Below are positions 1 through 64,000 of a stretch of DNA of 64,000 bases, piece by piece. A model generated the notes under the pieces. The model did not search any database and was not told the DNA's origin. It was given only the letters and a program-made list of their open reading frames with translations. The stretch is taken from IMG/VR virus record IMGVR_UViG_3300033144_005525, positions 125,402-189,401 of that record. One strand, written 5' to 3'. The position numbers and the translations under genes were made by a program. The DNA comes from a virus. Positions within the stretch are counted from its first letter, which is position 1; every line of letters starts with the position of its first letter.

Positions 1-99
1 GACCACGTACAGGCTCTACAATCTCTAGGGCCTTCCCGTTTCCACAGACCTCAGTTCATCGGTAAGATAGTTTCACCACAGACAGGATGGAGCCTCTGA
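1..99 (+). CDS. C-terminal end of an unknown protein (partial)
   Basis: Frame 1 is open from the first base of the window to a TGA at 97-99, giving about 32 residues that end in QTGWSL. That TGA overlaps the ATG at 99-101 of the next gene (TGATG), the same coupling seen at many other gene borders here, which is the main reason for calling it. Too little is visible to assign a function, and chance openness cannot be excluded. Confidence 0.4.
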   Translation, partial: DHVQALQSLGPSRFHRPQFIGKIVSPQTGWSL

Positions 100-527
100 T
101 GACTATGCAATACGAGCTGGACGTAGCCCGAACCAAACGACTCGAAGCTGAAAGGGAAGTCCAGAAACTGAGAGAGCGAGTAGGGTTGGGTCGCTCCGAC
201 GAAGACTTCAAGAAACTGGAGAAGAAGATACAGCGTCAGGAGGCAGAGCTCGATCGTCGAGATCCCAAGAAGATGTTGGCTCTGGTTAGAAGAGTTGGAG
301 AACTTGAGACAGAGCTCAAGAATACCATCGGAGAGTTCGATACTCAGACCAAGAAGCTCTGGGAAACTGCGGTAGATCTGAAGGCGAAAGAGCTCGAGCT
401 TCAGGAAGCTCTACTACAAGTGACTCTCTGGAAGGACAAAGCTGAGAACCCACCAGTCCCTCTAACGGCTAGGGAGAGTCACCAGCAGGACATCAGTAGG
501 ACGAAGATCCGTAAATCTCAGCGTTAG
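99..527 (+). CDS. Charged coiled-coil protein, unknown function
   Basis: The protein has 142 residues from the ATG at 99. An in-frame ATG at 87 would add four residues, but 99 is preferred because GGAG at 89-92 sits six bases upstream and the ATG overlaps the preceding stop. The chain is almost entirely helical and charged, with long runs of Glu, Lys and Arg and leucines at heptad-like spacing from about residue 5 to 110, as in a coiled coil. The last 25 residues are polar and basic. There is no Cys-rich motif, membrane segment or catalytic motif. It converges on the minus-strand gene at 524-718 with a 4-base overlap. It could be a scaffold-like or structural rod protein, but nothing in the sequence decides this. 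Confidence 0.6.
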   Translation: MTMQYELDVARTKRLEAEREVQKLRERVGLGRSDEDFKKLEKKIQRQEAELDRRDPKKMLALVRRVGELETELKNTIGEFDTQTKKLWETAVDLKAKELELQEALLQVTLWKDKAENPPVPLTARESHQQDISRTKIRKSQR

Positions 528-718
528 TTTCCAGGGCTCCACGAGTGCTCTAAGTTCAGAGCTGGGTGTGGACCACGCTTCGGAGTTTTGCTGGCGTTAT
601 CCAGCTCCTCGACGAAGTGGGTACGGTCCAAGGTCACTTCTCCAGATAGCTTGGGTTTCTTCTCGGCGATTTTGGTGAGCTCGTCCGAGAAGGAGAGCAT
701 GGCGATCAGATGGATCAC
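524..718 (-). CDS. Small protein with F-x-x-E-L-x-K-I-A N-terminal motif
   Basis: A 64-residue protein starting at GTG 718, whose GTG overlaps the TGA of the upstream gene (GTGA). An ATG at 700 would give a shorter protein beginning MLSFSDELTKIAEKK. The segment FSDELTKIA is the notable part: the same pattern (Phe, acidic, hydrophobic, Lys-Ile-Ala) lies near the N terminus of the 195-residue protein at 21671-22258 and the HELGH protein at 42195-42794, and related forms begin the proteins at 2096-4372 and 5858-7840. The remainder is polar with no recognisable domain. It is the last gene of the minus-strand block that starts at the RNA polymerase. By this motif it is probably a minor virion protein; no function is recognised. 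Confidence 0.6.
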   Translation of the reverse strand: MIHLIAMLSFSDELTKIAEKKPKLSGEVTLDRTHFVEELDNASKTPKRGPHPALNLEHSWSPGN

Positions 719-1215
719 TGCTCCAATCTTCCCTGAAGGTTAGCGAACACCCTGTCCGACATTTCTTCGGCAAGTGGGTTGTCTCCGAACCCTGTTGCTC
801 TCACCACCCAGGAGTTCAGCTCCGGGACGAAGTCCCAACAGAGCTTGTCCTCCTGCTTGATTTCGTCGAGGAATGCTTGAGCAAGCGCACTGGAGAAGGC
901 ATCCCCAAACACCCAGATGTATTCCCTCTTAGTGCCATTCTGAATGGCTTCCTCATCACCCATAGTCATGAGGACGTTGTACTTGTCGTCTGGTGTGGGC
1001 CAGAAGTGGAAGATGAGATCTCCTTCCACTCTTCCGACCTCTCCCGTGTAGGAGGCGTGCTCTATCTTGGAGAACGTGACTCCTACTAGGGGGTGGTCTC
1101 CGCCTTTGGATAGTTCGACATCTAGCTTCGATACTTCGGGTTGCCCTCTATCCACCAGGTCGTCCCACTCAGCTCTCTGCTTCTTTGCCCAGTCGTAGTT
1201 CTCTTCTATCGACAT
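715..1215 (-). CDS. Hypothetical protein, 166 residues
   Basis: Starts at ATG 1215, directly after the TAG of the upstream gene, with GAGG seven bases before the ATG. The N-terminal 35 residues are charged and likely helical. The middle (about 40-125) alternates hydrophobic and polar residues (for example LIFHFWPTP, REYIWVFGDAF), suggesting a compact alpha/beta fold. No Cys motif, signal peptide or membrane segment is present. Translation is coupled to the flanking genes through a GTGA overlap and a zero-base junction, so it is one transcript with the polyvalent-protein gene. Family not recognised. Confidence 0.6.
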   Translation of the reverse strand: MSIEENYDWAKKQRAEWDDLVDRGQPEVSKLDVELSKGGDHPLVGVTFSKIEHASYTGEVGRVEGDLIFHFWPTPDDKYNVLMTMGDEEAIQNGTKREYIWVFGDAFSSALAQAFLDEIKQEDKLCWDFVPELNSWVVRATGFGDNPLAEEMSDRVFANLQGRLEQ

Positions 1216-2091
1216 CTATCCAGCCTCTTTTTTTGGTGCAGGTAGCTCTTTGAGATCCATACCGGAATCAGTGAACTCCCCATGCGGGGCCACCTCTTCT
1301 ATGCTCTTAACCACGCCCTGGGAGTGCTTCATACGGAACTGCTCGAACGCTTTGAGGGACTCTCTCAGAGCACTGTCAGCTTCGGACAACCTAACATCCA
1401 CTGAGGTTGCAGCCTTAGCCAACTTAGTCAAAGCGGTGGTTTTGTCCCTTGATCTAGGCTGCTCTTTCCAATCTCTGAAGTCGAAGTAGAGAGCCTCCTG
1501 CATCTCGCGGAGGATTTCCTTAGTCTCCAGGTTCTGTCCGAACCCATTGACGTGTAGGGCCATAGCAGGTCCGTTCTGTAGGACAGCTATGGATTTGGAT
1601 TGGATGGATTTGTCGTACTCCTCGAAGAAATCTACCCAGTCTTGTGTCTTGAGTAGTGGGCAGTTCCAATAGTAGTGCGCGTACGTTTGGATCATGCCTT
1701 CCGTGAAGTAGGCATTCATCCTTCCGTTGACTTTTTTTGCCACATCCTTCGGATCCAAACGACCCAAAAGAAGTTGCTCCACCAATCTTCTCACCCTGAA
1801 ATTGGGGAGGATGGACGAGGCAGCCTTCACCTTGTCATCTGGATTGTGGAGAGACCACACACCTGCATTGCGTAGGAATCGAACGGAGGGACGGTTGTAC
1901 CGATCAATAGGGTCGTAGTTGACTGGAAGATCTACGTACAGGGCTTCTCGTAGGTTGGAGATGTACACCGCGTCTGGTGCAGGGAACCCCAGGGTCTGTA
2001 CTGCCATTCGAATCCAGTCGTCCTTCTGGGCGTCTGGGCTCTTAAGGGTCAGTAGATACTTGACGAAGTATTCACTGGGGTGGCGCTTCAT
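1216..2091 (-). CDS. Hypothetical protein, 291 residues
   Basis: Starts at ATG 2091, four bases after the end of the polyvalent-protein gene, and ends immediately before the next start. The sequence is rich in Leu, Lys, Arg and Trp/Tyr and looks soluble and mostly helical. Residues about 85-200 contain several aromatic clusters (AHYYWNC, DWVDFFEEYD, YFDFRDW). The last 90 residues are charged and probably helical (KLAKAATSVDVRLSEADSALRESLKAFEQF), ending in a Lys/Pro tail. No catalytic motif is recognised. Position between the polyvalent protein and two small proteins suggests a virion-associated or early-takeover role, but this is only context. Confidence 0.6.
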   Translation of the reverse strand: MKRHPSEYFVKYLLTLKSPDAQKDDWIRMAVQTLGFPAPDAVYISNLREALYVDLPVNYDPIDRYNRPSVRFLRNAGVWSLHNPDDKVKAASSILPNFRVRRLVEQLLLGRLDPKDVAKKVNGRMNAYFTEGMIQTYAHYYWNCPLLKTQDWVDFFEEYDKSIQSKSIAVLQNGPAMALHVNGFGQNLETKEILREMQEALYFDFRDWKEQPRSRDKTTALTKLAKAATSVDVRLSEADSALRESLKAFEQFRMKHSQGVVKSIEEVAPHGEFTDSGMDLKELPAPKKEAG

Positions 2092-2095
2092 GTTT

Positions 2096-4372
2096 CTACT
2101 TTAGCGTCAATCGAGGCAGAGTCGTAAGCCCAGTACCACTGCGCTGCAGACCTACGGCAATGAGGGCTCCAATGAGAGCTCCTCTCGCTACACCAGACAC
2201 GCCCTTCTCGAAGATGCTGGTGTCTCCTCGTTCGTTAGGTTTTGAGCCCTTAGCGGCTCCCAACAAACCACCCAGTACTGCTCCCCACCTGCCTCCGACC
2301 AGAGCAGCCTCCAGAGCTGTGCCTACTGCTCCTGTTTTGACTAGGTCACTGACGAACGAAACAGTGGCGACCTCAGCAGCTGTCTTCTTTTTGGACAGAA
2401 ACTCCTTCTTGAACCGCTCGAGCGTGACTTCTCGGACCTTGCCCATCTCGTCCTTGCCTTGGTGCTGCAGGTAGGACTTCTTGGCCTCCTCTTTTGAGTC
2501 GTAGCCAAGCATGATCTTGTTCTCGTCGAAGCTGTCGTCTGAGCTACGCAGCTTCTCCAGGACGAAGACTTTGATGCTATCTCGGTTGGGGCCGATGTAG
2601 ACGTCCAGCTCCTCTCCGTCGGCATCCATGACTCCACGGACGTATCCATAGTCCGCCTTCATCTTCTTGTCGTAGTCGATGGTACCTGTGGATTTCTTCT
2701 TGAGTGGATCGTGGTTGAAGTACTTGCGAGTCTCGCCCTTACGCCACTCCAGACTGAGGGGAATACCATGAAGGGTAAGCTTCTCTTTGACCGGATCGTT
2801 GGCGGTCTTCTCCTTGAGCCTTTTCTTAGCTGCCTGGCGAGCCTCATACTCCCGGCGCTTCTGTGGGTGCTTCATGAAGTACTCGAGCATGTCTCCGTTG
2901 GCGACCTTATCGAAGTCAATCGATTTAGATCCAGTGATCTTCGCATTTCTGGTAGCTATCGATAAACGCTTCCTGAAACCGGGATCGTTCAACTTGCTCT
3001 TCAGTTCTTGAGCACCTCTATCTTGCCAACGGGACAAAGGAGTACTTTTAGCCGCCATGCTGGGAGCACTGACAGGGTTTGGTGAGTCTCCCATGTTGGA
3101 CTTTGGTGGATCTACAGGAGTAGGTGGAGGCATAGAAACAGGAGCCACACCAGATGTCTTCTCCTTCATCATCCTCTTCACACCCTCTCGAGCGATCAGA
3201 GCACCTAGAGCTGCAGTCCCAACGCCTATGGAGAACCGTCCAGGGTTCTTACGGACGTAGCTGGGGAAGGCAGGGGCTAGTTCCCTCAGGTTTCGGAGAC
3301 GGCTACGCCCTTTACCTCCGTGGATGTACTTTGAGGGAACATCTTTAGATGTTCGAGACGCACGGTCCTTTGAAGACTTGCTTCCCCAGTCAGTGTCTGT
3401 TTTGAATTCGGTGTCGTACATGCCCATGGGGACATCTACTTTGACTATGTTTTTCCTTCTACTCCACGCCTCTCTTACGACTCTCCTTGCTAGTTCAGGA
3501 GTCATGGTGCCGGATGCGGCAGAGGTATTGAGGGATTTCAAAACATCGGGAGGCAGGGTGAATATATGAGCGACGTTGCGCTGACCGGTGAGATGCACTT
3601 TGCCTTTTGAGTGCTTACCGAATTTCTTGTGTATCGAAGCAGCACCCTCACCCCCTCTAGAAGCCTTGAGCCCCTCTCGCTTGATCTTTTCCACTGTCTT
3701 GGGATCAGCCGTACCGTGGTAGAGCTTCTTGTATCCCAACAGACGGGCACGGGTTCCAGAACCTGCGGCCAGGCTGGCTCCCTCGGCGGCTAAAATACCA
3801 CCGGATAGGAGCTCACGATCTTCTGCGGTCTTCTCTTTGGACTTCGGCTTCACCAGCACTCCCCACCTCTTCATGAGCTTGTGGGGAGGAGCCATAGCTC
3901 GGTCCCACCAGATCTTCTCAAGCTTCTCTTCAGAGAGCACACGCCAGTTGGGGATAGCTGTCTTGCCCTTGGTATTAGGATCCATGACGATGAATCCCTT
4001 GCCCGGCTTGAAGCCTGTGATGACGATGTAGTGACCCTTGCCCGGATAGTTGAAGCTTTGGATGTCCGCAATGATCGGGACCCCTTGCTTCAGCGTCTTC
4101 TTTGCTTCCTCAAGCGATGAAAACGAACCCTCGCTGGCGTCGAAACCGAGCTTGCGAGCACCTTCAACGATGTCGGTAGTCTCAGCCCCACGCCCTTCCC
4201 GTGCACCGATAGCTTTAACGATTTCTTCCTCTGAGATTTCGATCCCATAGTGCTGAAGGACCGATTTGAGTGTACCCGCAGAGCAAGACCACTCCGTCTT
4301 CTGCTGGTATGCGTCGACTTGAGCCGTCTTCGTGAACTCAATAGATCTCCTATGTATCTCAGAGAGGTTCAT
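2096..4372 (-). CDS. Polyvalent multidomain protein (C39-like peptidase, ART-like, PPase-like)
   Basis: The protein has 758 residues; ATG 4372 follows the upstream stop directly, with AGGAG ten bases before it. Domains in order: residues 20-172 resemble a C39/papain-like peptidase with Cys30 (WSCSAGT), His114 (GKGHYIVITG) and Asp131 (VMDPNT). Residues 212-350 open with LYHGT (217-221), typical of ADP-ribosyltransferase or RNA 2'-phosphotransferase folds. Residues 370-400 hold a Gly/Ala-rich hydrophobic stretch, followed by a Pro-rich linker. Residues 528-658 match the inorganic-pyrophosphatase-like domain of phage proteins (YGYVRGVMDADGEELDVYIG). Residues 680-745 are glycine-rich and hydrophobic, likely membrane-active. 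The tetrad K-E/K-K-T-A/S recurs at 179-183, 403-407, 520-524 and 661-665, each at a domain border, and TKTA lies at 14-17. Known phage polyvalent proteins combine such domains and are injected with DNA. Self-processing is inference. Confidence 0.8.
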   Translation of the reverse strand: MNLSEIHRRSIEFTKTAQVDAYQQKTEWSCSAGTLKSVLQHYGIEISEEEIVKAIGAREGRGAETTDIVEGARKLGFDASEGSFSSLEEAKKTLKQGVPIIADIQSFNYPGKGHYIVITGFKPGKGFIVMDPNTKGKTAIPNWRVLSEEKLEKIWWDRAMAPPHKLMKRWGVLVKPKSKEKTAEDRELLSGGILAAEGASLAAGSGTRARLLGYKKLYHGTADPKTVEKIKREGLKASRGGEGAASIHKKFGKHSKGKVHLTGQRNVAHIFTLPPDVLKSLNTSAASGTMTPELARRVVREAWSRRKNIVKVDVPMGMYDTEFKTDTDWGSKSSKDRASRTSKDVPSKYIHGGKGRSRLRNLRELAPAFPSYVRKNPGRFSIGVGTAALGALIAREGVKRMMKEKTSGVAPVSMPPPTPVDPPKSNMGDSPNPVSAPSMAAKSTPLSRWQDRGAQELKSKLNDPGFRKRLSIATRNAKITGSKSIDFDKVANGDMLEYFMKHPQKRREYEARQAAKKRLKEKTANDPVKEKLTLHGIPLSLEWRKGETRKYFNHDPLKKKSTGTIDYDKKMKADYGYVRGVMDADGEELDVYIGPNRDSIKVFVLEKLRSSDDSFDENKIMLGYDSKEEAKKSYLQHQGKDEMGKVREVTLERFKKEFLSKKKTAAEVATVSFVSDLVKTGAVGTALEAALVGGRWGAVLGGLLGAAKGSKPNERGDTSIFEKGVSGVARGALIGALIAVGLQRSGTGLTTLPRLTLK

Positions 4373-5836
4373 CTAATACGTCTCCTCGGAGGGGAGTAGA
4401 TCTTTGAACTGATCTATCAAACCCTGTTTCTGCTTCGACAGCGTGGTCAGATACTCATCGGCCCCTGTACCTGGTTTACGGATCTTTGATTTCTCCAACA
4501 GGCCATGCTCAGGAAGAATGGCTAAGTACCTCTGCACGTGAACAACTCTCTTGTTCTTTGGGAGGTGAGAATGGCTTTTGTAGCGGATACCACGTCCCTC
4601 TACTTGACGAATCTTCTCCTGATTCCAATGAGGCTCCATGACCTGGATCATGCTAGTGCCCTTAAGGTCAAGTCCTTCTCCTCCAGCAGAGGATAAGAGC
4701 AGGACTCTGTTCTTGCCTTCATTGAAGTTCTGGACCATTTGATCTCGGTCCCTCTTCTTCATCTTACCGGTGAACTCACCGTAAGGGATCTTGGCTGAGT
4801 TCAACCGCTTCTTGTACGGATCTAAGCCAGCTTGTATGTAATTCGAATAGACAACGACTCGACCATACGGGTCTTTGAGCTCTTTCTTCAGGTTACCGAA
4901 AGCGGCCTGAATTTTAGCTTCGTGCGACGTCTTATCTTCTTTGATGTACGGGGCAGTACTCAAAGACACCTGACGAAGACCAGTCATGAACGCGTTGAGG
5001 TCCCTAGATTCCTGCTTAGAGGGAGGTAGATTGTTCCTGACTTTGAATCGAACCCAAGCCGGAGCCTTCTTGATGATGGAGTTGTATATCTCCCTCTGCT
5101 CCTTAGTCATGGGGACTTTGACGTCTGATCGTTCTACTAGTGGGAAATTCTCCTCACCTCTGGGGTGATGGTCTATCCACTTTTCGAACGATGCTCGTAT
5201 CTCCTCCTCCATCTTGGGATCGAGCTCTGTCACAGAGCCTGGCCGAATACCTTTCAACGTCCCCCAAAACCCTGGGCCTACTTTCCGTTCCCGTGTGTAC
5301 CGCTTTTTGAATTCAACAGGGTCGTTGGGGAATACGTTCTCCCCCGCGGCTATGTTGACTAGCGGAGCGATGTCGGACGGCCTGTTGTAGAAGGGACTGG
5401 CCGTCATCAACATACGTTTTTTAGACTTATTGTCTCTCAGTACTCGGAACCCCTTGGTGTGGGTCTCCCGAATACGATGGGCCTCATCAACTACCAACAC
5501 CTCCTCAACTGGAGGCTGTCCACTGACTGTCACCTTCTGTAGGGACAGCAAGTCAGGATTAGGAGTGCCTCCGGTTGTGTGCTTCTTCAGCTCCTTCTCA
5601 TAGTTCTTGATCAAAGAGGCAGGAGCTACAACTACTGAAGGCTTACCCAAAGCATCCAAAGCCGCTATGGAAGTTAGGGTTTTTCCAGACCCCAATTCAT
5701 GGGCGATCAACAAACCAGGCTGATCTTCTTTGGTTATTCGATCTACGACTCTCTTTTGATGAGGCTGTAGCTTAGTTTTTACCTTTGCGTACTTCCGCAA
5801 AAGCTGCATCCCATCGCGTATGCCTGCAAAGTCCAC
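4373..5836 (-). CDS. SNF2/SWI2-type superfamily 2 helicase or translocase
   Basis: A 487-residue ATPase starting at GTG 5836, with AGGAAG seven bases upstream. Motif I is HELGSGKT (46-53), motif Ia VVVAPASLIKNY, motif II VVDEAH (115-120), motif III MTASPF (144-149), motif V near SSAGGEGLDL and motif VI QVEGRGIRY. The compact layout, and a start almost at motif Q (KLQPHQKRVVDRI), fit SNF2-like translocases that move on double-stranded DNA. Unlike the plus-strand SF2 helicase at 25318, this gene lies in the block with the polyvalent protein, tail spike and RNA polymerase. SNF2 domains are common partners of polyvalent proteins in phages such as P1, so delivery with the virion is plausible but inferred. 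It is directly followed by the polyvalent-protein start. Confidence 0.85.
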   Translation of the reverse strand: MDFAGIRDGMQLLRKYAKVKTKLQPHQKRVVDRITKEDQPGLLIAHELGSGKTLTSIAALDALGKPSVVVAPASLIKNYEKELKKHTTGGTPNPDLLSLQKVTVSGQPPVEEVLVVDEAHRIRETHTKGFRVLRDNKSKKRMLMTASPFYNRPSDIAPLVNIAAGENVFPNDPVEFKKRYTRERKVGPGFWGTLKGIRPGSVTELDPKMEEEIRASFEKWIDHHPRGEENFPLVERSDVKVPMTKEQREIYNSIIKKAPAWVRFKVRNNLPPSKQESRDLNAFMTGLRQVSLSTAPYIKEDKTSHEAKIQAAFGNLKKELKDPYGRVVVYSNYIQAGLDPYKKRLNSAKIPYGEFTGKMKKRDRDQMVQNFNEGKNRVLLLSSAGGEGLDLKGTSMIQVMEPHWNQEKIRQVEGRGIRYKSHSHLPKNKRVVHVQRYLAILPEHGLLEKSKIRKPGTGADEYLTTLSKQKQGLIDQFKDLLPSEETY

Positions 5837-5857
5837 GAAGCGGCTTCCTATCCTTCG

Positions 5858-7840
5858 CTACAGTAGCTGCTTCTGCTGAAGACCGCGGAGACCTTGGATG
5901 ACCTCTTCCAGGTTCTTCATCGAACGCTCGATAGCTCCCTCATCGACCTGAGACATACCCATGCGAGCAGCCATGAGCATCTCAGCCAACCTCTGGACAG
6001 TCTCATCCATCTGTGGGAGGTAGCTGGCGAAGATGGCGATGTTCTCCGGGTTGAGGAAGTTCATCGCCAAGATGCGATCTGCTGTCTCTGAGTCCTCGAG
6101 TGCAGCTGCTTCCTTGACGAGATCTCGACGAAGGTCGTAGGGGAACTTCCCAAGCAGGACGGAAGCCTCCTTGATGGCCTCCTGGTGCACATGCTCGAGC
6201 GGTGTGATGGTGAGGAGACCCTCAGCGGTCGTCCTACCCTGTCTCTGAGCCTCTGCCAGCTTCTCACGGGCTTGGAACTGGTTGAGACCTGCAGTCACCA
6301 GCAGGAACTCTGCAGCCTGTTTGTCCAGCCACTGGACTTGAGCCAGCTTGCTGAACGGAAGACCGCTGAGGTGGAACTCATCCTTCCCGGTCGAGCGAAT
6401 CCAACCGGTGGTAGAGAATGCTCGAGCTTCCTTGACCTGCTCGGCGGCAGAGGGCGTCTTGACGACATGAACAGCCTCACCCAGAGGAGTGAACTTCATC
6501 GTGTCGGGGATCGCGTACGTGCCTTCACCAGTAGCTTCGATGGTGTTCAGTCCTTGGGTGACCATCAGAGTGATGTCGTTGCCGAAGGCATCCTGAACAA
6601 TGAACCCAGGATTCCCCTGCTCGTCCTGAGTCTGGTTCTGCACGGTCACAGGAGGCAAAGCACAGACACTGCCGTCCGGCTTGATGTAGAAGAAGGCCCC
6701 ATCCCCTTGAGGAGGGGCCTCAGGGATACTGGCGGCGTCGTCGCCCACCCTAACCCCTACAATCTCATCCTGCAGGCTGTAGCTGCTCTCTCCGTCCGTG
6801 AACAGGAACAGAGGGAGCTTGTCCATGTCGAAGTCCATGACCGGAATGACCCAACCGGTCTTGTCTTCTCCAGTCTCCTCGATCTGCACCTGATACTGAC
6901 CGAAGTCTCCGACGATGGCAGGGGTCGGGTCATCGAGAGAAGGCTTAGCCTCCTCAGTCCCCACCGTCATGGAGTCTCCGGGCTGCATCTGCTGGACAGA
7001 ATCCGTGCCCGCCATCTGCTGGGCTTCTTGTGGATTCGCAGAGGCTTCTTGCGGGGAGAATGCACCCGCATTGGCCCACTTGATCTTGAAGTTGCCGTCT
7101 GCCTGCTTGATGAACTGAACCACCGTGGGCTGGATGGATTGGACCAGAACGCCAGCCGTCTTCTGAACGGAGGTTCGAGGCGTCGACGTCACGATGTGGG
7201 CCATCTTGTGGAAGTTTGGATTGACCTGTACTGCCACAAGAAGTTGCTGGTCCTTGGCGATCTTCTCCACCAGAGCAACTGCATCCTCATCAGAGATGGT
7301 GGGTGCGATTGCCTCCATCAGACTGGCGAACTTGCCAAATCCGGCTCCTCCGGCCGCGGCCCCAGTTGTCACGCCAGATCCGTACCCGTAGTTGGTTCGG
7401 ATTGGTGGGTGTAGCTGGTCGACCATGCCCTGATCGACAGGCTTGCGGGTTGATGGCTCGAAGGTTCGACCGTCGAAGAGAGCCTCACTGACACGCTGCT
7501 CACTCATCGGGAAGGCCTTGTCTTCGAACAGGAAGATGTCGGCCGGCGCCATGAGGCGGTCCTTCACGATGATGGGAATGATGACCTTCGGGCCTTCAGC
7601 AGAGGGCTGATCTGTAGGTGTGGTCACCTCGGCACTACCAAAGGCATACCCACGCTCTGGATTCACTCTCTGGAAGATCACGTTCACCGTGTAGTTGGAG
7701 AGAAACGGCAGGAACTTGTAGATCTCTGAACTGACCTCTTTCTGCCAGTTGTCTACGTTGTCCGACAGTTTGATGGGCATAGCCATCTTCTCGAAGGAGA
7801 TATCGGTAGCTTGCTGATCGAGAAACAGTGGAGTTGTCAT
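5858..7840 (-). CDS. Putative virion protein, 660 residues, with repeated K-x-A motifs
   Basis: Starts at ATG 7840 (ATGA overlap with the tail spike gene). Residues 1-25 contain ISFEKMAMPIK. Residues 30-150 look like a beta-rich domain. A Gly/Ala hinge near 150-170 (YGYGSGVTTGAAAGG) precedes an alpha/beta region. Residues about 250-500 are acidic and beta-rich, and the last 150 residues are helical with LEEVIQGLRGLQQKQLL at the end. The pattern K-x-A, usually after F-x or E, recurs along the chain: FEKMA, FGKFA, VEKIA, FHKMA, VQKTA, FSKLA, REKLA, and variants IKEA and VKEA. No enzymatic motif is evident. Neighbours (spike, SNF2 ATPase, polyvalent protein) suggest an internal or baseplate-associated virion protein. 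The family is not recognised. Confidence 0.65.
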   Translation of the reverse strand: MTTPLFLDQQATDISFEKMAMPIKLSDNVDNWQKEVSSEIYKFLPFLSNYTVNVIFQRVNPERGYAFGSAEVTTPTDQPSAEGPKVIIPIIVKDRLMAPADIFLFEDKAFPMSEQRVSEALFDGRTFEPSTRKPVDQGMVDQLHPPIRTNYGYGSGVTTGAAAGGAGFGKFASLMEAIAPTISDEDAVALVEKIAKDQQLLVAVQVNPNFHKMAHIVTSTPRTSVQKTAGVLVQSIQPTVVQFIKQADGNFKIKWANAGAFSPQEASANPQEAQQMAGTDSVQQMQPGDSMTVGTEEAKPSLDDPTPAIVGDFGQYQVQIEETGEDKTGWVIPVMDFDMDKLPLFLFTDGESSYSLQDEIVGVRVGDDAASIPEAPPQGDGAFFYIKPDGSVCALPPVTVQNQTQDEQGNPGFIVQDAFGNDITLMVTQGLNTIEATGEGTYAIPDTMKFTPLGEAVHVVKTPSAAEQVKEARAFSTTGWIRSTGKDEFHLSGLPFSKLAQVQWLDKQAAEFLLVTAGLNQFQAREKLAEAQRQGRTTAEGLLTITPLEHVHQEAIKEASVLLGKFPYDLRRDLVKEAAALEDSETADRILAMNFLNPENIAIFASYLPQMDETVQRLAEMLMAARMGMSQVDEGAIERSMKNLEEVIQGLRGLQQKQLL

Positions 7841-8946
7841 GATCTAACCTTCGGACTTACGTGTTTGAATGGAGGAACGATAGGCCCTCTCAATACTGGA
7901 ACGGGCGGACTCGGTGGCCCTATCAATAACCCTGTGACTGCGCCTATCCAGGCCATGAAATCTGGGGAAGCTCGTATGACTGGGAACTCTGCATCTCCCA
8001 ATCCTACGCTCAGTCCGTTCAAAGCTGCGCCACCGGAACCAAGAGCAAGAGTAGCCCCGCCTCCAGATAAGGCCATGGAGGCTGCCGACGCCGTGAGAGC
8101 TACTGTCGAGGTGATATCGATGGCTCCTGTCACGATGAGCTTGAACAGGCCTTTGACGGTGGCCTGCATATCTCCTTCGACAGTGAGCGTGAACTTCTTG
8201 ACGGTCCATGTGAGTTCTCCGTCTTTGTTGATCTCGAGGGATGTCTGAGTAGTTCCCCCACCAGAATCACGGCTTAGCAGGCTCAGAATAGTGTCATTGC
8301 CCTCTCCGTGGGAACCCATTTTGAGAATAGCGATGGGGTCCTCAATCGGATCATCTGCAAATTCACGGGCTCCCAGAGTGAACAAGCACATTTGGTGCCC
8401 TTCTCCATCCTCTTCCGTTCGGGCAACCTCCCAGGTGAGGTCTCCGGCCGGAGTGTGGAGCTCGTAGTTCTCACAGTGGTCTTGGATGATGTTCCTGATA
8501 GGTAAGTAGATGCGTTGGCAAACAGGAGTGGCTCCCACCTGGATGATCCCACCACGACGCAGGTGGACGAAGTTCCCATCCCTGGTAGAGAAATGAAGAT
8601 CTCCAGGATTCAGCAACTCACGGCCACCCCTAAACGCACCACCTTCATCCACCATGCTCCAACCCAGAACGAAGGCATCCTTGCCTTCTTCTGAGGGAGT
8701 ACATATCCAGCAGGTGGATCCCACTTCGGGCATAAAGTTGATCCCCTCTCCCTGCGTTTGGTTGCAGTAGGGAGACATGAAAGGGATGTCGAACTTGTTT
8801 TTGTACGTGAGGATGGTAGTCACGTCACACGTGTAGTCCCGAATGTTGACGGTCGTGATTCGGCCACTCTCTATCAGGGCACCTTTTACCTGAGCGGCCG
8901 ACTTGGCCATGCTCTCACATCGTTCTGGTTCTACATTCGCAGGCAT
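7837..8946 (-). CDS. Tail spike / baseplate central spike protein with OB-fold
   Basis: A 369-residue protein starting at ATG 8946. Residues about 28-105 match the OB-fold of contractile-tail spike proteins (gp5/gpV/gp45 type), with the pattern ESGRITTVNIRDYTCDV, then FMPEVGSTCWICTPSE and AFVLGWS. Residues 235-325 consist of short alternating strands with Gly, Ala, Ser and Thr (TLTVEGDMQATVKGLFKLIV, ALSGGGATLALGSGG), as in the beta-helical needle of membrane-piercing spikes. The tail ends in Pro-rich PPSPPVPVLRGPIVPPF, reminiscent of the tip or PAAR-docking part. It is three bases downstream of the RNA polymerase gene and overlaps the next gene by ATGA. The baseplate genes at 57073-62698 supply the matching machinery. 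Assembly as a trimer is expected from the family. Confidence 0.75.
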   Translation of the reverse strand: MPANVEPERCESMAKSAAQVKGALIESGRITTVNIRDYTCDVTTILTYKNKFDIPFMSPYCNQTQGEGINFMPEVGSTCWICTPSEEGKDAFVLGWSMVDEGGAFRGGRELLNPGDLHFSTRDGNFVHLRRGGIIQVGATPVCQRIYLPIRNIIQDHCENYELHTPAGDLTWEVARTEEDGEGHQMCLFTLGAREFADDPIEDPIAILKMGSHGEGNDTILSLLSRDSGGGTTQTSLEINKDGELTWTVKKFTLTVEGDMQATVKGLFKLIVTGAIDITSTVALTASAASMALSGGGATLALGSGGAALNGLSVGLGDAEFPVIRASPDFMAWIGAVTGLLIGPPSPPVPVLRGPIVPPFKHVSPKVRS

Positions 8947-8949
8947 GGG

Positions 8950-11900
8950 CTAGTACAGATGCGTCTTCTTGGGGGTTCCCTCCCCGAACTCCGCTCCGTA
9001 GGCATAAGCCGGGATTGGGTTGTTTCCGTGTAGGTTGGTTTTCCAACCCTTGGATGCACCCTCCATGAGGGTTTCCTTCAGCTTACGGAAATTGAGTCTG
9101 GCCATCCAATCCTCTTGCTGATCAAGAGCTCCCTGAGACAACCCCTTGATGACCGGTCTGTGTGTCACTGGGGCGCTACGGCTTCCTGCTTTTTTGTTCT
9201 CTTCTTCGATGACAGAACGAAGAACTATATCCCCACTGAAATAATCTGAGTCTCCCGGATCCTTCACCTGAGTTAGATTGGTCAAAGAACGAACGACCAT
9301 TTCTATGTTTCGTCGCTTGACCCGCTCATCTTTGTAGATCCCATCGTACAGCTCCTTGGTGAGGTAGTTCTGCACTGTTGGGATATCGGTGAGGGGAAGA
9401 AGCTCTCTTGGGTTGATTGGACCGTCCGTAAGGGGGGAACCCTTCTTCATGCTGGATCCAACCTGAAGAGGTTTTCCATCCCTCAACAGTTTCCTCTGCG
9501 ATGGAGCGTAGTGTTTCTCTCCTCCGATGTAGACGTTCCAGCCCTGCGTGTCCTTGTCTCGTTCGATCTTCTGGACCTTCCCACCCACTCTTGAAAGCGT
9601 TGCGGATCCAGGTAGCTTCTTTGGGGGATTCAAGAGCTGCTTCAGGCGACCGATTCTACTGACCGCACCCGCACCTCTGGAGCCTGCGACTCCTCCTGTG
9701 TGGAAGCTGTCCATTGCTAGCTGCATGGCAGGTTCACCTAGAGCGTGACCTGCGATGACACCGATGTTGGTACCCACACTGTGGTCTTCACCATTCTCAT
9801 TCAGACCAAAGCACTTGGAGCATATACCCCTACCGTGAGAGCACTTGAGTGGGCTACGTACAACAACCTTCCCAACTCCATTCTTCTTCAACTGAGACAG
9901 AAGATGAGGAGTAACCAAAGAGCCCTCTTCGTGCAGCCTTCCTCCCGCTTTAACCTTCTTGGCCAGATACCTACCGTGGACATCCTCTTCGTGGATTCCC
10001 ATGGAGATACCATCACCCACCTTGCAATCCTTGGACACAATCATCTCTGGGATGACTGTGTTGACGATCTCCTTGGTCAACATACCGGGCTCAGACGTTC
10101 CTTCTGCCCTTTGCAGAGTACCCATCCGAGCTCCGTGTAGGGCTGTCCAATAATCTCCGACATCCAATCCCTCGGAGTAAGACTTCCTCACAGGGGTCGG
10201 GAGAGTCCTTCCGGTGGCATCCTGCATGAGCATGGGCGCAATGTTCATCTGTCGGAACTGGGACCAGTTACCTCGAGTACCCGAGTCCACCATAGTGAAA
10301 ATGTTATTCCCACTGGCCTCTATCCGGGGCTTGAGCTTCTTCTTCATATCGTCGGTGGCTTTGGTGTAGTTAGCCACCAGCTTTATGTCCTTGTCCTCTT
10401 GACTGAGCTTCCCTGCCATTATTTTGGCAGCAACTACATCTGCCTTGGCCAAAATCTCTTCTCGGACAGCTTTGTCTTCACCCAGACCGAGATCGGAGAG
10501 ACCTATGGAGAATCCGAACTCGTAGCTATGTTGGTTCCCTAGGTTCTTCAGACGGTCAACTGTATTGGCGTAGTTGCGTGGATCATCTCTGGCAATTTCC
10601 GAGAGGATGTCATGAACACCGACCTTGTTCTTGTCTTTCGAGTCGGAGAACTTGTTGAGGACGAACCTTGGGTTGTGTAGGAGATCTTTGTTGTCTCGGA
10701 ATCTCTTAGGGAGCTGATGAGCCAACATCAGGCGACCTACAGTGGTCTTCTTCCCATTTACTGTAACCACGTCCTGCGCAGTGACGATCCCTCTGTCACA
10801 AGCCTTCTTCGCATCAGCGTAGGTAGAGAACTTCTTCCCTACGTCTTTGCCCCACTTGGACAGGAGGTGGATACCCAACAGAGACTCTTGCTCTGGGGCA
10901 TACATGACTCCCCCATTGGTAGAGCTGAACAGGTTGTTTGAGGGGAACATCTTACGAGACTCTCGAACTGCCTTATCCGTTAATGGGACAAAGGCGCTCA
11001 TCGTGTCTCCGTCGAAGTCTGCGTTGTAACCTGCAGTGACCAGAGGATGGATCCGAATAGCCTTTCCATCCACCAACTGCGGCTTGAACGCCATGAAGTT
11101 GAACTTGTGTAGGGCAGGATCCCTCTTCAGAAGAACAGGGCGGTCCTCTATGATCTTTTCGAGAGCTGCCCAAGCCACAGCTGTCTCTTCCTTGATGTCC
11201 TTATGAGCTTGTAGTGGGCTGCGTCCTGTTCTCTTGAGCTCTCGAATGACGAATGGCTTGTACAGCTCCATAGCTGCACTGCGAGGTATACCGACACGGT
11301 CCAGGTGCATCTCCGGCTCAGGGATGATGGTGGAGCGCATCGACAGCTCTTGCCGTCTCTTCATCAACTTGCGTTGGAAGAACCCCTGCTTCGGAGAAGG
11401 ACCCGCTACCGTATCCAGGATCCCTTTCAGTTGTCTGTTAGATTCGTACTGAGGTACTCCACCAGTACCCATTGTGGCTTTTAGTAGATCGTACAGCTCC
11501 TCTCGTAGAGGCTGATCTGCTTCCGGTAGGTCAAGGATCTTGTCCTTCAACTTGTTGTTGACGATCCCAAGATCCTTGTACAGGTGGTTGATGTCATCGA
11601 AGCGCAACGATCCATCAGGCATAGGAACGATTGGACGAAATACCGGAGGAATCACCGGTACATTGTTCATCACGTAGGCTTCGCTGGGAGACAGCTTCAG
11701 TTCCTTCAAGGCCCGGAGGTACTTGGCCTTCCTGTTGGCGTGGTTGAGCTTGGCCTTCCTGAGGTTGGGGAGCTCGGCCACTGTCTTCTTGAGCTCGGCA
11801 TCTACATCGACTTGATCGAGAAGGTGTCGGATGGCTTCCCCTCCGATCTTCCCATCGATGTCCTTCTTACCCTTCACGATGTCTTCGAACTCTGGGTACT

Positions 11901-14900
11901 TCAACCCACTCAACACCACGGCGGGTCCAGGTTTCTGCGGTGTGCCTACGAACACAGGGTTTGGCATCGGCTCTGCCAGAGCTATGTGAGACCAGTTGAG
12001 TCCTTTGCCAGGTTCGTTAGGACTAGGTAGACCTCCAGTGATCTCTGGATCAAATAATCCCTTCTCGAGCTCCTTGGCATCCTTTCCACGAAGCACACGA
12101 CCAGCATCTTTGATCTCTCCATTCGAGAGATTCAAGACCCCTTTGTCTGTGAGAGGGACAAGCTGCAGCTCATTTCCCTCCTTCTTAGTGTCGATGCCTA
12201 ACCCCTTCAGATAAGCCTCAAACTTCTTGTAGGCAAAAGTAGGGCGTGGCGCAGGAATTGGCTGCCCCATCTGCACACGATGCCAGAAGTCTACGTGCGC
12301 TTGCGGATTCATGTTGTCGTCTACCTGACGATCCGCCTTGTACGTGGCCATCTCCTTTAGGTTCTCACGAGCTCCATGAGCCAACAGACTGTAGAACTCC
12401 AACTGTCCGATTCCCTGCCCCGGATGCTCTGCCCCCGTACCCTTAGGAGCACCGTCGATGGAGTAGTTGGGTCCATGACTTCGGACAGTCAACTTCTTAT
12501 CCACCTGATGCTTGAGTTTCATAATGTACTGGTCCCCCGTCAGTACATTTCCAATCCTCTTCTTGGTCTCTGGATCAAACAGCTCTTCTTGATCCGATAG
12601 CCCATGATTAGCCAAATCCTTCTTCACACCCTCGGTGTAGTCGATGTTGGCCCCACCAAAGTTGTTCACCAAGTAAGGACGACCTGTCTTCTTGGCTATT
12701 TTGCTGGAGGCTGTCTCCAACATTTGACCCAAGTTGATGCGACTGGGCACACCAGACGGATTCATCAGCACTTCTACATGCTCTCCGTCAGGACTCCCCT
12801 TACGTGGCATCTCTGCGTTGGGAATTATCTTGGTGATAATGGCCTTGTTTCCGTGGCGACCAACAATCTTGTCACCCACCTCGGCAGGCTCTTCTGTGCG
12901 GATGTGAACTACAGCACCCTTCCCATTCGGGATCTTATGTACCTTGACCACCTCACCAGGATTCTGAGACTCCCACTTGGAGCTTCTATCGGCGTACTCG
13001 AACAGCTTCCTGTCCAGTCTAGAGGCCATACGAGAGACAACGCCGAGGTTCTCCCTCTTCCCGACGGCAGCCACCAAGATGTCCCCAGTGTCCACTTTCT
13101 GCCCTACACGAATGACCCCATCGTCATCCAGTTTATCCAACTGCTCTCGAGTCATTTGCTTCGAAGTAGTGGAAGCGTATGCCTGGAACTTCTTCTTGTT
13201 CATGAAGTCTTTGGAAGGGTCAATCTCCACACTCTTCCGATAGACATGCTCTGAAGTAAGTTTGTCGGCAGCTGAATCAGAAATGACGATGCCGTCCTCG
13301 AAGTTGTAACCCTTGTAAGGCAGGTAACTAACCCGCAGGTTTGTTCCCAGCGCTAGTCCACCATCCCTGGTGAAGTTCGTGTCGGCCAGGACCTGCCCTT
13401 TCTTTACCTCAGCACCGACCTCTACTACGGGCTCTGAGTTCATGAAGGACTTTGCGTCATTCAGAGGGAAGTGATTGTAGAGCTGTACCTCGTGCTTCTT
13501 TCTATCCTTCCCCTTGATGATAATCGAGTCCGGATACTCGTTGTCGGTCTGATCAGAACGGATCTTCAAGACCTTTCCGTCAACAGGAGAGGAGTGAGAG
13601 AACGGACCACCAATGATCTTTTCCCAGCTATCCTTTCCTCCACGTACCTGGACAAGTGGAAGCTCTCTATCCCTCAGACCCACTGCCTGGTTGGCTTGGC
13701 GAGAGGCCGTCATCGTCCTGTTGCCCTGGTTGTTCTGAAGGAACGGAATCAGGTTGGTGGCTTCATCGAACAACTGATGAGGAGATACAAACAAGTAGCG
13801 AGCCTTCTTGAAAGGCTGCTTGATGATGTCCCCTGTCTTGGGGTCCTTCATCTTCACTGTGGGGGATATAGGCTTGGGGCCTTTTCCATCCTCCCATGTG
13901 ACTTGATCAGGAAGTAGGACGTACTCCGAATGGAGCTCCGCTGGAGTGACTCCGTTCCTACCCTTCCTGAATTTCTTTTCCTTCAGGTCGTAGACCAGTG
14001 CCTTGACGTCTTCCCCATCCTTGACGACACCCATAGGCAAGTTGAGGCTGATGCCTGTTCTCTTGCTCTCCGGTGTGTGGATAGGATCCAAGAAGCCCAT
14101 ATGGCTGGGGTTGATGAGTTTCATAGAGCGGGACAAAGTCCTCTCGCTCTTGATCCCTCCCTCTTCTCCCCCAAGGATGGTAGTAGCTCGATGGTTGGAG
14201 AGCATCTCCAGAGGATTGACCTGCTCCGGATTCTCTGACAGAGAGGATCTGGTGAACACTTGATCGACGTGCCTACCGAACAGGTCTCCCGATACGACTT
14301 CTCGTACCTTGTCCTTCCTGTTGATGTTGTTACTGATCTTCCTCTTGATCTCCCTCTGAGTAACGGCTTTGCCGATCCTCTCCAACAGGAAGTCGTCTAC
14401 ACTGGTGAGCTTTTTGAACACCAGAGAGTCTCGATCATCTGGTGGAGCTTCACCTCGAGCAACTTCAAGAACTCTCCTGGACGCTTGCAGCAGTGCATCA
14501 CCAGTCACCGTCTTGTAGGGCTTACCAAGAGTACGTTGGGTAGTCTCTGGCAGTAGCTCGGTGTTACCGAACTCTTCTACTACAGCACTGGCGATATCGT
14601 CGTACGTGTCACCCTTGGCCTTCACACCTCTTTGGCTGATTTTGCTGTAGAGCTGCTTGATGTTTCCTTCCGTCTTGTCTGTGACATTGGCCTTGTAGAT
14701 GTCTGGTCCCCAGACCTTCTTCATCTCTTCGTCCTGGACACCCAAGGTCTTCAAGATGGAGTAGAGAGGTATGTTCTGGGTCCCCCATCTCATCTTGAAC
14801 GCTTTGGTCTTGGGGCTGAATGGGACCTTCAGCCTGGACTCTCGAGCGAAGGGCTTGGACAGTGCGAACTCTGTCTCTAGATCTCCATTCGCCTTGATCT

Positions 14901-15264
14901 GAGAGTACACACCAGGACGGAGTCTCCAGAGGTTCCCTACTTGCCTTTCATTGCCTCCGACGATGTAGCTGTATCGGTCGGTCGGTCTCGGTAAGGTAAA
15001 CAGTTTTACCTTAGAGCGATCGACAACCTTGCTGGTCTTCTTATCTACGAGGCTGATATCCCCATACACACCAGCTCCCCAAGTTCTATTGGACAGCTTG
15101 GCCTTTTCTTGGCTTCGAATGTCACCGGATTCAGCAGATCGCTGATCTACGATAACCTCGTTTAGAACCAGTTTGCGGGTCTGTCCATCGACCGGAAAGC
15201 TAGCCTTGACAGACTTGACCGCGCTGCGCTGTAAATCTTTCCAAGTATCGGCTGGTGTTGTCAC
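8950..15264 (-). CDS. Single-chain multisubunit-type RNA polymerase (beta-beta' fusion)
   Basis: The protein has 2104 residues from GTG 15264, with GGGAG eight bases upstream. Residues 1-990 are beta-like: a fork/rifampicin-pocket region (NPSHMGFLDPIHTPES, 385-400), GYNFEDGIVIS (652-662), VGRHGNKAIITKI (801-813) and GQLEFYSLLAHGA (953-965). Residues about 1000-2104 are beta'-like: a clamp start with GLFDPEITGG joined directly to a W-S-H-I-A-L-A-E-P segment, so the usual first zinc ribbon is missing. Then come the switch/lid-type region 1289-1340, catalytic NADFDGD (1414-1420; Asp1416, 1418, 1420), bridge-helix GARMGT (1711-1716), a second zinc site with Cys1747, 1808, 1815 and 1818, and trigger-loop GEPAMQLAMDSFHTGG (1843-1858). 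All catalytic elements appear intact. No alpha, omega or sigma genes are seen nearby. It transcribes DNA, probably phage promoters. Its place beside the spike gene leaves open whether it travels in the virion. Confidence 0.95.
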   Translation of the reverse strand: MTTPADTWKDLQRSAVKSVKASFPVDGQTRKLVLNEVIVDQRSAESGDIRSQEKAKLSNRTWGAGVYGDISLVDKKTSKVVDRSKVKLFTLPRPTDRYSYIVGGNERQVGNLWRLRPGVYSQIKANGDLETEFALSKPFARESRLKVPFSPKTKAFKMRWGTQNIPLYSILKTLGVQDEEMKKVWGPDIYKANVTDKTEGNIKQLYSKISQRGVKAKGDTYDDIASAVVEEFGNTELLPETTQRTLGKPYKTVTGDALLQASRRVLEVARGEAPPDDRDSLVFKKLTSVDDFLLERIGKAVTQREIKRKISNNINRKDKVREVVSGDLFGRHVDQVFTRSSLSENPEQVNPLEMLSNHRATTILGGEEGGIKSERTLSRSMKLINPSHMGFLDPIHTPESKRTGISLNLPMGVVKDGEDVKALVYDLKEKKFRKGRNGVTPAELHSEYVLLPDQVTWEDGKGPKPISPTVKMKDPKTGDIIKQPFKKARYLFVSPHQLFDEATNLIPFLQNNQGNRTMTASRQANQAVGLRDRELPLVQVRGGKDSWEKIIGGPFSHSSPVDGKVLKIRSDQTDNEYPDSIIIKGKDRKKHEVQLYNHFPLNDAKSFMNSEPVVEVGAEVKKGQVLADTNFTRDGGLALGTNLRVSYLPYKGYNFEDGIVISDSAADKLTSEHVYRKSVEIDPSKDFMNKKKFQAYASTTSKQMTREQLDKLDDDGVIRVGQKVDTGDILVAAVGKRENLGVVSRMASRLDRKLFEYADRSSKWESQNPGEVVKVHKIPNGKGAVVHIRTEEPAEVGDKIVGRHGNKAIITKIIPNAEMPRKGSPDGEHVEVLMNPSGVPSRINLGQMLETASSKIAKKTGRPYLVNNFGGANIDYTEGVKKDLANHGLSDQEELFDPETKKRIGNVLTGDQYIMKLKHQVDKKLTVRSHGPNYSIDGAPKGTGAEHPGQGIGQLEFYSLLAHGARENLKEMATYKADRQVDDNMNPQAHVDFWHRVQMGQPIPAPRPTFAYKKFEAYLKGLGIDTKKEGNELQLVPLTDKGVLNLSNGEIKDAGRVLRGKDAKELEKGLFDPEITGGLPSPNEPGKGLNWSHIALAEPMPNPVFVGTPQKPGPAVVLSGLKYPEFEDIVKGKKDIDGKIGGEAIRHLLDQVDVDAELKKTVAELPNLRKAKLNHANRKAKYLRALKELKLSPSEAYVMNNVPVIPPVFRPIVPMPDGSLRFDDINHLYKDLGIVNNKLKDKILDLPEADQPLREELYDLLKATMGTGGVPQYESNRQLKGILDTVAGPSPKQGFFQRKLMKRRQELSMRSTIIPEPEMHLDRVGIPRSAAMELYKPFVIRELKRTGRSPLQAHKDIKEETAVAWAALEKIIEDRPVLLKRDPALHKFNFMAFKPQLVDGKAIRIHPLVTAGYNADFDGDTMSAFVPLTDKAVRESRKMFPSNNLFSSTNGGVMYAPEQESLLGIHLLSKWGKDVGKKFSTYADAKKACDRGIVTAQDVVTVNGKKTTVGRLMLAHQLPKRFRDNKDLLHNPRFVLNKFSDSKDKNKVGVHDILSEIARDDPRNYANTVDRLKNLGNQHSYEFGFSIGLSDLGLGEDKAVREEILAKADVVAAKIMAGKLSQEDKDIKLVANYTKATDDMKKKLKPRIEASGNNIFTMVDSGTRGNWSQFRQMNIAPMLMQDATGRTLPTPVRKSYSEGLDVGDYWTALHGARMGTLQRAEGTSEPGMLTKEIVNTVIPEMIVSKDCKVGDGISMGIHEEDVHGRYLAKKVKAGGRLHEEGSLVTPHLLSQLKKNGVGKVVVRSPLKCSHGRGICSKCFGLNENGEDHSVGTNIGVIAGHALGEPAMQLAMDSFHTGGVAGSRGAGAVSRIGRLKQLLNPPKKLPGSATLSRVGGKVQKIERDKDTQGWNVYIGGEKHYAPSQRKLLRDGKPLQVGSSMKKGSPLTDGPINPRELLPLTDIPTVQNYLTKELYDGIYKDERVKRRNIEMVVRSLTNLTQVKDPGDSDYFSGDIVLRSVIEEENKKAGSRSAPVTHRPVIKGLSQGALDQQEDWMARLNFRKLKETLMEGASKGWKTNLHGNNPIPAYAYGAEFGEGTPKKTHLY

Positions 15265-15453
15265 CTGTGCGCTCCCTCGGGAATTCAGGCCTACGTATGT
15301 TCGTTCGGATCCTATGCACCTGCGCTCAGAGCAGTCCTCGGACCTTAGAACTTCAAATTAGGTTACGCCAAACAAAACTCTGCGTCCAGAGGGCATAAGA
15401 GTGTTGATGGGGCACCTCTGCCCGCTTCTGGGTATGTGACCCAGGGAAAAACC
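15265..15453. promoter_or_regulatory. Divergent intergenic region between RNA polymerase and plus-strand genes
   Basis: These 189 bases separate the GTG of the RNA polymerase gene (minus) from the plus-strand gene at 15454. An A/T-rich stretch at about 15340-15382 contains AATTAGGT (15356-15363), a box repeated at 25271-25278 and, with one change, at 28742-28749. Two hairpins follow at 15410-15444. No convincing sigma-70 promoter with both boxes at correct spacing was found by eye. Promoters for both directions are expected here. Confidence 0.45.
15410..15444 (+). promoter_or_regulatory. Tandem hairpins in leader before 15454
   Basis: Two perfect inverted repeats lie back to back: GGGCA / TGCCC (15410-15414 and 15419-15423, loop CCTC) and CTGGGT / ACCCAG (15428-15433 and 15439-15444, loop ATGTG). 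The second ends nine bases before the ATG at 15454, and the presumptive ribosome binding site AGGGA at 15443-15447 overlaps its 3' arm, so folding could limit ribosome access. A six-base stem with a five-base loop also precedes the helicase gene at 25318. No U-run follows, so these are not simple terminators. Confidence 0.45.
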
Positions 15454-15630
15454 ATGAGCCCCAACAGCAAGAATTTAGGAGAAAACCATGAAACAGACCA
15501 ACACACGGGACCCGACCGCGACTACCAAACCCAGTACGAGGACAACAAGACTGAGGCTCTCCTATTCCGCACAGACCAGCAGGTAGGAGAAGGCCAGTAC
15601 GGAGGCTACAGCTACAACCCAGGGAAGTAG
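15454..15630 (+). CDS. Small acidic, Gln/Tyr-rich protein
   Basis: A 58-residue protein from ATG 15454, with AGGGA six bases upstream. An in-frame GTG at 15436 lies in the loop of a hairpin and is less likely. The chain is hydrophilic and rich in Asp, Glu, Gln, Asn and Tyr (DYQTQYEDNK, GQYGGYSYNPGK), probably disordered. Codon choice matches neighbouring genes. It is the first gene of a short plus-strand cluster opposite the RNA polymerase gene. A competing 32-codon frame from ATG 15488 has the better ribosome site AGGAG but poorer codon use. No function is recognised. Confidence 0.5.
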   Translation: MSPNSKNLGENHETDQHTGPDRDYQTQYEDNKTEALLFRTDQQVGEGQYGGYSYNPGK

Positions 15631-15641
15631 GGTATAGGCCC

Positions 15642-15740
15642 GTGAGCCTATTCCTGATCGCCGTAGCATTCGCTTTCGTGACCAGGTCTATTCTGATAAT
15701 CGAGTATCATTGGCGGCAGTACTTGCATGGCGGGTGGTGA
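15642..15740 (+). CDS. Possible 32-residue single-pass membrane peptide
   Basis: Starts at GTG 15642, eleven bases after the stop of the 58-residue protein, with AGGG (15629-15632) and AGG (15637-15639) upstream. It overlaps the next gene's ATG at 15727 by 14 bases. Residues 2-21 (SLFLIAVAFAFVTRSILIIE) form one hydrophobic helix interrupted by a single Arg, followed by the basic/aromatic tail YHWRQYLHGGW. Such peptides can act in membranes as small holin- or inhibitor-like proteins, but size and lack of homology evidence make this uncertain. It could be a chance open frame. Confidence 0.35.
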   Translation: MSLFLIAVAFAFVTRSILIIEYHWRQYLHGGW

Positions 15741-16125
15741 AGTAGGGGCGTTCTGTCCGATTCTGTGGGAAGCAAACCATGGCAGGACAAACAAGGACGG
15801 AACGCCTCTGTTCGAGTCGGGGCTGTTGATTCAGGGTGTCTGCGAGAGTCCTCAAGATTGCGATCGATGCGGACTACTGCAGAACGCCAGGACTCAGATG
15901 TACGGACAAAACGTGACTACCTTGTGGGTCTGTCCGGACTGTTCTGGTGAGTCCATGAAGAGAGCCAAAGCCGACGACGTAGCTGCCAGCCTCCCAGGCT
16001 ATTTCACCGAGGGGTACTGCCAACACCCGCAGTGCGCCAGACCAAACGGTGATCAGTCTGACCAAGAGGCCAGATACTCAATACTCCTGCAGCTACTGAC
16101 TGTTGCAGGAGCCACAATCCCATAG
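15727..16125 (+). CDS. Cys-rich putative zinc-binding protein
   Basis: A 132-residue protein from ATG 15727; no strong ribosome site is visible, so it may be coupled to the overlapping upstream frame. Cys10, Cys39, Cys45 and Cys48 form a module C-x28-C-x5-C-x2-C ending in CDRC. A similar module occurs at residues 6-40 of the protein at 24758-25276 and twice in the protein at 39804-40172. Further pairs follow (CPDC, GYCQHPQC). Zinc binding is inferred from the Cys pattern. No catalytic motif is present. The next gene's ATG is ten bases downstream. The role is unknown; small multi-Cys phage proteins often bind host proteins or nucleic acid. Confidence 0.6.
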   Translation: MAGGEVGAFCPILWEANHGRTNKDGTPLFESGLLIQGVCESPQDCDRCGLLQNARTQMYGQNVTTLWVCPDCSGESMKRAKADDVAASLPGYFTEGYCQHPQCARPNGDQSDQEARYSILLQLLTVAGATIP

Positions 16126-16135
16126 GAGGCCATCA

Positions 16136-16441
16136 ATGGTCATTTGCTGTGGGTGCGGAGACCCTTTCGCTGCCGCAGACGGTGGCCTGATGATCAAGCC
16201 AGTTGTTGGCGTGGCCAGTCCCAAGTCAGGCAGATCCATACCTAACGAGAGTACGTTTCCGGACGGATCGAGGGAAAAGTTCCTATGCAACACATGCTGC
16301 TTTTCGGCAACTGAGGTAGGTGTCGTAGTTGGAATCTACGATACCGGCTACGACTTCCCCCACGAAAAGGAGGTGCACCCTGGCGCAGTGTCTGGAGTGT
16401 TCCCAACCTATCAACTTGGGTCAGGAGTTCATAAGAATTGA
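16136..16441 (+). CDS. Small Cys-pair protein, paralogue of the next gene
   Basis: A 101-residue protein from ATG 16136, preceded by AGGAGG seven bases upstream, which decides the start. It has N-terminal CCGC (residues 4-7) and CNTCC (near 53-57), a likely zinc site of two Cys pairs. Between them lies VVGVASPKSGRSIPNES, which resembles VVVVSKKSGRPLPLSN of the overlapping downstream gene. The two proteins also share a leading C-x-x-C followed by a hydrophobic I-x-x-G pattern, so they look like tandem duplicates. The C-terminal 62 bases overlap the next gene. Function not recognised. Confidence 0.6.
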   Translation: MVICCGCGDPFAAADGGLMIKPVVGVASPKSGRSIPNESTFPDGSREKFLCNTCCFSATEVGVVVGIYDTGYDFPHEKEVHPGAVSGVFPTYQLGSGVHKN

Positions 16442-16778
16442 AACTGGAGTAGTAGTGGTGTCGAAAAAGTCTGGGCGACCACTACCTCTATCTAATTCTG
16501 GGGAACTGATCCACAACGTTTGTTTCCAATCCTACTTGGTGAATACCAGCAACCAACTGTGGGACCACATCATCACTATCCTGCAACCAAAAGTCAGGAA
16601 AGAAGTTCTTCAAGAGCTTGGGGAAGAATTGAAGCAGGAAGCGTTCGACGAAGCAGTGGAGGAGCTAGGCAGGACATGTGTTGTGTGTAGCGAGGAGATA
16701 GAGTTCATGGCTGAGACGGATCCGACCGAAATCCAGCCTCACCATTCAGCTCTTCCTCCACCACTCTCTCACTACTAG
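16380..16778 (+). CDS. Small Cys-pair protein with probable CTG start
   Basis: The only strong ribosome site is AAGGAGG at 16367-16373, six bases before a CTG at 16380. That predicts a 132-residue protein beginning (M)AQCLECSQPINLGQEF. The nearest in-frame alternative is a TTG at 16329 without a ribosome site. Cys4 and Cys7 form C-x-x-C, a lone Cys follows near 51, and CVVC lies near 102-105 in an acidic helical C-terminal half. Residues 1-50 resemble the preceding protein (C-x-x-C, VVVVSKKSGRPLPLSN), suggesting gene duplication. It ends eight bases before a strong terminator. Function unknown. Confidence 0.55.
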   Translation: MAQCLECSQPINLGQEFIRIETGVVVVSKKSGRPLPLSNSGELIHNVCFQSYLVNTSNQLWDHIITILQPKVRKEVLQELGEELKQEAFDEAVEELGRTCVVCSEEIEFMAETDPTEIQPHHSALPPPLSHY

Positions 16779-16785
16779 TAGATAG

Positions 16786-16830
16786 CAAAGAGAAAGGCGG
16801 GGGTTCCATACCCCCGCCTCCTCTCTTTTA
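16786..16830. terminator. Bidirectional rho-independent terminator
   Basis: A perfect stem GGCGGGGG / CCCCCGCC (16796-16803 and 16811-16818) with loop TTCCATA is flanked by AAAGAGAAA on the left and CCTCTCTTTT on the right. Both strands therefore give a GC-rich hairpin followed by a U-rich stretch. It sits between convergent genes: the plus-strand Cys protein ending at 16778 and the minus-strand ribonucleotide reductase ending at 16844. Confidence 0.9.
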
Positions 16831-16843
16831 GCTAGTTGCTGCC

Positions 16844-19522
16844 CTACGAACAGCCTGTAGTTGCTCCACAGTTGCTGCACAGAAAACAGGAGCCGGACCT
16901 CTTGGTCAAGCTGCCACAATCTGAGCACGGTGGACCGTCGTAGGCGATCGTCAAATCCACCACCTGGATGGGAGGTTTGACGATAGTTGATCCAGAGGCT
17001 TCCGCTTTCTTCGGCTCCTCTTCCGACAGGTAGCGGAGCTCTATCCACCTAAAGAGATAGTCGATGATGGACTTGGCAATGCTGATTTCATCGTCACCTG
17101 TGAAACCGGCTGGCTCGAAGCTCGTACCCTTGAACTTGTCGCAGAGGAGCTTGACCGGAACACCATGTTGGATCCCGAAGGACACCGACTGGGCGAAGCA
17201 CTCGAGTATTCCTCCCAAGAAACTTCCCTGCTTGGAAATCCGAACGAAGATCTCAGCTAGGGTTCCATCCGGATACTCCCCAGCCGTGATGTATCCCTTG
17301 ACGTTAGCCACTCGGAACTTGTGGGTGACTGAGTTTCTTGTGTTCGGCAGATCTTTGCGCTCTCCCCACTTCCTGATGGAGAACCCATCCTTGTGCTCCA
17401 GCTTGGTAGCAACGGGCTGGGATAGCTTGCACCCACTCCTATAGATGGCAACGCACTTCAGGCCACCCCTCCACGCCTTCATGTAGATGTCTGCTACGTC
17501 TTGAGAGGTAGCATCCTCTGGCATGTTGACGGTCTTGGAGATGCCTCCCGACAAGAAAGGTTGAACGGCCGCCATCATGTCGATATGCCCTTGCGGCTTT
17601 AGAGCATGTGACCCAAGGGACCCAGCGAAGATCTCGTTGTGCTCCTCTTTGAATCCGGGAGCACCGTGAATGTCCCCATTGTTCCTGATGTAGTTCTCGA
17701 TCTCACCGATTTGATCGTAGTCGTAACCCAGGTTGAGTAGGGCAGGACCCACCACGCGGCTAGGCAACATCAAGACACCCTCTCCGACGATCTTCTTGTA
17801 GACCACGACTCCCAACATCGGCTCAATGCCTGTGGTATCGCAGTCCATCAAGAACGAGATGGTTCCCGTCGGAGCTAGCAGAGTAGTTTGTGCGTTTCGG
17901 AACCCCCACATCTTTCCGTTGGAGTAAGCACTGATCCATGCATTCATCGAAGACTTGGCCAGATCGGTCCAAGGTTTATCGATAGGGACCGGAATCTCCC
18001 TGGCGCTTTCCAGATGCCTCTCGATCACCGCCAACATGGGCTCTCGGTTCTTCTCGTATTCCTGGAATGGTCCTTTTGCCATAGCCAGGATCGCCGATTG
18101 GTCGTAAGCCCTGCCGCCCATCAAGGAAGTGATGAGAGCTGCCACGTTCCTACCCTCATCACTGTCGTAGGGTAGACCCCAAAACGTGAGGAGGGCACCG
18201 AGGTTGGCATACCCAAGACCCAACGGTCGGAACTTGTGACTCATCTCCGCAATTTGCGGACTTGGGTAAGAAGCAGCATCGACGATGATCTCTTTAGCTA
18301 TGATGGCAATGTCGATGGCCTGTAGGAAATCATTCACCAGGAACCCATCATGCTTGGCGAACTTCATGAGATTAAGGGATCCCAGGTTGCACGCCGAGTT
18401 GTTCAGGAACAGGTACTCTGAACATGGATTCGTGGCAGTGATCTCCCCACTGTTCGGGCAAGTGTGCATCTCGTTGATGATGGACTTGAACTGCAGTCCA
18501 GGGTCACCACAGAGGTGCGCTGCGTCACTCATCTCTTCGAACATCTCCTTGGCCTGGTAGTGCCGATGATCGGAGCCGTCCGCGTACTTCGTGGTCCACA
18601 CACTGTCGTCCACCACCCCTTGCATGAAATCATCTGATACACGCACGGAGTGATTGGCGTTCTGGTAACCGACCCTGTCGTAGACGTTCCCTCGGATGTT
18701 CCACTCCGCAGAGTACTTCCCAGTCTCGTACAGGGCTTGAGCCTCCCTCTCTGCATCCGCCTTGCAGCCGATGAATCCAGGAAGACCATTCCTCTGGGCG
18801 ATGATGTCTGGATGATCGGCATCGAGAACATTCATCTTCGCGGCACGACGAGTGGTGCCTCCGGATTTGGTGACTCCGGCAAAAGCGTCGTACCCCTTCA
18901 TGAACGACACAGGTCCCGATGCGTAGCCTCCTCCCGATAGTTTTTCCCAGGAACTACGTATGGAGGACAGATTGGCTCCGGTACCGGAACCGCCTTTGAA
19001 CAGCATGACCTCTCGCTTGGCGAGATCCATGATGTCACTCATTGTGTCGTCCACTCCCTGGATGAAGCACGCTGAGCATTGTGGGTCTTCCTTCACCCCT
19101 ACGTTGAACCAAACGGGAGAGTTGAAGGCGTACATCCCATTCACTAGGAGATGCAGGAGTTCCAGATGGAAGATGTTGGAATCTTCCGGGAGGATTACAC
19201 TCTGCCCCACACCTTTTTGAGTGATCCATATGGCCACTCTGTTGAACATCTGCTTGGCCGAGAACTCCTTTACCCCACTGACTACGCGAAAGTATTTCTC
19301 GACAACGATGTTGATCGTGTTGTCGGACCACGTCGATGGCACTTCGACGCCGTCCTGACGGAACTTCTCGACTCCATCCGCACCGATCAATACGGCGTCT
19401 GTAGTCACCCATTCAATGGTGTCGAAAGGGTGAGCACCCTCATCGACGAAGTGGCGCTTCACGCTCAGTGGACGATAGTCGTCCTTGACTGCCGTTGACT
19501 CTGGAACGACGGTAGTCTCCAT
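16844..19522 (-). CDS. nrdJ: Adenosylcobalamin-dependent (class II) ribonucleotide reductase
   Basis: An 892-residue enzyme starting at ATG 19522, with GGGAGG upstream. It would reduce ribonucleotides to deoxyribonucleotides for phage DNA synthesis. Seen: the first active-site Cys region QCSACFIQG (Cys149/Cys152), the loop FKGGSGTGANLSSIR (175-189), catalytic NPCSEY (Asn365, Cys367, Glu369), Cys378 in NNSACNLGSLNL, and PTGTISFLMDCDTTGIEP. The C terminus is a Cys-rich tail (CSDCG...CFLCSNCG...GCS) typical of NrdJ, thought to relay electrons from thioredoxin. No small subunit or NrdG-type activase is nearby, consistent with class II, so the enzyme should need host vitamin B12. It stands between the terminator and the portal gene. 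Confidence 0.95.
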   Translation of the reverse strand: METTVVPESTAVKDDYRPLSVKRHFVDEGAHPFDTIEWVTTDAVLIGADGVEKFRQDGVEVPSTWSDNTINIVVEKYFRVVSGVKEFSAKQMFNRVAIWITQKGVGQSVILPEDSNIFHLELLHLLVNGMYAFNSPVWFNVGVKEDPQCSACFIQGVDDTMSDIMDLAKREVMLFKGGSGTGANLSSIRSSWEKLSGGGYASGPVSFMKGYDAFAGVTKSGGTTRRAAKMNVLDADHPDIIAQRNGLPGFIGCKADAEREAQALYETGKYSAEWNIRGNVYDRVGYQNANHSVRVSDDFMQGVVDDSVWTTKYADGSDHRHYQAKEMFEEMSDAAHLCGDPGLQFKSIINEMHTCPNSGEITATNPCSEYLFLNNSACNLGSLNLMKFAKHDGFLVNDFLQAIDIAIIAKEIIVDAASYPSPQIAEMSHKFRPLGLGYANLGALLTFWGLPYDSDEGRNVAALITSLMGGRAYDQSAILAMAKGPFQEYEKNREPMLAVIERHLESAREIPVPIDKPWTDLAKSSMNAWISAYSNGKMWGFRNAQTTLLAPTGTISFLMDCDTTGIEPMLGVVVYKKIVGEGVLMLPSRVVGPALLNLGYDYDQIGEIENYIRNNGDIHGAPGFKEEHNEIFAGSLGSHALKPQGHIDMMAAVQPFLSGGISKTVNMPEDATSQDVADIYMKAWRGGLKCVAIYRSGCKLSQPVATKLEHKDGFSIRKWGERKDLPNTRNSVTHKFRVANVKGYITAGEYPDGTLAEIFVRISKQGSFLGGILECFAQSVSFGIQHGVPVKLLCDKFKGTSFEPAGFTGDDEISIAKSIIDYLFRWIELRYLSEEEPKKAEASGSTIVKPPIQVVDLTIAYDGPPCSDCGSLTKRSGSCFLCSNCGATTGCS

Positions 19523-19555
19523 AGCGACCTCCCTTTAGTTGTCAGATCAAAGTGG

Positions 19556-19580
19556 TTCGGATCTCCTAGCTAAGTCCGAA
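19556..19580 (-). promoter_or_regulatory. Hairpin between portal and nrdJ
   Basis: TTCGGA (19556-19561) and TCCGAA (19575-19580) form a six-base stem with a 13-base loop in the 75-base gap between the portal stop and the nrdJ start. No U-run follows on the minus strand, so it may be an RNA processing or weak attenuation site rather than a full terminator. The rest of the gap (19523-19597) shows only the nrdJ ribosome binding site. Confidence 0.3.
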
Positions 19581-19597
19581 GCTTAAACCTTATGCCA

Positions 19598-21667
19598 TCA
19601 CACTAGCTGAACTTGACGGCGGGGCGGTTTTACTTCAGGCAGTGGGCTCTGCATAGGACTCAAATTGTCCGACTGCGATCCCTGTCCTGACTGCAAGATC
19701 CGAAGCACCAGCATGTAAAGCTGCGGATTCTGTGCCCTCATCTGCATCAACGCCATCTGCTGTTGCGAATCTTCATACTGGGAGATCGCAGAGGCAGCCC
19801 TTTGGGCAAGGTACAGAATATTCATCTGCCCACCAGCTTGCTGCTGATTGAGCGGAGACTGGACCTCGACCGGTAGTCCCTTAGCAGGTGGAGTCGTTGA
19901 GTTCTCTGGATACGCAGTGGCGTCTGCCGGCATACCCGGAGCCGCCTGCTGCCCTACCATGGGCTGCTGATCTGTCATGCCGGCGGCTGGCGGCCCTCCC
20001 GCCGGGGGACCTCCGCCGGACGGTGGAGTAGGGACAGACTCCGGGTTGTCTGCGGTGGCACCGCCCGCTCCAGCCCCCATCCCTTGAGGATTCGGCATTG
20101 TTGGAGTCATGCCGCTCCGACCCATGATAGCCATCGCCTGGGCCTGGTAGCGGGCCTGGACTATCTGCAGGTCTCCCTGCAGTGCTGCACTAGCAAGCTG
20201 CTGCTTGCGCTGGTTCTCAAGCTGCTGGGTGAGCTCGGCCTTCTTGTGCTTCTCCTCCTGGACGATATCCACTTCGACTTCATCGAGCAGAGTCGTATCA
20301 GAGATCTTCATGGCCTGATTCATCTGGAAGATCAGGGCAGTACGCTGGAGGTCATCTGCCATCCGGAACCGACGGAAGTGGACCTTGGGAGCAGACCAAC
20401 CCATGTAGTTGGCGACACGACCGAGGATGAAGTCTCGACAGAGGATGAGTTGGTTGGTGCGGTAGCCGAGGAACTGATTCTCGAGCATCCGCATGGAGAC
20501 GTTGGAACCGCTGTACTGCAGACCACCGAACACGAATTCGATCGGAACGTGCATGCCGGCCACGATCTGCTCAGACCAAGCCCTCATCTCCTGGTGGAGC
20601 ATCAAGGCTTTGCCCTCTCCACCGATGGTCTCGTTCCCCACAGGGAGTGGGAGGATCGGGATGTAGTTCTGGTCCAGCTTCCACTTCTCGATCTCTGCCT
20701 CAATACGTCGACGCCACATACTGAGATCAGCTGTGGAGTACGGGTCCGAGCTCGAGCTCCCAGCCTGTGGGAACAGGATGCGGAGAGGAACGATGTACTG
20801 CTGAGCGATGGCCTCCTGTGCCTTGCGTAGAACCTGAAGGTAGTAGGTGTCTTTGAGGACCGGGAGGATGAGTGGGATGCCCCAACCTTGGTCCTTCTGG
20901 GCAATGGTTGGACGCTTCAGATGGAACACCTCGTTGTCCCTGAAGCGGAGGGACTTGGAGCCCTTCAAGGCCTCAACGAACTCATTGGGTATCGCCTCAA
21001 TGACGTGGCGCTTACCCATCATGATGTCGTTCTTCAACCCAACAGGTACATCGAAGAAGAACTCCGACTTACCTGTAACCTCATTGTGCTCAACCGTGAT
21101 GTGCTCTGGGTTCCAACGGATGAGTTTGATACCTCGCAGATCCTTGATGTTGTGGTCGTACACCATGGCTTCTGTAGTGGTGATGCACTTGGGACAAGCC
21201 AGGTAGTACTTGAAGTTGCGGAACTTGTAGGCTGCGTTCTTCGCCTTCTGTTGTTCGTGGCAGTTGCGGCAGATCAGGTACTTCTCAAACGGGAAGTGAA
21301 TCGTGATGAACGCATTGCCATAGCAGAAGTAGTCGAGACCGGTCTCAATCTGAAATGTCCGCAGTTTGAGAACGTTCTCGATGACATTCTCCCACTTTCC
21401 TCGTAGCTCTGGGTCTTCTTCATCTACGACCAGAGGTGTAATCGGGTACTCCGCCATCTTGTACGTGACGGCATTGATGAGTGGGTTGACCAGGAAGTAG
21501 TACCGACACCACCTGAACATCTGCTTGACCGAAGTCGGCAGATAGGTGTGTCCGATATCGAAGAAGGGGGAAGGGTACCGCTGAGTACCGCTGTTCCCTT
21601 GGTTGTGGGTGGTATCGAAGCGAGCGGTGCTTCCAATGAACCCTGATCCCGGAGTGCCGGTTGACAT
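19598..21667 (-). CDS. Portal protein with inserted zinc-ribbon-like motif
   Basis: A 689-residue protein from ATG 21667. Residues about 40-480 follow the phage portal pattern: an N-terminal helical region (MFRWCRYYFLVNPLINAVTYKMA), a long stem and wing, VFHLKRPTIAQKDQGWGIPL, a clip region near WRRRIEAEIEKW, and the stretch GMHVPIEFVFGGLQYSGSN. Residues about 132-160 carry CRNC and CPKC, a four-Cys site unusual for portals and probably binding zinc. The C-terminal 200 residues are Gln-, Pro-, Gly- and Met-rich low-complexity sequence (PPSGGGPPAGGPPAAG), likely lying inside the capsid or as a crown. The dodecameric portal would be the DNA entry and exit channel. Downstream neighbours in transcription include nrdJ; upstream are three putative head-vertex proteins. 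Confidence 0.85.
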   Translation of the reverse strand: MSTGTPGSGFIGSTARFDTTHNQGNSGTQRYPSPFFDIGHTYLPTSVKQMFRWCRYYFLVNPLINAVTYKMAEYPITPLVVDEEDPELRGKWENVIENVLKLRTFQIETGLDYFCYGNAFITIHFPFEKYLICRNCHEQQKAKNAAYKFRNFKYYLACPKCITTTEAMVYDHNIKDLRGIKLIRWNPEHITVEHNEVTGKSEFFFDVPVGLKNDIMMGKRHVIEAIPNEFVEALKGSKSLRFRDNEVFHLKRPTIAQKDQGWGIPLILPVLKDTYYLQVLRKAQEAIAQQYIVPLRILFPQAGSSSSDPYSTADLSMWRRRIEAEIEKWKLDQNYIPILPLPVGNETIGGEGKALMLHQEMRAWSEQIVAGMHVPIEFVFGGLQYSGSNVSMRMLENQFLGYRTNQLILCRDFILGRVANYMGWSAPKVHFRRFRMADDLQRTALIFQMNQAMKISDTTLLDEVEVDIVQEEKHKKAELTQQLENQRKQQLASAALQGDLQIVQARYQAQAMAIMGRSGMTPTMPNPQGMGAGAGGATADNPESVPTPPSGGGPPAGGPPAAGMTDQQPMVGQQAAPGMPADATAYPENSTTPPAKGLPVEVQSPLNQQQAGGQMNILYLAQRAASAISQYEDSQQQMALMQMRAQNPQLYMLVLRILQSGQGSQSDNLSPMQSPLPEVKPPRRQVQLV

Positions 21668-21670
21668 TGG

Positions 21671-22258
21671 TTACCTACCCTGCTGAAGCGTTTGCATTGC
21701 AGCAGCTCTTTGTAGCAGAGCATCACGCCGTGCTGGATCTTGGATTGGAGGCTGCGCAGCAGCTTGACGAGATCTCTGCCATGGCAACGTAGACACCTTC
21801 TCTCCCAACAATCCGCCTGCGATAGCCCCACCGATACTGCGAATAGCTCTACTGCCGATGATGGGAAGACCTCTTCCAGGAGCACTCAGTAAAGCTCCTG
21901 CTCCGGCTAGTCCTCCTAGCATCATGCCACCGTACCCAGAGACCCTCTCGGTTCTGGATCGTCCCATACCCATTGGATCTTGTTTAGCCAAGAGACCAGG
22001 AATGGCAGGCACACTAAGTCCCACCATCAAGGACTTCCCACCGATAGGAAGATGCCTACGAATGGCGGTGGGTTTACCCTTTTTGTTTTTCAAGGCTCCG
22101 AACCAACCACCGCGAGCTCCTCCTTCTCCCATGTCATCCCAGCCCTTGGACACCCACTTACCTACCGTCTTACCTACCCTAGATATCACCCCGGGACCGG
22201 CCGCTATCTTTACCAACTCATCACCGAACGCAGAGTAGGTTTTGGAGTCCATGATCAC
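21671..22258 (-). CDS. Gly/Ala-rich putative virion protein with F-x-D-E-L-V-K-I-A motif
   Basis: A 195-residue protein starting at GTG 22258, whose GTG overlaps the upstream TGA; an ATG at 22252 is the alternative. Residues 10-17 read FGDELVKIA counting from Phe10, the same N-terminal motif as in the proteins at 524-718 and 42195-42794. The remainder is basic and rich in Gly, with hydrophobic segments LMVGLSVPAIPGLLA (about 76-90), YGGMMLGGLAGAGALLSA (about 109-126) and IGGAIAGGLLG (about 141-151). These resemble membrane-inserting glycine-zipper segments. The Gln/Ala-rich end is probably disordered. It sits directly before the portal gene. A role in the virion interior or at the portal during DNA entry is an inference. 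Confidence 0.65.
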   Translation of the reverse strand: MIMDSKTYSAFGDELVKIAAGPGVISRVGKTVGKWVSKGWDDMGEGGARGGWFGALKNKKGKPTAIRRHLPIGGKSLMVGLSVPAIPGLLAKQDPMGMGRSRTERVSGYGGMMLGGLAGAGALLSAPGRGLPIIGSRAIRSIGGAIAGGLLGEKVSTLPWQRSRQAAAQPPIQDPARRDALLQRAAAMQTLQQGR

Positions 22259-23208
22259 GAGACAGTCATCCAGTCTTTGATCTCCGACAACTGACGATCC
22301 CTCTGCTTTTGTCGGAACCTCATGTAGTCGGTGGCGGATATGAGTTTAGCAGCCTCGATGTCCTCAGCTACTTCTTGAATACGAAGATCTGAGGGATCCA
22401 CCTTGATGAGCTCCTCGAATCTAGTCTTTGTGGGAGCAGGATCAAGGACCATCGAATACTCCACACGCTCGGGATCGTCCTTTGAATCCTCTGCTGGTTT
22501 GAAGTTGAATGGGTGGTCTTCAAACTTCCTGGAACACGAATCACAGTGACTATTGAAAGGAGGCAAAGCGCTACCTTCTTTCCCACACTCAAGGCACTTG
22601 TACCTGGGTTGGGATAGATAGAGCTGACAGAAGTCCAAGGGGTCGGGGGCGTAACTCACGTTGTCATGCAAGAAACAAGCGGCCGTGTACCTGGATACCT
22701 CTTCTCCGAACTCTTCCTTCCTCACTGTGTTGGCGATGTCCACTCCCACCATCAGCATAGAGATATCTGGTGGCTGAATGACCCCAACACTGGGGATGAT
22801 TCCGTTTAGAGCAAGGATAGTCTTCTCGAAGATCTCCCACTTCTCCCAAAACACGTCGATGACATGAAGGGTCATGGTGGCCATGATCTTCACACGATTG
22901 ATATCGGCGATGCTGGTGCTGAAGGTTTCCCGGATCTCCTGAAACAGTGTCTCTGGGGTCCACTCCAACCACTCAAGTTGGAAAGCCTTCAACAGAGCCA
23001 GGTCCAACACAAAGGCATGTGCTTCAGGATGAGAGAACAGATTGTTCTTCGTGACCGATCTCAGAGCTTGCTGAGCGGTCTTCTCTTGCATGAGATCGGA
23101 GGAATCGGATTCGATCACTCCAACCTCTTTGGAGAGACCAACAGAGGAGCCGTCCAGTACTCCCCCTAATCCCTCAAAGAACATCTCATCTGGTCGCTTA
23201 GACGACAT
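22255..23208 (-). CDS. Putative portal-vertex or head protein with four-Cys site
   Basis: A 317-residue protein from ATG 23208. An acidic N terminus contains QEKTAQQ near residues 41-47, close to the K-T-A boundary motif of the polyvalent protein. Residues 60-160 are helical. Residues about 205-227 carry C-L-E-C-G, then C-D-S-C, a zinc-ribbon-like site. The C-terminal 60 residues are helical and charged (SDLRIQEVAEDIEAAKL). It follows the 477-residue protein by 12 bases and is coupled to the next gene by GTGA. No known family is recognised. Sharing a four-Cys site with the adjacent portal suggests the two might work together, but that is speculative. Confidence 0.6.
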   Translation of the reverse strand: MSSKRPDEMFFEGLGGVLDGSSVGLSKEVGVIESDSSDLMQEKTAQQALRSVTKNNLFSHPEAHAFVLDLALLKAFQLEWLEWTPETLFQEIRETFSTSIADINRVKIMATMTLHVIDVFWEKWEIFEKTILALNGIIPSVGVIQPPDISMLMVGVDIANTVRKEEFGEEVSRYTAACFLHDNVSYAPDPLDFCQLYLSQPRYKCLECGKEGSALPPFNSHCDSCSRKFEDHPFNFKPAEDSKDDPERVEYSMVLDPAPTKTRFEELIKVDPSDLRIQEVAEDIEAAKLISATDYMRFRQKQRDRQLSEIKDWMTVS

Positions 23209-23220
23209 CGGTCCTGGAGA

Positions 23221-24654
23221 CTACTCTTCGCCGTCCCCAGAGTGGTCTGAGCACATGACCATTCTCGCCAGCACCAACTTGTTGGGTGTCGGAAGAGCCA
23301 TGAAGAAGGTCTTGGGGCTCTTGCTGAACTCATCGGCGAACTTGTCACCGAAGGCATCACTCACTGAAGGCCGACCATTCCTGGCCAAGGCCTCCAGACC
23401 TTTCTCGTCGATGCGAACACCCTGCTCATCCCACACCCACTCTTCAGCAGCCACCTTCTCATAGGAAGCTCCGAACGTAGACGCCCACGGGTCTGGTACT
23501 CGAGCATCCCACTCGTGGTGTAGGTTCGTCATCTGATCAAACTCACACAGAGCCTCGGCGAATGTGTCTGGAGAGACCATCGCCTGTTTCTCCATGAGTA
23601 CATCCAGGGCCGGGTGGAACTCCTCATGAACGAATCCACGACGGTAGCCCACGTAGGCCTGCACATCCCCACCGAAGCCTTCTGAGGCGTACTTCTCGAT
23701 GGCCCCGGTCACAGGGATGGAGAGCTCCGTCATCCTGGAGGCCAGCTTGATGCAGTACTCTCGTCGATCCCGGGGATGGAACCGGCGGATATACTCCCCA
23801 AAGTAGACCTCTGCCATCTTGACCTGGTCGTAGGAGTCGACCGGGAACTTACCCCTCAGGAGGGTGCGGGATGGAACGGACGCTTCCTTGATGATGTCTG
23901 CTCCAGGCTCCCAGTCCTGCACGTCCACGTAGGGAGACGTGCGCCAGTTCTGTTGCCTTGTCTCGACATTTGAGGAGTTCAGTAGTGCCAAGGTGGCTGG
24001 ATCGGCGGCGGCCATCTTCTCTCGATCGATGCCGCTGCCTTCTGCATTGCTGAAGCGCTCCTTCACCGTGAAGGGGGGAGCTTCCAAGAAGTTGGAGCCC
24101 ATCACACCTTTGTGATTGGTCCTCTTCTTGACATCCGGATCTGTACCGTCTCCTTGACCGAGCTGAGGCTCCATCGTGGATTCCTTGGAAGGCTCTGGAA
24201 CAGGGAACTCCCCACTCCGCTCGAGCTGAATGTTCAACACCTTACGAAGGTAGGGTTGCTGAGCCTCCCCTGACACCCCACTCACCCCAGTCTTTGCGGC
24301 CAGCTTGAGCTGATGGGGTACATCCAGGTTGAACCGATTGCAGGCTTCAACCAGATTCGATGCAGCCACCTTCACTGCCTTCTCGGGAAGGAAGTGGGCT
24401 TGCTTCAACAAGTACAGGACAGACAGAGCCGTGTTACCGGCATCCACTGTGGCGTACTTCTTGAACTTCTGACCTTCCTTGAGGAGTACCAGAGCGTAGT
24501 TGTCGTCTGGCAGTGTTGCCGATTCCTCTGGAGTAATCCGTTGGGCTTCTTTTACGAAGTCCGGGATCTCTGAACTGTCGGGAATGATGGTCCGAAGGGT
24601 CTCCCCGGACATGTCATCGTACGAATCAAACACGACTCCTGCTAGCTGGCTCAT
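23221..24654 (-). CDS. Putative head-associated protein with repeated K-x-A motifs
   Basis: A 477-residue protein from ATG 24654, with AGGAGAGG six bases upstream; a TTG directly before it is discounted. It is acidic and soluble, with helical regions at about 30-140 and 270-400 separated by a Pro/Ser/Gly linker (about 150-200). K-x-A motifs recur: FKKYA, REKMA, QVKMA, CIKLA, IEKYA, MEKQA and YEKVA, plus variants VKEA and IKEA. The same kind of repetition is seen in the protein at 5858-7840. It opens the portal block after a divergent promoter region. A scaffold, protease substrate or internal head protein would fit; no domain is recognised. Confidence 0.6.
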   Translation of the reverse strand: MSQLAGVVFDSYDDMSGETLRTIIPDSSEIPDFVKEAQRITPEESATLPDDNYALVLLKEGQKFKKYATVDAGNTALSVLYLLKQAHFLPEKAVKVAASNLVEACNRFNLDVPHQLKLAAKTGVSGVSGEAQQPYLRKVLNIQLERSGEFPVPEPSKESTMEPQLGQGDGTDPDVKKRTNHKGVMGSNFLEAPPFTVKERFSNAEGSGIDREKMAAADPATLALLNSSNVETRQQNWRTSPYVDVQDWEPGADIIKEASVPSRTLLRGKFPVDSYDQVKMAEVYFGEYIRRFHPRDRREYCIKLASRMTELSIPVTGAIEKYASEGFGGDVQAYVGYRRGFVHEEFHPALDVLMEKQAMVSPDTFAEALCEFDQMTNLHHEWDARVPDPWASTFGASYEKVAAEEWVWDEQGVRIDEKGLEALARNGRPSVSDAFGDKFADEFSKSPKTFFMALPTPNKLVLARMVMCSDHSGDGEE

Positions 24655-24757
24655 CAAGTACCTCTCCTAAGTAGAAGCTACCGCCCATCCTACGAAGAAG
24701 ACAGGGTCGGTGCCAAGAGAAACGTCCGACAAGCCTTGAGATTCCAGGGGATAAGGA
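24655..24757. promoter_or_regulatory. Divergent intergenic region (portal block / replication block)
   Basis: About 100 bases between the minus-strand gene at 24654 and the plus-strand TTG at 24758. It holds the minus-strand ribosome site AGGAGAGG (complement of about 24661-24668) and the plus-strand site AGGGGATAAGGA (24746-24757). Promoters for both directions are expected here, but no clear -35/-10 pair was recognised. Confidence 0.35.
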
Positions 24758-25276
24758 TTGTGGATAGACATTTGCCTGAAAGGAGATGAGGCCTTGTACA
24801 ACGGATCAAAACCTCCAGCAGCTCCGCACTGTTGGAGCAGATCTTTCGAGGAACCAGACCAAGAGTGCGATCGATGCGACTACAGACTGTCTTGCCAGGA
24901 CATGTTTCTTAGGAGTCATGGGATGCAACCACAGATGAATAGCTACCCACAGCCGCCCCCTGTATCCCCGAACTACTGGGCGTCCCAACACCGAACACCT
25001 TCAGCCCCGCAGATACCTCCCCCTCTACCGATGACTCCATATCAACCGCAGCAACAACAAATGACCATGGCTGCTGCACCTGCCCCCACTACTCCGATGA
25101 ATCTACCAGTCGGAGGAAATACGGCCTACTACAATCAGTACTACGCACCATATGCCGAAGAGGGAACCGCCCAAAGACTCGGCAAACACGTGGTTCTTAG
25201 GTTACTGGAAGTAGCCTTCGCAGAGCTGTCCAAATTCTTCCAGCTCTGGAGGTGGCCGCCATCGCATGGTAATTAG
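24758..25276 (+). CDS. Cys-module protein with Pro/Gln-rich linker
   Basis: A 172-residue protein from TTG 24758, with AGGGG seven bases upstream. A second TTG at 24794, preceded by AAGGAG, would give 160 residues. The longer form is preferred because it keeps Cys6, which completes the module Cys6, Cys25, Cys37, Cys40 (C-x18-C-x11-C-x2-C, ending CDRC) shared with the proteins at 15727 and 39804. Residues 55-120 are Pro, Gln, Met and Ala rich and surely disordered. The C-terminal 45 residues form an amphipathic helix (LGKHVVLRLLEVAFAELSKFF). It precedes the helicase gene by 41 bases. Zinc binding is inferred; function is unknown. Confidence 0.55.
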   Translation: MWIDICLKGDEALYNGSKPPAAPHCWSRSFEEPDQECDRCDYRLSCQDMFLRSHGMQPQMNSYPQPPPVSPNYWASQHRTPSAPQIPPPLPMTPYQPQQQQMTMAAAPAPTTPMNLPVGGNTAYYNQYYAPYAEEGTAQRLGKHVVLRLLEVAFAELSKFFQLWRWPPSHGN

Positions 25277-25312
25277 GTAGTGTCCGGGCTGGACACAGAC
25301 AATTTAGGGAGG
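25271..25312 (+). promoter_or_regulatory. Leader element: AATTAGGT box, hairpin, AATTTAGGGAGG
   Basis: In order: AATTAGGT (25271-25278); a perfect hairpin GTGTCC / GGACAC (25280-25285 and 25291-25296) with loop GGGCT; and AATTTAGGGAGG (25301-25312), whose GGGAGG is the ribosome site for ATG 25318. Nearly the same box and AATTTAGG-AGG core precede the DnaB gene at 28742-28796, and related pieces precede 15454. This suggests a shared phage promoter or leader. Whether the AATTA box is a promoter element is not shown. Confidence 0.5.
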
Positions 25313-25317
25313 TCTTC

Positions 25318-26730
25318 ATGGACACGGTCGACGTTCGCCTAGTCATACACGAGCCGGGTAAGGCTTACGTCTCCGACATGTTGTGGCTACCAAAGGACAG
25401 GGTGCGTGCGGCCGCTGTCCAGGAAGCCCTCCAATTCTGGGACACCAAGAAGGACGACTCTGGAAGGATGATGCCCTTCTTAGTCAAGCTATGGGATGAG
25501 ACACCCAACCACACCATCGTTCCCAGGGAATTCATCACCCCCGACCAGTACCAGAACTACCAATTCCCCTTCATCGATCTAGCTCCTCGCCAGTTCACAC
25601 GAACCCATGTAGGAGAGAACATCAGTTGGAGGAACGAAGACCAAGAGAAGGCGTGGAGAGCTCTCCAGAAATCAGATGGAGGGATCCTCAACCTAGCTTG
25701 CGGTAAAGGAAAGACTGTCCTTGCTCTCAAGAAGATAGCCGAGATGCAAGTACCCGCTCTGATCGTGGTCAACGACGGCGTTCAGTTTGAGCACTGGAAG
25801 GGAGAGATCGAGCAGCACTTGATCCTCCCTCCCGGTGAGTCCGTTGGTGAGTTCCAGGGGAAAACGAATGACTGGAAACACCCGATCACGATAGCCACCA
25901 TCCAAACCTTAGCTACTAAGGTGAAGAAGGGCAGTCTACCTGTAGGATTCAGTTCCTGGTTCGGGGCATCGTGGTTCGACGAAGTACACCACTTAGCTGC
26001 CCCTTTCTTCGTACTGGCTGCCCCTCTTGTTCAGGGAAACAGGTTTGGGCTCACAGCGACAGCCAGTCGTCTAGATGAGTTGCAGTGGATCTACAACTAC
26101 CACATCGGTGGGGTGTTCTACACGGACCTGAGACAAGACCTGATTCCTTCTGTGTACTTCCAAGAGACAGACGTCGTCGTGGATGAAAACACGGACGATG
26201 TCAGGGATAAGCGCGGTGAGCTGAACATTTCGAAGCTCAGATCGTTTCTCGGTAGGAACGAGCGGAGTCTCGAGGTCAGGGAATATTGCATCCGAGAAGC
26301 GCTGGACACAGGAAGGAAGATCCTGTGCATTAGCCACTCGAAGGACATGCTCTACGAACTGAGTGAGAGGTTTCAAGACTCAGCTTTATGTATTGCGGAG
26401 ACCCCGCAGCAAGATCGAATCCCTCTAGTGAGGGCTAGCCGCATCGCTTTTGCTATTGCCAAGTTGGGCATCGAATGTTTGAACGATTCAGCTCTCGACG
26501 CTTTGTTTATCTTGACAGAGCTCAGCTCCCCTAATGATCTGCAGCAAATGCTTGGGCGGATTCAACGAACTCATCCGAACAAGAAGCCTCCGGTGGCTGT
26601 CATCTTCGACGACAAAGGGATACAGAGGCTGCACGGACTGCTCTACAAGGCAAAGAAGTACTTGAAGCGAGAGGGTATACCGTTCAAGACGCTGCCACTG
26701 CCTACAGCTCTCATCAAACAACACACATAG
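25318..26730 (+). CDS. Superfamily 2 DNA helicase (UvsW/RecG-like class)
   Basis: A 470-residue helicase from ATG 25318, with GGGAGG five bases upstream. Residues 1-100 form an N-terminal domain; FTRTHVGENISWRNEDQEKA leads to motif I ACGKGKT (127-133). Motif Ia is LIVVNDGVQFEHW, motif II DEVHH (221-225), motif III LTATAS (245-250) and motif VI QMLGRIQRTHP. The DEVH form and length fit phage SF2 helicases that remodel forks and recombination intermediates. It heads the DNA metabolism block and is followed after eight bases by the uracil-DNA glycosylase. A role in replication restart or branch migration is inferred from family and neighbourhood. It is separate from the SNF2-type ATPase at 4373. 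Confidence 0.85.
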   Translation: MDTVDVRLVIHEPGKAYVSDMLWLPKDRVRAAAVQEALQFWDTKKDDSGRMMPFLVKLWDETPNHTIVPREFITPDQYQNYQFPFIDLAPRQFTRTHVGENISWRNEDQEKAWRALQKSDGGILNLACGKGKTVLALKKIAEMQVPALIVVNDGVQFEHWKGEIEQHLILPPGESVGEFQGKTNDWKHPITIATIQTLATKVKKGSLPVGFSSWFGASWFDEVHHLAAPFFVLAAPLVQGNRFGLTATASRLDELQWIYNYHIGGVFYTDLRQDLIPSVYFQETDVVVDENTDDVRDKRGELNISKLRSFLGRNERSLEVREYCIREALDTGRKILCISHSKDMLYELSERFQDSALCIAETPQQDRIPLVRASRIAFAIAKLGIECLNDSALDALFILTELSSPNDLQQMLGRIQRTHPNKKPPVAVIFDDKGIQRLHGLLYKAKKYLKREGIPFKTLPLPTALIKQHT

Positions 26731-26738
26731 GGGGGAGG

Positions 26739-27461
26739 ATGGAAAAGGCCAGTTACCTGACCTCGATGCAGCAGTCTTGGAATACATGCCAAGGCTGTTT
26801 GCTCTGCAACGAGAGACAGTCAGTAGTTTTTGGTTACGGGAATCCGTATTCTCAAATCCTCATCGTAGGTGAGGCTCCCGGAGAACAGGAAGATCTGCAG
26901 GGCCTCCCATTCGTGGGAGCTGCTGGGCAGCTTCTTGATCAGTATCTTGCTACGGCTTCCATCGATCCTCGCTTGATGGAGCTAACAGCCGACGACAAGT
27001 TCCCACCAAAAGAACTGCGAGAAATACTCAAGGACACGACGTTCTACACCAACGTTGTATCTTGCAGGCCTCCAGAGAACAGAGACCCAACCATTAAAGA
27101 GGTGGTTGCCTGCAGAGCTCGGCTGATCGAGCTCATCTACACAGTCGATCCAGTGTTGGTGATAGGCGTGGGTCGGATAGCTTCAGAAGCGCTCCTTAGG
27201 AGAAAGATCAGCATCACCCAAGTACGAGGGGAATTGTTCGATATAACCATTCCCGGAAGGTTGATCGATGTCTCTTATCCTATGCTTGCCGTCCTCCATA
27301 CCTCCTATCTGCTGAGGGTCAACGACTTCAAGCAGAAGGGTGGGATGAGCGACAAGACGTTCTACGACTTACTACTGGCAGGTCATTTGGTGGACTGGTT
27401 CAACTGGCTCCACTACAAACAACCCCTATCGAAAGATCGAATCGAAAGGAAAATGCGATGA
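26739..27461 (+). CDS. Uracil-DNA glycosylase, family 4-like (iron-sulphur)
   Basis: A 240-residue enzyme from ATG 26739; GGGGGGAGG lies almost directly before the ATG, an unusually short spacing. Cys17 and Cys20 (TCQGC) together with Cys109 and Cys125 (SCRPPENRDP...ACRARL, 16 apart) match the 4Fe-4S ligand spacing of family 4 glycosylases; Cys23 is extra. Motif 1 is GEAPGEQED (44-52) with GLPFVGAAGQLL after it. The usual HPSYLLR motif is HTSYLLR (187-193). The enzyme would remove uracil from DNA, protecting the phage genome or acting on host DNA. It lies between the SF2 helicase and three small genes, to which it is joined by an ATGA overlap. The last 40 residues are an extension beyond the core. 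Confidence 0.88.
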   Translation: MEKASYLTSMQQSWNTCQGCLLCNERQSVVFGYGNPYSQILIVGEAPGEQEDLQGLPFVGAAGQLLDQYLATASIDPRLMELTADDKFPPKELREILKDTTFYTNVVSCRPPENRDPTIKEVVACRARLIELIYTVDPVLVIGVGRIASEALLRRKISITQVRGELFDITIPGRLIDVSYPMLAVLHTSYLLRVNDFKQKGGMSDKTFYDLLLAGHLVDWFNWLHYKQPLSKDRIERKMR

Positions 27462-27979
27462 AGAAGGATAGCGTCAATTCCAACGATGAGTTCCTCTCCG
27501 ACGACACCAAGAAGTTGGTGGCTTTGTTCGAGCAGAAGGAAGCCATATTCCAAGCGAAGCTCAACTACTTTTTCGATGCTTACGGAGACGACCTCACAGC
27601 TCTGGACAACTCTCGGGAGGAGATGAACGCAGCACTCGACGATGCCCGCAGAGAACTCCGTGCCGATGCAGAGCGTGCTCCCTACACCAAGGTGAAGACG
27701 ATCAAGTTCGGGGGCTTCTCCATCGCGAAGAAGTGGTCCAGCTGGTTCATCGTGGACATGTTCGTGTCTCTGGTCAGGAACTGTGGGATGTACGACTCCG
27801 CGGTGGCTGAAGGAGTCATCCAGGAGAAGACAGAGGTCAATGGCAAACTGGCAGAGGAGTGGTTGCGGAAGAACAGCCTCACTCAGCAGTTCCGACAGGC
27901 CGAAGACGGTAAAGAGCTCACTCCGGCGATCTCCGGCCCCAAAGCCATCGCTCCGTTCGGTTCTCCCAAGAAGAAATGA
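27458..27979 (+). CDS. Hypothetical helical protein, 173 residues
   Basis: Starts at ATG 27458, overlapping the preceding stop (ATGA). Residues 10-80 are charged and helical (DDTKKLVALFEQKEAIFQAKL, DDARRELRADAERA is part of this), followed by a basic stretch KVKTIKFGGFSIAKKWSSWF and a further helix to about 145. The tail is Pro/Lys-rich (APFGSPKKK). The mix of basic and aromatic residues could suit DNA or protein contact in the replication complex. It stands in an operon of overlapping genes between the glycosylase and the helicase/primase pair. No family is recognised. Confidence 0.6.
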   Translation: MKKDSVNSNDEFLSDDTKKLVALFEQKEAIFQAKLNYFFDAYGDDLTALDNSREEMNAALDDARRELRADAERAPYTKVKTIKFGGFSIAKKWSSWFIVDMFVSLVRNCGMYDSAVAEGVIQEKTEVNGKLAEEWLRKNSLTQQFRQAEDGKELTPAISGPKAIAPFGSPKKK

Positions 27980-28341
27980 ACCACATCAACGCAACACCAA
28001 CTCGTCTGGTGATGCGCTACAACATCACCATCAACAAGCAACCCCGACCAGACCTGGGAGAGGTCTATGAAGGAGAGGTTCCCATGTCAGATCAGGAAGC
28101 AGCAGGCCTAAAGGGCCTTCTCGGAGACATGAACAGCAAAGTCACAGTCAGCCGAGAGCTGGGCAAAATGGATTACGGTAATGGGGGCAAGGTCTTCGTT
28201 TCCGTTACTCTCACCTGTGATCAATCAGAAGAGGGTGCTGCGTCTGCGGCCAGTTGGGCAAACCATCTGGCGGACAAGTACGTCACTGAGTACTACCAGG
28301 TGATGGAGACCAAGCTGGCTCAACTCGGCCTCGTTCAATGA
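27976..28341 (+). CDS. Hypothetical protein, 121 residues
   Basis: Starts at ATG 27976 in an ATGA overlap. Residues 14-35 and 60-85 read as beta strands (MRYNITINK, GKVFVSVTLTCDQ); the last 35 residues form a likely amphipathic helix (ADKYVTEYYQVMETKLAQLG). The layout resembles small phage single-copy replication accessory proteins, but no motif decides it. The next gene overlaps its stop by four bases, so the four genes from 26739 to 28709 are probably cotranslated. Confidence 0.6.
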   Translation: MNHINATPTRLVMRYNITINKQPRPDLGEVYEGEVPMSDQEAAGLKGLLGDMNSKVTVSRELGKMDYGNGGKVFVSVTLTCDQSEEGAASAASWANHLADKYVTEYYQVMETKLAQLGLVQ

Positions 28342-28709
28342 AGCTAGTACGGGAACCCAGCAAGATTGTCGGCGTTCGGGTCGGTGAGTTCTCCGTGAAC
28401 ATGATTACGGGGGGAGGGTTGAAGGCCAAATACGTTTTACTTCGGGACCCTGAAGGAGATCACGAAGGGATTAACGCCGGGTCGTACACCAAGGAGGCTG
28501 ATTTCTCCGAAGACACCATGGAGGCTCTACAGAGACTGATCGTCTGCATGGAGAACGACGTGGTGCCCGAACTCTTCGAAGTGAAACGAAAACTGCCGGA
28601 GGATCTCAAACCCTCGCCAAGTGCTGAAGAAAAAGATGATGAAGATCGCCTTGATTTTCCTCAGATACCGACGCTCGGGGTCGATGGCAAGTCAACTCCG
28701 CAGATCTAA
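28338..28709 (+). CDS. Hypothetical protein with acidic C-terminal tail
   Basis: A 123-residue protein from ATG 28338 (ATGA overlap). Residues 1-85 alternate strands and helices (KIVGVRVGEFSVNMI, LQRLIVCMENDVVPELFEV). Residues 93-107 are acidic (SPSAEEKDDEDRLDF), and the end is polar. An acidic tail is typical of proteins that recruit replication partners, but there is no specific match. It is the last gene before the leader element of the DnaB gene. Confidence 0.55.
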   Translation: MKLVREPSKIVGVRVGEFSVNMITGGGLKAKYVLLRDPEGDHEGINAGSYTKEADFSEDTMEALQRLIVCMENDVVPELFEVKRKLPEDLKPSPSAEEKDDEDRLDFPQIPTLGVDGKSTPQI

Positions 28710-28741
28710 CCCCTTGAACAAATCGGCCTGACCCTGTAACG

Positions 28742-28796
28742 AATTAAGTCGGGCTGTATCTCGTGTTCCAGCGAGCGTTTGGGGAAATTTAGGAGG
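28742..28796 (+). promoter_or_regulatory. Leader element: AATTAAGT box, weak hairpin, AAATTTAGGAGG
   Basis: In the 99-base gap before the DnaB gene: AATTAAGT (28742-28749), CGGGCTG, a short inverted repeat CTCG / CGAG (28760-28763, 28772-28775), and AAATTTAGGAGG (28785-28796). The arrangement copies the leader at 25271-25312, including CGGGCT. AGGAGG lies 12 bases from ATG 28809, rather far, and a second AGAGG abuts the ATG. Confidence 0.5.
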
Positions 28797-28808
28797 TCGC
28801 ATTAGAGG

Positions 28809-30176
28809 ATGGCTGCCAACCTCGAGTACCAAGTTGTCTCAAAAATCATCGAGACGCAGGACTTTCACTCGATCGAGAGGCTGCGAGTAGATGATGACTT
28901 TTTCTTCTCACCAGAGTGCAAGACCATATTCAAGTACCTGTGGCAGCACTTCCACCAAGCTGAGACTTTCGGCTACATACCTAGCTTCCAGATAGTCCAG
29001 CAGATCTTCCCGGGCTTTCCGTACACACCGTCCTCCGACAACATCGACATTCTAGTAGACCAACTTAGGTTGGCGAAGATGAAGGTCGATCTGCTGGAAT
29101 ACGCCGAGAAGATACAGCAGTTCGCAGACTACAACCCGAGGGAAGGGTTGACCTTCCTACGGGAAGCTTCATCGACGATGTCCACTCGTCACGAGATGAC
29201 GAACGACATGCTGTTGTCCGATGTCTACGACGACCTACTGAATGACTATCACCTAGTCGCTTCAGGGAAGGGAATCACTGGGCTTCCGTGGCCTTGGTAC
29301 CCTTTGAACGAAGCCACTCAGGGAATTCATCCTGGTGAGTTCATTCTGATCTACGGCAGACCGAAGAACATGAAGACGTGGACTGCGCTCTACATAGCGA
29401 CCATTCTTCATCTGCACTGCAACGTACGGGTGCTGATCTACAGCCTGGAGATGCACCCCAAGCAGATACTCCGTCGCGTGGCTGCTATCAGAGCCATGGT
29501 CAACTACAAGTCCCTGCTTTCTGGGAAACTGCAACAGCCTGACTATTACCGATTCTTCGAGCATCTCCAGTCTCTAAAGATGGACAAGGTTCAAGCCATC
29601 CAAGGGGTTGATTCGGTCAAGGCTGGGTTCATGGTCACTTCAGGTAAGGGCTCCAACGGAATCAGCTTTCTGCACTCCAAGATCCGAGAGTTCAAACCTC
29701 ACATCGTGTTCGTAGATGGCCTCTATCTGATGCAAGACGATAGGCAAAAGAAGAGGACCATTGACTGGAAGGCAATCGCCCACATCAGTCAGGACATGAA
29801 GATCACTGCTCGAGAGTTCGAAATCCCCATCATCGCTACAGCACAAGCGAATCGTGGAGCAGCTAAGACCAATCCAAAGGATGCAGATGTGTCGGAGATC
29901 GCCTACTCCGATGCCTTGGGGCAAGACACGGACTTCTCCATCCGAGTCACCAAACGGATGGATGAGCAAAATGGTAACCCAGAGTTGGTCCTATCGTTTC
30001 CTGGAAGTAGAGAAACCGATCTGGATGCTTTCCTCATCAACGCAATACCTGCCCTCAACTTCGATCTGAAGAGTCTCCACGTAACTACTAAGGAAGAAGA
30101 CAGTAAGAAGGATCCTCCGGAGAAGAAGGCGGACAAACCACCTACCATCCAGGCCAGTCGGTTGAGGGGTACCTGA
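28809..30176 (+). CDS. DnaB-type replicative DNA helicase
   Basis: A 455-residue protein from ATG 28809. Residues 1-120 form the helical N-terminal domain of DnaB-like helicases. The RecA-like motor begins at GITGLPWPWYPLNEATQGIHP. Walker A is GRPKNMKT (183-190), a variant with Pro-Lys in place of the usual small residues. SLEM (212-215) is the H1a-type motif and Walker B is VFVDGL with Asp303. ATAQANRG (343-350) is the H3 element. The last 40 residues are a Lys/Pro-rich tail. It would unwind DNA at the fork and load the primase encoded next, whose ATG overlaps its stop (TGATG). No separate helicase loader is recognised. Confidence 0.9.
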   Translation: MAANLEYQVVSKIIETQDFHSIERLRVDDDFFFSPECKTIFKYLWQHFHQAETFGYIPSFQIVQQIFPGFPYTPSSDNIDILVDQLRLAKMKVDLLEYAEKIQQFADYNPREGLTFLREASSTMSTRHEMTNDMLLSDVYDDLLNDYHLVASGKGITGLPWPWYPLNEATQGIHPGEFILIYGRPKNMKTWTALYIATILHLHCNVRVLIYSLEMHPKQILRRVAAIRAMVNYKSLLSGKLQQPDYYRFFEHLQSLKMDKVQAIQGVDSVKAGFMVTSGKGSNGISFLHSKIREFKPHIVFVDGLYLMQDDRQKKRTIDWKAIAHISQDMKITAREFEIPIIATAQANRGAAKTNPKDADVSEIAYSDALGQDTDFSIRVTKRMDEQNGNPELVLSFPGSRETDLDAFLINAIPALNFDLKSLHVTTKEEDSKKDPPEKKADKPPTIQASRLRGT

Positions 30177-31243
30177 TGCAGGACTACATCATCGACTTAG
30201 TTAGACGGTATGTAGACGACCGAATACGTAGGTCAGGTGATTCCAACATCTCTTGTCGTTGCCCCTTCCATAAAGGCGGGCAAGAGTCGAGACCCTCCTT
30301 CTCTGTGAACGTAGAGCTGGGAGTGTTCAACTGCTACACCTGCCATGAATCAGGAACGATTCCGACCCTTCTCACCATGCTGGGTCTGCCTCCTGAGACT
30401 GTCGATCGTGAGACAGAGGGTATTCGTGACCAGATCAAATCAAACCTCGAAGATCTGAATCGACGGAAGACTCAACAGTTCTTCCATCACAATCCATTCC
30501 GAGCTCCCACAGTGCTCAGCGAGACCTTCCTCTCGGCCTTCGATTGGTGCCCTACTCTGCTAATCAACCTTGGGTTCCAGTGGCAGTGGCTGAAGTACTT
30601 ACAGATCGGCGTCGATCGAATCAACAATCGAATCACGTATCCCGTTCGAGACATCTACGGGAACCTGGCTGGGTTCGTTGGTGGGGCCACCATGGCTGGT
30701 CAGTTACCCAAGTACAAGGTCTACCAACCGGAGAAGAAAGAGATTGGAGGTCATGTCACACCAGGGGACTACGGTCAGTGGTTCCTAGAGGATTATCCAG
30801 GGTACGAATTTAGGAAGAGCCAGTACCTATGGAATTACGACCGGGTGTATCCACGGCTCTTCTTTGGAAAGGAGGTAGACACACTAATCATCGTTGAGGG
30901 ATTCAAAGCGTGCATGTGGCTGCTACAAAATGGCTTCAAGAACACAGTCGCCTTGATGGGTAGCAGCCTCTCCGAGAGGCAGAAGCAACTGATTCTCAGA
31001 GTGGATACAAGAATCCTCCTCTTCCTGGACAACGATGCTGCAGGTCAGGAAGGGACTAGCAAGATAGGTAGAAATCTCCAAAAGGCAGTGCCCACGGTAT
31101 GGGCGGTACGTTATCCAGACGGTGTTTCAGAGGACTGTCAACCCGACGACCTCGACTACGCAAACTTGCGAAGCGCTATAGGAAACGCACCTCTGTTCCG
31201 AGATTGGAAGAAAGAGAAAACATCATGGGTCTCAGTAATCTAA
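30176..31243 (+). CDS. DnaG-type DNA primase
   Basis: A 355-residue primase from ATG 30176, one base overlapping the helicase stop. The N-terminal CHC2 zinc finger uses Cys29, His32 (CRCPFH), Cys53 and Cys56 (FNCYTC). The TOPRIM domain has Glu241 (LIIVEGF) and the pair Asp285 and Asp287 (LFLDNDAAGQEG). YPVRDIYGNLAGFVGG is the usual RNAP-basic region. The length is close to other phage primases that lack the large C-terminal helicase-interaction domain of bacterial DnaG. It makes RNA primers at the fork together with the adjacent DnaB-type helicase and PolA. The 3' end overlaps the next gene by 19 bases. Confidence 0.92.
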   Translation: MQDYIIDLVRRYVDDRIRRSGDSNISCRCPFHKGGQESRPSFSVNVELGVFNCYTCHESGTIPTLLTMLGLPPETVDRETEGIRDQIKSNLEDLNRRKTQQFFHHNPFRAPTVLSETFLSAFDWCPTLLINLGFQWQWLKYLQIGVDRINNRITYPVRDIYGNLAGFVGGATMAGQLPKYKVYQPEKKEIGGHVTPGDYGQWFLEDYPGYEFRKSQYLWNYDRVYPRLFFGKEVDTLIIVEGFKACMWLLQNGFKNTVALMGSSLSERQKQLILRVDTRILLFLDNDAAGQEGTSKIGRNLQKAVPTVWAVRYPDGVSEDCQPDDLDYANLRSAIGNAPLFRDWKKEKTSWVSVI

Positions 31244-32781
31244 GAAACGCAGCCTCCCGCATGGGCGGTGGAGGCAAAGGCAAGGGAAAAGGCGGTTACT
31301 ACGCAAGGTGGCAGCCTCCCAGCATCACTAGGAACGCTCCGAAGCTGACTCCGGCAGATGTGCAGCAGCACGCAGAGCCAGTCGTCTTCATCGCGGCAGA
31401 ATATCCCGACAAGTTCGACATCAGTCAGATCACGGGACAGCCGACGATTCAACCGGCGTTCAACCACAGGTTCCATCGCTACGTCCACACATACCAAGGT
31501 GGACAGAGCTTCCGAACCGTCACCTGCACAGCAGGTCCGGATCCCCATGCTCCGCAACCCTGTCTGGGTTGTTGGAAGATCGATCAGAAGGAGTGGGACG
31601 AGAAGACCTACGGAACTCGCACGAGTTGGGCCTTCAACGTCGCTCGCCTCTCGGCCTACCACGACATGCCCTACATGAAGGATGGGCAGATCCAATACAA
31701 GCAGGACAAGCCGAGTGAGCCTGTCATGATCAGCAGGTCTTGCCAGGGGCAGTACGGTACGGTCGCAGACCGTCTCTACTGGGGACCTCAGGGACGCAAC
31801 AAGCAGTGCACAGGCTGCCAGCAGAACGCTCCCGTCCGATTGGGAAGCCACTGCTACCTCGAGCTAGGGAAGAACCACCTTCTCAACTTGCTCGACTTCG
31901 CCGACAACGTCCTAGGCAAAGTGTGCCTGAACTGCAACACAGGTCTGGTGAAGATCGGGTTCTCTTGCAAAAGTTGCAAGCAATCCGTCCTCGACATCGC
32001 TCAGAGCGGATGGACCAACGAGCAGATCAAGGAGTTCCAGGACCAGGCAGTACGGTGCCCACACTGTGGAGTGACCGAGCTCCCGGACCCGGACTACGAC
32101 TGTGGCTACGACGACAAGGGATTCTCCAAGATCCAGGGAGGTTGTCCCGAAGAGAATGAGCCGGTTCCGCTGTCGCTGTTCGACGTGGTGGTGTGGCTTC
32201 ATCGTGAGGGAGAGGGGACGCAGTCGGCGCTCTCCGTGGCACAGTGGTGCCGACTCACTGAGGCTCCCTTCGGTAACAGTGGGGAAGCTTCCGACATCAC
32301 GTCGTGGGTGAAGGACCAAATCGTTCCTCAGATCTTCGACTTCGAGGATCTGTTTGGGACGGACACTCAAGGTCAGGCCAAAGCGCTCAAGTGCTTCGAC
32401 CCATTCACCCAGCAGAACCAGCAGAGCTTCCACAGCTACGGTCAGGCGCCTACGGTGGCTCCTGGAGCACCTCCTCCCGCTCCTCCACAGCCTGGTTACG
32501 CTCCCCCCGCTGCCGCTCCGCAGGTAGCTCCACAGGCTGTTCAAGGGATGCAGCCTGCCATGACTCCTCCCTACGTGGCTCCTCCCACCATGACTCCTCA
32601 GGCGGCACCGCAACCCGCTGCCATGCCTCCTCAGCAGCCAGCGATCGCTCAGCCTTATCCCCCTCAAGCAGCTCCTGGGGCTCCGGCTCCCGCTGCAGCA
32701 CCACCTGCAGCACCACCTGCAGCACCGGCCTACCCACAGCCTCCCTCTCCGGGCGGCAGGCCGCCTTGGGGCAACCCGTAA
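31225..32781 (+). CDS. Multi-Cys putative ssDNA-binding protein with Pro/Ala-rich tail
   Basis: A 518-residue protein from ATG 31225, within the end of the primase gene. Residues 1-30 are Gly/Lys-rich (GGGGKGKGKGG). Residues 30-370 are a soluble, aromatic-rich region with many Cys pairs: CLGC, CTGC, CLNC, CKSC, CPHC. These imply two or more zinc sites. Residues 395-518 are almost only Pro, Ala, Gln and Gly, with a tandem repeat at 32691-32727. Position between primase and DNA polymerase and the disordered tail suggest the phage single-stranded DNA-binding protein, but no OB-fold signature can be claimed by eye and the tail is not acidic. Alternatives are a replication scaffold or a zinc-dependent nucleic-acid binder. 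Confidence 0.5.
   Translation: MGLSNLRNAASRMGGGGKGKGKGGYYARWQPPSITRNAPKLTPADVQQHAEPVVFIAAEYPDKFDISQITGQPTIQPAFNHRFHRYVHTYQGGQSFRTVTCTAGPDPHAPQPCLGCWKIDQKEWDEKTYGTRTSWAFNVARLSAYHDMPYMKDGQIQYKQDKPSEPVMISRSCQGQYGTVADRLYWGPQGRNKQCTGCQQNAPVRLGSHCYLELGKNHLLNLLDFADNVLGKVCLNCNTGLVKIGFSCKSCKQSVLDIAQSGWTNEQIKEFQDQAVRCPHCGVTELPDPDYDCGYDDKGFSKIQGGCPEENEPVPLSLFDVVVWLHREGEGTQSALSVAQWCRLTEAPFGNSGEASDITSWVKDQIVPQIFDFEDLFGTDTQGQAKALKCFDPFTQQNQQSFHSYGQAPTVAPGAPPPAPPQPGYAPPAAAPQVAPQAVQGMQPAMTPPYVAPPTMTPQAAPQPAAMPPQQPAIAQPYPPQAAPGAPAPAAAPPAAPPAAPAYPQPPSPGGRPPWGNP
32691..32727 (+). repeat. Tandem CTGCAGCACCAC repeat in Pro/Ala tail
   Basis: The unit CTGCAGCACCAC is present about three times in a row, ending in a partial copy, encoding Pro-Ala-Ala-Pro steps of the low-complexity tail. 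Repeats of this kind vary in copy number by slippage. Confidence 0.7.
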
Positions 32782-32806
32782 ACCCTAACTAGATAGCTGA
32801 AGGGAG

Positions 32807-32834
32807 CCCACACTCTGCACTTGCGGGGTGTGGG
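32807..32834 (+). terminator. Perfect 12-base-pair hairpin before the DNA polymerase gene
   Basis: Bases 32807-32818 pair with 32823-32834 around the loop ACTT; all 12 positions pair, two of them as G-T. CCCACAC / GTGTGGG forms the outer seven. TCTTCCTTT follows, which is T-rich but not a clean run. It fits an intrinsic terminator or attenuator between the multi-Cys gene and polA. It could instead be an RNA processing site, since polA has no other obvious promoter. Confidence 0.6.
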
Positions 32835-32863
32835 TCTTCCTTTGGCTCTCTCATGGGATCTTC

Positions 32864-34849
32864 ATGGCGAACTGGAACCTGATACCGCCTTGTGAGTGGT
32901 TGGATACAGAGGAACAGGTCATCGAGGCCAGTACCTATTTGGTCAACAACCCCAACAAGGAGGTAGGCTTCGATACCGAGACCACAGGTCTCCACTACAT
33001 CCGAGATTTCCCACTGATGTTCTCCTTGTCGGACGGAGTTCGTCGCTTTGCTGGGATGTGGGATCCATGGGGCAACCACTACGCAATTCAGAACTGGTTG
33101 CTTGAGAATCCTGAGATCACCATCATCGGGACTGGCATCAAGTTCGACATGCACATGGTCGCCAACCGAGGGATCACCATTAGAGGAGATGTCATCGATA
33201 CCCTCGTCATGGATTGGCTCTACGACGAGAACCGGTGGAACCACGACCTCAAGGCAACTGCCAGGGACCACTGCGGTATCAAGATGCGGGACTTCAAAGA
33301 AGTCTTCCCGTTTTTACCTAAGAAGAAGGACCGACCTAAAGACACTGCTGGAGCCGCTATCATGCGGAAGATTTCTACTCCAGAAGGCTTCGAAGAAGCG
33401 AAGGAGTACGCAGGTCTTGATGCCTTCGCTTCCTTGAAGGTCAGGGACTTCCTACGGGATCGGCTCAAAGAAGACACCCTCCGCAAGAACTACTCGTTTT
33501 GGCAGTACTTCAAAGACTGGGAGGTCGACTTCACTCGTGTGCTCTGGAACATGGAGCGCCGTGGATTCATGCTCGCCACCGGACATCTCCGAGCTCAGAT
33601 CAAGCCGATGGAAGCTGAGATAGAGACCCTCAAAGGGAAACTCGCACAACTGGTTGGGTACCCACTCAACCCAGGCAGCACCAAGCAACTCAAGGCCCTG
33701 TTCTTCGATCATCTACAGCGAGTACCAATCAAGTACACCAAGGGTGGGAAGTCGGGCATCAAGAGCCCATCCACAGATGCAGAAGTACTAGAGACATGGG
33801 CAGAGGATGGGACTCCTGATGCTCCTGATGGTTGCCCCTACGCAAAGCTCATCATGGAGTGTCGTGGGGTGGTCAAGACGAAGGGTACCTACATCGAAGG
33901 TCCTCTAGAGCTCGTGGATGACAACCTACGTATCCACACTCAGCTCAAGCAACACGGAACAGTCACCGGCCGGCTGAGCTCCAAAGAACCCAACCTCCAG
34001 AACCTCCCTAGACCTAAGGGCGACAAGTACAGGATCAGGGAAGCGTTCGTGGCTCCTCCTGGAAAGGTTCTGTTCGTCTCCGACTATGCCCAGTTGGAAA
34101 TGCGTCTGATGGCGCATTTCTCTCAAGACCCGAGGATGCTCAAGGCAATCCTCGATGGTCTGGATCTTCACTGCTTCACTGTCTCACTTATGTACGGGGT
34201 CGAATACTCCGAGGTAGTGGCTGCCAAGAAAGAGAAAGGCACCCTCACTGATAGGCAAATCCTTCTTATCGGTTACCGGCAAGCAGCTAAGGCTACCGGC
34301 TTCGGTCTGATCTACGGTATCGGTCCCAAGAAACTGGGTGCTGATTTGACGCTCGAGCTCGGACGTCTGATCGACATGAAGGAAGCCCAGGGGATGATTC
34401 GTGCTTACTTCGACATCTTCCGTGGTGTCGAGGACTTCATCAAAGCTACACACAACAACTGCCGACGTACTCACTACGTCCAAACCATCATCGGACGGAA
34501 ACGACGGCTTCCTCAGATCACTGCCAAGGGCAGCGACGCAGCAAAGGGACTAGCTGCACAGGCTCGACGGCAGGCAGTCAACTCCATCATCCAAGGTACT
34601 GCTGCGGACATCGCCAAGGCGGCCATGATTCGATGCGAGTGGGATGCAGAACTCAATGAGCTCGATGCCCAACTTCTGATGCAGGTCCACGATGAGCTCA
34701 TCTTTGAAGTAGACAACGTCCCGGAGACCATGGACCTGGTGGAGAAGCGAGTCACATCCATCATGGAGACCCCCTTCCCTGGCTATGCTCTCAGCGTTCC
34801 TATCCCGACTGAGGGATCCTTCGCGTATACGTGGGCTGATGCCAAGTAG
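32864..34849 (+). CDS. Family A DNA polymerase with 3'-5' exonuclease
   Basis: A 661-residue enzyme. The start is taken at ATG 32864 (MANWNLIPP) because an in-frame GTG at 32828 lies inside the upstream hairpin. The exonuclease domain shows Exo I FDTETTGL (Asp37, Glu39), Exo II KFDMH (Asp95) and Exo III YAGLDAFAS (Asp186). The polymerase domain shows motif A SDYAQLEMR (Asp407), motif B RQAAKATGFGLIYG (Arg472, Lys476, Phe480, Tyr484) and motif C HDE (609-611). No 5'-3' exonuclease domain is present, as usual in phages. The position equal to residue 762 of E. coli Pol I is Phe (Phe480). It is the replicative polymerase, working with the helicase and primase encoded just upstream. Confidence 0.95.
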   Translation: MANWNLIPPCEWLDTEEQVIEASTYLVNNPNKEVGFDTETTGLHYIRDFPLMFSLSDGVRRFAGMWDPWGNHYAIQNWLLENPEITIIGTGIKFDMHMVANRGITIRGDVIDTLVMDWLYDENRWNHDLKATARDHCGIKMRDFKEVFPFLPKKKDRPKDTAGAAIMRKISTPEGFEEAKEYAGLDAFASLKVRDFLRDRLKEDTLRKNYSFWQYFKDWEVDFTRVLWNMERRGFMLATGHLRAQIKPMEAEIETLKGKLAQLVGYPLNPGSTKQLKALFFDHLQRVPIKYTKGGKSGIKSPSTDAEVLETWAEDGTPDAPDGCPYAKLIMECRGVVKTKGTYIEGPLELVDDNLRIHTQLKQHGTVTGRLSSKEPNLQNLPRPKGDKYRIREAFVAPPGKVLFVSDYAQLEMRLMAHFSQDPRMLKAILDGLDLHCFTVSLMYGVEYSEVVAAKKEKGTLTDRQILLIGYRQAAKATGFGLIYGIGPKKLGADLTLELGRLIDMKEAQGMIRAYFDIFRGVEDFIKATHNNCRRTHYVQTIIGRKRRLPQITAKGSDAAKGLAAQARRQAVNSIIQGTAADIAKAAMIRCEWDAELNELDAQLLMQVHDELIFEVDNVPETMDLVEKRVTSIMETPFPGYALSVPIPTEGSFAYTWADAK

Positions 34850-35123
34850 CAAGAATCCACATGGGCCAGAGTACGTGGTCACTCAAGTGGAGCCTTTGCC
34901 GTTCCCAAGCACAAAAGTACTGGAGTTAGGCATGGAGAAGCACGGAGTCAAGAAGGACGAGAGTAAGACCAAGACAGCGTCTTCACTCTCTGGTATTTGC
35001 CCTAAATGTGGAGGGGAACTCACGAAGGAAGACGAGTGGGGACCTATCGCTGGTGGGGCATTTATCGATCACTGCCCGAAATGTGGGACTTTACCGTTCG
35101 AGAAGAAGCCAGACCAAGACTAG
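34839..35123 (+). CDS. Small zinc-ribbon protein
   Basis: A 94-residue protein from ATG 34839, overlapping the end of polA by 11 bases. The first 50 residues are polar and lysine-rich. The C-terminal part has CPKCGG (Cys55 region) and HCPKCG about 25 residues later, a clear two-knuckle zinc ribbon. Earlier in-frame starts lie within polA and lack ribosome sites. It sits between the DNA polymerase and RecA genes, so a DNA-binding or polymerase-associated role is plausible but not shown. Confidence 0.6.
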   Translation: MPSSKNPHGPEYVVTQVEPLPFPSTKVLELGMEKHGVKKDESKTKTASSLSGICPKCGGELTKEDEWGPIAGGAFIDHCPKCGTLPFEKKPDQD

Positions 35124-35130
35124 GAGCAAG

Positions 35131-36402
35131 ATGCCAAAGAAGACGATAGCTAAGAAGCCGGTTAAGCAGCCACAAAAGAAAGCTCCTACCACCAAGAAGA
35201 CGGCTCCAAAGTCCACCAAGAAAAAGGACAAGACTCCGCTGTCTCGTAGCGAGCGTCTGGCGATTCTCAAGCAGAGTATCAACACCAACTTCAAAGGTAG
35301 GGCAACGATCAAGTCCGCCGACGAGTTCTCCAACGTCTTCATCCTGCGGAGACCAACGGGCATCACGTCTCTGGATATGTCCATCGGCGGAGGTTTCCCT
35401 GCTGGTGGTCTATCTCAGATCATTGGGTCGTCGAGCGTTGGTAAGGACTACTTGGTCAACCTCATCATCGCCAATCTCCAAACCACTTACGGAGAGGATG
35501 CCTCCGTATGCTTGGCCATGACTGAGATGCACTTCGACAAGAAGTACGCTAAGAAGTGTGGCGTTAGAATCGCTTTGACGGCTCTGGAGATCTCTCAATG
35601 GCAACAAGCTCTGGAGAGGGACTTCACTCCAGAGGAAATGGCCTGGGCAACGGACCAGGTTGGTACTGTCAACGAGATCATCGCCAGCAACGCAGAGGAG
35701 CTGCTCGAGGCCACTGCACAGTGCATCGAATCGAACCTCTACCAGATCATCGTGATTAATTCCTTCGGTGCTTTACTCACCAAAGCAGAAGAGGAAACGG
35801 ATATCACACAGAAGCACTACGGCGGTGCGGCTATGCCCATCACCAACTTCATGAAGCGTGTCCACTCTGCTCTCAACAGCGAGGACGCCCACGGGCAGCC
35901 CAATACCACCACCATCATCGGGATCAATCAGTTCCGGGACAATCTCGGATCAGATGCAAAGTGGAACCCCTTGAAGATAGCCGGTGGTAATGCTCTGAAG
36001 CACGGGAAGCTGGTTGATGTCTATTTGAAGGCACAGGCCCGCATCAAGTACCCCACGGACTCGAAGATCATCCTTGGGAAGGAAATCCACTGGGAGATCC
36101 TCAAAGGCAAGGCTGGCTGTCATGACGGTCCGAAAGGAATGTATCCGTTCTACTTCGGAGAGTATGGCTACCCATTCGGCGCCGACGTGTATCAGGACGT
36201 CATTGTTTGTGGGGTTCTCCATAACATCCTGCAAATGAACGGGGCCTGGATTCTGTGGGATCGCAGTGGAGGCCAGCTCAAAGGACAAGGCAAAGAGAAG
36301 TTCGCCCATGTGATTGCTGATGCTGGTCTCTTCAATCAGCTTCGGGACCTGTGTTTCGAGGCTGCTGGTGTCAACTTCATCACCAAGAGTGCCGATGATT
36401 AA
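35131..36402 (+). CDS. RecA-family recombinase with altered Walker motifs
   Basis: A 423-residue protein from ATG 35131, with TAGGAG four bases upstream. Residues 1-36 are a Lys/Pro/Thr tail not found in bacterial RecA. RPTGITSLDMSIGGGFPAGG leads into Walker A GSSSVGKD (99-106), where the usual Thr or Ser after Lys is Asp106 (GAC). Glu132 (TEMHFDKKYAKKCGV) matches the catalytic Glu of RecA. Walker B reads IIVINSFGALL, with Asn (AAT) where Asp is normal. TIIGINQFRDNLG matches the L2/Q-loop area. KIAGGNALKHGKLVD resembles the following segment. It would form filaments on single-stranded DNA for recombination-dependent replication. ATP turnover may differ from RecA, or the two changes may compensate each other. 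Confidence 0.85.
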   Translation: MPKKTIAKKPVKQPQKKAPTTKKTAPKSTKKKDKTPLSRSERLAILKQSINTNFKGRATIKSADEFSNVFILRRPTGITSLDMSIGGGFPAGGLSQIIGSSSVGKDYLVNLIIANLQTTYGEDASVCLAMTEMHFDKKYAKKCGVRIALTALEISQWQQALERDFTPEEMAWATDQVGTVNEIIASNAEELLEATAQCIESNLYQIIVINSFGALLTKAEEETDITQKHYGGAAMPITNFMKRVHSALNSEDAHGQPNTTTIIGINQFRDNLGSDAKWNPLKIAGGNALKHGKLVDVYLKAQARIKYPTDSKIILGKEIHWEILKGKAGCHDGPKGMYPFYFGEYGYPFGADVYQDVIVCGVLHNILQMNGAWILWDRSGGQLKGQGKEKFAHVIADAGLFNQLRDLCFEAAGVNFITKSADD

Positions 36403-36925
36403 CAGGAGCAATCGCAGGATCCGAAATCTAAGTCAGCGACAAGAGAAGCAAGCTGCCAAAGACGTGGGTGGGTACACCGTAGCTGGCAGCGGTGCTGCCA
36501 AATTCAGTGGAGGTGGGGATGTTCGCAAACAAGGAGAGCTTCGGATCGAGTGCAAGTACACCGAGAAGGATTACTACGATCTGAAGCTCTCCGAGCTCAA
36601 GAAGATCAAGCTCCAGGCGCTACACGGTGGACTCGAACAAGCAGTCATGCAGCTCGAATTTGTTTCCGGTTCGTCGAGCTGGAAATGTGTGATCCTCCCG
36701 GCCCTACGAAATGACGCACTGCGTCAATTCAAAAGTACCGCCAATAGGCAAGCGAGACTTCATCGGGACGAGCTGATGGGATTTTTCCTGGAGAGCTCAG
36801 AAGGAGTCCAAGTAGTTTTCCTCGAGGAGCCTAAGGGTACCTCTCACGTATTCACGATCGTGAGCTGGCACGTATTCCTCTTCGGAGTTGATGAGGATGA
36901 TCCCAGAGCAAGGGAACACGAATGA
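36395..36925 (+). CDS. Hjc-like PD-(D/E)XK nuclease, putative Holliday junction resolvase
   Basis: A 176-residue protein from ATG 36395, overlapping the RecA stop. The pattern AGSGAAKFSGGGDVRKQGELRIECKYT contains, in order, Ser32, Asp42, Glu52 and Lys54, the catalytic constellation of archaeal-type (Hjc) resolvases and related PD-(D/E)XK nucleases; Glu17 could be the upstream acidic residue. The length is a little above Hjc (about 130). It would cut branched DNA before packaging or during repair. It follows recA and precedes a Cas4-like nuclease by a four-base overlap, forming a recombination cassette. A second resolvase of the RusA type lies at 39290. Confidence 0.75.
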   Translation: MINRSNRRIRNLSQRQEKQAAKDVGGYTVAGSGAAKFSGGGDVRKQGELRIECKYTEKDYYDLKLSELKKIKLQALHGGLEQAVMQLEFVSGSSSWKCVILPALRNDALRQFKSTANRQARLHRDELMGFFLESSEGVQVVFLEEPKGTSHVFTIVSWHVFLFGVDEDDPRAREHE

Positions 36926-37875
36926 TCGAAATACGAAGCATCAACGACTTCCTACAGCTCTCTGAGTTTCACCGCTCAATAATTCTCAAGGAACTGAAGA
37001 CCAAGATCCGTTTGGAGGATTGGCTCCGTGCTCTGAACGATAAGAAGAAGCGGGTTCTGCGGAACTCCAAGACCTTCCGAATGGCTTGCCGCAAGTGTGA
37101 AGGAAAGGGAGACATCGTTATCGTTCCTAGGGATGGTAGGGACGTACACCCTTCGCAGATTCACAAGTGCCTCAAGAAGATCTGGTTCGATTGCAATGAT
37201 GTCGTGGTCGAACGGGAAGGGGTCCCGACGAAGGTACCCTACGCAGAGTTCGCAGAGGAATACATCGACCCTCGCCTGCGGATGATCTTCGACATGGGTC
37301 ATGCCTGGCACGACACCATGCAAGGCTACGGAGCCAAGGGAGCTTGGTGTCCCAAAAAATCCTACCGCTCAGAGGTAGAGATAGATCCGGACAAGAAGAA
37401 GAACGGGCAGGCCGTTCACCCCATGGCAGAGGCTTACTGGATTCGAGGCTCTGCAGATGCCGTCCTCGACTTGTACGTCATCAACATCCCTGGCCTAGGG
37501 GAAATAGGCATTCGACTCATCCACGAGTACAAAACCATCAACTCGAATGGATACGGACGTCTTACCAAGCCGAAGTCCGATCACAAATGGCAGGCTACTA
37601 TCTACTCCGTGGCTTTGGATGTACCGGTAGTCGTTTACATCTACACCAACAAAGACAACTGCCAACTTGCCGACTTCCCAATCTCCTTCGACGTCATGCT
37701 GTGGAAGAAGATCGAAGAGAAGATCGAGAAGGTCCAGTACTACACAGAGCAAGAGGGAACCCCTCCCTGGGAAGAGACATCTGCTGTCCTCAGTCCGAGG
37801 GATTGCACTGAGTGCCCCTACCAAAAGCTCTGCAACCCACCACAGGCTGAGGCCAAACGATCTAGGAGGAGGTAA
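36922..37875 (+). CDS. Cas4/RecB-like PD-(D/E)XK exonuclease with Fe-S site
   Basis: A 317-residue protein from ATG 36922 (ATGA overlap). Catalytic candidates are His127 or His130 (MGHAWHD), Asp179 (GSADAVLDL), Glu202 and Lys204 (HEYKT), and Gln224/Tyr228 (KWQATIY), the RecB/Cas4 set. Cys83 (IHKCLKKIWF) with Cys295, Cys298 and Cys304 (C-x2-C-x5-C near the end) match the 4Fe-4S cluster of Cas4 and AddB-type nucleases. An extra CRKC at 56-59 may bind zinc. It would resect DNA ends to make single strands for the RecA homologue encoded two genes upstream. No CRISPR genes are present, so it is a recombination nuclease and not an adaptation factor. Confidence 0.82.
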   Translation: MIEIRSINDFLQLSEFHRSIILKELKTKIRLEDWLRALNDKKKRVLRNSKTFRMACRKCEGKGDIVIVPRDGRDVHPSQIHKCLKKIWFDCNDVVVEREGVPTKVPYAEFAEEYIDPRLRMIFDMGHAWHDTMQGYGAKGAWCPKKSYRSEVEIDPDKKKNGQAVHPMAEAYWIRGSADAVLDLYVINIPGLGEIGIRLIHEYKTINSNGYGRLTKPKSDHKWQATIYSVALDVPVVVYIYTNKDNCQLADFPISFDVMLWKKIEEKIEKVQYYTEQEGTPPWEETSAVLSPRDCTECPYQKLCNPPQAEAKRSRRR

Positions 37876-37878
37876 GAC

Positions 37879-38481
37879 ATGGGTTTCGATGTCGAGAATC
37901 AGATGGACCTAGCTGAGGGGATGTCTCTCTACGAGATTCAAGCCGACGTGTTGAACGACTTCCATCAACGTGGCTTCATCATCCCCGTAGCTCCTCAACA
38001 AAACACGGACCAAGGCCCTCAACCATATCGTGGGGACCTCCCTCCCGATCTAACCCAGCTGGATGATCAAACTCTAGGGACTCTACTGACCATGCTCACC
38101 CGGTGGTTGGAGTACGTCGGGACACAGCTAACCCTCACCGACCTGTCCAGAACTGTCTCAGGAGAGCAGCGGGACTTCACTGAGGCCACCATCAAACTGA
38201 CCTACAAGTTCGACGACGATCAGAAGAAGAGGACAGTTCAGGAGCGCATGGCCAAGGTCACTACGGATCGACGGTATGCGAAGGTGAACCGTGCCTACAT
38301 CTACCTGAACACCCTCTATACCCTCACCGAGGGGGTGTACAAAGCCGCCAAGCAGAACTACGCTGCGGTGTCTCGACGGGTCACTCAACGTGGCCAAGAG
38401 ATAGATCGGAACAACCGAACGGGGGCGGTCGGTCAACTACCAGCTCCAGGTGCTCCCCTGTTGCCTGGTAGGAGGCTTTGA
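37879..38481 (+). CDS. Hypothetical helical protein, 200 residues
   Basis: Starts at ATG 37879, with AGGAGG about eight bases upstream. It is predominantly helical: residues 12-35 (LYEIQADVLNDFHQRGF), a Pro/Gln linker, then long helices at about 60-170 with regular leucines and many Lys/Arg/Gln. The end is Pro/Gly-rich (QLPAPGAPLLPGRRL). It sits between the Cas4-like nuclease and the dNMP kinase. By place and size it could be a recombination mediator, but no motif supports that directly. Confidence 0.6.
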   Translation: MGFDVENQMDLAEGMSLYEIQADVLNDFHQRGFIIPVAPQQNTDQGPQPYRGDLPPDLTQLDDQTLGTLLTMLTRWLEYVGTQLTLTDLSRTVSGEQRDFTEATIKLTYKFDDDQKKRTVQERMAKVTTDRRYAKVNRAYIYLNTLYTLTEGVYKAAKQNYAAVSRRVTQRGQEIDRNNRTGAVGQLPAPGAPLLPGRRL

Positions 38482-39335
38482 TGGAGTTCACTGTTCTAGG
38501 TTTCATGGGTGAGTCAGGTTCTGGTAAGGACTTCTGCGCCAGTTGGGTAGCTAACAACAAGAACTTCGCACGCATCTCGTTCGCTGACCCCATCAAGAGG
38601 TTCTGTCGAACTGTCTTCAACTTCCACTGCGAGAACCTGTGGGGGGATCCGAAGTACAGGAACCTGGATATTGTCCCGGCCAATCGGGGCATGGCCGCAA
38701 GCAGTGAGCTCCTCTCCATCTACTGGGACAGAGCCCTCGAGAACCTGACACTGGGAGTCCATGCTTGGGTGCATAACCTTGCACTCACTTCAACCGAACA
38801 GACTGAGTACGTCAAAGTTGTTGGTCGTTGGTTCGATGAGTGTCGGGACCGCACCAACGACGGGCTGATCTCTGCACGACTGGCTCTGCAGCTTCTGGGC
38901 ACAGAGTACGGAAGGAACTTCAAGCCGACTCTGTGGACCGACTACTTGTACGGCCAGGTTGTCCCCAATATTCGTGCAGGTAAGATCTACACGAAGGAGG
39001 CCGGGTTCGTTGACGGTTGGTACGGAGGGTCTGCTGGAGTCGTCGTCACGGACCACCGCTTCCTGAATGAGGTACATGAGACCCAGAGTAGGGGCGGTTA
39101 TGTCATCGATATCATCCGACTGTCTCGGGTGGGGAAGAAGAACAAGGCAGAAGAAGCTGGGATAGCTGGGCACGCCAGTGAGGCAGAGCAGCGATCGATT
39201 CCAGAGGATGCCTTCGACCTGGTTCTTCGGATGGAGGACGGAGCAGAGAACGTTTACCCCCGACTAGAGAAGATGTTTCAGGAGGAGGAATGGATCCGAA
39301 AACCGACCCCTATAACCGACCGCCCGACTCCCTGA
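38481..39335 (+). CDS. Deoxynucleoside monophosphate kinase
   Basis: A 284-residue enzyme from ATG 38481, five bases after AGGAGG and one base into the previous stop. P-loop GESGSGKD lies at about residues 10-17 (LGFMGESGSGKD), followed by FARISFADPIKRF as in phage dNMP kinases of the T4 gp1 class. ARLALQLLGTEYGRNFKPTLW matches the family signature for the Gln-Leu-Leu-Gly-Thr segment. VVTDHRFLNEV resembles the V-x-D-x-R-F-x-N-E nucleotide-binding strand. It phosphorylates dNMPs toward dNTPs, complementing the NrdJ reductase. The C-terminal end overlaps the RusA-like gene by 46 bases. Confidence 0.82.
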   Translation: MEFTVLGFMGESGSGKDFCASWVANNKNFARISFADPIKRFCRTVFNFHCENLWGDPKYRNLDIVPANRGMAASSELLSIYWDRALENLTLGVHAWVHNLALTSTEQTEYVKVVGRWFDECRDRTNDGLISARLALQLLGTEYGRNFKPTLWTDYLYGQVVPNIRAGKIYTKEAGFVDGWYGGSAGVVVTDHRFLNEVHETQSRGGYVIDIIRLSRVGKKNKAEEAGIAGHASEAEQRSIPEDAFDLVLRMEDGAENVYPRLEKMFQEEEWIRKPTPITDRPTP

Positions 39336-39793
39336 GGATCGTAGTCCCCTTCATTCCTCCGTCCTCGAACAAGATCTACGTGATCGATTGGAGGAGGAAG
39401 AGGAGGTTCCGCAGTGAAGAGGCCAACGCTTTCATCAACAGATTCATGCAGGAGGTGGTCCCAAACTACCTCCCCTGGATCTCTCAGATGCTCGGTCCTG
39501 AGCAAGATCCCACAGTCATCTACACAATCTCTTCGAATTTCTACTTCACGAAGTGGGCTGTGTTGAACAAGAGCTGGGGCGCAGCGAAAAACCCTGCGAA
39601 GACCCGCTATAAGAAGATGGACACTGGGAATCGGTTTAAGTTGATGCACGACTGTGTGTCACGAGCCCTAGCTATCGACGACAGTCATTTCTTTGGCGTC
39701 GGGGGTAATAAGCTAGTGGCAGAGGCCTTCGGTCTCACTCCCCAGGTCCACATCTTTTTGACTAGGCAGCGTCCAGCTGATCTAGGCGTGTAG
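39290..39793 (+). CDS. RusA-like Holliday junction resolvase
   Basis: A 167-residue protein from ATG 39290, preceded by AGGAGGAGG. It shows RusA-type features: PFIPPSSNKIY at the N terminus (the P-x-P-x-x-N-x strand), a basic RRKRRFRS segment, and the catalytic region KKMDTGNRFKLMHDCVSRAL followed by AIDDSHFF, in which Asp of MDTGN, Asp of MHD and the Asp pair of IDD are the expected metal ligands. Standard RusA is about 120 residues, so the middle has an insertion. It would resolve four-way junctions. With the Hjc-like nuclease at 36395 the phage has two unrelated resolvases. Confidence 0.75.
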   Translation: MDPKTDPYNRPPDSLRIVVPFIPPSSNKIYVIDWRRKRRFRSEEANAFINRFMQEVVPNYLPWISQMLGPEQDPTVIYTISSNFYFTKWAVLNKSWGAAKNPAKTRYKKMDTGNRFKLMHDCVSRALAIDDSHFFGVGGNKLVAEAFGLTPQVHIFLTRQRPADLGV

Positions 39794-39803
39794 TGGGAGA
39801 CCT

Positions 39804-40172
39804 ATGGCCACAGGACTGAGCGTAACGTGCCACGCGTGGGCACCTAAGAAGAAGGACAGACCTCACCAAACATCTCGTGTTAACTGCATCGCAGAATCGT
39901 ACGATTACTGTCCTCGGTGTCCGAACTCTCAATTCGTTTTGCGTTTACCTATTAGCATCGGAGACCAAGGAGTACTGTGCCCGAGGTGGGATCCCTCGAA
40001 AGGGTACTTGAAGGGAGGATCTCCCACCTCATACGTACGGATGCGTAGAGAGTCTTGCCTCCGTATACGTCCCTTCGATTTCTGTTTGGAATGTCCTAAT
40101 GCTTCTCCATCCAACGAGGCTAGGACTAAGGAAGGGTGGTACTCATCAGAACGGAAAGTGCGTCGTGGCTGA
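39804..40172 (+). CDS. Tandem four-Cys module protein
   Basis: A 122-residue protein from ATG 39804, with GGGAG upstream. It contains two copies of the module C-x18-25-C-x7-8-C-x2-C: Cys9, Cys28, Cys36, Cys39 and Cys59, Cys85, Cys94, Cys97. Both copies share a pattern of Cys, then a short polar/aromatic segment (IAESYDYCPRC; LRIRPFDFCLEC). Single copies occur in the proteins at 15727-16125 and 24758-25276. Zinc binding is inferred. Its stop overlaps the next gene's GTG. The function is unknown, but repeated use in one phage suggests a family expanded within this genome. Confidence 0.6.
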   Translation: MATGLSVTCHAWAPKKKDRPHQTSRVNCIAESYDYCPRCPNSQFVLRLPISIGDQGVLCPRWDPSKGYLKGGSPTSYVRMRRESCLRIRPFDFCLECPNASPSNEARTKEGWYSSERKVRRG

Positions 40173-40500
40173 ATCGATCACACCGCTGGAGTACTTGAAT
40201 AAGACGGAGCTGTTACAGATCCTCAGTAATGCAGGGCATGGGAACCTACGACTCAGTGCTCGAGTGCCACAGGAACGACTCATCACCTTAATCCGTACCG
40301 GCAATCCACCAAGACCTGATGAGCTGGCTGGGACCACAGAGACTCGTAAGAAATTGCAGGTGTGGGTGGCAGGTAACTGGGGAAGTATCGGGTCCCAGCT
40401 CCCATGTTCTGGCACCAACAAGGGCAGATGTACGGTATATCCCTGCTCCGAGGGAAGGCATCTGGAGTGCTACCTATCTGCTAAGGAGCACCTACTGTGA
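40165..40500 (+). CDS. Small protein with SAP-like helical region and Cys tail
   Basis: A 111-residue protein from GTG 40165, overlapping the previous stop; the ribosome site (GGAAAG) is weak. Residues 6-55 (LEYLNKTELLQILSNAGHG...VPQERLITLIRTG) resemble a SAP-type or HeH helix-extension-helix motif that binds nucleic acid. Residues 80-105 contain four Cys (LPCSG, GRCTVYPC, LECY), possibly a zinc site. Followed by a GTGA-overlapping gene. Assignment of the SAP-like fold is tentative. Confidence 0.5.
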   Translation: MAESITPLEYLNKTELLQILSNAGHGNLRLSARVPQERLITLIRTGNPPRPDELAGTTETRKKLQVWVAGNWGSIGSQLPCSGTNKGRCTVYPCSEGRHLECYLSAKEHLL

Positions 40501-40700
40501 GCGCTACATACCAATGCTTGAATTGCAAAACACTGGGCAGATGTAAGACCGCGGATGAGGAGAAGATACGGTCGGCCTACTGCTGCGAGAGGTGGGAGCC
40601 GGCTGTTGATGAGACTGTCCACGCCAGAAACAAAGTGATCGAACAGTTCGGAAACCAAGGTCTTCTCACCACACTGAAGACCGAGATCAAGGAGGAATAA
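40497..40700 (+). CDS. Small Cys-rich protein, 67 residues
   Basis: Starts at GTG 40497 (GTGA overlap). The N-terminal 30 residues have Cys7, Cys10 and Cys16 (CLNCKTLGRC) and a Cys pair near 29-30 (YCCERW). The second half is a charged helix ending EIKEE. It probably binds zinc. Its stop TAA overlaps the ATG of the following gene. Function unknown. Confidence 0.5.
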   Translation: MSATYQCLNCKTLGRCKTADEEKIRSAYCCERWEPAVDETVHARNKVIEQFGNQGLLTTLKTEIKEE

Positions 40701-41899
40701 TGGGAAGGCCACAAGAACTGCCTCTGCTCAACATGGTGGATACGGCCGGGGGAATATTCACTCGACTCTCTATGGAAGAGCAGATTCGGGAGAAGCTGGC
40801 TACCGTACATGAACGTAGGCTGAAGGCCATCGAGCTGGGACTACCAACCAAGGTTGCCTACGACATGGCAGCCATTACAGTCATCCATTGGATCCTCGAC
40901 CAGATGGTAGGGATAGGGGAAGTCCAAGGGGACGTCATCGGAGTTAGCTCCGAGCTCGGAGTCGACCACAACCCAGACACCAAGAGCCAGTTCACACAAA
41001 GGCTGGCTCTATTCATCGAGAGCGGACAGGCGACAACACCACTAGCAGGAGAAGGTATCGATATGAACAAGCTCAACGTTCCACCCCCGCCCGGCATGGC
41101 TCCTCCCAACGGACAGCAGGCCCAGGCACCTCAGCAATTCAGCCCTCCGGCTCCTCCGCAGATGCCTCAGGCTCCCGGCATGGTTCCTGGCATGGCTCCT
41201 CCTGGAGTACCCATGGCAGCACCTCCGATGGCACCTCAAGCCCAAGCACCGGCGCCTCCGATGGCACCCCCGATGGCACCCCCGATGGCACCTCCCGCGG
41301 CCGCTGCGGCTCCGGTCCCTCAGATGCCGATGGCTCCGATGGCAGCTCCTCAAATGCCGATGGCGCCGATGGCTCCGGCCCCTGTCGCACCTGCAGTTGC
41401 ACCTGCAGTCGCGCCAGCTCCTGGTGGGGCCCCCATGAAGGCAGATCCCACCCGAGAGTGGAACAAGGCCCCCGCTGGCAAGAAGCGTCGTACGAAGGAC
41501 CAGATCAAGGAAGACGACGTCTACAACACCTGGGCAGCCACACAGGGCCAGGCTGCTGGAGGAGTTGCTCCCCAACCGCAGGCTCCCCAAGCTCCTCAAG
41601 CTCCTCAGGCGCCCGCAATGGCTCCTCCCGCCCCGGCGATGGCTCCACAAGCTCCCATGGCTCCACAGGCTCCCCCAGCCCCTGCCATGATGGCTCCCGC
41701 TCCGACACTCTCCGCTCCTGCTCCGCAGGCAGCCACCGTCGGTCTCGAGGAGCTCAGCGCCAAGTACAACCACATCCAGCGCCAGATCACCCTCATCGAC
41801 ATGTCCATGGCGGTGCTCCTGCGGTGGTCGCAGCAGAAGCCGGGAACTCCCACCTGTGAGTCCATCCTGATGGAGCTCGGGATCCCACTCCCTCAGTAG
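40700..41899 (+). CDS. Protein with long Pro/Ala/Met low-complexity linker
   Basis: A 399-residue protein from ATG 40700 (TAATG junction). Residues 1-115 form a folded helical domain (MEEQIREKLATVHERRLKAIELGLP is part of it). Residues 125-345 are low complexity built from Met-Ala-Pro-Pro and Pro-Gln-Ala units, interrupted by a basic KKRRTKDQIKED patch at about 260. Residues 348-399 form a C-terminal helical domain with GLEELSAKYNHIQRQITLID. Two folded domains on a long flexible tether suggest a scaffold or bridging protein in the replication complex. No family match is recognised. After its stop the -1 frame stays open to 42198. Confidence 0.55.
   Translation: MGRPQELPLLNMVDTAGGIFTRLSMEEQIREKLATVHERRLKAIELGLPTKVAYDMAAITVIHWILDQMVGIGEVQGDVIGVSSELGVDHNPDTKSQFTQRLALFIESGQATTPLAGEGIDMNKLNVPPPPGMAPPNGQQAQAPQQFSPPAPPQMPQAPGMVPGMAPPGVPMAAPPMAPQAQAPAPPMAPPMAPPMAPPAAAAAPVPQMPMAPMAAPQMPMAPMAPAPVAPAVAPAVAPAPGGAPMKADPTREWNKAPAGKKRRTKDQIKEDDVYNTWAATQGQAAGGVAPQPQAPQAPQAPQAPAMAPPAPAMAPQAPMAPQAPPAPAMMAPAPTLSAPAPQAATVGLEELSAKYNHIQRQITLIDMSMAVLLRWSQQKPGTPTCESILMELGIPLPQ
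41258..41293 (+). repeat. Three tandem 12-base repeats
   Basis: CCGATGGCACCC occurs three times without gaps (last copy ending in T), encoding Pro-Met-Ala-Pro. It lies in a wider low-complexity stretch at about 41080-41740 and could change copy number by replication slippage. Confidence 0.75.
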
Positions 41900-42060
41900 C
41901 GGTCTCGACCAACAACTCCTCAGAGCCGGGGCGGGATGCGGAACCTACCCGTCCTGCCCCGGTACTCTCGGCGGACCATGTCGAGAGTAGGCCGAGGCCG
42001 TACACAACGGGGCCAGACAAGAGTCAAATCGTAGAGGTCACCTCTGGTGAGCTGCGATTG

Positions 42061-42198
42061 ATGACTGAGGACCAGCTCCGGTGGACGTGCGACCAAGTAG
42101 GGATTGCTGCCAAGCCCAATTGGCAACGCAGCAAACTACTGACTGAGATCCTTCGAGCCTCTGTCAGTGCAGAGAACTACCACCATCGAATCCGTTAG
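42061..42198 (+). CDS. Small helical protein, 45 residues, or C-terminal part of a longer frame
   Basis: From ATG 42061, with GGTGAG nine bases upstream, to TAG 42196. The product is MTEDQLRWTCDQVGIAAKPN followed by a helix with many charged residues. The same frame has no stop from 41860 onward, yet it contains no ATG or GTG before 42061. Read upstream it gives a Pro-rich linker joined smoothly to this segment. It may therefore be a separate small gene or the end of a product made by frameshifting from the 399-residue gene. It converges with the minus-strand gene by four bases. Confidence 0.4.
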   Translation: MTEDQLRWTCDQVGIAAKPNWQRSKLLTEILRASVSAENYHHRIR

Positions 42199-42794
42199 AT
42201 CTTACCGACTATCATCCCAGCTCCAGTACCCATCAAAGCTTCTGGGATAATGGATGCGTACGTACTGAACGAGTCCTTCAAGTTCTTCCGGTACTTCTCT
42301 ACTTCTTTCTTCGAAGCACCTACTAGCTTGAGTTTCTTGCCTCCCTTACGGGTGGCTAGCCACTCAGACAACAGGGTGGGGGCTGCTGTTGCAACTGGTA
42401 GCAACAGCCCCCATTTTTTGCCCCTTGCTGCCAGTACTCCACCCAGGATGGCAGCCTTCCCTGTTTGCTCGAAGGCGTAGCGTCCTGTGGGGTGCTGAAG
42501 TAGACGACCTAAGAACTTCTTGTCCATCTCTGCATGGCCAAGCTCGTGTGCGAGAGACTCATAGTCCTTGCGAGTGAGCCCGATCATTTTAGCTTGCTGA
42601 TCGAAGTAGGCTCCTCCATGTGCTTCTGCAGCCCTGTCGATCTTGATCTTGACCTTGGGCTCAGCCGCTCGAAGTTTGTTCCACAGCTCTACATCTCGCT
42701 TGATCTCCTTGAGCTCAGCCTTGAGTGACGGCTGCTTGGCTGCAATCTTGGAGATTTCAGAGATGAAAGAAGCTATGGCGACTTCGGGGAGCAT
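42195..42794 (-). CDS. HELGH zinc-metallopeptidase-like virion protein with membrane segment
   Basis: A 199-residue protein from ATG 42794. Residues 9-18 include FISEISKIA, the N-terminal motif also seen at 524-718 and 21671-22258. His83, Glu84 and His87 (LAHELGHAEMD) form a zincin-type H-E-x-x-H site; a third ligand is not certain. Residues about 112-150 (GKAAILGGVLAARGKKWGLLLPVATAAPTLL is split by basic residues) and the last 15 (ALMGTGAGMIVG) are hydrophobic and probably membrane-inserting. It may be a peptidase that acts in the virion or on a membrane at entry, but activity is inferred. It is the last gene of the minus-strand tail block. Confidence 0.6.
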   Translation of the reverse strand: MLPEVAIASFISEISKIAAKQPSLKAELKEIKRDVELWNKLRAAEPKVKIKIDRAAEAHGGAYFDQQAKMIGLTRKDYESLAHELGHAEMDKKFLGRLLQHPTGRYAFEQTGKAAILGGVLAARGKKWGLLLPVATAAPTLLSEWLATRKGGKKLKLVGASKKEVEKYRKNLKDSFSTYASIIPEALMGTGAGMIVGKI

Positions 42795-42979
42795 CAGTCT
42801 TCTTGTATCAGACCCATGGAGATGGCTACGGTCTTGAGCAGTTCGTCTTTGTCGGAAGTCTTGAGCTGATTGAACTTCTTGCTCTTCATGACTCCGTGCC
42901 TACTTCTCTTGTCCCTCTTCTTCAGACTCCTGGTGCTCCAGTCTGCAGGTAAGTCTTGCTTAGTCGTAGCAAATCTCAC
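42794..42979 (-). CDS. Small basic protein, 61 residues
   Basis: Starts at GTG 42979, overlapping the upstream stop (GTGA), and ends on the first base of the next start. It is strongly basic in the first two thirds (LKKRDKRSRHGVMKSKK) and helical at the end (DELLKTVAISMGLIQED). No Cys or membrane segment. Coupled translation on both sides supports it as a real gene. Function unknown. Confidence 0.5.
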   Translation of the reverse strand: MRFATTKQDLPADWSTRSLKKRDKRSRHGVMKSKKFNQLKTSDKDELLKTVAISMGLIQED

Positions 42980-43383
42980 GCTTCACCCCCAACAGGTGCT
43001 TTGGAGATAGGCGTACGTACTGTCTGAAACACTCGGACCTCTCCCTCGTCCAAAGATTTGACGTTCTTTGGAAGCTCTGCCTCGAAGATTCCGTACAGAG
43101 GTTTCATATTTGGATCTCTCCAGTCGTAGTTACTCTCTCCCTCTTCGATTGAGAACATCAGTACGTGGACTTCTCCCGAACTTAGATCGAGGTACAAGGA
43201 GCCGTCTATAAACTGACGCTTGCTCACTGGTACTACTGTGTACTCTTCATCATCCGTGAGTAGGTAGTCTTGCCCATCTACTCGGAACGATCCTTTTCGA
43301 ACAACAATCCGTAGACCAGCGATATCTACCTGCAATCCTATTAGGGAGTTCCCAGAAGTCTGCTCCTTTACTTGGACTGGCAT
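42976..43383 (-). CDS. Putative tail-associated protein, 135 residues
   Basis: The start is set at ATG 43383 (MPVQVKEQ), which overlaps the stop of the preceding gene (TGATG); an upstream in-frame start at 43419 lies inside that gene. Residues 12-110 form beta strands (GLQVDIAGLRIVVRKGSFRV, GSLYLDLSSGEVHVLMFSI). The end is polar. It resembles small beta-rich tail-fibre attachment or chaperone-type proteins, but no family is recognised. It lies immediately downstream of a 1023-residue fibre-like protein. Confidence 0.55.
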   Translation of the reverse strand: MPVQVKEQTSGNSLIGLQVDIAGLRIVVRKGSFRVDGQDYLLTDDEEYTVVPVSKRQFIDGSLYLDLSSGEVHVLMFSIEEGESNYDWRDPNMKPLYGIFEAELPKNVKSLDEGEVRVFQTVRTPISKAPVGGEA

Positions 43384-46300
43384 CAGTTCTGCTCCCCAAT
43401 TACGATCACCCAAATACATTGAGTGGCTCCCGCTCCATCCAGAGTTATGTCGGCTCCTGCACTGTCCTTTGCAGTGAGATCAAATCGAGATGACAGTTGA
43501 GCAGATGGATCTGCTTGTAGGCTCATGAAAACAGGAGCTTGTCCTCCCATAGCTATGATCGCATAGTCAGCGCTGTTCATATCAGCAGCTAAGGTGACTC
43601 GTAGATCATCTCCAGAGTAAGCTACAGACGTTATGTTCAACGCCTCGGCTAGGTTTGGGGTAGTGGCTGGCAAAAAGACCTTAGCCCAAGCCTTTATGAT
43701 GCCTTTGCCATACAGCCTATTAGTGACCGAAGTACCGCTCCCTGGATTAGTAGCGGTTCCAGCATCTAGATCTAGGAATCCTGTTGCGAAGTTCAGTTGG
43801 TTTGAGTTGGCGGCAAGGTAGATATCACTCTGAAAATCGAGGATGGACTCAGTGGTCCACTTGTCTGCTGCGCCTGACACACCATCCAACCAAGGACTGG
43901 TATCAGAAACCAGCTTGAACCAGAAGGTAAGTCTCCCCCGCACGAACTCGAACTTGCTGGAGTTCACACCAGCGTCTTCTCGGAACCATTTATAGGTCCC
44001 TGCGTCATCTCTCCACTCTGCGTTGTATGTCAGCTCGAAGAACTCAGCGTCGAGAGTGCCACCTCTATCGATGTAGATGCGCCACTTGGCATCGACGTCC
44101 CCCATCTCCATTATCAGGGTCTTCGCGCCTGCTCCTCGAGCACTAGGAGCTGTCGGTACTACAAATCTGGGACCGGATGCAGAGGACAGGCTACCTAGTA
44201 GGGCCGATCCTATTGTCAGTAGTCCTGTGATATCGGCGCTGCCTGTGAGATCGAACGATCCTGTCTGGTCGACGTTACCGACCATCGTCATCAGGAACGT
44301 AGATAGATCGAACAGAACGTTGTCGCCACTCCAGGCAGAATCTATCCAAGGACTGGCAGATGGTATGTGGTACTGGAGATTGAAATTGGTGAGGGTCAGG
44401 GAAAGCTTGGTGGCATTCTTCGCTTGATCATCTGCAGCCCAGTCGGAACCTCTCCACCGAGCATTGATGGTTAGTTCGAAGCCTTCCGTCGATCGATAGA
44501 GACGGGTGTAGATGAACGGCCACCCAGGAGATGCCGAGACAGCATTCTGCGCCGACCACATCAATTGTCGGTCGGAGGGAACACCTGTGGATCGAAGAGC
44601 TGCCTTAGGGTCTGCGTTATTGAGACCTACGTCGAGCGTTACATCATCGAACGTCTGGTCTTCAGTGACTGTGTTTGCTCGGTCTAGTTTGAGCCAGTCG
44701 GTAGCGAGCTCGTTCAGCTGTGCCCTGAGGTTACCTGCAGCCAAATCTGCAGTAGCCAACGCACTGATCTTGGCGACTCCATCGATCCCAGCTCCCGCCA
44801 GGTCAATGAGCATCTTGTCCAGCTGACCTTCGATGGTAGTTGCTGGGTTGTCCGTGGGACCTACAGGAGTATCCCCTGCTGTGTCTGCCCAATCATCACC
44901 ACCGCCGTAGGACAGTGCTCCTACGGATACATTGTTGATGTGGACTAGCAACTCGGCGAGCTGGTCTTCAACACTCCCCAAGGTCAGGGAATCTGGTGAG
45001 CCAGCTACTGCTGGGGCATCTACCTGATCTGCATCGTGACGCAGTCCGGAAGTGCCGTTGATGATGTGGTTCCAGATCTCCGTTAGGACTCCACCTTGGT
45101 TCGGGGACAAGCTACGGACCAAGTCACCGAGACCTAGATCTCTCATGCGGGCAGCAGAAATGCACCGCACAACCACTGCACCTGCAGGTACCCAAGAAGG
45201 TACTTCGAAGGCTACGCCGTCCTTGGCGGAGAAGTAGTCCCCTACGACGATCCTGACTGTCCCGTAGGTAGTTCCTCCTGGGAGGTTGTTGTTCAGAGCT
45301 CGAGGCTTATCAGAAGAGATGAAGGTCCCTTCGAATTCGCTCTTGGCTCGGACGGTTATGACCTCCTCGGACAGGACATCCACAACGATGTACTCACCAT
45401 TGTGGTTGAAGGGGGTGTTGTTGTCGGCCGCCTCGACGATTGCAGTATCTCCAGGCTGCGCTCCATTCGTCTGGAACAATGCACCTGTAGCTACGATGAG
45501 GTCTCCTCGAATGGAGGTGACTGTTACTGCAGCCTGCTTGTCCTTATCGGAGACAGTGGGGCCGAAGATCGACTTGCCATCGGGAGTTCCCCAGGCAGCA
45601 AAGCTGGAGGCGTTGTCTAGGGCAGGGCTACCTGTGCCGGCTGCCTCGAAGTAGACATCCAGTACTCTGCCGTGCCTCTCCGTAGCTTCGTCGAGCTTGA
45701 TCAGTGGAGAGTCATTGGCATCGACTATCTGAACCACTGAGTCCAGCTCGTTGGCGGCTGGGGTGGTGGCAGTGACTCCGTACCCGTTGATGGGTATGCG
45801 GAGATCCGCATCCACCACGTAGACGACTTTCTTTCCGCTCCCTGCATGAACTACGACAGAGCCAGCGAACTCTTTGGCAGTGGGTACCAAAACGTCCAGG
45901 GACTTGAGGACCCGTGTCGTCTCCAACAGAGACCCAGCGAGAGCTCGGTTCAAGGAGCTCGACTTGAGGTCTTCGTCTCCGGAGATCAGGGAGGTGCCCT
46001 GTGGATTGTCTTGACCCTGCTGAACTCCTGAAGGAGATGTGGCGATCTCTCCAGCAAAGCTCTTGGACCCGGGCTCTGGGCTGAGTGTGAAGCCGAGCAA
46101 GGCTGCAGCCGACCCGCTGAGTATCTCGAGGGTGTTCTTGTTACCTCCATTGAGGTTGCGGAGTACAACGTACCCGTTCTCTTCGAACCCCTCTAGGTTG
46201 GCTCCACTTACCGCATTGATCTCTGCGAGGGCTACATCGAGGTCATCGGACGTGAAGTTGATGACCAAGTTCCCTACGGGAGTTACATCGACCGTAAGGG

Positions 46301-46454
46301 ATGTGCCAGACAGACCTGTGAAGTGTGGCTCTGCGTTGGTTCCGTCTGGGTCCGCACGACGTATCGACCCACGGATAGCAGGGTTCGCATTCCTGAGTAG
46401 GCTCGTGTTACCCAGGACGTGTTCGAAGCTGTACTTTGATTCTCCGGACGACAT
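43383..46454 (-). CDS. Large tail fibre or baseplate-associated structural protein
   Basis: A 1023-residue protein from ATG 46454. The composition is typical of phage fibres: rich in Gly, Ala, Ser, Thr, Asp and Asn, few Cys, many short beta strands. Residues about 45-110 include VDVTPVGNLVINFTSDDLDVAL. Residues 500-620 contain helical repeats near a stretch beginning LDKMLIDLAGAG. Two similar later segments hold SPWIDSAWSGDNVLFDLSTF and SPWLDGVSGAADKWTTESIL, each after a W-R-x-D/G region, suggesting an internal duplication (about 640-720 and 790-870). The C terminus is beta-rich. It is probably part of the tail tip or a host-contact fibre. No chaperone or enzymatic domain is visible. Confidence 0.6.
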   Translation of the reverse strand: MSSGESKYSFEHVLGNTSLLRNANPAIRGSIRRADPDGTNAEPHFTGLSGTSLTVDVTPVGNLVINFTSDDLDVALAEINAVSGANLEGFEENGYVVLRNLNGGNKNTLEILSGSAAALLGFTLSPEPGSKSFAGEIATSPSGVQQGQDNPQGTSLISGDEDLKSSSLNRALAGSLLETTRVLKSLDVLVPTAKEFAGSVVVHAGSGKKVVYVVDADLRIPINGYGVTATTPAANELDSVVQIVDANDSPLIKLDEATERHGRVLDVYFEAAGTGSPALDNASSFAAWGTPDGKSIFGPTVSDKDKQAAVTVTSIRGDLIVATGALFQTNGAQPGDTAIVEAADNNTPFNHNGEYIVVDVLSEEVITVRAKSEFEGTFISSDKPRALNNNLPGGTTYGTVRIVVGDYFSAKDGVAFEVPSWVPAGAVVVRCISAARMRDLGLGDLVRSLSPNQGGVLTEIWNHIINGTSGLRHDADQVDAPAVAGSPDSLTLGSVEDQLAELLVHINNVSVGALSYGGGDDWADTAGDTPVGPTDNPATTIEGQLDKMLIDLAGAGIDGVAKISALATADLAAGNLRAQLNELATDWLKLDRANTVTEDQTFDDVTLDVGLNNADPKAALRSTGVPSDRQLMWSAQNAVSASPGWPFIYTRLYRSTEGFELTINARWRGSDWAADDQAKNATKLSLTLTNFNLQYHIPSASPWIDSAWSGDNVLFDLSTFLMTMVGNVDQTGSFDLTGSADITGLLTIGSALLGSLSSASGPRFVVPTAPSARGAGAKTLIMEMGDVDAKWRIYIDRGGTLDAEFFELTYNAEWRDDAGTYKWFREDAGVNSSKFEFVRGRLTFWFKLVSDTSPWLDGVSGAADKWTTESILDFQSDIYLAANSNQLNFATGFLDLDAGTATNPGSGTSVTNRLYGKGIIKAWAKVFLPATTPNLAEALNITSVAYSGDDLRVTLAADMNSADYAIIAMGGQAPVFMSLQADPSAQLSSRFDLTAKDSAGADITLDGAGATQCIWVIVIGEQN

Positions 46455-47128
46455 TAGAACCTAATCTCCCAAGACACCTCGAGCACGAAGTTCTGGGTCT
46501 TGCTCAGTGGTTCAAAGATCTTATAGGCATTGGGAGATTGGAGTAGAGCATTGATCATTCCAATGTCCCTCGTCTCCGGATCGAAATCTGTCCCGGGATC
46601 CCCATCCGTGAACAGACCCGCCTCTGTAAGGATGACTGTTCCCCCAGTCGACAGTTCTGTTTCCGAGAACACTCGGGTGTATCGAACAGTGGTCCTGGAT
46701 GGAGACAAGGGGAATGTCGGGAGAGACATCTGCGACAGGAAGTCTCCACTGGCGTTGTAAGCCAGCGGGGTTACCAAGGAGATAACTGAAGAGACTTCCG
46801 GCTGACTACCTGTGCCGAACCCTATGTATCTGATCCGATCCCTACGCTCCCCCACAGAGGGAGGGCCATACGATCGGTAGCTCATGATCTGAGCTGAGTA
46901 TTCCCTACCTGTCAGGGTCCAGATGTTGTGACCCAACCTGTGGGATCCTGGAACGATCTTCCCTCGTTCCCGAGCGTACATGGAGAAGAATCCCTGAGCA
47001 GAGATGATGTCAACGGACTCGTTGAACTCAGCAACGCACTCGTCGATCTTCTCTTTGGAAGAACCATCCCGGACCAACATCCGGAGACGGTCATCTACGC
47101 TCACAGAATCACTGCCACGTACTCTCAT
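46454..47128 (-). CDS. Tail or baseplate structural protein, 224 residues
   Basis: Starts at ATG 47128, overlapping the previous stop (ATGA), and ends on the next start (TAATG). A charged helical N terminus (residues 1-45) precedes a beta-rich region with RYIGFGTG, TTVRYTRVFSETEL and GGTVILTEAGLFTDG, a pattern found in phage tail fibre-attachment proteins. The last strand LEVSWEIRF closes the protein. It lies between two giant structural proteins and is probably an adaptor. No precise family is assigned. Confidence 0.6.
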   Translation of the reverse strand: MRVRGSDSVSVDDRLRMLVRDGSSKEKIDECVAEFNESVDIISAQGFFSMYARERGKIVPGSHRLGHNIWTLTGREYSAQIMSYRSYGPPSVGERRDRIRYIGFGTGSQPEVSSVISLVTPLAYNASGDFLSQMSLPTFPLSPSRTTVRYTRVFSETELSTGGTVILTEAGLFTDGDPGTDFDPETRDIGMINALLQSPNAYKIFEPLSKTQNFVLEVSWEIRF

Positions 47129-50100
47129 AAGGTCTTCCTCCGCTGCAACCCGTAACGAATGCCAGACGGGTTTGTGACAGTGAGAGGCCTAGTGAGTCGA
47201 AGGGCAGTGACAGTAGGCAGTTCCTGAATGGGGAACACACCGAGACCGTACCCGATGTCCCTGTTGCTATCTCCGCCTTCCAAAATCACAAGAAAGTCTC
47301 CCGGTTCAATCCCAAGCGCGTCGAAATCTTCTGCAGATACTGTACCGACGTCGGCGGAAATGGCTGTAGTCAAATCTGAGCTCCCCACAGGAAGCTGCAG
47401 CTCCAATACTAGAGACTCGTCCGGTATACGGTCAAGAATCTCGAAAGATATAGGAGTCTCTGGGCGTCGCAGCCTATGTACTCTGGTGGGGCTAGTTGGG
47501 CCAGCCGTAAAGGCCGGCTTCGGTGTCACGTATGCCGTCAATGAGGACGGGTCCCAGTCCAGGACCTCATGGAAGAGTCCAGGATTGGTATCGGACTCTA
47601 TGCTGTCGCCCTTCTGCAAGAACGCAAGCGTATCTAGGTCCGATGACCCAGCAGAGAACACGACGGCGGCACTACCGGATGTGTAGGCCGCTGCATGAGG
47701 TTGGTCGGCTTCTAGAGCTCCGAAGAACCTGTCCTCGATCCCATCTCTTCTGATGATCCCGTTCGGATAGGTACCGGAGGGCTCCTCAATGGCTGGAGTT
47801 ACTTCGATCTCCTTGATAGCTGGAGTCACCTTCGTGACGGTGTATCTGCGACTGGCATCTACTGTGAGACCGTGGAAGGCAAAGGTATCTCCCGCAGACA
47901 CTCCAGCCGAGAACAAACCCTCATCCAACTCCACAAACTGGGACCCATTGGTTACCTCAGCAGTGGTTTGGAAAATGGGATTGATCACTGGTCGGAAGAT
48001 TCTGAACCTCTGCTCAACTGCGGTAGAGAAAGCTCCCACCAACACGGTCACAGTGTTGTCATCAGGGACAGTATCCACTTCGTATTGCCCTGAGTTCGGA
48101 CCCTCACTGATGACCAGGAGGTCGCCCGAACGAATCAGAGGGGAGTCGAAGGACTGCCCTGTTCCTGGGGTTATGAAACCTCCGATAACTGAGGTGACAT
48201 CTAAGCTGCTGAAGGTTGTGACCAGGTCTTCTCCAAACAAGTAGCTGGAGTACATGACCCCTTCCACTGTGAGGAAGCTCTCGTCTCCGGAACCTTGGTC
48301 GAACTTCACAGCCATGGGTAGTGAGTACGATGGGGTGTCGAACCACTCCAGCTCTCGCCCAAAGATGAGAGCATCACTGATCTCAACAGTGTCTTCAACA
48401 ATCTTCAACAACCCAGCAGACAACTTAGCGTAGTGAGGCTTCGCCCTCTGGATGAAGTTGGTTGTCTGATTCACATCGGATGGAGTAGTCACATCCGCAT
48501 TGATTCGAAGTTGGAAAGAATGGAACTGGGTGATGAGTGCTTCCAGACTTCCTTGTTGCACGAACCTGTCGATGGACTCAGGAGAAGACAAGTAGTCCTG
48601 AATCTCTACCCCCTTGGATAGAACAGCGAACTGTTCTACTGAATCCCCAACGACGTAATCAACACCTGTGGTCGGGTTGATGGCGATACCTGCTTCATTG
48701 GGAGTAGCCGGCAGAAACTCCCCTGGGTTGTCCTGATCAACTAATTGACGACCCTGTGGGTACAGATAGACGTTCGTGATTCCCAGACGATCTCCGTTGC
48801 TGTCTAGGGCATCTACTAAAATCCGTCCGAACAAAGAAGACCCATCACTTCTGATTCGGAAGTTCGGGTTGATCTCTGTGATGACTCCAGTGTTCTCGGC
48901 AAACGGAAGACCTAACAGAATCTGGGCAGCCAGGCGCAGGTTCTCATGCACAGGTCCGTTCGTTAGGGCGAACATCAGACCAGCCACAACACTTTTGTAG
49001 GGAGCCGTTACTGTCCCTCTCTCCAAGTCTTCACGTCGAACTCCTACCAACACACCAAAATTGGCTTCGATGTTTGGATCGTTGCTGAAGAACGTGAGCT
49101 CGGACCACAGTCTGGGAGGGGCTGGATTGTCCTTAGAGAAACTACCTGTGATGAATCGGATAAACTTACCAAGCACTCTCCGAGTGATGGTCATGGGGAC
49201 CGATGACTCGTTGGCTATAGGCTTGGGCTTTACCCTGATGTGCTCTGGATCTATGACACGGAGGATGGTGTAGATGACTGAGGTAGCACCGGATACAACC
49301 TCCATCGTGTCTCCTGGTCGAACACTCCTATCTACCAGGTCTCCCCTAGACACTTCGATCTCATCGGAGTCTTGGATCGTGTTGACTACTCCAGAGATCT
49401 GCGACTCGTCATCAACCACATAGTCTAGGTTCTCGACCAGGTTGTATGGGGTGTGGTCTATCGGGGTGACACTCCCATTCCTTCCGATTACCTGAAGCAC
49501 TCCATCTATCTCTCCGAGCTCAGGCTGTCGGATGAACTCCTGCAGCAAAGGGATGGAGAGAATTTCAGGGTCTACTGCGATCTTCGTGTTTCGAATGACC
49601 TGAACTGGACGGACCTTGATGACGAATGCTCCAAGATCTATCTCCGTCTCTGTGTTCAGCTCGGTCTCGAAGTTGGTGCTCCGGAACAAGTTGGACACCA
49701 AGACATCGCGGACAGCTTCAGCCTCCAGGGCGTACTGAAGGACTCCATTCACATCCCTCTCAAGTCCTGTGACTTGAAGAGTCTCGGCCAGGTCCAATTG
49801 AGCTTGCTCGGATAAACCAGAAGCAGCGGTACCGTCCACCAAATCATCGAGATTGAATACGAAGGATAGTCTCCCTCTGTCTACACCAACTACTTGGAAG
49901 CGGATTACGGCTGCAAGGTTCAGGTCCTGACGAACGATCTCCACCTCGAGTACATCGCCTACAGATACTCCCTGCAGCTCCAGATCGAACTCAGTGGTGA
50001 TGATCGTGGAGCTAAACCTCCAAGCCTGTCCCGCTGTGTCGGTTGGGATGTCCTTCACATCTGAGAAGAAGTTGCTCAGGTTATCGCTAGTCGGAATGAC

Positions 50101-51168
50101 CGAGTAATTTAGATCTGTGGCAGTGCTAGTGAAGGCAACAGCGCCACCGAGCAGATCAGTTAGGGTCGCCTCCGTATCTCCTGTAGCCACACTATCAATC
50201 AGATAATCTCCGGCGTCATCACCAGACAACACCCGAAGGATGAGTCCTACTTGATCCGCAACGAAGCCGCTCCCAAGGAAGACATCGCTCCCAACACTAG
50301 TGGCCCCGTCATCTCCTTCGTTGACACCTTTGATGCTGTTATTGGAACGGGCAAGTGTGTAGGACTTACCAGCTATGGTAAGCAGACGACCAGCAGAGAT
50401 CGGCAAACCAGCAGGGGTCTCAACGAAACTACCATCTACCAGAGGGGTGGTAACCAAGTTGAAGAAGTCGGGAGAGTCCTCCAGTACGATACCTGTGTCC
50501 GAATCGATGGGAAGAGTAGCACCCTCCAACCCAGCTTGATCATCGGCCAAGATACCTGCGACCAACGTAGAGTCAAACTCCAGACCAGAGCTGTACTGAA
50601 TCCATCTCTTCTGGAAAACTGTCTGGATGTCTCTGATGCTCTTGTTGTAGTCGTACTGATACAGCTTCAAGAGCTCGGCCGCTGTTATCTGAATGGCAGC
50701 AGACCACAGAACTTCGAATCTCTCTTTGTCTTCTACGATATTCCAGAAGTCGGATAGGTAATTCCAAATCCAACTGGCATCTGGAACAAGCCCACGGTTG
50801 TTGGGGACGATGAGTAAGTTGATGTCCGTACTGCCAACAGCAATTGCAGAGTCCACCGTCCCATCATTGACTACCAGACCGACCTCGTAGAATCCCGTGA
50901 TGTCCGGAGCAAAACTGACCACTGCTCCGTCTGGATCTAGCTCAACAAATCCTTCTTGCTCTACTTGAGATCCGATGGGGAATCTCAAGAAGCTCCAGCT
51001 GTACGTTAGTACTCCAGCAGGCATGCCGTCTGCATCAAAGGACGCTCGGCCATCCATCTTCACTACAGATCCCAATACAGAGACCTGAGTTGCCGGAGTA
51101 ATGATGGCTACTGGACCTACGTTGTCCTCGACTCCGAAGCTGTACCCTCTTGTAATCGAAGTAGCCAT
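47125..51168 (-). CDS. Giant baseplate/tail protein with N-terminal PKD-like domain
   Basis: A 1347-residue protein from ATG 51168. Residues about 15-118 resemble a PKD/Ig-like fold (VKMDGRASFDADGMPAGVL, then YEVGLVVNDGTVDSA). Residues 125-200 are helical with many aromatic residues (WIWNYLSDFWNIVEDKERF). Beyond 250 the chain is beta-rich with repeated small modules containing G-D-x-L or G-x-L-L-V-I patterns such as AGRLLTIAGKSYTL and GDLLVISEGPNSGQYEV. The latter is very like SGTSAGSYKILSVG and SGTSAGDYIIRSFD in the baseplate protein at 57073-62034, indicating a shared repeat module. It is likely a baseplate or tail-fibre network component. Confidence 0.65.
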   Translation of the reverse strand: MATSITRGYSFGVEDNVGPVAIITPATQVSVLGSVVKMDGRASFDADGMPAGVLTYSWSFLRFPIGSQVEQEGFVELDPDGAVVSFAPDITGFYEVGLVVNDGTVDSAIAVGSTDINLLIVPNNRGLVPDASWIWNYLSDFWNIVEDKERFEVLWSAAIQITAAELLKLYQYDYNKSIRDIQTVFQKRWIQYSSGLEFDSTLVAGILADDQAGLEGATLPIDSDTGIVLEDSPDFFNLVTTPLVDGSFVETPAGLPISAGRLLTIAGKSYTLARSNNSIKGVNEGDDGATSVGSDVFLGSGFVADQVGLILRVLSGDDAGDYLIDSVATGDTEATLTDLLGGAVAFTSTATDLNYSVIPTSDNLSNFFSDVKDIPTDTAGQAWRFSSTIITTEFDLELQGVSVGDVLEVEIVRQDLNLAAVIRFQVVGVDRGRLSFVFNLDDLVDGTAASGLSEQAQLDLAETLQVTGLERDVNGVLQYALEAEAVRDVLVSNLFRSTNFETELNTETEIDLGAFVIKVRPVQVIRNTKIAVDPEILSIPLLQEFIRQPELGEIDGVLQVIGRNGSVTPIDHTPYNLVENLDYVVDDESQISGVVNTIQDSDEIEVSRGDLVDRSVRPGDTMEVVSGATSVIYTILRVIDPEHIRVKPKPIANESSVPMTITRRVLGKFIRFITGSFSKDNPAPPRLWSELTFFSNDPNIEANFGVLVGVRREDLERGTVTAPYKSVVAGLMFALTNGPVHENLRLAAQILLGLPFAENTGVITEINPNFRIRSDGSSLFGRILVDALDSNGDRLGITNVYLYPQGRQLVDQDNPGEFLPATPNEAGIAINPTTGVDYVVGDSVEQFAVLSKGVEIQDYLSSPESIDRFVQQGSLEALITQFHSFQLRINADVTTPSDVNQTTNFIQRAKPHYAKLSAGLLKIVEDTVEISDALIFGRELEWFDTPSYSLPMAVKFDQGSGDESFLTVEGVMYSSYLFGEDLVTTFSSLDVTSVIGGFITPGTGQSFDSPLIRSGDLLVISEGPNSGQYEVDTVPDDNTVTVLVGAFSTAVEQRFRIFRPVINPIFQTTAEVTNGSQFVELDEGLFSAGVSAGDTFAFHGLTVDASRRYTVTKVTPAIKEIEVTPAIEEPSGTYPNGIIRRDGIEDRFFGALEADQPHAAAYTSGSAAVVFSAGSSDLDTLAFLQKGDSIESDTNPGLFHEVLDWDPSSLTAYVTPKPAFTAGPTSPTRVHRLRRPETPISFEILDRIPDESLVLELQLPVGSSDLTTAISADVGTVSAEDFDALGIEPGDFLVILEGGDSNRDIGYGLGVFPIQELPTVTALRLTRPLTVTNPSGIRYGLQRRKTL

Positions 51169-53547
51169 CTACGAATCCAGGTCTTCTGCGAACGCAATAA
51201 CAATCGCCTGTGCGTTGGCGATATCCTCTTCTAGTTGAGCTGTAGTTGCCACCTTCTTGAAGGAGATCTCGTACCCGGAGCTAAACATGGTCCGAACGAA
51301 GTCCCACTTGGATACCGAACCTTCTGTAGAGAACTGACCGAAAGCCACCACTGGGGCCAGGAACTGCGAAGAGGGGAAGTCCACGTTGTCTGAGTCCGGG
51401 ATGACTAGTACTGGATCAGCAGCGTCATCCACGAAGATGTAGAGACCATCCAACGGTCGCCTCTCCATCCTGTACGTGTGCGGTTGATCCCAATCCACTT
51501 GGAAGCTGAGAGTCTCTGGGACTCCGTCTGTTCCCACCCTCTCTACGAAGCTACTGAGCCCTGATCGCACAGCCACGCCGGCGAACTTCCCGATGTCTGT
51601 ATCTACGAACGATAAAATGTAGGACCGTAAGCCGTCGTCGATGAACATCATCGTTCCGGTTCTGGCCTTAGGTTTGTGGTCCGTAATCTGTAGACGGGCC
51701 TCGATGACGGCCCCTCTATCCGGACCTATGGGAGCGGAACGGAAGTAGACCTGAGTCTGTCCAGGGAGACTGGCCACAACCAGTTGGTCATCCACCATGG
51801 CAGAAGATCCGCTAGGACCACTACCTCCGAAGATGTAGAAAGGCAGAGAAGTAGGACCGAACCCACCGCCCAATAGATGGATGCCGAACAATGGATTGAG
51901 CTCTCCGAATCCACTGGTTGTGAGTACCCAGACCGGATCTGTAGGAGCTAAGTTTGGGAGTGCATCGTCCGCACTCTCGTAGGCTTGATACAGGTGGGAG
52001 TACTTCAAGCTACGTAGCTCAAAGATACCAGCCGTATCTATCTCACTCAGATGACCGAATGCGATGAAGGCTGGGAGCGCACTCACTCCGAGATCAGCAC
52101 CAGTGGGGAAGTTCGATCTGTCGAAATCCACAGAGAGTACAGGAGTGAGGATGTCTTCCTCAGAGTACAGCTCCACTTTATTCCTGCGGGGATCCACAAT
52201 GAATCTGAACTTGGTCGACGTTGCCCAGTCGATATCTGTGGCTGGTAGGAGGTGCTCATCTACTTGTGAGGCATCTCCTCCAGGATTCAAGAGTCCTACA
52301 GTACGGGTGTCTCCTTCAATCAGGTTGATCATGAAGACGGACTGACCGTCCCAGATCATCACACCCATACCAGTCATACGCCCATTGATTGTCCTTGTAG
52401 GGACACCAGAGAACTCCATCTCCAACAGAAGACCGTTGGTGTTGTCGCTGAGGAAACCAGGCTCCTCTCGATGGATAGCTACATGGGTATTCGCAGTGGA
52501 CTTGATGAGCTGTACAGACCCTGAGCTGGGTACGGACACGACACCAGCTGGATCTGGGTTAGGAAATACAGTGTCGTCTGGACCGAACCAGGAGGATACA
52601 TCTACCTTTCTGGGATCCCCTCCTTCGTAGCGTACGGTCTCATCGGTCCGACGTGTGGTGAAGAAGTTCCCTGGTCGGGCTCCACCAATGATCGGGAAGC
52701 CTACGTCTTTGGTGACTGCCAGGTTCCCAATGGTTACTCGATCTCCAATAGCTCCTTCGATTCCGTAGACAGCAGTGAGCTCAGACGCAGAGCCTCGAGG
52801 GGGAGTGGATTGCCCGGACTCCGTATCGAACGACTGGAAAGAAGAGATGGGCTCGACCAACAAGATCGTAGTCAAGCTGTTCGTCTCATCGATAGCGTAG
52901 AGCTCTACCTGGCTGGAGATCTCATTCCACACCAGGACATATCGACGCTCGAGACCGGTCCAATCGAATGGAATGGATACATCGGGCACCCGAACACCGA
53001 GAGAGTCGGCTGGTCCTGCCAACCTAATCCTCGGTGTCCCGCTCGGGTTGTCAAAGAACATGTAGGCCGCGGTGTTGCGGGGACCGTGCTCTAGTCCTAG
53101 TACAGCCCCGAGCTCTCCAATCGTAATCACGTTGGGCTCAAGGACTGCCGTGACCATGGCGTCCTCAAACCCTGTCCCAGCATCGATACTGGTGAAGTAC
53201 GTAGACTTCTGAGGAGTGGCTAGAGTCTTGGTGATTTGAACACCTTCAGCCACCACTGCAATCGTAGATTTCTCTGGGTCTACGATGCCGTGAAGAAGAG
53301 AGGAGAACTGAGTTCGCGGTAGGGCTGTTTCGAACGGCTCCGTTCCATCAGCGGTGACCTGTGCCCACCCAACAACGATCTGGATGAGGTTGGCCACCAC
53401 ATGAGTCTCGATGTCTCGAATCGAGAGTCGTAGTGCATCCGTGAGCCCAGACCCAGCTTGGTCTGGAGTTGGCGCAAGATTAACAATGAACGGAGCAAAG
53501 AGACCCCCGCCCATTGGGAACGCTAATCCTATCGCCAGTCCTGACAT
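51169..53547 (-). CDS. Structural protein with repeated concanavalin-like (LamG-type) domains
   Basis: A 792-residue protein from ATG 53547. After a hydrophobic N terminus (MSGLAIGLAFPMGGGLFAPF) three beta-sandwich-like segments follow, at about 130-290, 345-520 and 590-770. The second and third align by eye: VELYSEEDILTPVLSVDFDR...AFIAFGHLS and LYIFVDDAADPVLVIPDSDN...PVVAFGQFS, each closing with a strand that names the fold edge. Such jelly-roll domains bind carbohydrates on cell surfaces, so a receptor-binding role is likely. It lies beside the PKD-domain protein and the tail fibre. Sugar binding itself is not demonstrated. Confidence 0.6.
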   Translation of the reverse strand: MSGLAIGLAFPMGGGLFAPFIVNLAPTPDQAGSGLTDALRLSIRDIETHVVANLIQIVVGWAQVTADGTEPFETALPRTQFSSLLHGIVDPEKSTIAVVAEGVQITKTLATPQKSTYFTSIDAGTGFEDAMVTAVLEPNVITIGELGAVLGLEHGPRNTAAYMFFDNPSGTPRIRLAGPADSLGVRVPDVSIPFDWTGLERRYVLVWNEISSQVELYAIDETNSLTTILLVEPISSFQSFDTESGQSTPPRGSASELTAVYGIEGAIGDRVTIGNLAVTKDVGFPIIGGARPGNFFTTRRTDETVRYEGGDPRKVDVSSWFGPDDTVFPNPDPAGVVSVPSSGSVQLIKSTANTHVAIHREEPGFLSDNTNGLLLEMEFSGVPTRTINGRMTGMGVMIWDGQSVFMINLIEGDTRTVGLLNPGGDASQVDEHLLPATDIDWATSTKFRFIVDPRRNKVELYSEEDILTPVLSVDFDRSNFPTGADLGVSALPAFIAFGHLSEIDTAGIFELRSLKYSHLYQAYESADDALPNLAPTDPVWVLTTSGFGELNPLFGIHLLGGGFGPTSLPFYIFGGSGPSGSSAMVDDQLVVASLPGQTQVYFRSAPIGPDRGAVIEARLQITDHKPKARTGTMMFIDDGLRSYILSFVDTDIGKFAGVAVRSGLSSFVERVGTDGVPETLSFQVDWDQPHTYRMERRPLDGLYIFVDDAADPVLVIPDSDNVDFPSSQFLAPVVAFGQFSTEGSVSKWDFVRTMFSSGYEISFKKVATTAQLEEDIANAQAIVIAFAEDLDS

Positions 53548-53550
53548 GAG

Positions 53551-54072
53551 CTATGCCGCCGCTTCCTTTGAGGTCTCAGGCTTATTCCGAGGGTCTTCGT
53601 CCAAGGCCTTGATGACTGCCTTGGGGAAGCAGAGCATTTGCCGATTCAACCGTGGATGGATACCCCAACCAGGCATAGTCGCCGGTCCGGTTGGACTGAT
53701 GTGCATGACCTTCGGATTCTGACAGGCCTCTTCCCAGTTCTTCCAGTCTTCCTCCGCTAGAACCATTACAGGAACGCCATCATACGTGTCCGCTGAGAGG
53801 GACTCATGGTAGGCCTCCCAGATTGCGTCCATGGACAGCCCGAGCTTGTAGGTGGTGACCCACTTGGGATTGTCCTCGACCTTCTCGAGGAAAGTCTTCC
53901 AATCCATAAGACCATTGTCTCCCTCGATTTCTTCTCCACTACTCCGCTCTTTGAAGCGGAGCTTCTTGGGATCCAGCATCACATATTTCTTCGGCATCGG
54001 TCCTCCCTTTTTACGTTTGGTTCTCCGTCTCTTACCAGCCCGACGGACTCTACTTTTTGGCCCGTTTCCCAT
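53551..54072 (-). CDS. Hypothetical protein with very basic N terminus
   Basis: A 173-residue reading from ATG 54072. The first 25 residues are almost purely basic (RVRRAGKRRRTKRKKGG). A second ATG at 53997 (MPKKYVMLDP), preceded by GGGAGGA, would give 148 residues and may be the main start; both could be used. The rest is soluble with several Trp (DWKTFLEKVEDNPKWVTTYKLG) and a folded middle. It is followed by the LamG-type protein. Function unknown; the basic arm could contact DNA or phosphates. Confidence 0.5.
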   Translation of the reverse strand: MGNGPKSRVRRAGKRRRTKRKKGGPMPKKYVMLDPKKLRFKERSSGEEIEGDNGLMDWKTFLEKVEDNPKWVTTYKLGLSMDAIWEAYHESLSADTYDGVPVMVLAEEDWKNWEEACQNPKVMHISPTGPATMPGWGIHPRLNRQMLCFPKAVIKALDEDPRNKPETSKEAAA

Positions 54073-54073
54073 A

Positions 54074-56698
54074 TTAGGTCAAGAAGCCAAACAGACGAGC
54101 TGCGTCATTCACCTGCTTAAGTTTTCGTGACAGTTGATAGATGGCGTTACGAATCGCCGCTGCATCTGTGGCGTAGGTAGACAAATCAGTCCAGTTATCA
54201 ACCTGATCAGTGGTGCCACCGGAGGTGACGTTGTTGGTGAGATCCGCACCGGAGGTCTGCTGAGCTACCGCTGTTGTTCCCAGAACTCCGAAGGTTGAAC
54301 CAGCATGTTCGAAGGCCCCACCTACCGAGAGGCCGTCATCGAAGAGGACATCTCCGGCATCTACCCACAATGCTCTTGGGTTAGTGATGACGACGTTCCC
54401 GCCACTGACTGCGGGGGCCGCACTGATATAGACCGTCGTCGCATTGACGATGGTCTGAGAGCCCGTGTCCGAAGTGAAGGTGGGGGCCAGGATGCGGACT
54501 GCTGTTTGATCTGTGGAGACAGAGGCGAAGTTGATGAAGCTGTCGATGTCGAAATCGATATAGATTGCGTTGCCATCGCTCAGATCGGTATGGGTATTTG
54601 AGTTGAGGTTCAGGATAGGAGTCATGAAAACTCCGTCCTTCACCTCCTGAGTCACTGTCAATGAAGTGTGTGCGTTGATGTTCCGGAAGAGGGATCCACC
54701 AGAACCGACATCGTTGGTGGATCCACTAGGCAGAAGGTCTTCACCCACAACGATATCGCCGACCGAAGACCATACACCTGTATTAGAGATGTCCCCAGCT
54801 GATGAATACGCGGCTGCGTCCACACTGAACATGAAGTGGGCCCCACCACCTCCACCACCCGCACTTACTGTCTGTAGCTGAAGCCCGAACTTCGTTATCT
54901 CGTTCTCGGAGCCCCCTCCTTCTGCAGAATCCCATGAGGTTCCTTCGAAAACCAATACTGGGGACCACTGAGGAGATCCAACTGTGGACACTGTGGTGTT
55001 CTGAAGAAGAAGAGCAGTAACACCGTCGGTAGTTACGACTCCCACTGAATCAATGACGGTAGTAACGGCTCCGGCGTCTACCGTGATAGAAGTTCCACCG
55101 TCGTATGCCTCGTCTAGAGTCGTTGCTCCTCCAGCAGCTGCCGCCCACGACAGAATGCCAGCGTCGGTGCTCGACAAGACATAGCCAGTCGTAGCTGCAA
55201 CTGCGGCTGGCCAGGTGAGTGTGTGGTCAGTTACCACCGCAGGCACGGACTGGGTCAATTTCCCAGAGGTCGCTCCTGTCTGTGCGATCGACCCATCAAC
55301 TCTAATTGCGCCACTTGACCACAAGGCCCACGGGTTGGTAATCGTAACGTTGGTACCCTCTGTAGGTACTCCAGCGATTCTCCAGGTTGCACAGTCAGTG
55401 ATCGTAACTACATCGGTATCAGCTGAGTAATCTGTGGTGTCGAAGTAGTAACCAGCCTGCTCAGCTATTGTCCCTCCGCCTGTGGTGTACTGGATGGTGT
55501 CGAGCTCAAAGGCCACGTGGAAGAAAGAATCAATATCTACACCAGTGTAATTGCCGTGAACGTAGAGAGCCCCAGTTGCAGTGTCATTGGGATCTACATT
55601 ATTCGCGGTTATCTCTACACCGCTATCGACATAGATCAATCCTGACGTGACACTGATAGCCCGCGCCTCGTTATCCGTACTGGCGTGAGAAATAGAGAGG
55701 CCTGCCCCACCGGCGTTGGCCCCCATCGCTATGAAAAGACCATCTCCGGAATCAAAACCGGTCGGAGTTTTATTGATCTCCAGGACATTGGTGCCATCTA
55801 CCTCCGTGGTTTGGATGACTACGGCACCGTCGTGGGCAGTGATGGTCCTGCCTCCTCCCGCAGACCCGAAGTCGTAAGCACCCTGAAGACTGGTACCGGA
55901 AGCACCTGGGATAGTTACCGTACTGACCCCGGATCCTCCATCCGCTACAGATACTCCAGAGCCAGCGAAATTGATTGTGGTGTGTGGAGTGTTGGTGACA
56001 GGACTACCCTCATCCTGAATGGTCAGGGTCGAGTCTCCCCACACTGCATCCGCTGCAGCCCCCTGTGTCTTCAAGAACTGCCCTGCTGTCCCGGGAACCA
56101 ATGCGGATACAGCTGACCCATCAGAGAACCAGACGGATCCTTGAGCTACTGTCTCAAGCAATCCGATGTGGGTATCGATCTGAGCGTGGGTGTGGGTACC
56201 AGATCCGCTGAGGTTATTGTGGACGACATTGGCCTCAACAACATCGATGTCGATCTCGTTGTTGCCTACCTCATCTACAATGGAGACCTTGGACGACCCC
56301 GCATTGAGGCCCTTGAACTCGAGGTCTACTCCAGACTTCTGTTTGAAGACACCCACTCCTCCGACGTTCACATTCGAGGCCGTGTTGACCTCTCCACTAC
56401 CTCCAGTGGTGATGTTGATATCAGAACCACCGCCACCACCTACGTGCAGGAACAGCTGATCGGATGTGTCAAACCAGAGATAGTCGTCTACGCCGGAGGG
56501 AGCTGGGTCCGTCGCTTGCGGAGACAAGCCGTACCATTCTGCTCCACGGAGGACACCCTTTACGTCCTCGACAGCTTGATTGAGCGTGTTCCAATCGATG
56601 TCTGCAACGTACTTTGTCGAATCCCCACCACCGGGGATCGGATTCAGGTTGGTCTTCGGAAAGAACAACGCGGTGTCATCGTAGACAAAATTGGGCAT
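54074..56698 (-). CDS. Tail fibre protein
   Basis: An 874-residue protein from ATG 56698. It is typical of trimeric phage fibres: an N-terminal docking part (FVYDDTALFFPKTNLNPI), then hundreds of residues rich in Gly, Thr, Val, Ala and Asp with short strands, motifs such as HTHAQIDTHIG and GTAGQFLKTQGAAADAVWG, and TTTAL-type repeats. Paired segments with TNPWALW and TNPRALW occur at about 460 and 780, each after V-T/V-I-T-N-P, showing an internal repeat. The C-terminal 40 residues are a helical coil (AIRNAIYQLSRKLKQV), often needed for trimerisation. It would bind the host surface. It is divergent from the small zinc gene at 56785. Confidence 0.75.
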   Translation of the reverse strand: MPNFVYDDTALFFPKTNLNPIPGGGDSTKYVADIDWNTLNQAVEDVKGVLRGAEWYGLSPQATDPAPSGVDDYLWFDTSDQLFLHVGGGGGSDINITTGGSGEVNTASNVNVGGVGVFKQKSGVDLEFKGLNAGSSKVSIVDEVGNNEIDIDVVEANVVHNNLSGSGTHTHAQIDTHIGLLETVAQGSVWFSDGSAVSALVPGTAGQFLKTQGAAADAVWGDSTLTIQDEGSPVTNTPHTTINFAGSGVSVADGGSGVSTVTIPGASGTSLQGAYDFGSAGGGRTITAHDGAVVIQTTEVDGTNVLEINKTPTGFDSGDGLFIAMGANAGGAGLSISHASTDNEARAISVTSGLIYVDSGVEITANNVDPNDTATGALYVHGNYTGVDIDSFFHVAFELDTIQYTTGGGTIAEQAGYYFDTTDYSADTDVVTITDCATWRIAGVPTEGTNVTITNPWALWSSGAIRVDGSIAQTGATSGKLTQSVPAVVTDHTLTWPAAVAATTGYVLSSTDAGILSWAAAAGGATTLDEAYDGGTSITVDAGAVTTVIDSVGVVTTDGVTALLLQNTTVSTVGSPQWSPVLVFEGTSWDSAEGGGSENEITKFGLQLQTVSAGGGGGGAHFMFSVDAAAYSSAGDISNTGVWSSVGDIVVGEDLLPSGSTNDVGSGGSLFRNINAHTSLTVTQEVKDGVFMTPILNLNSNTHTDLSDGNAIYIDFDIDSFINFASVSTDQTAVRILAPTFTSDTGSQTIVNATTVYISAAPAVSGGNVVITNPRALWVDAGDVLFDDGLSVGGAFEHAGSTFGVLGTTAVAQQTSGADLTNNVTSGGTTDQVDNWTDLSTYATDAAAIRNAIYQLSRKLKQVNDAARLFGFLT

Positions 56699-56755
56699 GT
56701 CGTACCTTTTCCCGAAGCCTTTGGGCCTTGTGCTAGTCTACTTGCGAGCGCAGAG

Positions 56756-56775
56756 AAGCGTCAATTAAGACGCTT
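56756..56775 (+). promoter_or_regulatory. Perfect palindrome upstream of the zinc-ribbon gene
   Basis: AAGCGTC (56756-56762) and GACGCTT (56769-56775) form a seven-base-pair repeat around AATTAA, just nine bases before ATG 56785 and 58 bases before the fibre gene in the other direction. As double-stranded DNA it is a possible operator; as RNA it is a hairpin next to the ribosome site GGGGGTG. The 86-base gap holds no clear -35/-10 pair. Confidence 0.5.
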
Positions 56776-56784
56776 GGGGGTGTC

Positions 56785-57087
56785 ATGATTTTCAAGGAGA
56801 TGGACCCTACAGAAGTACTGGGCCTCTTGGAAGGACATGAGAATGTCTTGCAGAAGGAGATCCAGAGCCATGAGGCCTACTTCGAGTCCCTCCAGTGTCC
56901 CTACTGTAGGGGTAGCTGCAGGAGTTTCGTATCTCCTGAAAGGCTGTTCGAGGCTAACTCCATGCTCCCCAAATACCTCGCTGAATGTAACGACTGTGGA
57001 CATCAGTTCGAGCCTTACACCAAGATCGAGCTACGGGGACCGGTACGGAATCCTCTGCAGGATGACGACGGCCTACAGTCGGACTAG
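56785..57087 (+). CDS. Small zinc-ribbon protein on the opposite strand of the tail block
   Basis: A 100-residue protein from ATG 56785, with GGGGGTG upstream. Residues 1-35 form an acidic helix (LGLLEGHENVLQKEIQSHEA). CPYC (38-41) and Cys45, then CNDC (about 68-71) give a zinc-ribbon-like site followed by HQF. The end is polar. It is the only plus-strand gene in over 21 kb and runs convergent into the baseplate gene with a 15-base overlap. Its isolation and the palindrome in front of it suggest separate, possibly early or self-controlled expression. The role is unknown; a small DNA- or RNA-binding regulator would fit. Confidence 0.6.
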   Translation: MIFKEMDPTEVLGLLEGHENVLQKEIQSHEAYFESLQCPYCRGSCRSFVSPERLFEANSMLPKYLAECNDCGHQFEPYTKIELRGPVRNPLQDDDGLQSD

Positions 57088-60000
57088 GAAGACCTGCTCC
57101 CCATCAGGCCTAACAGTCTCTGCGGAAGTGTCCGGACCTGGAATGAAGAAGGTCTGGTTGAAGGTTCCCCGGAACGTTGGGATGTTCTGACCGCCGACCA
57201 CATCCTCAGACTGAGATCCTCGAATCCGTCGATCGACTCCGTGTGTCAACACGATGATGTTGATAGGCAACCTGACCTGGTCTGCGTTCCTCTGCTTTAC
57301 GATCTCCACCAGAGAATCGACTACGAGCTCGTTTAGATCTGGGTCAACGCTGTTGATGTGGTCAATGAGTTCAGCGGCGACCACCGACTCCCCATCCCCA
57401 CCGACATAGTTGATGTCCAAGAAGACATAGCTCGGCAAGAAGTGTCGAACCAACGTGTTAGCCACCACTACCCTATCCAAAGGGGAGTCGTAGAACTGCT
57501 GAATGCTGGCGACCAACGGAGCGTTGTCGTAGTTGATCTGAAGGTTCTGCCCAGCCAGGCTGATCTCGTTGTCTAGTCCTGGTGTCGAACCCACAGGTAG
57601 CACAGAGCCGGGGAGAATCAGACTGACTCCCTCATCTACGGAGTACGAGAAGTTCTCGTCATCTACTCGCAGCGTGTACCCGGCGATATTGAAGCGACCT
57701 TCCAGGGTCAGTCCTATTGCTGGGGTGATATTGAGCTCTTCCAGTACTCCGATGCCGATGACCGGGACATCCATAAAGTACAGAGCCCCAGATCGTTGGG
57801 AGGCCATAGCAGTGGACGAGATTCGCTTGACCCCTTCTCGAATGATCCGATAGGGCATCTTATGTGAGAACCCAGACGAACCTGAGCCAGTGATGAAGTC
57901 GTCAGCCGACACCGTACCGACTTTGATCTCCTCCTCACTGAGGTCATCTATCGGATTGACGGAGGCGGTTCCCCACGGGATAGAGATGGTGCGCTGCTCT
58001 GGCACCTCTCTGTACATACGACCACGCACGAAAGTACTAGCTAGTTCCTTGCCTCCGTCTGTCGTGGTAGCTGGGGTCTGCGTTGGGGCAGCATGACGAA
58101 CCCATCGAACATTTGCATCGGCAGCGAAGTCCACTTCTCGATCTAGTTCAATGAATGGCTCACTGTCTCGAGGGCCTCCACTGATGGTGCCTACAGCTAC
58201 CACCTTGAAGGTACCAAGATAGGACTCGTCCTCCCCGTCACTGAGAATCGCTGCCCCAGGTGTTCCATCATTGGCAGCGAACACAGATACCCACTGATCT
58301 ATGGACCATCCACTGCTGAACACATCCGCTATCAACCTCTTGGTGCCAGATGATGCCAAGGCACTCAAGTGTCTTCCATCGGCCTGCAGGGCGGTGTACT
58401 GGATCAGACCTACTCCGATACCAGTGGAAGCGGACCTGATGAAGAGTTCCTCATCGGGATAGGTGGACAACGTAGAACGTAGGACGAGCTCATCCACATC
58501 CTTGGTGACCTCTACTTTTCCTCCGCTTACGATGGGACCTCCAGCTATCTCCGCGACCAGGGCATCGATGTCTGCCGGGTTCGATACGAACGTGTGGGTA
58601 AGTACGAGACCACCCAGATCTACACTCAAAGTTGCCCCGATAAGAGCCATGGGGGATGTGAAGTCGTTACCAATCGTGACCAAGACCGACTTGGCCTGGC
58701 TGGTGTGATCCATGTCGGTAACAGGTGGGAAGACTTCCGTAGAGTGTGTGAGTGCCTTGTCGAGCTTGAACTGAATGGACGGAGGAGAAGAGGTCAGGTC
58801 GTTTGTATCGAACACCTCCGTAACAACATAGGCTCCGATGTCTGGACCACTGTCGATGAAGAACAGGTGACCAGGTTCAGGAAGAATGTCGTTCTCCAGA
58901 CCTTCTCCGTTGTTGGCCTTCGGTACGATCATCCGAACGATGTTCGACCCTGCCTGAGTTACACAGAGCCAACTGGACAGCATGTCCTTACGACTAGGCA
59001 AGTCGTTAATGGCTCGGTGGTACTCGATGATATCGCCGGTCAAGATCCCCTGCAGAGCAAAGGAAGAGCCATTCACATGGAACGCATTCAGGCGAGGGGA
59101 CTCATCCCTGATTGCGAGATCCCTAGCCCACTCGGTGGGTGGGGTCTCTTCATCAGCCTCCGGGAGAATCTGAGCAGGAGGTAGCTTCGGATCCAACCTG
59201 TAATTGAGAGCGGTGTTCTGCACGGCCTGGAAAGTGGTGGGATCATCCTCACCAAAGAACAGCTCAGCAGACACAGGCTCCTGGAAGAACATACGTAATG
59301 TTCCATTGGCAGACTGACCAGTCTCGTAACCAGTACTGGCCAAACCGATTACCAGTTCTCGAACCTCCTCAGTGGTAACCGTGAAACCCTGAGAGGTCAT
59401 ACTGCCTAGAACTCGAGGAATCAGGATGTCCTCGAAGAACCCAGAAGCTGAGAAGAATCGAGTCGCCTCTTCGATGTAGTCCGCCAACTCCACCGCAGTG
59501 ACTACAGACTCCGAACCTACGTCCGTGATGTAGTCAATGAAAGATCGAATCGGATCGATCCTCATCTCTTGATCGACCTGAATCAGGGCGACCTTACGAT
59601 GACCATCCGTTGACTTGCTCCACATATCCAGGACACGAACGTCCTTGATGGTGAACGATCCTGCATTCGGACCGTCCAGTATTACCAAGGAGTCCCCAAT
59701 TGATGCCTCAGCAAGGGGAGAAGTACGGTGCTCTCCTGGAGCAGATGGAATCGTATTGGTATCTGTGAAGTTCGGATCCTCTTCAGTAGTCAATGCGATG
59801 AACGCATCTCTCCTACCGTTGTACAGAAATGGAGGGAAGTTGAGCTCCGTTGTGGATATTGGATTGCCTCCGCCGGAAGAGGCTGTACGGATCCTTCCAT
59901 CCTTAGGTTTCAATCCCTTTGAGTAGCTGGCGTCATCACCAGCAAATGTAGTAGACGCAAACACCTCAGGTAGAGTCCCTCCGTCTGATCCCCACAGAAG

Positions 60001-62034
60001 GGAGGCATCTGGGAACATGATGAGTTGGTTGCTCAGTACTCGGAAAGAGTTACCGGCTCCTTCCAGGTCACAGAGAGCTCGTACGTCTACTGCATCTCCA
60101 TAAGGAACGGCGATCCCCGTACCTTGGTTGGTTGAATCCAACACTTCTAGAGAGCGAACACGAACCAATGGGAACGACAGTCCATCGGAAACAGTGAACA
60201 CTTCGTAGAGGAGTCCTGCCTCAGAAGACGCTGCAGCTCTATCGACCACAGGACCTTGACCACCAAGAACAGAGTCGAAGGACCTGATGATATAGTCCCC
60301 CGCACTGGTTCCGGACAGAACTCGTATGGTGTCTCCGATGGCTGCGCCGAGTGTTTGGAGATCCGTACTGAGGAGACGGAACAACGCTGAACCAACCGTT
60401 GTGCGTAGGTCTGATACAGGAGAGGCCGTGAACGGGACCTTCGGTACCTTTGGTTCCACCAGGTCGACGTTGATAGTGCGTACTACTCGAGCTCGAAGAC
60501 CCGTCTCTGCTATGGTGAACAGAGAATCCACACGGATATCGAAGTCTGTATCGGGACTACCAACCGACAGGATTTTGTAGCTTCCTGCACTGGTTCCGCT
60601 CTCTATTACCAGTAGGTCTCCCGCCTTGACCTCAGCGGTAACGAAACTGGAGCCCGCACTGGAGGCTTTGTTGTCACCCGAGGTCGTCACTATGTCCAGC
60701 AGAGCCATCAGAGGCTCTCCGCTGGTTAGGTTAGGTACGACTCCCTCCTGTTGTGAGTCCGCGGAGGGGCGGACCATCACATCTGTGTGACCGCCAAGAT
60801 GAACTTGCCCATCGGGAACAGTTACGTTGGCTGCTATCCCTCCAGGAATCCCAGAGATCGTAATGAACCCGGCCTTCAGGATAGCTATGGAGGCTCCAGT
60901 TCCTGATGACCCAATCAAGGTCACCAGTGCTTGGTCCAGGAACAGGATATGTTTCTCTGCAGCTGTGCCAACACCTGTAGAGATGAAGTCCGTGATGATG
61001 GCTTCGTTGACTATTCTGTCTGGATCACTACCGACATCCAGAATCAATCGGATGGAGTCTCCCACCTGCAGCACGACGTTGTTGTCTGGCCCATCGTCCT
61101 TGTAGACAAGCGAACCCAAGAAGACCATGTTGCCGAAGAAGGAGCAGGTACCCACCATGTGTACGAAGCCTTCGCCCGTACCAGTGAGGATGTCTCTATC
61201 CATCCCCTCTTCTCCAGCCCCTACTACTTGGATCGCACGTACTTCAGACCCAAAGAGATCTGGAGTACGTGTGGTGACTCCTCTTTTGGTTACCAGAGAC
61301 CGCTCGGTGAGGGCCTGTGGGATGCCGTCCAGGTAGTCTTCGTTGGTCTCTCTCGGTTGGCCTGTGGTGAATGCGGTCGGGTTGGACACCCTAATCACAC
61401 CCTCTACATCATCGATGGACGTTATGTCCCCGGCGATCACATTGAATGTATCACCAGCCTCCTCAGCACGTACCGAGATATCAACAAAGAACTGAGTCCC
61501 GTCCCTGTTGAAGATCATCTGCGCCGACGTGATGAACGTGTTCTCCGTCGGGAAATACGCGAAGCCCTGTCGGGAAGTAACCTGTCTGTCCGTGGTGATG
61601 CGAGAGGTGGTGGGAGCCGCAAAGAACAAACGCACCAACCCACCAGCGAAGTCCCCCTCCTCCCTGGTCTCGAAGAAGTTAGACCCTAGAGCATCTGCTT
61701 CATCATCAGACAGAAGAGAAGCGTTCTCTACCGACTGATTGATTCGGGTCAGTTCGATCTCACGTTTGAATGGCTCGAGCAGTAGCTGCAGCGGCTCGGT
61801 GAACAAGTCCTCCAGAAGACCTGCCTCATCTGCCGCGAGCTCAGGGAACTCCTGCACGAGACGGTCCCGCATGAAGGTGGGGATGTCTACACTGAATGGA
61901 TCGGTACCGAACCTGGAGATAGTGGGTTCGATGATCTGAACCTGAGCAGGGGAGTTGGCACCCAAATCGATGGTTGGGTCGAACGCCTGCAGGCGGTTCT
62001 CCATGAAAACCCGAAGATCGTCTTCGAATGCCAT
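57073..62034 (-). CDS. Giant baseplate protein (gpJ/gp6-like)
   Basis: A 1653-residue protein from ATG 62034. Residues 1-120 are helical (RDRLVQEFPELAADEAGLLE). Residues about 188-237 carry the hallmark of baseplate J proteins: A-x-x-A-G-x-x-F-N-V-x-A-G-x-I, then V-S-N-P, T-G and R-E-T-N-E-D-Y. Between about 250 and 1250 extra modules are inserted, with repeats such as SGTSAGSYKILSVG, SGTSAGDYIIRSFD and DGPNAGSFTIKDV, also present in the protein at 47125. The C-terminal 350 residues look like the rest of a gp6-type wedge. It is several times longer than usual family members (about 300-650). It would form the wedge ring around the tail spike. Confidence 0.8.
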   Translation of the reverse strand: MAFEDDLRVFMENRLQAFDPTIDLGANSPAQVQIIEPTISRFGTDPFSVDIPTFMRDRLVQEFPELAADEAGLLEDLFTEPLQLLLEPFKREIELTRINQSVENASLLSDDEADALGSNFFETREEGDFAGGLVRLFFAAPTTSRITTDRQVTSRQGFAYFPTENTFITSAQMIFNRDGTQFFVDISVRAEEAGDTFNVIAGDITSIDDVEGVIRVSNPTAFTTGQPRETNEDYLDGIPQALTERSLVTKRGVTTRTPDLFGSEVRAIQVVGAGEEGMDRDILTGTGEGFVHMVGTCSFFGNMVFLGSLVYKDDGPDNNVVLQVGDSIRLILDVGSDPDRIVNEAIITDFISTGVGTAAEKHILFLDQALVTLIGSSGTGASIAILKAGFITISGIPGGIAANVTVPDGQVHLGGHTDVMVRPSADSQQEGVVPNLTSGEPLMALLDIVTTSGDNKASSAGSSFVTAEVKAGDLLVIESGTSAGSYKILSVGSPDTDFDIRVDSLFTIAETGLRARVVRTINVDLVEPKVPKVPFTASPVSDLRTTVGSALFRLLSTDLQTLGAAIGDTIRVLSGTSAGDYIIRSFDSVLGGQGPVVDRAAASSEAGLLYEVFTVSDGLSFPLVRVRSLEVLDSTNQGTGIAVPYGDAVDVRALCDLEGAGNSFRVLSNQLIMFPDASLLWGSDGGTLPEVFASTTFAGDDASYSKGLKPKDGRIRTASSGGGNPISTTELNFPPFLYNGRRDAFIALTTEEDPNFTDTNTIPSAPGEHRTSPLAEASIGDSLVILDGPNAGSFTIKDVRVLDMWSKSTDGHRKVALIQVDQEMRIDPIRSFIDYITDVGSESVVTAVELADYIEEATRFFSASGFFEDILIPRVLGSMTSQGFTVTTEEVRELVIGLASTGYETGQSANGTLRMFFQEPVSAELFFGEDDPTTFQAVQNTALNYRLDPKLPPAQILPEADEETPPTEWARDLAIRDESPRLNAFHVNGSSFALQGILTGDIIEYHRAINDLPSRKDMLSSWLCVTQAGSNIVRMIVPKANNGEGLENDILPEPGHLFFIDSGPDIGAYVVTEVFDTNDLTSSPPSIQFKLDKALTHSTEVFPPVTDMDHTSQAKSVLVTIGNDFTSPMALIGATLSVDLGGLVLTHTFVSNPADIDALVAEIAGGPIVSGGKVEVTKDVDELVLRSTLSTYPDEELFIRSASTGIGVGLIQYTALQADGRHLSALASSGTKRLIADVFSSGWSIDQWVSVFAANDGTPGAAILSDGEDESYLGTFKVVAVGTISGGPRDSEPFIELDREVDFAADANVRWVRHAAPTQTPATTTDGGKELASTFVRGRMYREVPEQRTISIPWGTASVNPIDDLSEEEIKVGTVSADDFITGSGSSGFSHKMPYRIIREGVKRISSTAMASQRSGALYFMDVPVIGIGVLEELNITPAIGLTLEGRFNIAGYTLRVDDENFSYSVDEGVSLILPGSVLPVGSTPGLDNEISLAGQNLQINYDNAPLVASIQQFYDSPLDRVVVANTLVRHFLPSYVFLDINYVGGDGESVVAAELIDHINSVDPDLNELVVDSLVEIVKQRNADQVRLPINIIVLTHGVDRRIRGSQSEDVVGGQNIPTFRGTFNQTFFIPGPDTSAETVRPDGEQVFLVRL

Positions 62035-62044
62035 CGATAGTCTC

Positions 62045-62698
62045 CTAGAACGTCAAGTTCGCAACAGCTTCACGACCAGACACAGCTCCCACTGATATCC
62101 TAGCCGCTAAGGTTGATGTAGTAGGGTTGAAACCAGCAGCTTGTATGTCTGCACGTAGCAAAGTTTCATCAGATGGGAGACGTCTGATGAGGCTCTGCCT
62201 GCTGATGATTTGATCCCGAGTTCTATTGACGGCCCCAACAAGAGCTGCTTGCAAAGATGTGGAGTCGCTCTTGGACACAGTCCTACCTACCAGACTCAGC
62301 ACACCACCACCATCGTCTGGGTGGAACCTATCGGACCCAGGAGTCTGCAATAGAACCTTGACGAACAGCTGGATCAGTTTCTGTAGCCCCGTCTGAGAGG
62401 ACAATGTCACTCCCATTTCAAATCGAAGGAAGCTTCTTCTGTCAGGAGAAGCCTTGGTGGCGAACACAGTTACTCGATTGATCTTGGAAGCGACTTGACT
62501 GTCCGGTACTTGAGCTAGGATCCGAGTGTCTGAAGAGATGACGAACTCTGGAGCAGGTAAATCGTTAATCTGTACTTCATCTGCTTGTAGAAACAAGAGA
62601 CCACGTATGTCCAATGTCCTCGGCAAGAAGTTAGGAACGAAGCCGACCTCAGTTACTTGGAGGATGTCCTTGATGGATATGACCTTAACGTCAATCAC
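62045..62698 (-). CDS. Baseplate wedge protein with gp25-like core
   Basis: A 217-residue protein from GTG 62698, overlapping the previous TAG by one base. Residues 1-95 form an N-terminal beta-rich domain, an extension not present in gp25. Residues about 107-140 contain LIQLFVKVLLQTPGSDRFHP and a Gly triplet, resembling the gp25/W signature (I-x-x-I/L-L-T-x-P-G-x-R-x-x-x-P-x-x-G). Residues 145-217 fit the remaining strands. It joins the gpJ-like protein eleven bases downstream, as W and J are usually adjacent, which supports a contractile tail. The match is by motif only. Confidence 0.65.
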   Translation of the reverse strand: MIDVKVISIKDILQVTEVGFVPNFLPRTLDIRGLLFLQADEVQINDLPAPEFVISSDTRILAQVPDSQVASKINRVTVFATKASPDRRSFLRFEMGVTLSSQTGLQKLIQLFVKVLLQTPGSDRFHPDDGGGVLSLVGRTVSKSDSTSLQAALVGAVNRTRDQIISRQSLIRRLPSDETLLRADIQAAGFNPTTSTLAARISVGAVSGREAVANLTF

Positions 62699-63066
62699 TA
62701 GTTCTCCGCTGCTGTCGCTGCTGCCGCTGCCACTTCCTCATCGTTCACTACCTTAGCTACCTTAGCCAACTCCTCTATAGTTTTGAAGCTAGCTCGAAAC
62801 TCAGCCTCTAGCGAGTCCAGAAACTCCAATTTGGTTGGTCTCTGGTCGAAAGACTCTCCTGCAGCATTTCGAATAGCTCTCCCTGTACCTTTGATCCTTC
62901 TCTTGGCTTCGTCGATGTAGTGGTCGAACGTGAAGGATCCGATGGTTCGATTGATCTCTTGGCTCCGCACGAACGTATACACATCGGCCACGACGCGACG
63001 GACTTTTTCAGCCTGTGTGGGGGACTGACCTTCAGCAATCTCTTCTCCTGCAATTACTTCAGCCAT
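62698..63066 (-). CDS. Small helical structural protein, 122 residues
   Basis: Starts at ATG 63066 on the last base of the previous stop (TAATG). It is helical and charged; residues 20-60 include VRRVVADVYTFVRSQEIN, and the end is an Ala/Glu-rich helix (VNDEEVAAAAATAAEN). It is placed directly before the gp25-like gene. It may be a baseplate or tail assembly component. No family is recognised. Confidence 0.55.
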   Translation of the reverse strand: MAEVIAGEEIAEGQSPTQAEKVRRVVADVYTFVRSQEINRTIGSFTFDHYIDEAKRRIKGTGRAIRNAAGESFDQRPTKLEFLDSLEAEFRASFKTIEELAKVAKVVNDEEVAAAAATAAEN

Positions 63067-64000
63067 TACAGATCGTCATCCTCATCGAAGGCCAAGAGAT
63101 CTTCGTCCTCCCCACTAGACTCCTTACCGGAAAGCAACTCGCTGTCTGGGTTGGTGCCAGAAGGTCTCTGATCATCTGGTATGTCCTGCTCTATGACGGA
63201 GGTTGGTACATCGTTCAGCATGATCTGCTCCATAGAAGAGAGGAATCTAGTTGACCTGGAGGCATCATTCTTTGACAGGACGAAGAACTCGATGAACTTC
63301 CCAGCTTCTATTAACTCCAAGGCCCTGTCCAGACCTCGTTCCTCCAGTGCTCTAAGGATCTTAGTGGCTACCTCATTGAACTGAGATCTGCTGGGATTCA
63401 CCGTGATGGAATCCAACAAGTCCAAGACTCCTGTCGAGTCCGTATTGGTGAGGGTATTTCTGATGGAGTTGAGGACGCGCAAGGCATCATTTACCTGTGC
63501 GATTGTCGGGTTGGAGACTATCGGAGACAAGACTTGTTGTAGGTCCACGAAGTCTCCATCGAAGGAACCAACGAATGGAGACAAGACCTGAATGAGCTGC
63601 TGTGTGGCCACTACTATGGGGGCCGTGATCTCTGTGCTCATCAGCAGACTTCTAGGTAAGGACACCCCAAAGGATATCTGCGTACCCTCTATAGCTGTGA
63701 TGGGCTCGTTGTTCAGTGTTCTGAGGGAACTTCCAACTAGGGCTGCTTCAGAGACGGTGACAATGCCACCCACAAACACGTTCACTGATGAAGGATCTAC
63801 AGCCTGTCCATCCTCCACTAGCTCCAAGTAACTCGGTTGAGTCTCTGTCAATCCTTCAGTGAAACCGAAGTCGTCTTGCACTGCATCAGCTGTAGTACTG
63901 TCGAACGTGATTGAGTTCCTCAGTACATCGTCGAGATCAGATGTGATGGACAAGGCGTCCCCAACCACCGACAGAGTTGCTCCTGTCAATCTGCTGGAGA
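63066..64000 (-). CDS. Tail/baseplate structural protein, N terminus outside window
   Basis: The frame is open to the window edge. A TTG at 63989 is available, but no ATG or ribosome site lies nearby, so the true start is probably beyond 64000. At least 307 residues are visible. Residues 1-130 of the visible part are beta-rich (YLELVEDGQAVDPSSVNVFVGG), followed by a helical region (VNDALRVLNSIRNTLTN, VATKILRALEERGLDRALELI) and a very acidic tail (GEDEDLLAFDEDDDL). It overlaps the next start by one base. Function unknown; position at the head of the baseplate genes suggests a tail component. Confidence 0.6.
   Translation of the reverse strand, partial: SSRLTGATLSVVGDALSITSDLDDVLRNSITFDSTTADAVQDDFGFTEGLTETQPSYLELVEDGQAVDPSSVNVFVGGIVTVSEAALVGSSLRTLNNEPITAIEGTQISFGVSLPRSLLMSTEITAPIVVATQQLIQVLSPFVGSFDGDFVDLQQVLSPIVSNPTIAQVNDALRVLNSIRNTLTNTDSTGVLDLLDSITVNPSRSQFNEVATKILRALEERGLDRALELIEAGKFIEFFVLSKNDASRSTRFLSSMEQIMLNDVPTSVIEQDIPDDQRPSGTNPDSELLSGKESSGEDEDLLAFDEDDDL

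What the first reader, a model, noticed from the sequence alone, without database searches (positions are those of the whole stretch)
8950..15264. Complete beta and beta' RNA polymerase in one phage polypeptide, lacking the first beta' zinc ribbon
All catalytic landmarks of both large subunits occur in order in one 2104-residue chain: GYNFEDGIVIS, RHGNKAIITKI, NADFDGD, the bridge helix and the trigger loop with HTGG. The beta' N-terminal clamp reads GLFDPEITGG and then jumps to the W-S-H-I-A-L-A-E-P segment, skipping the four-Cys ribbon found in bacteria, while the second zinc site is kept. No alpha, omega or sigma gene is seen. Multisubunit-type polymerases in phages are known, often split or deep-branching. 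A full fusion beside a tail spike gene raises the question of virion packaging and of how promoters are recognised without sigma.
Basis: partly seen in the sequence, partly recalled or inferred. Interest (0 to 1): 0.85.

Follow-up and report, generated by a model that had tools for sequence, protein, structure and literature searches.

The report
Phage one-chain bacterial-type RNA polymerase
A large tailed phage carries the two big halves of a bacterial-style RNA polymerase joined into one long protein, an arrangement shared by dozens of related phages, and it also has its own sigma factor (just outside the window), so these viruses probably bring a nearly complete transcription machine with them.

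Summary
Window 8950-15264 (minus) is one unbroken 2104-codon frame holding the whole of beta and then beta' with catalytic residues in register. The four-Cys ribbon near the beta' N-terminus is absent and the second zinc site is kept. There is no intein, frameshift or stop.

It is not a singleton. A scan found 325 related contigs. Of the best 80, about 75 carry the same fusion; the 73 phage sequences aligned share a fixed 15-residue junction and lack the first zinc ribbon. Cultured relatives (Salmonella phage Arash, Vibrio phage D69) keep the beta-beta' junction but split beta' later.

'No sigma' is wrong at genome scale. A sigma-70-family protein (286 aa) lies outside the window at genome position 9196-10056. 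Relatives occur in 18 of 20 long records, and the family profile matches bacterial SigA at E = 9e-19. No alpha or omega was found, and the genome holds one RNA polymerase.

Published virion mass spectrometry of Arash found the homologous polymerase and sigma at similar spectra per residue. Likeliest reading: a packaged one-chain core plus phage sigma. The lineage is probably part of the known mReC phages; the fusion, ribbon loss and cognate sigma were not described in the texts I could read.

The parts
8950..15264 (-). fused beta-beta' RNA polymerase, 2104 aa
   Evidence: uninterrupted ORF; Pfam; NCBIfam rpoB and rpoC over successive parts; PDB profile match
12181..15264 (-). beta-equivalent part, residues 1 to about 1028
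   Evidence: alignment to E. coli; AlphaFold2 model of residues 9-620, pLDDT 92.7, matches bacterial beta chains with TMq 0.74-0.79
12157..12201 (-). beta-beta' junction, residues 1022-1036, 15 residues in all 73 phage sequences aligned
8953..12168 (-). beta'-equivalent part, residues about 1033 to 2104
13279..13311 (-). beta motif GYNFEDGIVIS, residues 652-662
   Evidence: aligns with E. coli b E813/D814; D814 column invariant in 73 phage sequences
12844..12858 (-). beta motif RHGNK, residues 803-807; intein insertion site in relatives L011 and L088, no intein here
11986..12060 (-). GLFDPEITGG...WSH segment, residues 1069-1093, where the first beta' zinc ribbon is missing
   Evidence: no Cys in this span in 73 of 73 phage sequences; 50 residues in E. 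coli and Parcubacteria
11005..11025 (-). NADFDGD catalytic motif, residues 1414-1420
10054..10161 (-). bridge helix region, residues about 1702-1737
   Evidence: alignment to E. coli b' 769-804 region
9811..10026 (-). second beta' zinc site, C1747, C1808, C1815, C1818
9655..9732 (-). trigger loop N-terminal part with SFHTGG (H1855)
15272..15278 (-). Shine-Dalgarno-like GAGGGAG before the GTG start
7837..8946 (-). neighbouring baseplate spike-like gene (weak Phage_base_V)
   Evidence: same neighbour in L010 and L011
4373..5836 (-). SNF2-type helicase, homologue of Arash gp217, which is abundant in Arash virions
19598..21667 (-). portal protein homologue, upstream of the polymerase
   Evidence: 31% identity to Arash portal gp204

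Best explanation
The gene encodes the catalytic core of a phage RNA polymerase of the bacterial (beta, beta') type as one chain. Shown: beta is followed by beta' with an almost linkerless junction, all catalytic residues are in place, and a sigma-70-family gene sits in the phage's structural region outside the window. Inferred: the chain folds into an ordinary crab-claw core without needing alpha or omega, because the fusion does the assembly work; the phage sigma binds it and directs it to phage promoters; core and sigma are packaged in the particle and enter the cell with the DNA to start transcription, and the same enzyme is made again later, since the genome holds only one polymerase.
For: Single ORF with beta and beta' domains in order. 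Catalytic residues align and are near-invariant over 73 phage sequences. AlphaFold2 models: residues 560-1530, spanning both barrels and the junction, pLDDT 87.7, pTM 0.78, best PDB matches bacterial beta' with beta among them; residues 9-620, pLDDT 92.7, matches bacterial beta. Sigma: own 286-aa protein matches Arash sigma gp10 (E 1e-17), Pfam Sigma70_r3 over cut-off, weak Sigma70_r2 in the same frame; family profile matches SigA over regions 2-4, E 9e-19; homologues in 18 of 20 long records. No alpha in own genome or the 20 records, no omega in own genome. One polymerase locus per genome in 20 of 20 related records and in its own. Arash virion mass spectrometry: polymerase gp206 is the most detected protein (3516 spectra), gp216 1210, sigma gp10 467 (PMC10585845), or 2.31, 2.00 and 2.00 spectra per residue.
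Against: No expression, activity or virion data exist for this phage. Arash has a split chain and is only about 32% identical, and its authors note that abundant infection proteins may linger in the preparation (116 proteins were detected). No promoter motif was found in this genome. Sigma binding to the core is not shown: E. coli sigma-contacting residues of the beta' coiled coil are mostly not conserved, though sigma and core may have co-evolved. A host alpha could still join.
Confidence: 0.62

Rival explanations
1. The fused core plus phage sigma is a non-virion enzyme made after infection from a host-type promoter, serving middle and late genes; its presence in Arash particles is carry-over.
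For: TTGAC-N16-19-TAnnnT, a sigma-70-type promoter shape, lies upstream of the polymerase gene in 9 of 67 relatives against 0.7 in shuffles, so a host polymerase could express it. The Arash authors raise the carry-over possibility.
Against: Polymerase counts in Arash virions exceed the portal protein per residue, and sigma gp10 is found while the second Arash sigma gp196 is not in the list. The gene sits among structural genes near the portal.
Confidence: 0.25
2. The chain is a polyprotein cut at or near the beta-beta' junction (for example by a prohead protease), so the working enzyme has ordinary separate subunits.
For: Structural proteins of large phages are often processed (general knowledge). 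Arash and D69 show that the chain tolerates a break, though inside beta'.
Against: The junction is 15 residues in 73 of 73 sequences with conserved sequence, not a variable spacer. No cleavage evidence exists.
Confidence: 0.05
3. The fused chain works with host sigma and host alpha and mainly serves as a modified host-like enzyme.
For: Sequence closeness to bacterial beta and beta'; sigma-70-shaped promoters near the gene in some relatives.
Against: A dedicated sigma is conserved in 18 of 20 genomes and co-detected in Arash virions.
Confidence: 0.08

Closest known systems
mReC, multi-subunit RNAP-encoding Caudovirales (Weinheimer and Aylward 2020, PMC7481178)
   Same: Metagenomic tailed phages from IMG/VR with full beta and beta' similarity, the NADxDGD motif, and a deep branch outside bacterial polymerases
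   Different: The parts of the main text I read treat beta and beta' as two subunits, and term searches of the whole main text found no mention of a fusion in these phages, of zinc sites or of a sigma; contig identity could not be checked
Salmonella phage Arash (PMC10585845) and Vibrio phages D69, D148, D181
   Same: About 30% identical polymerase; in Arash and D69 the same beta-beta' junction, no first zinc ribbon and an own sigma; in Arash portal next to polymerase and virion detection
   Different: Beta' is cut in two after the catalytic motif, so two genes instead of one
Fused beta/beta' of Helicobacter and Wolbachia (organisms from general knowledge; NCBIfam NF007172, NF011417)
   Same: Beta and beta' in one chain, in the same order
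   Different: Scores 572 and 511 bits against cut-offs of 5372 and 4632; host enzymes, independent fusion
crAss-like phage phi14:2 gp66 and Thermus phage P23-45 gp96 single-subunit polymerases (PMC10770324)
   Same: One-chain two-barrel phage polymerase; P23-45 gp96 is in the virion
   Different: Those are extremely divergent from beta and beta'; here similarity is plain over nearly the whole length. PMC10770324 mentions 'derivatives with fused DPBB domains' within the cellular-type clade, which may or may not include this group
phiKZ-like and AR9-like jumbo phage virion and non-virion polymerases (PMC7598289)
   Same: Phage multisubunit-type polymerase, virion form known
   Different: Those are broken into four or five polypeptides and come as two enzymes per phage; here one chain and one copy

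Membership tests
mReC polymerase lineage | Full-length beta and beta' similarity with NADxDGD motif on a phage contig | tested here: met
mReC polymerase lineage | Clusters apart from cellular polymerases | tested here: met
   Split from 7 bacterial sequences with SH-aLRT 100; archaea and eukaryotes were not in this tree
mReC polymerase lineage | Tailed-phage hallmark genes on the contig | tested here: met
   terminase, baseplate J, portal and capsid homologues
mReC polymerase lineage | MCP of family PF07068 (seen in the 8 mReC with an MCP; not a selection criterion) | tested here: inconclusive
   no Pfam match to the MCP homologue at E 0.01; weak PHROG major head protein
mReC polymerase lineage | Same contigs or clade as the published 97 sequences | not testable with these tools
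   supplementary data not available
sigma-70 family (own protein at genome 9196-10056) | Similarity over regions 2, 3 and 4 | tested here: met
   family profile against SigA, E 9e-19; Sigma70_r3 over cut-off; r2 below cut-off
Helicobacter/Wolbachia-type cellular rpoBC fusion | NCBIfam equivalog cut-off | tested here: not met
crAss-like / QDE-1-like single-subunit polymerases | Highly divergent, not recognised by beta and beta' profiles | tested here: not met
   rpoC profile 569 bits, rpoB 326-361 bits
phiKZ/AR9-type jumbo phage polymerases | Split into several polypeptides and two enzymes per genome | tested here: not met
   one chain; one Rpb2_6 locus per genome
virion RNA polymerase | Present in the particle | not testable with these tools
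   only the Arash homologue is known to be detected

The most novel reading that the evidence does not exclude
A whole phage lineage packages a self-sufficient, sigma-dependent bacterial-type holoenzyme in its virions: a one-chain beta-beta' core without alpha, omega or the first zinc ribbon, plus a dedicated sigma, perhaps with an SNF2-type helicase, used as the phage's only polymerase.
Probability: 0.45. Interest if true: 0.78.

Novelty: new variant of a known kind. Interest (0 to 1): 0.58.

Why it matters
The known phage virion polymerases discussed here are either very divergent single chains or are broken into several pieces. A full-length bacterial-type core in one chain, lacking alpha, omega and the first beta' zinc ribbon, with its own sigma, would be a minimal natural holoenzyme. 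It would let one test what alpha, omega and the ribbon are needed for, how sigma dependence works without them, and whether a phage can start infection without host polymerase. Cultured relatives (Arash on laboratory Salmonella, Vibrio D69) make this testable now.

Tried and rejected
K-mer and dyad enrichment upstream of own genes gave nothing convincing; dyads did not exceed shuffles. A hairpin plus TAGGG upstream of the polymerase was seen only in a small subclade and not developed. A missing flap-tip helix was suspected by eye and dropped after alignment placed E. coli b 898-906 on phage residues 742-751; only a loop of about 12 residues is shorter than in other bacteria. A first tree had Carin-5 beta and beta' in the wrong order and was redone. 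Ribbon loss as a general phage trait was rejected: Carin-5 and RHph_TM21B keep CxC..CxxC and are not of the fused type. 'No sigma' was rejected. A second sigma-like ORF (137 aa, region-4 HTH only) exists at genome about 35.6-36.0 kb; its role is unknown. Searches for a published description of the fusion found none, but the library misses subscription journals and preprints.

Full report
What is there. The window is part of a 191,126-base IMG/VR virus record. The minus-strand frame 15264-8950 runs 2104 codons from GTG without a stop and has a ribosome-binding-like GAGGGAG before it. Pfam and NCBIfam profiles of beta and then beta' cover it in order. A profile of the central part matches PDB beta' chains at E 3e-99 and beta at 8e-94. 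Catalytic residues of E. coli have exact counterparts, and nearly all of them are invariant in 73 phage sequences. Comparison with relative L010 shows purifying selection.

Missing zinc ribbon. Between GLFD and WSH the phage has 25 residues and no Cys; E. coli and a Parcubacterium have 50 with the four cysteines. All 73 aligned phage sequences, including Arash and D69, lack them, while the second zinc site is kept in about 70. Phages Carin-5 (separate subunits) and RHph_TM21B (a separate beta' gene) keep the ribbon, so the loss is a trait of this lineage and not of phage polymerases in general.

How widespread. A profile scan of viral contigs gave 325 relatives. Of the best 80, 75 or so carry the fusion in one frame (a few of these are cut by contig ends), and three (L077, L083, L085) are broken into pieces. 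The 80 are the best matches and so biased towards full-length ones. The junction span is 15 residues in all 73 aligned. In a tree of 36 sequences the fused phages with Arash and D69 stand apart from bacteria with support 100; Arash and D69 attach near the base of the fused group, with weak support for the exact place. Since Arash gp206 and the D69 protein still carry beta joined to the N-terminal part of beta', the simplest history is one early fusion and a later cut inside beta'.

Sigma. The window has no sigma gene, but the record does: 286 aa at genome 9196-10056 minus. It matches Arash sigma gp10 and lies, as in Arash, in the structural gene region; the order of gp6, gp8, gp10 homologues near one contig end and gp12, gp13 homologues near the other suggests that the record is a circularly permuted near-complete genome. 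Homologues occur in 18 of 20 long records, including both cultured phages. The profile of 19 members matches bacterial SigA, SigB and RpoS over regions 2 to 4, E down to 9e-19. Alpha was not found in own or 20 related records and omega not in own. Each of the 20 related records, and its own, has a single polymerase locus.

Packaging. In published Arash virion proteomics the polymerase gp206 has the most spectra of all, and gp216 and sigma gp10 are present. Normalised by length the three stand at 2.31, 2.00 and 2.00 spectra per residue, helicase gp217 at 2.43, portal 1.51, capsid 4.34. This fits near-equal amounts of core and sigma, but spectral counts are rough, the list has 116 proteins, and carry-over is possible. 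The second Arash sigma, gp196, is not in the list. The window has a homologue of gp217 at 4373-5836.

Structure. AlphaFold2 with family alignments gave confident models of residues 560-1530 (pLDDT 87.7) and 9-620 (92.7). They match bacterial beta' (with beta among the matches) and beta respectively. The whole chain and the sigma complex were not modelled.

Mechanism. Shown: one-chain core with intact active site; a sigma-70-family gene in the same genome; conservation of both; detection of both in virions of a relative (published data). Inferred: intramolecular assembly without alpha and omega; sigma-directed initiation; injection; reuse through infection. The rival that the enzyme is made only after infection from a host-type promoter has some support from sigma-70-shaped sites upstream of the gene in 9 of 67 relatives.

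What is known. The nearest described group is mReC (PMC7481178), which these phages fit on the criteria I could test. The text available to me does not mention that the subunits are fused in those phages, that the ribbon is lost, or that a sigma goes with them. A hydrothermal-mat study describes a related beta and beta prime gene at the base of mReC (PMC10159854). PMC10770324 refers to fused derivatives within the cellular-type clade, so some awareness of such fusions exists. Hence 'new variant of a known kind', not a new kind.

Noticed in passing
own genome outside the window, L004:13878 to L005:3428, and L005:8726-9086: An array of about 35 tRNA genes covering most amino acids, and a tmRNA gene with tag ANDNVDSVELVAQAA.
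   Followed up: no
L011/L022, L088, L096, L097: Intein-like insertions of 340-416 aa in relatives' fused polymerase, at RHGNK, near NPSGVP and inside NADFDG.
   Followed up: partly
upstream of the polymerase start in L010, L021, L034, L063 and others: TTGAC-N16-19-TAnnnT promoter-like sites in 9 of 67 relatives against 0.7 in shuffles.
   Followed up: partly
window 15310-15335 minus, and L010, L011, L023, L028, L034, L081: A short hairpin followed by (A)TAGGG about 50 bases before the polymerase start in the window's subclade; stem letters differ between phages, weak in the window itself.
   Followed up: partly
own genome about 35.6-36.0 kb (L014:1222-1635 plus strand): A 137-aa protein with a sigma region 4-like helix-turn-helix only.
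   Followed up: no
window 16844-19522 minus: Class II (B12-dependent) ribonucleotide reductase between portal and polymerase genes; a similar gene stands in the same place in L010 and L011.
   Followed up: no
window 2096-4372 minus, and L008:3254-5377 minus: Two large proteins with an inorganic-pyrophosphatase-like domain, one also with a C39-type cysteine peptidase domain.
   Followed up: no
L138 (plasmid NZ_AP028965.1) and other plasmid hits: Records filed as plasmids carry ordinary bacterial rpoB-rpoC, e.g. pBSUNA05-1 of Bacillus subtilis.
   Followed up: no
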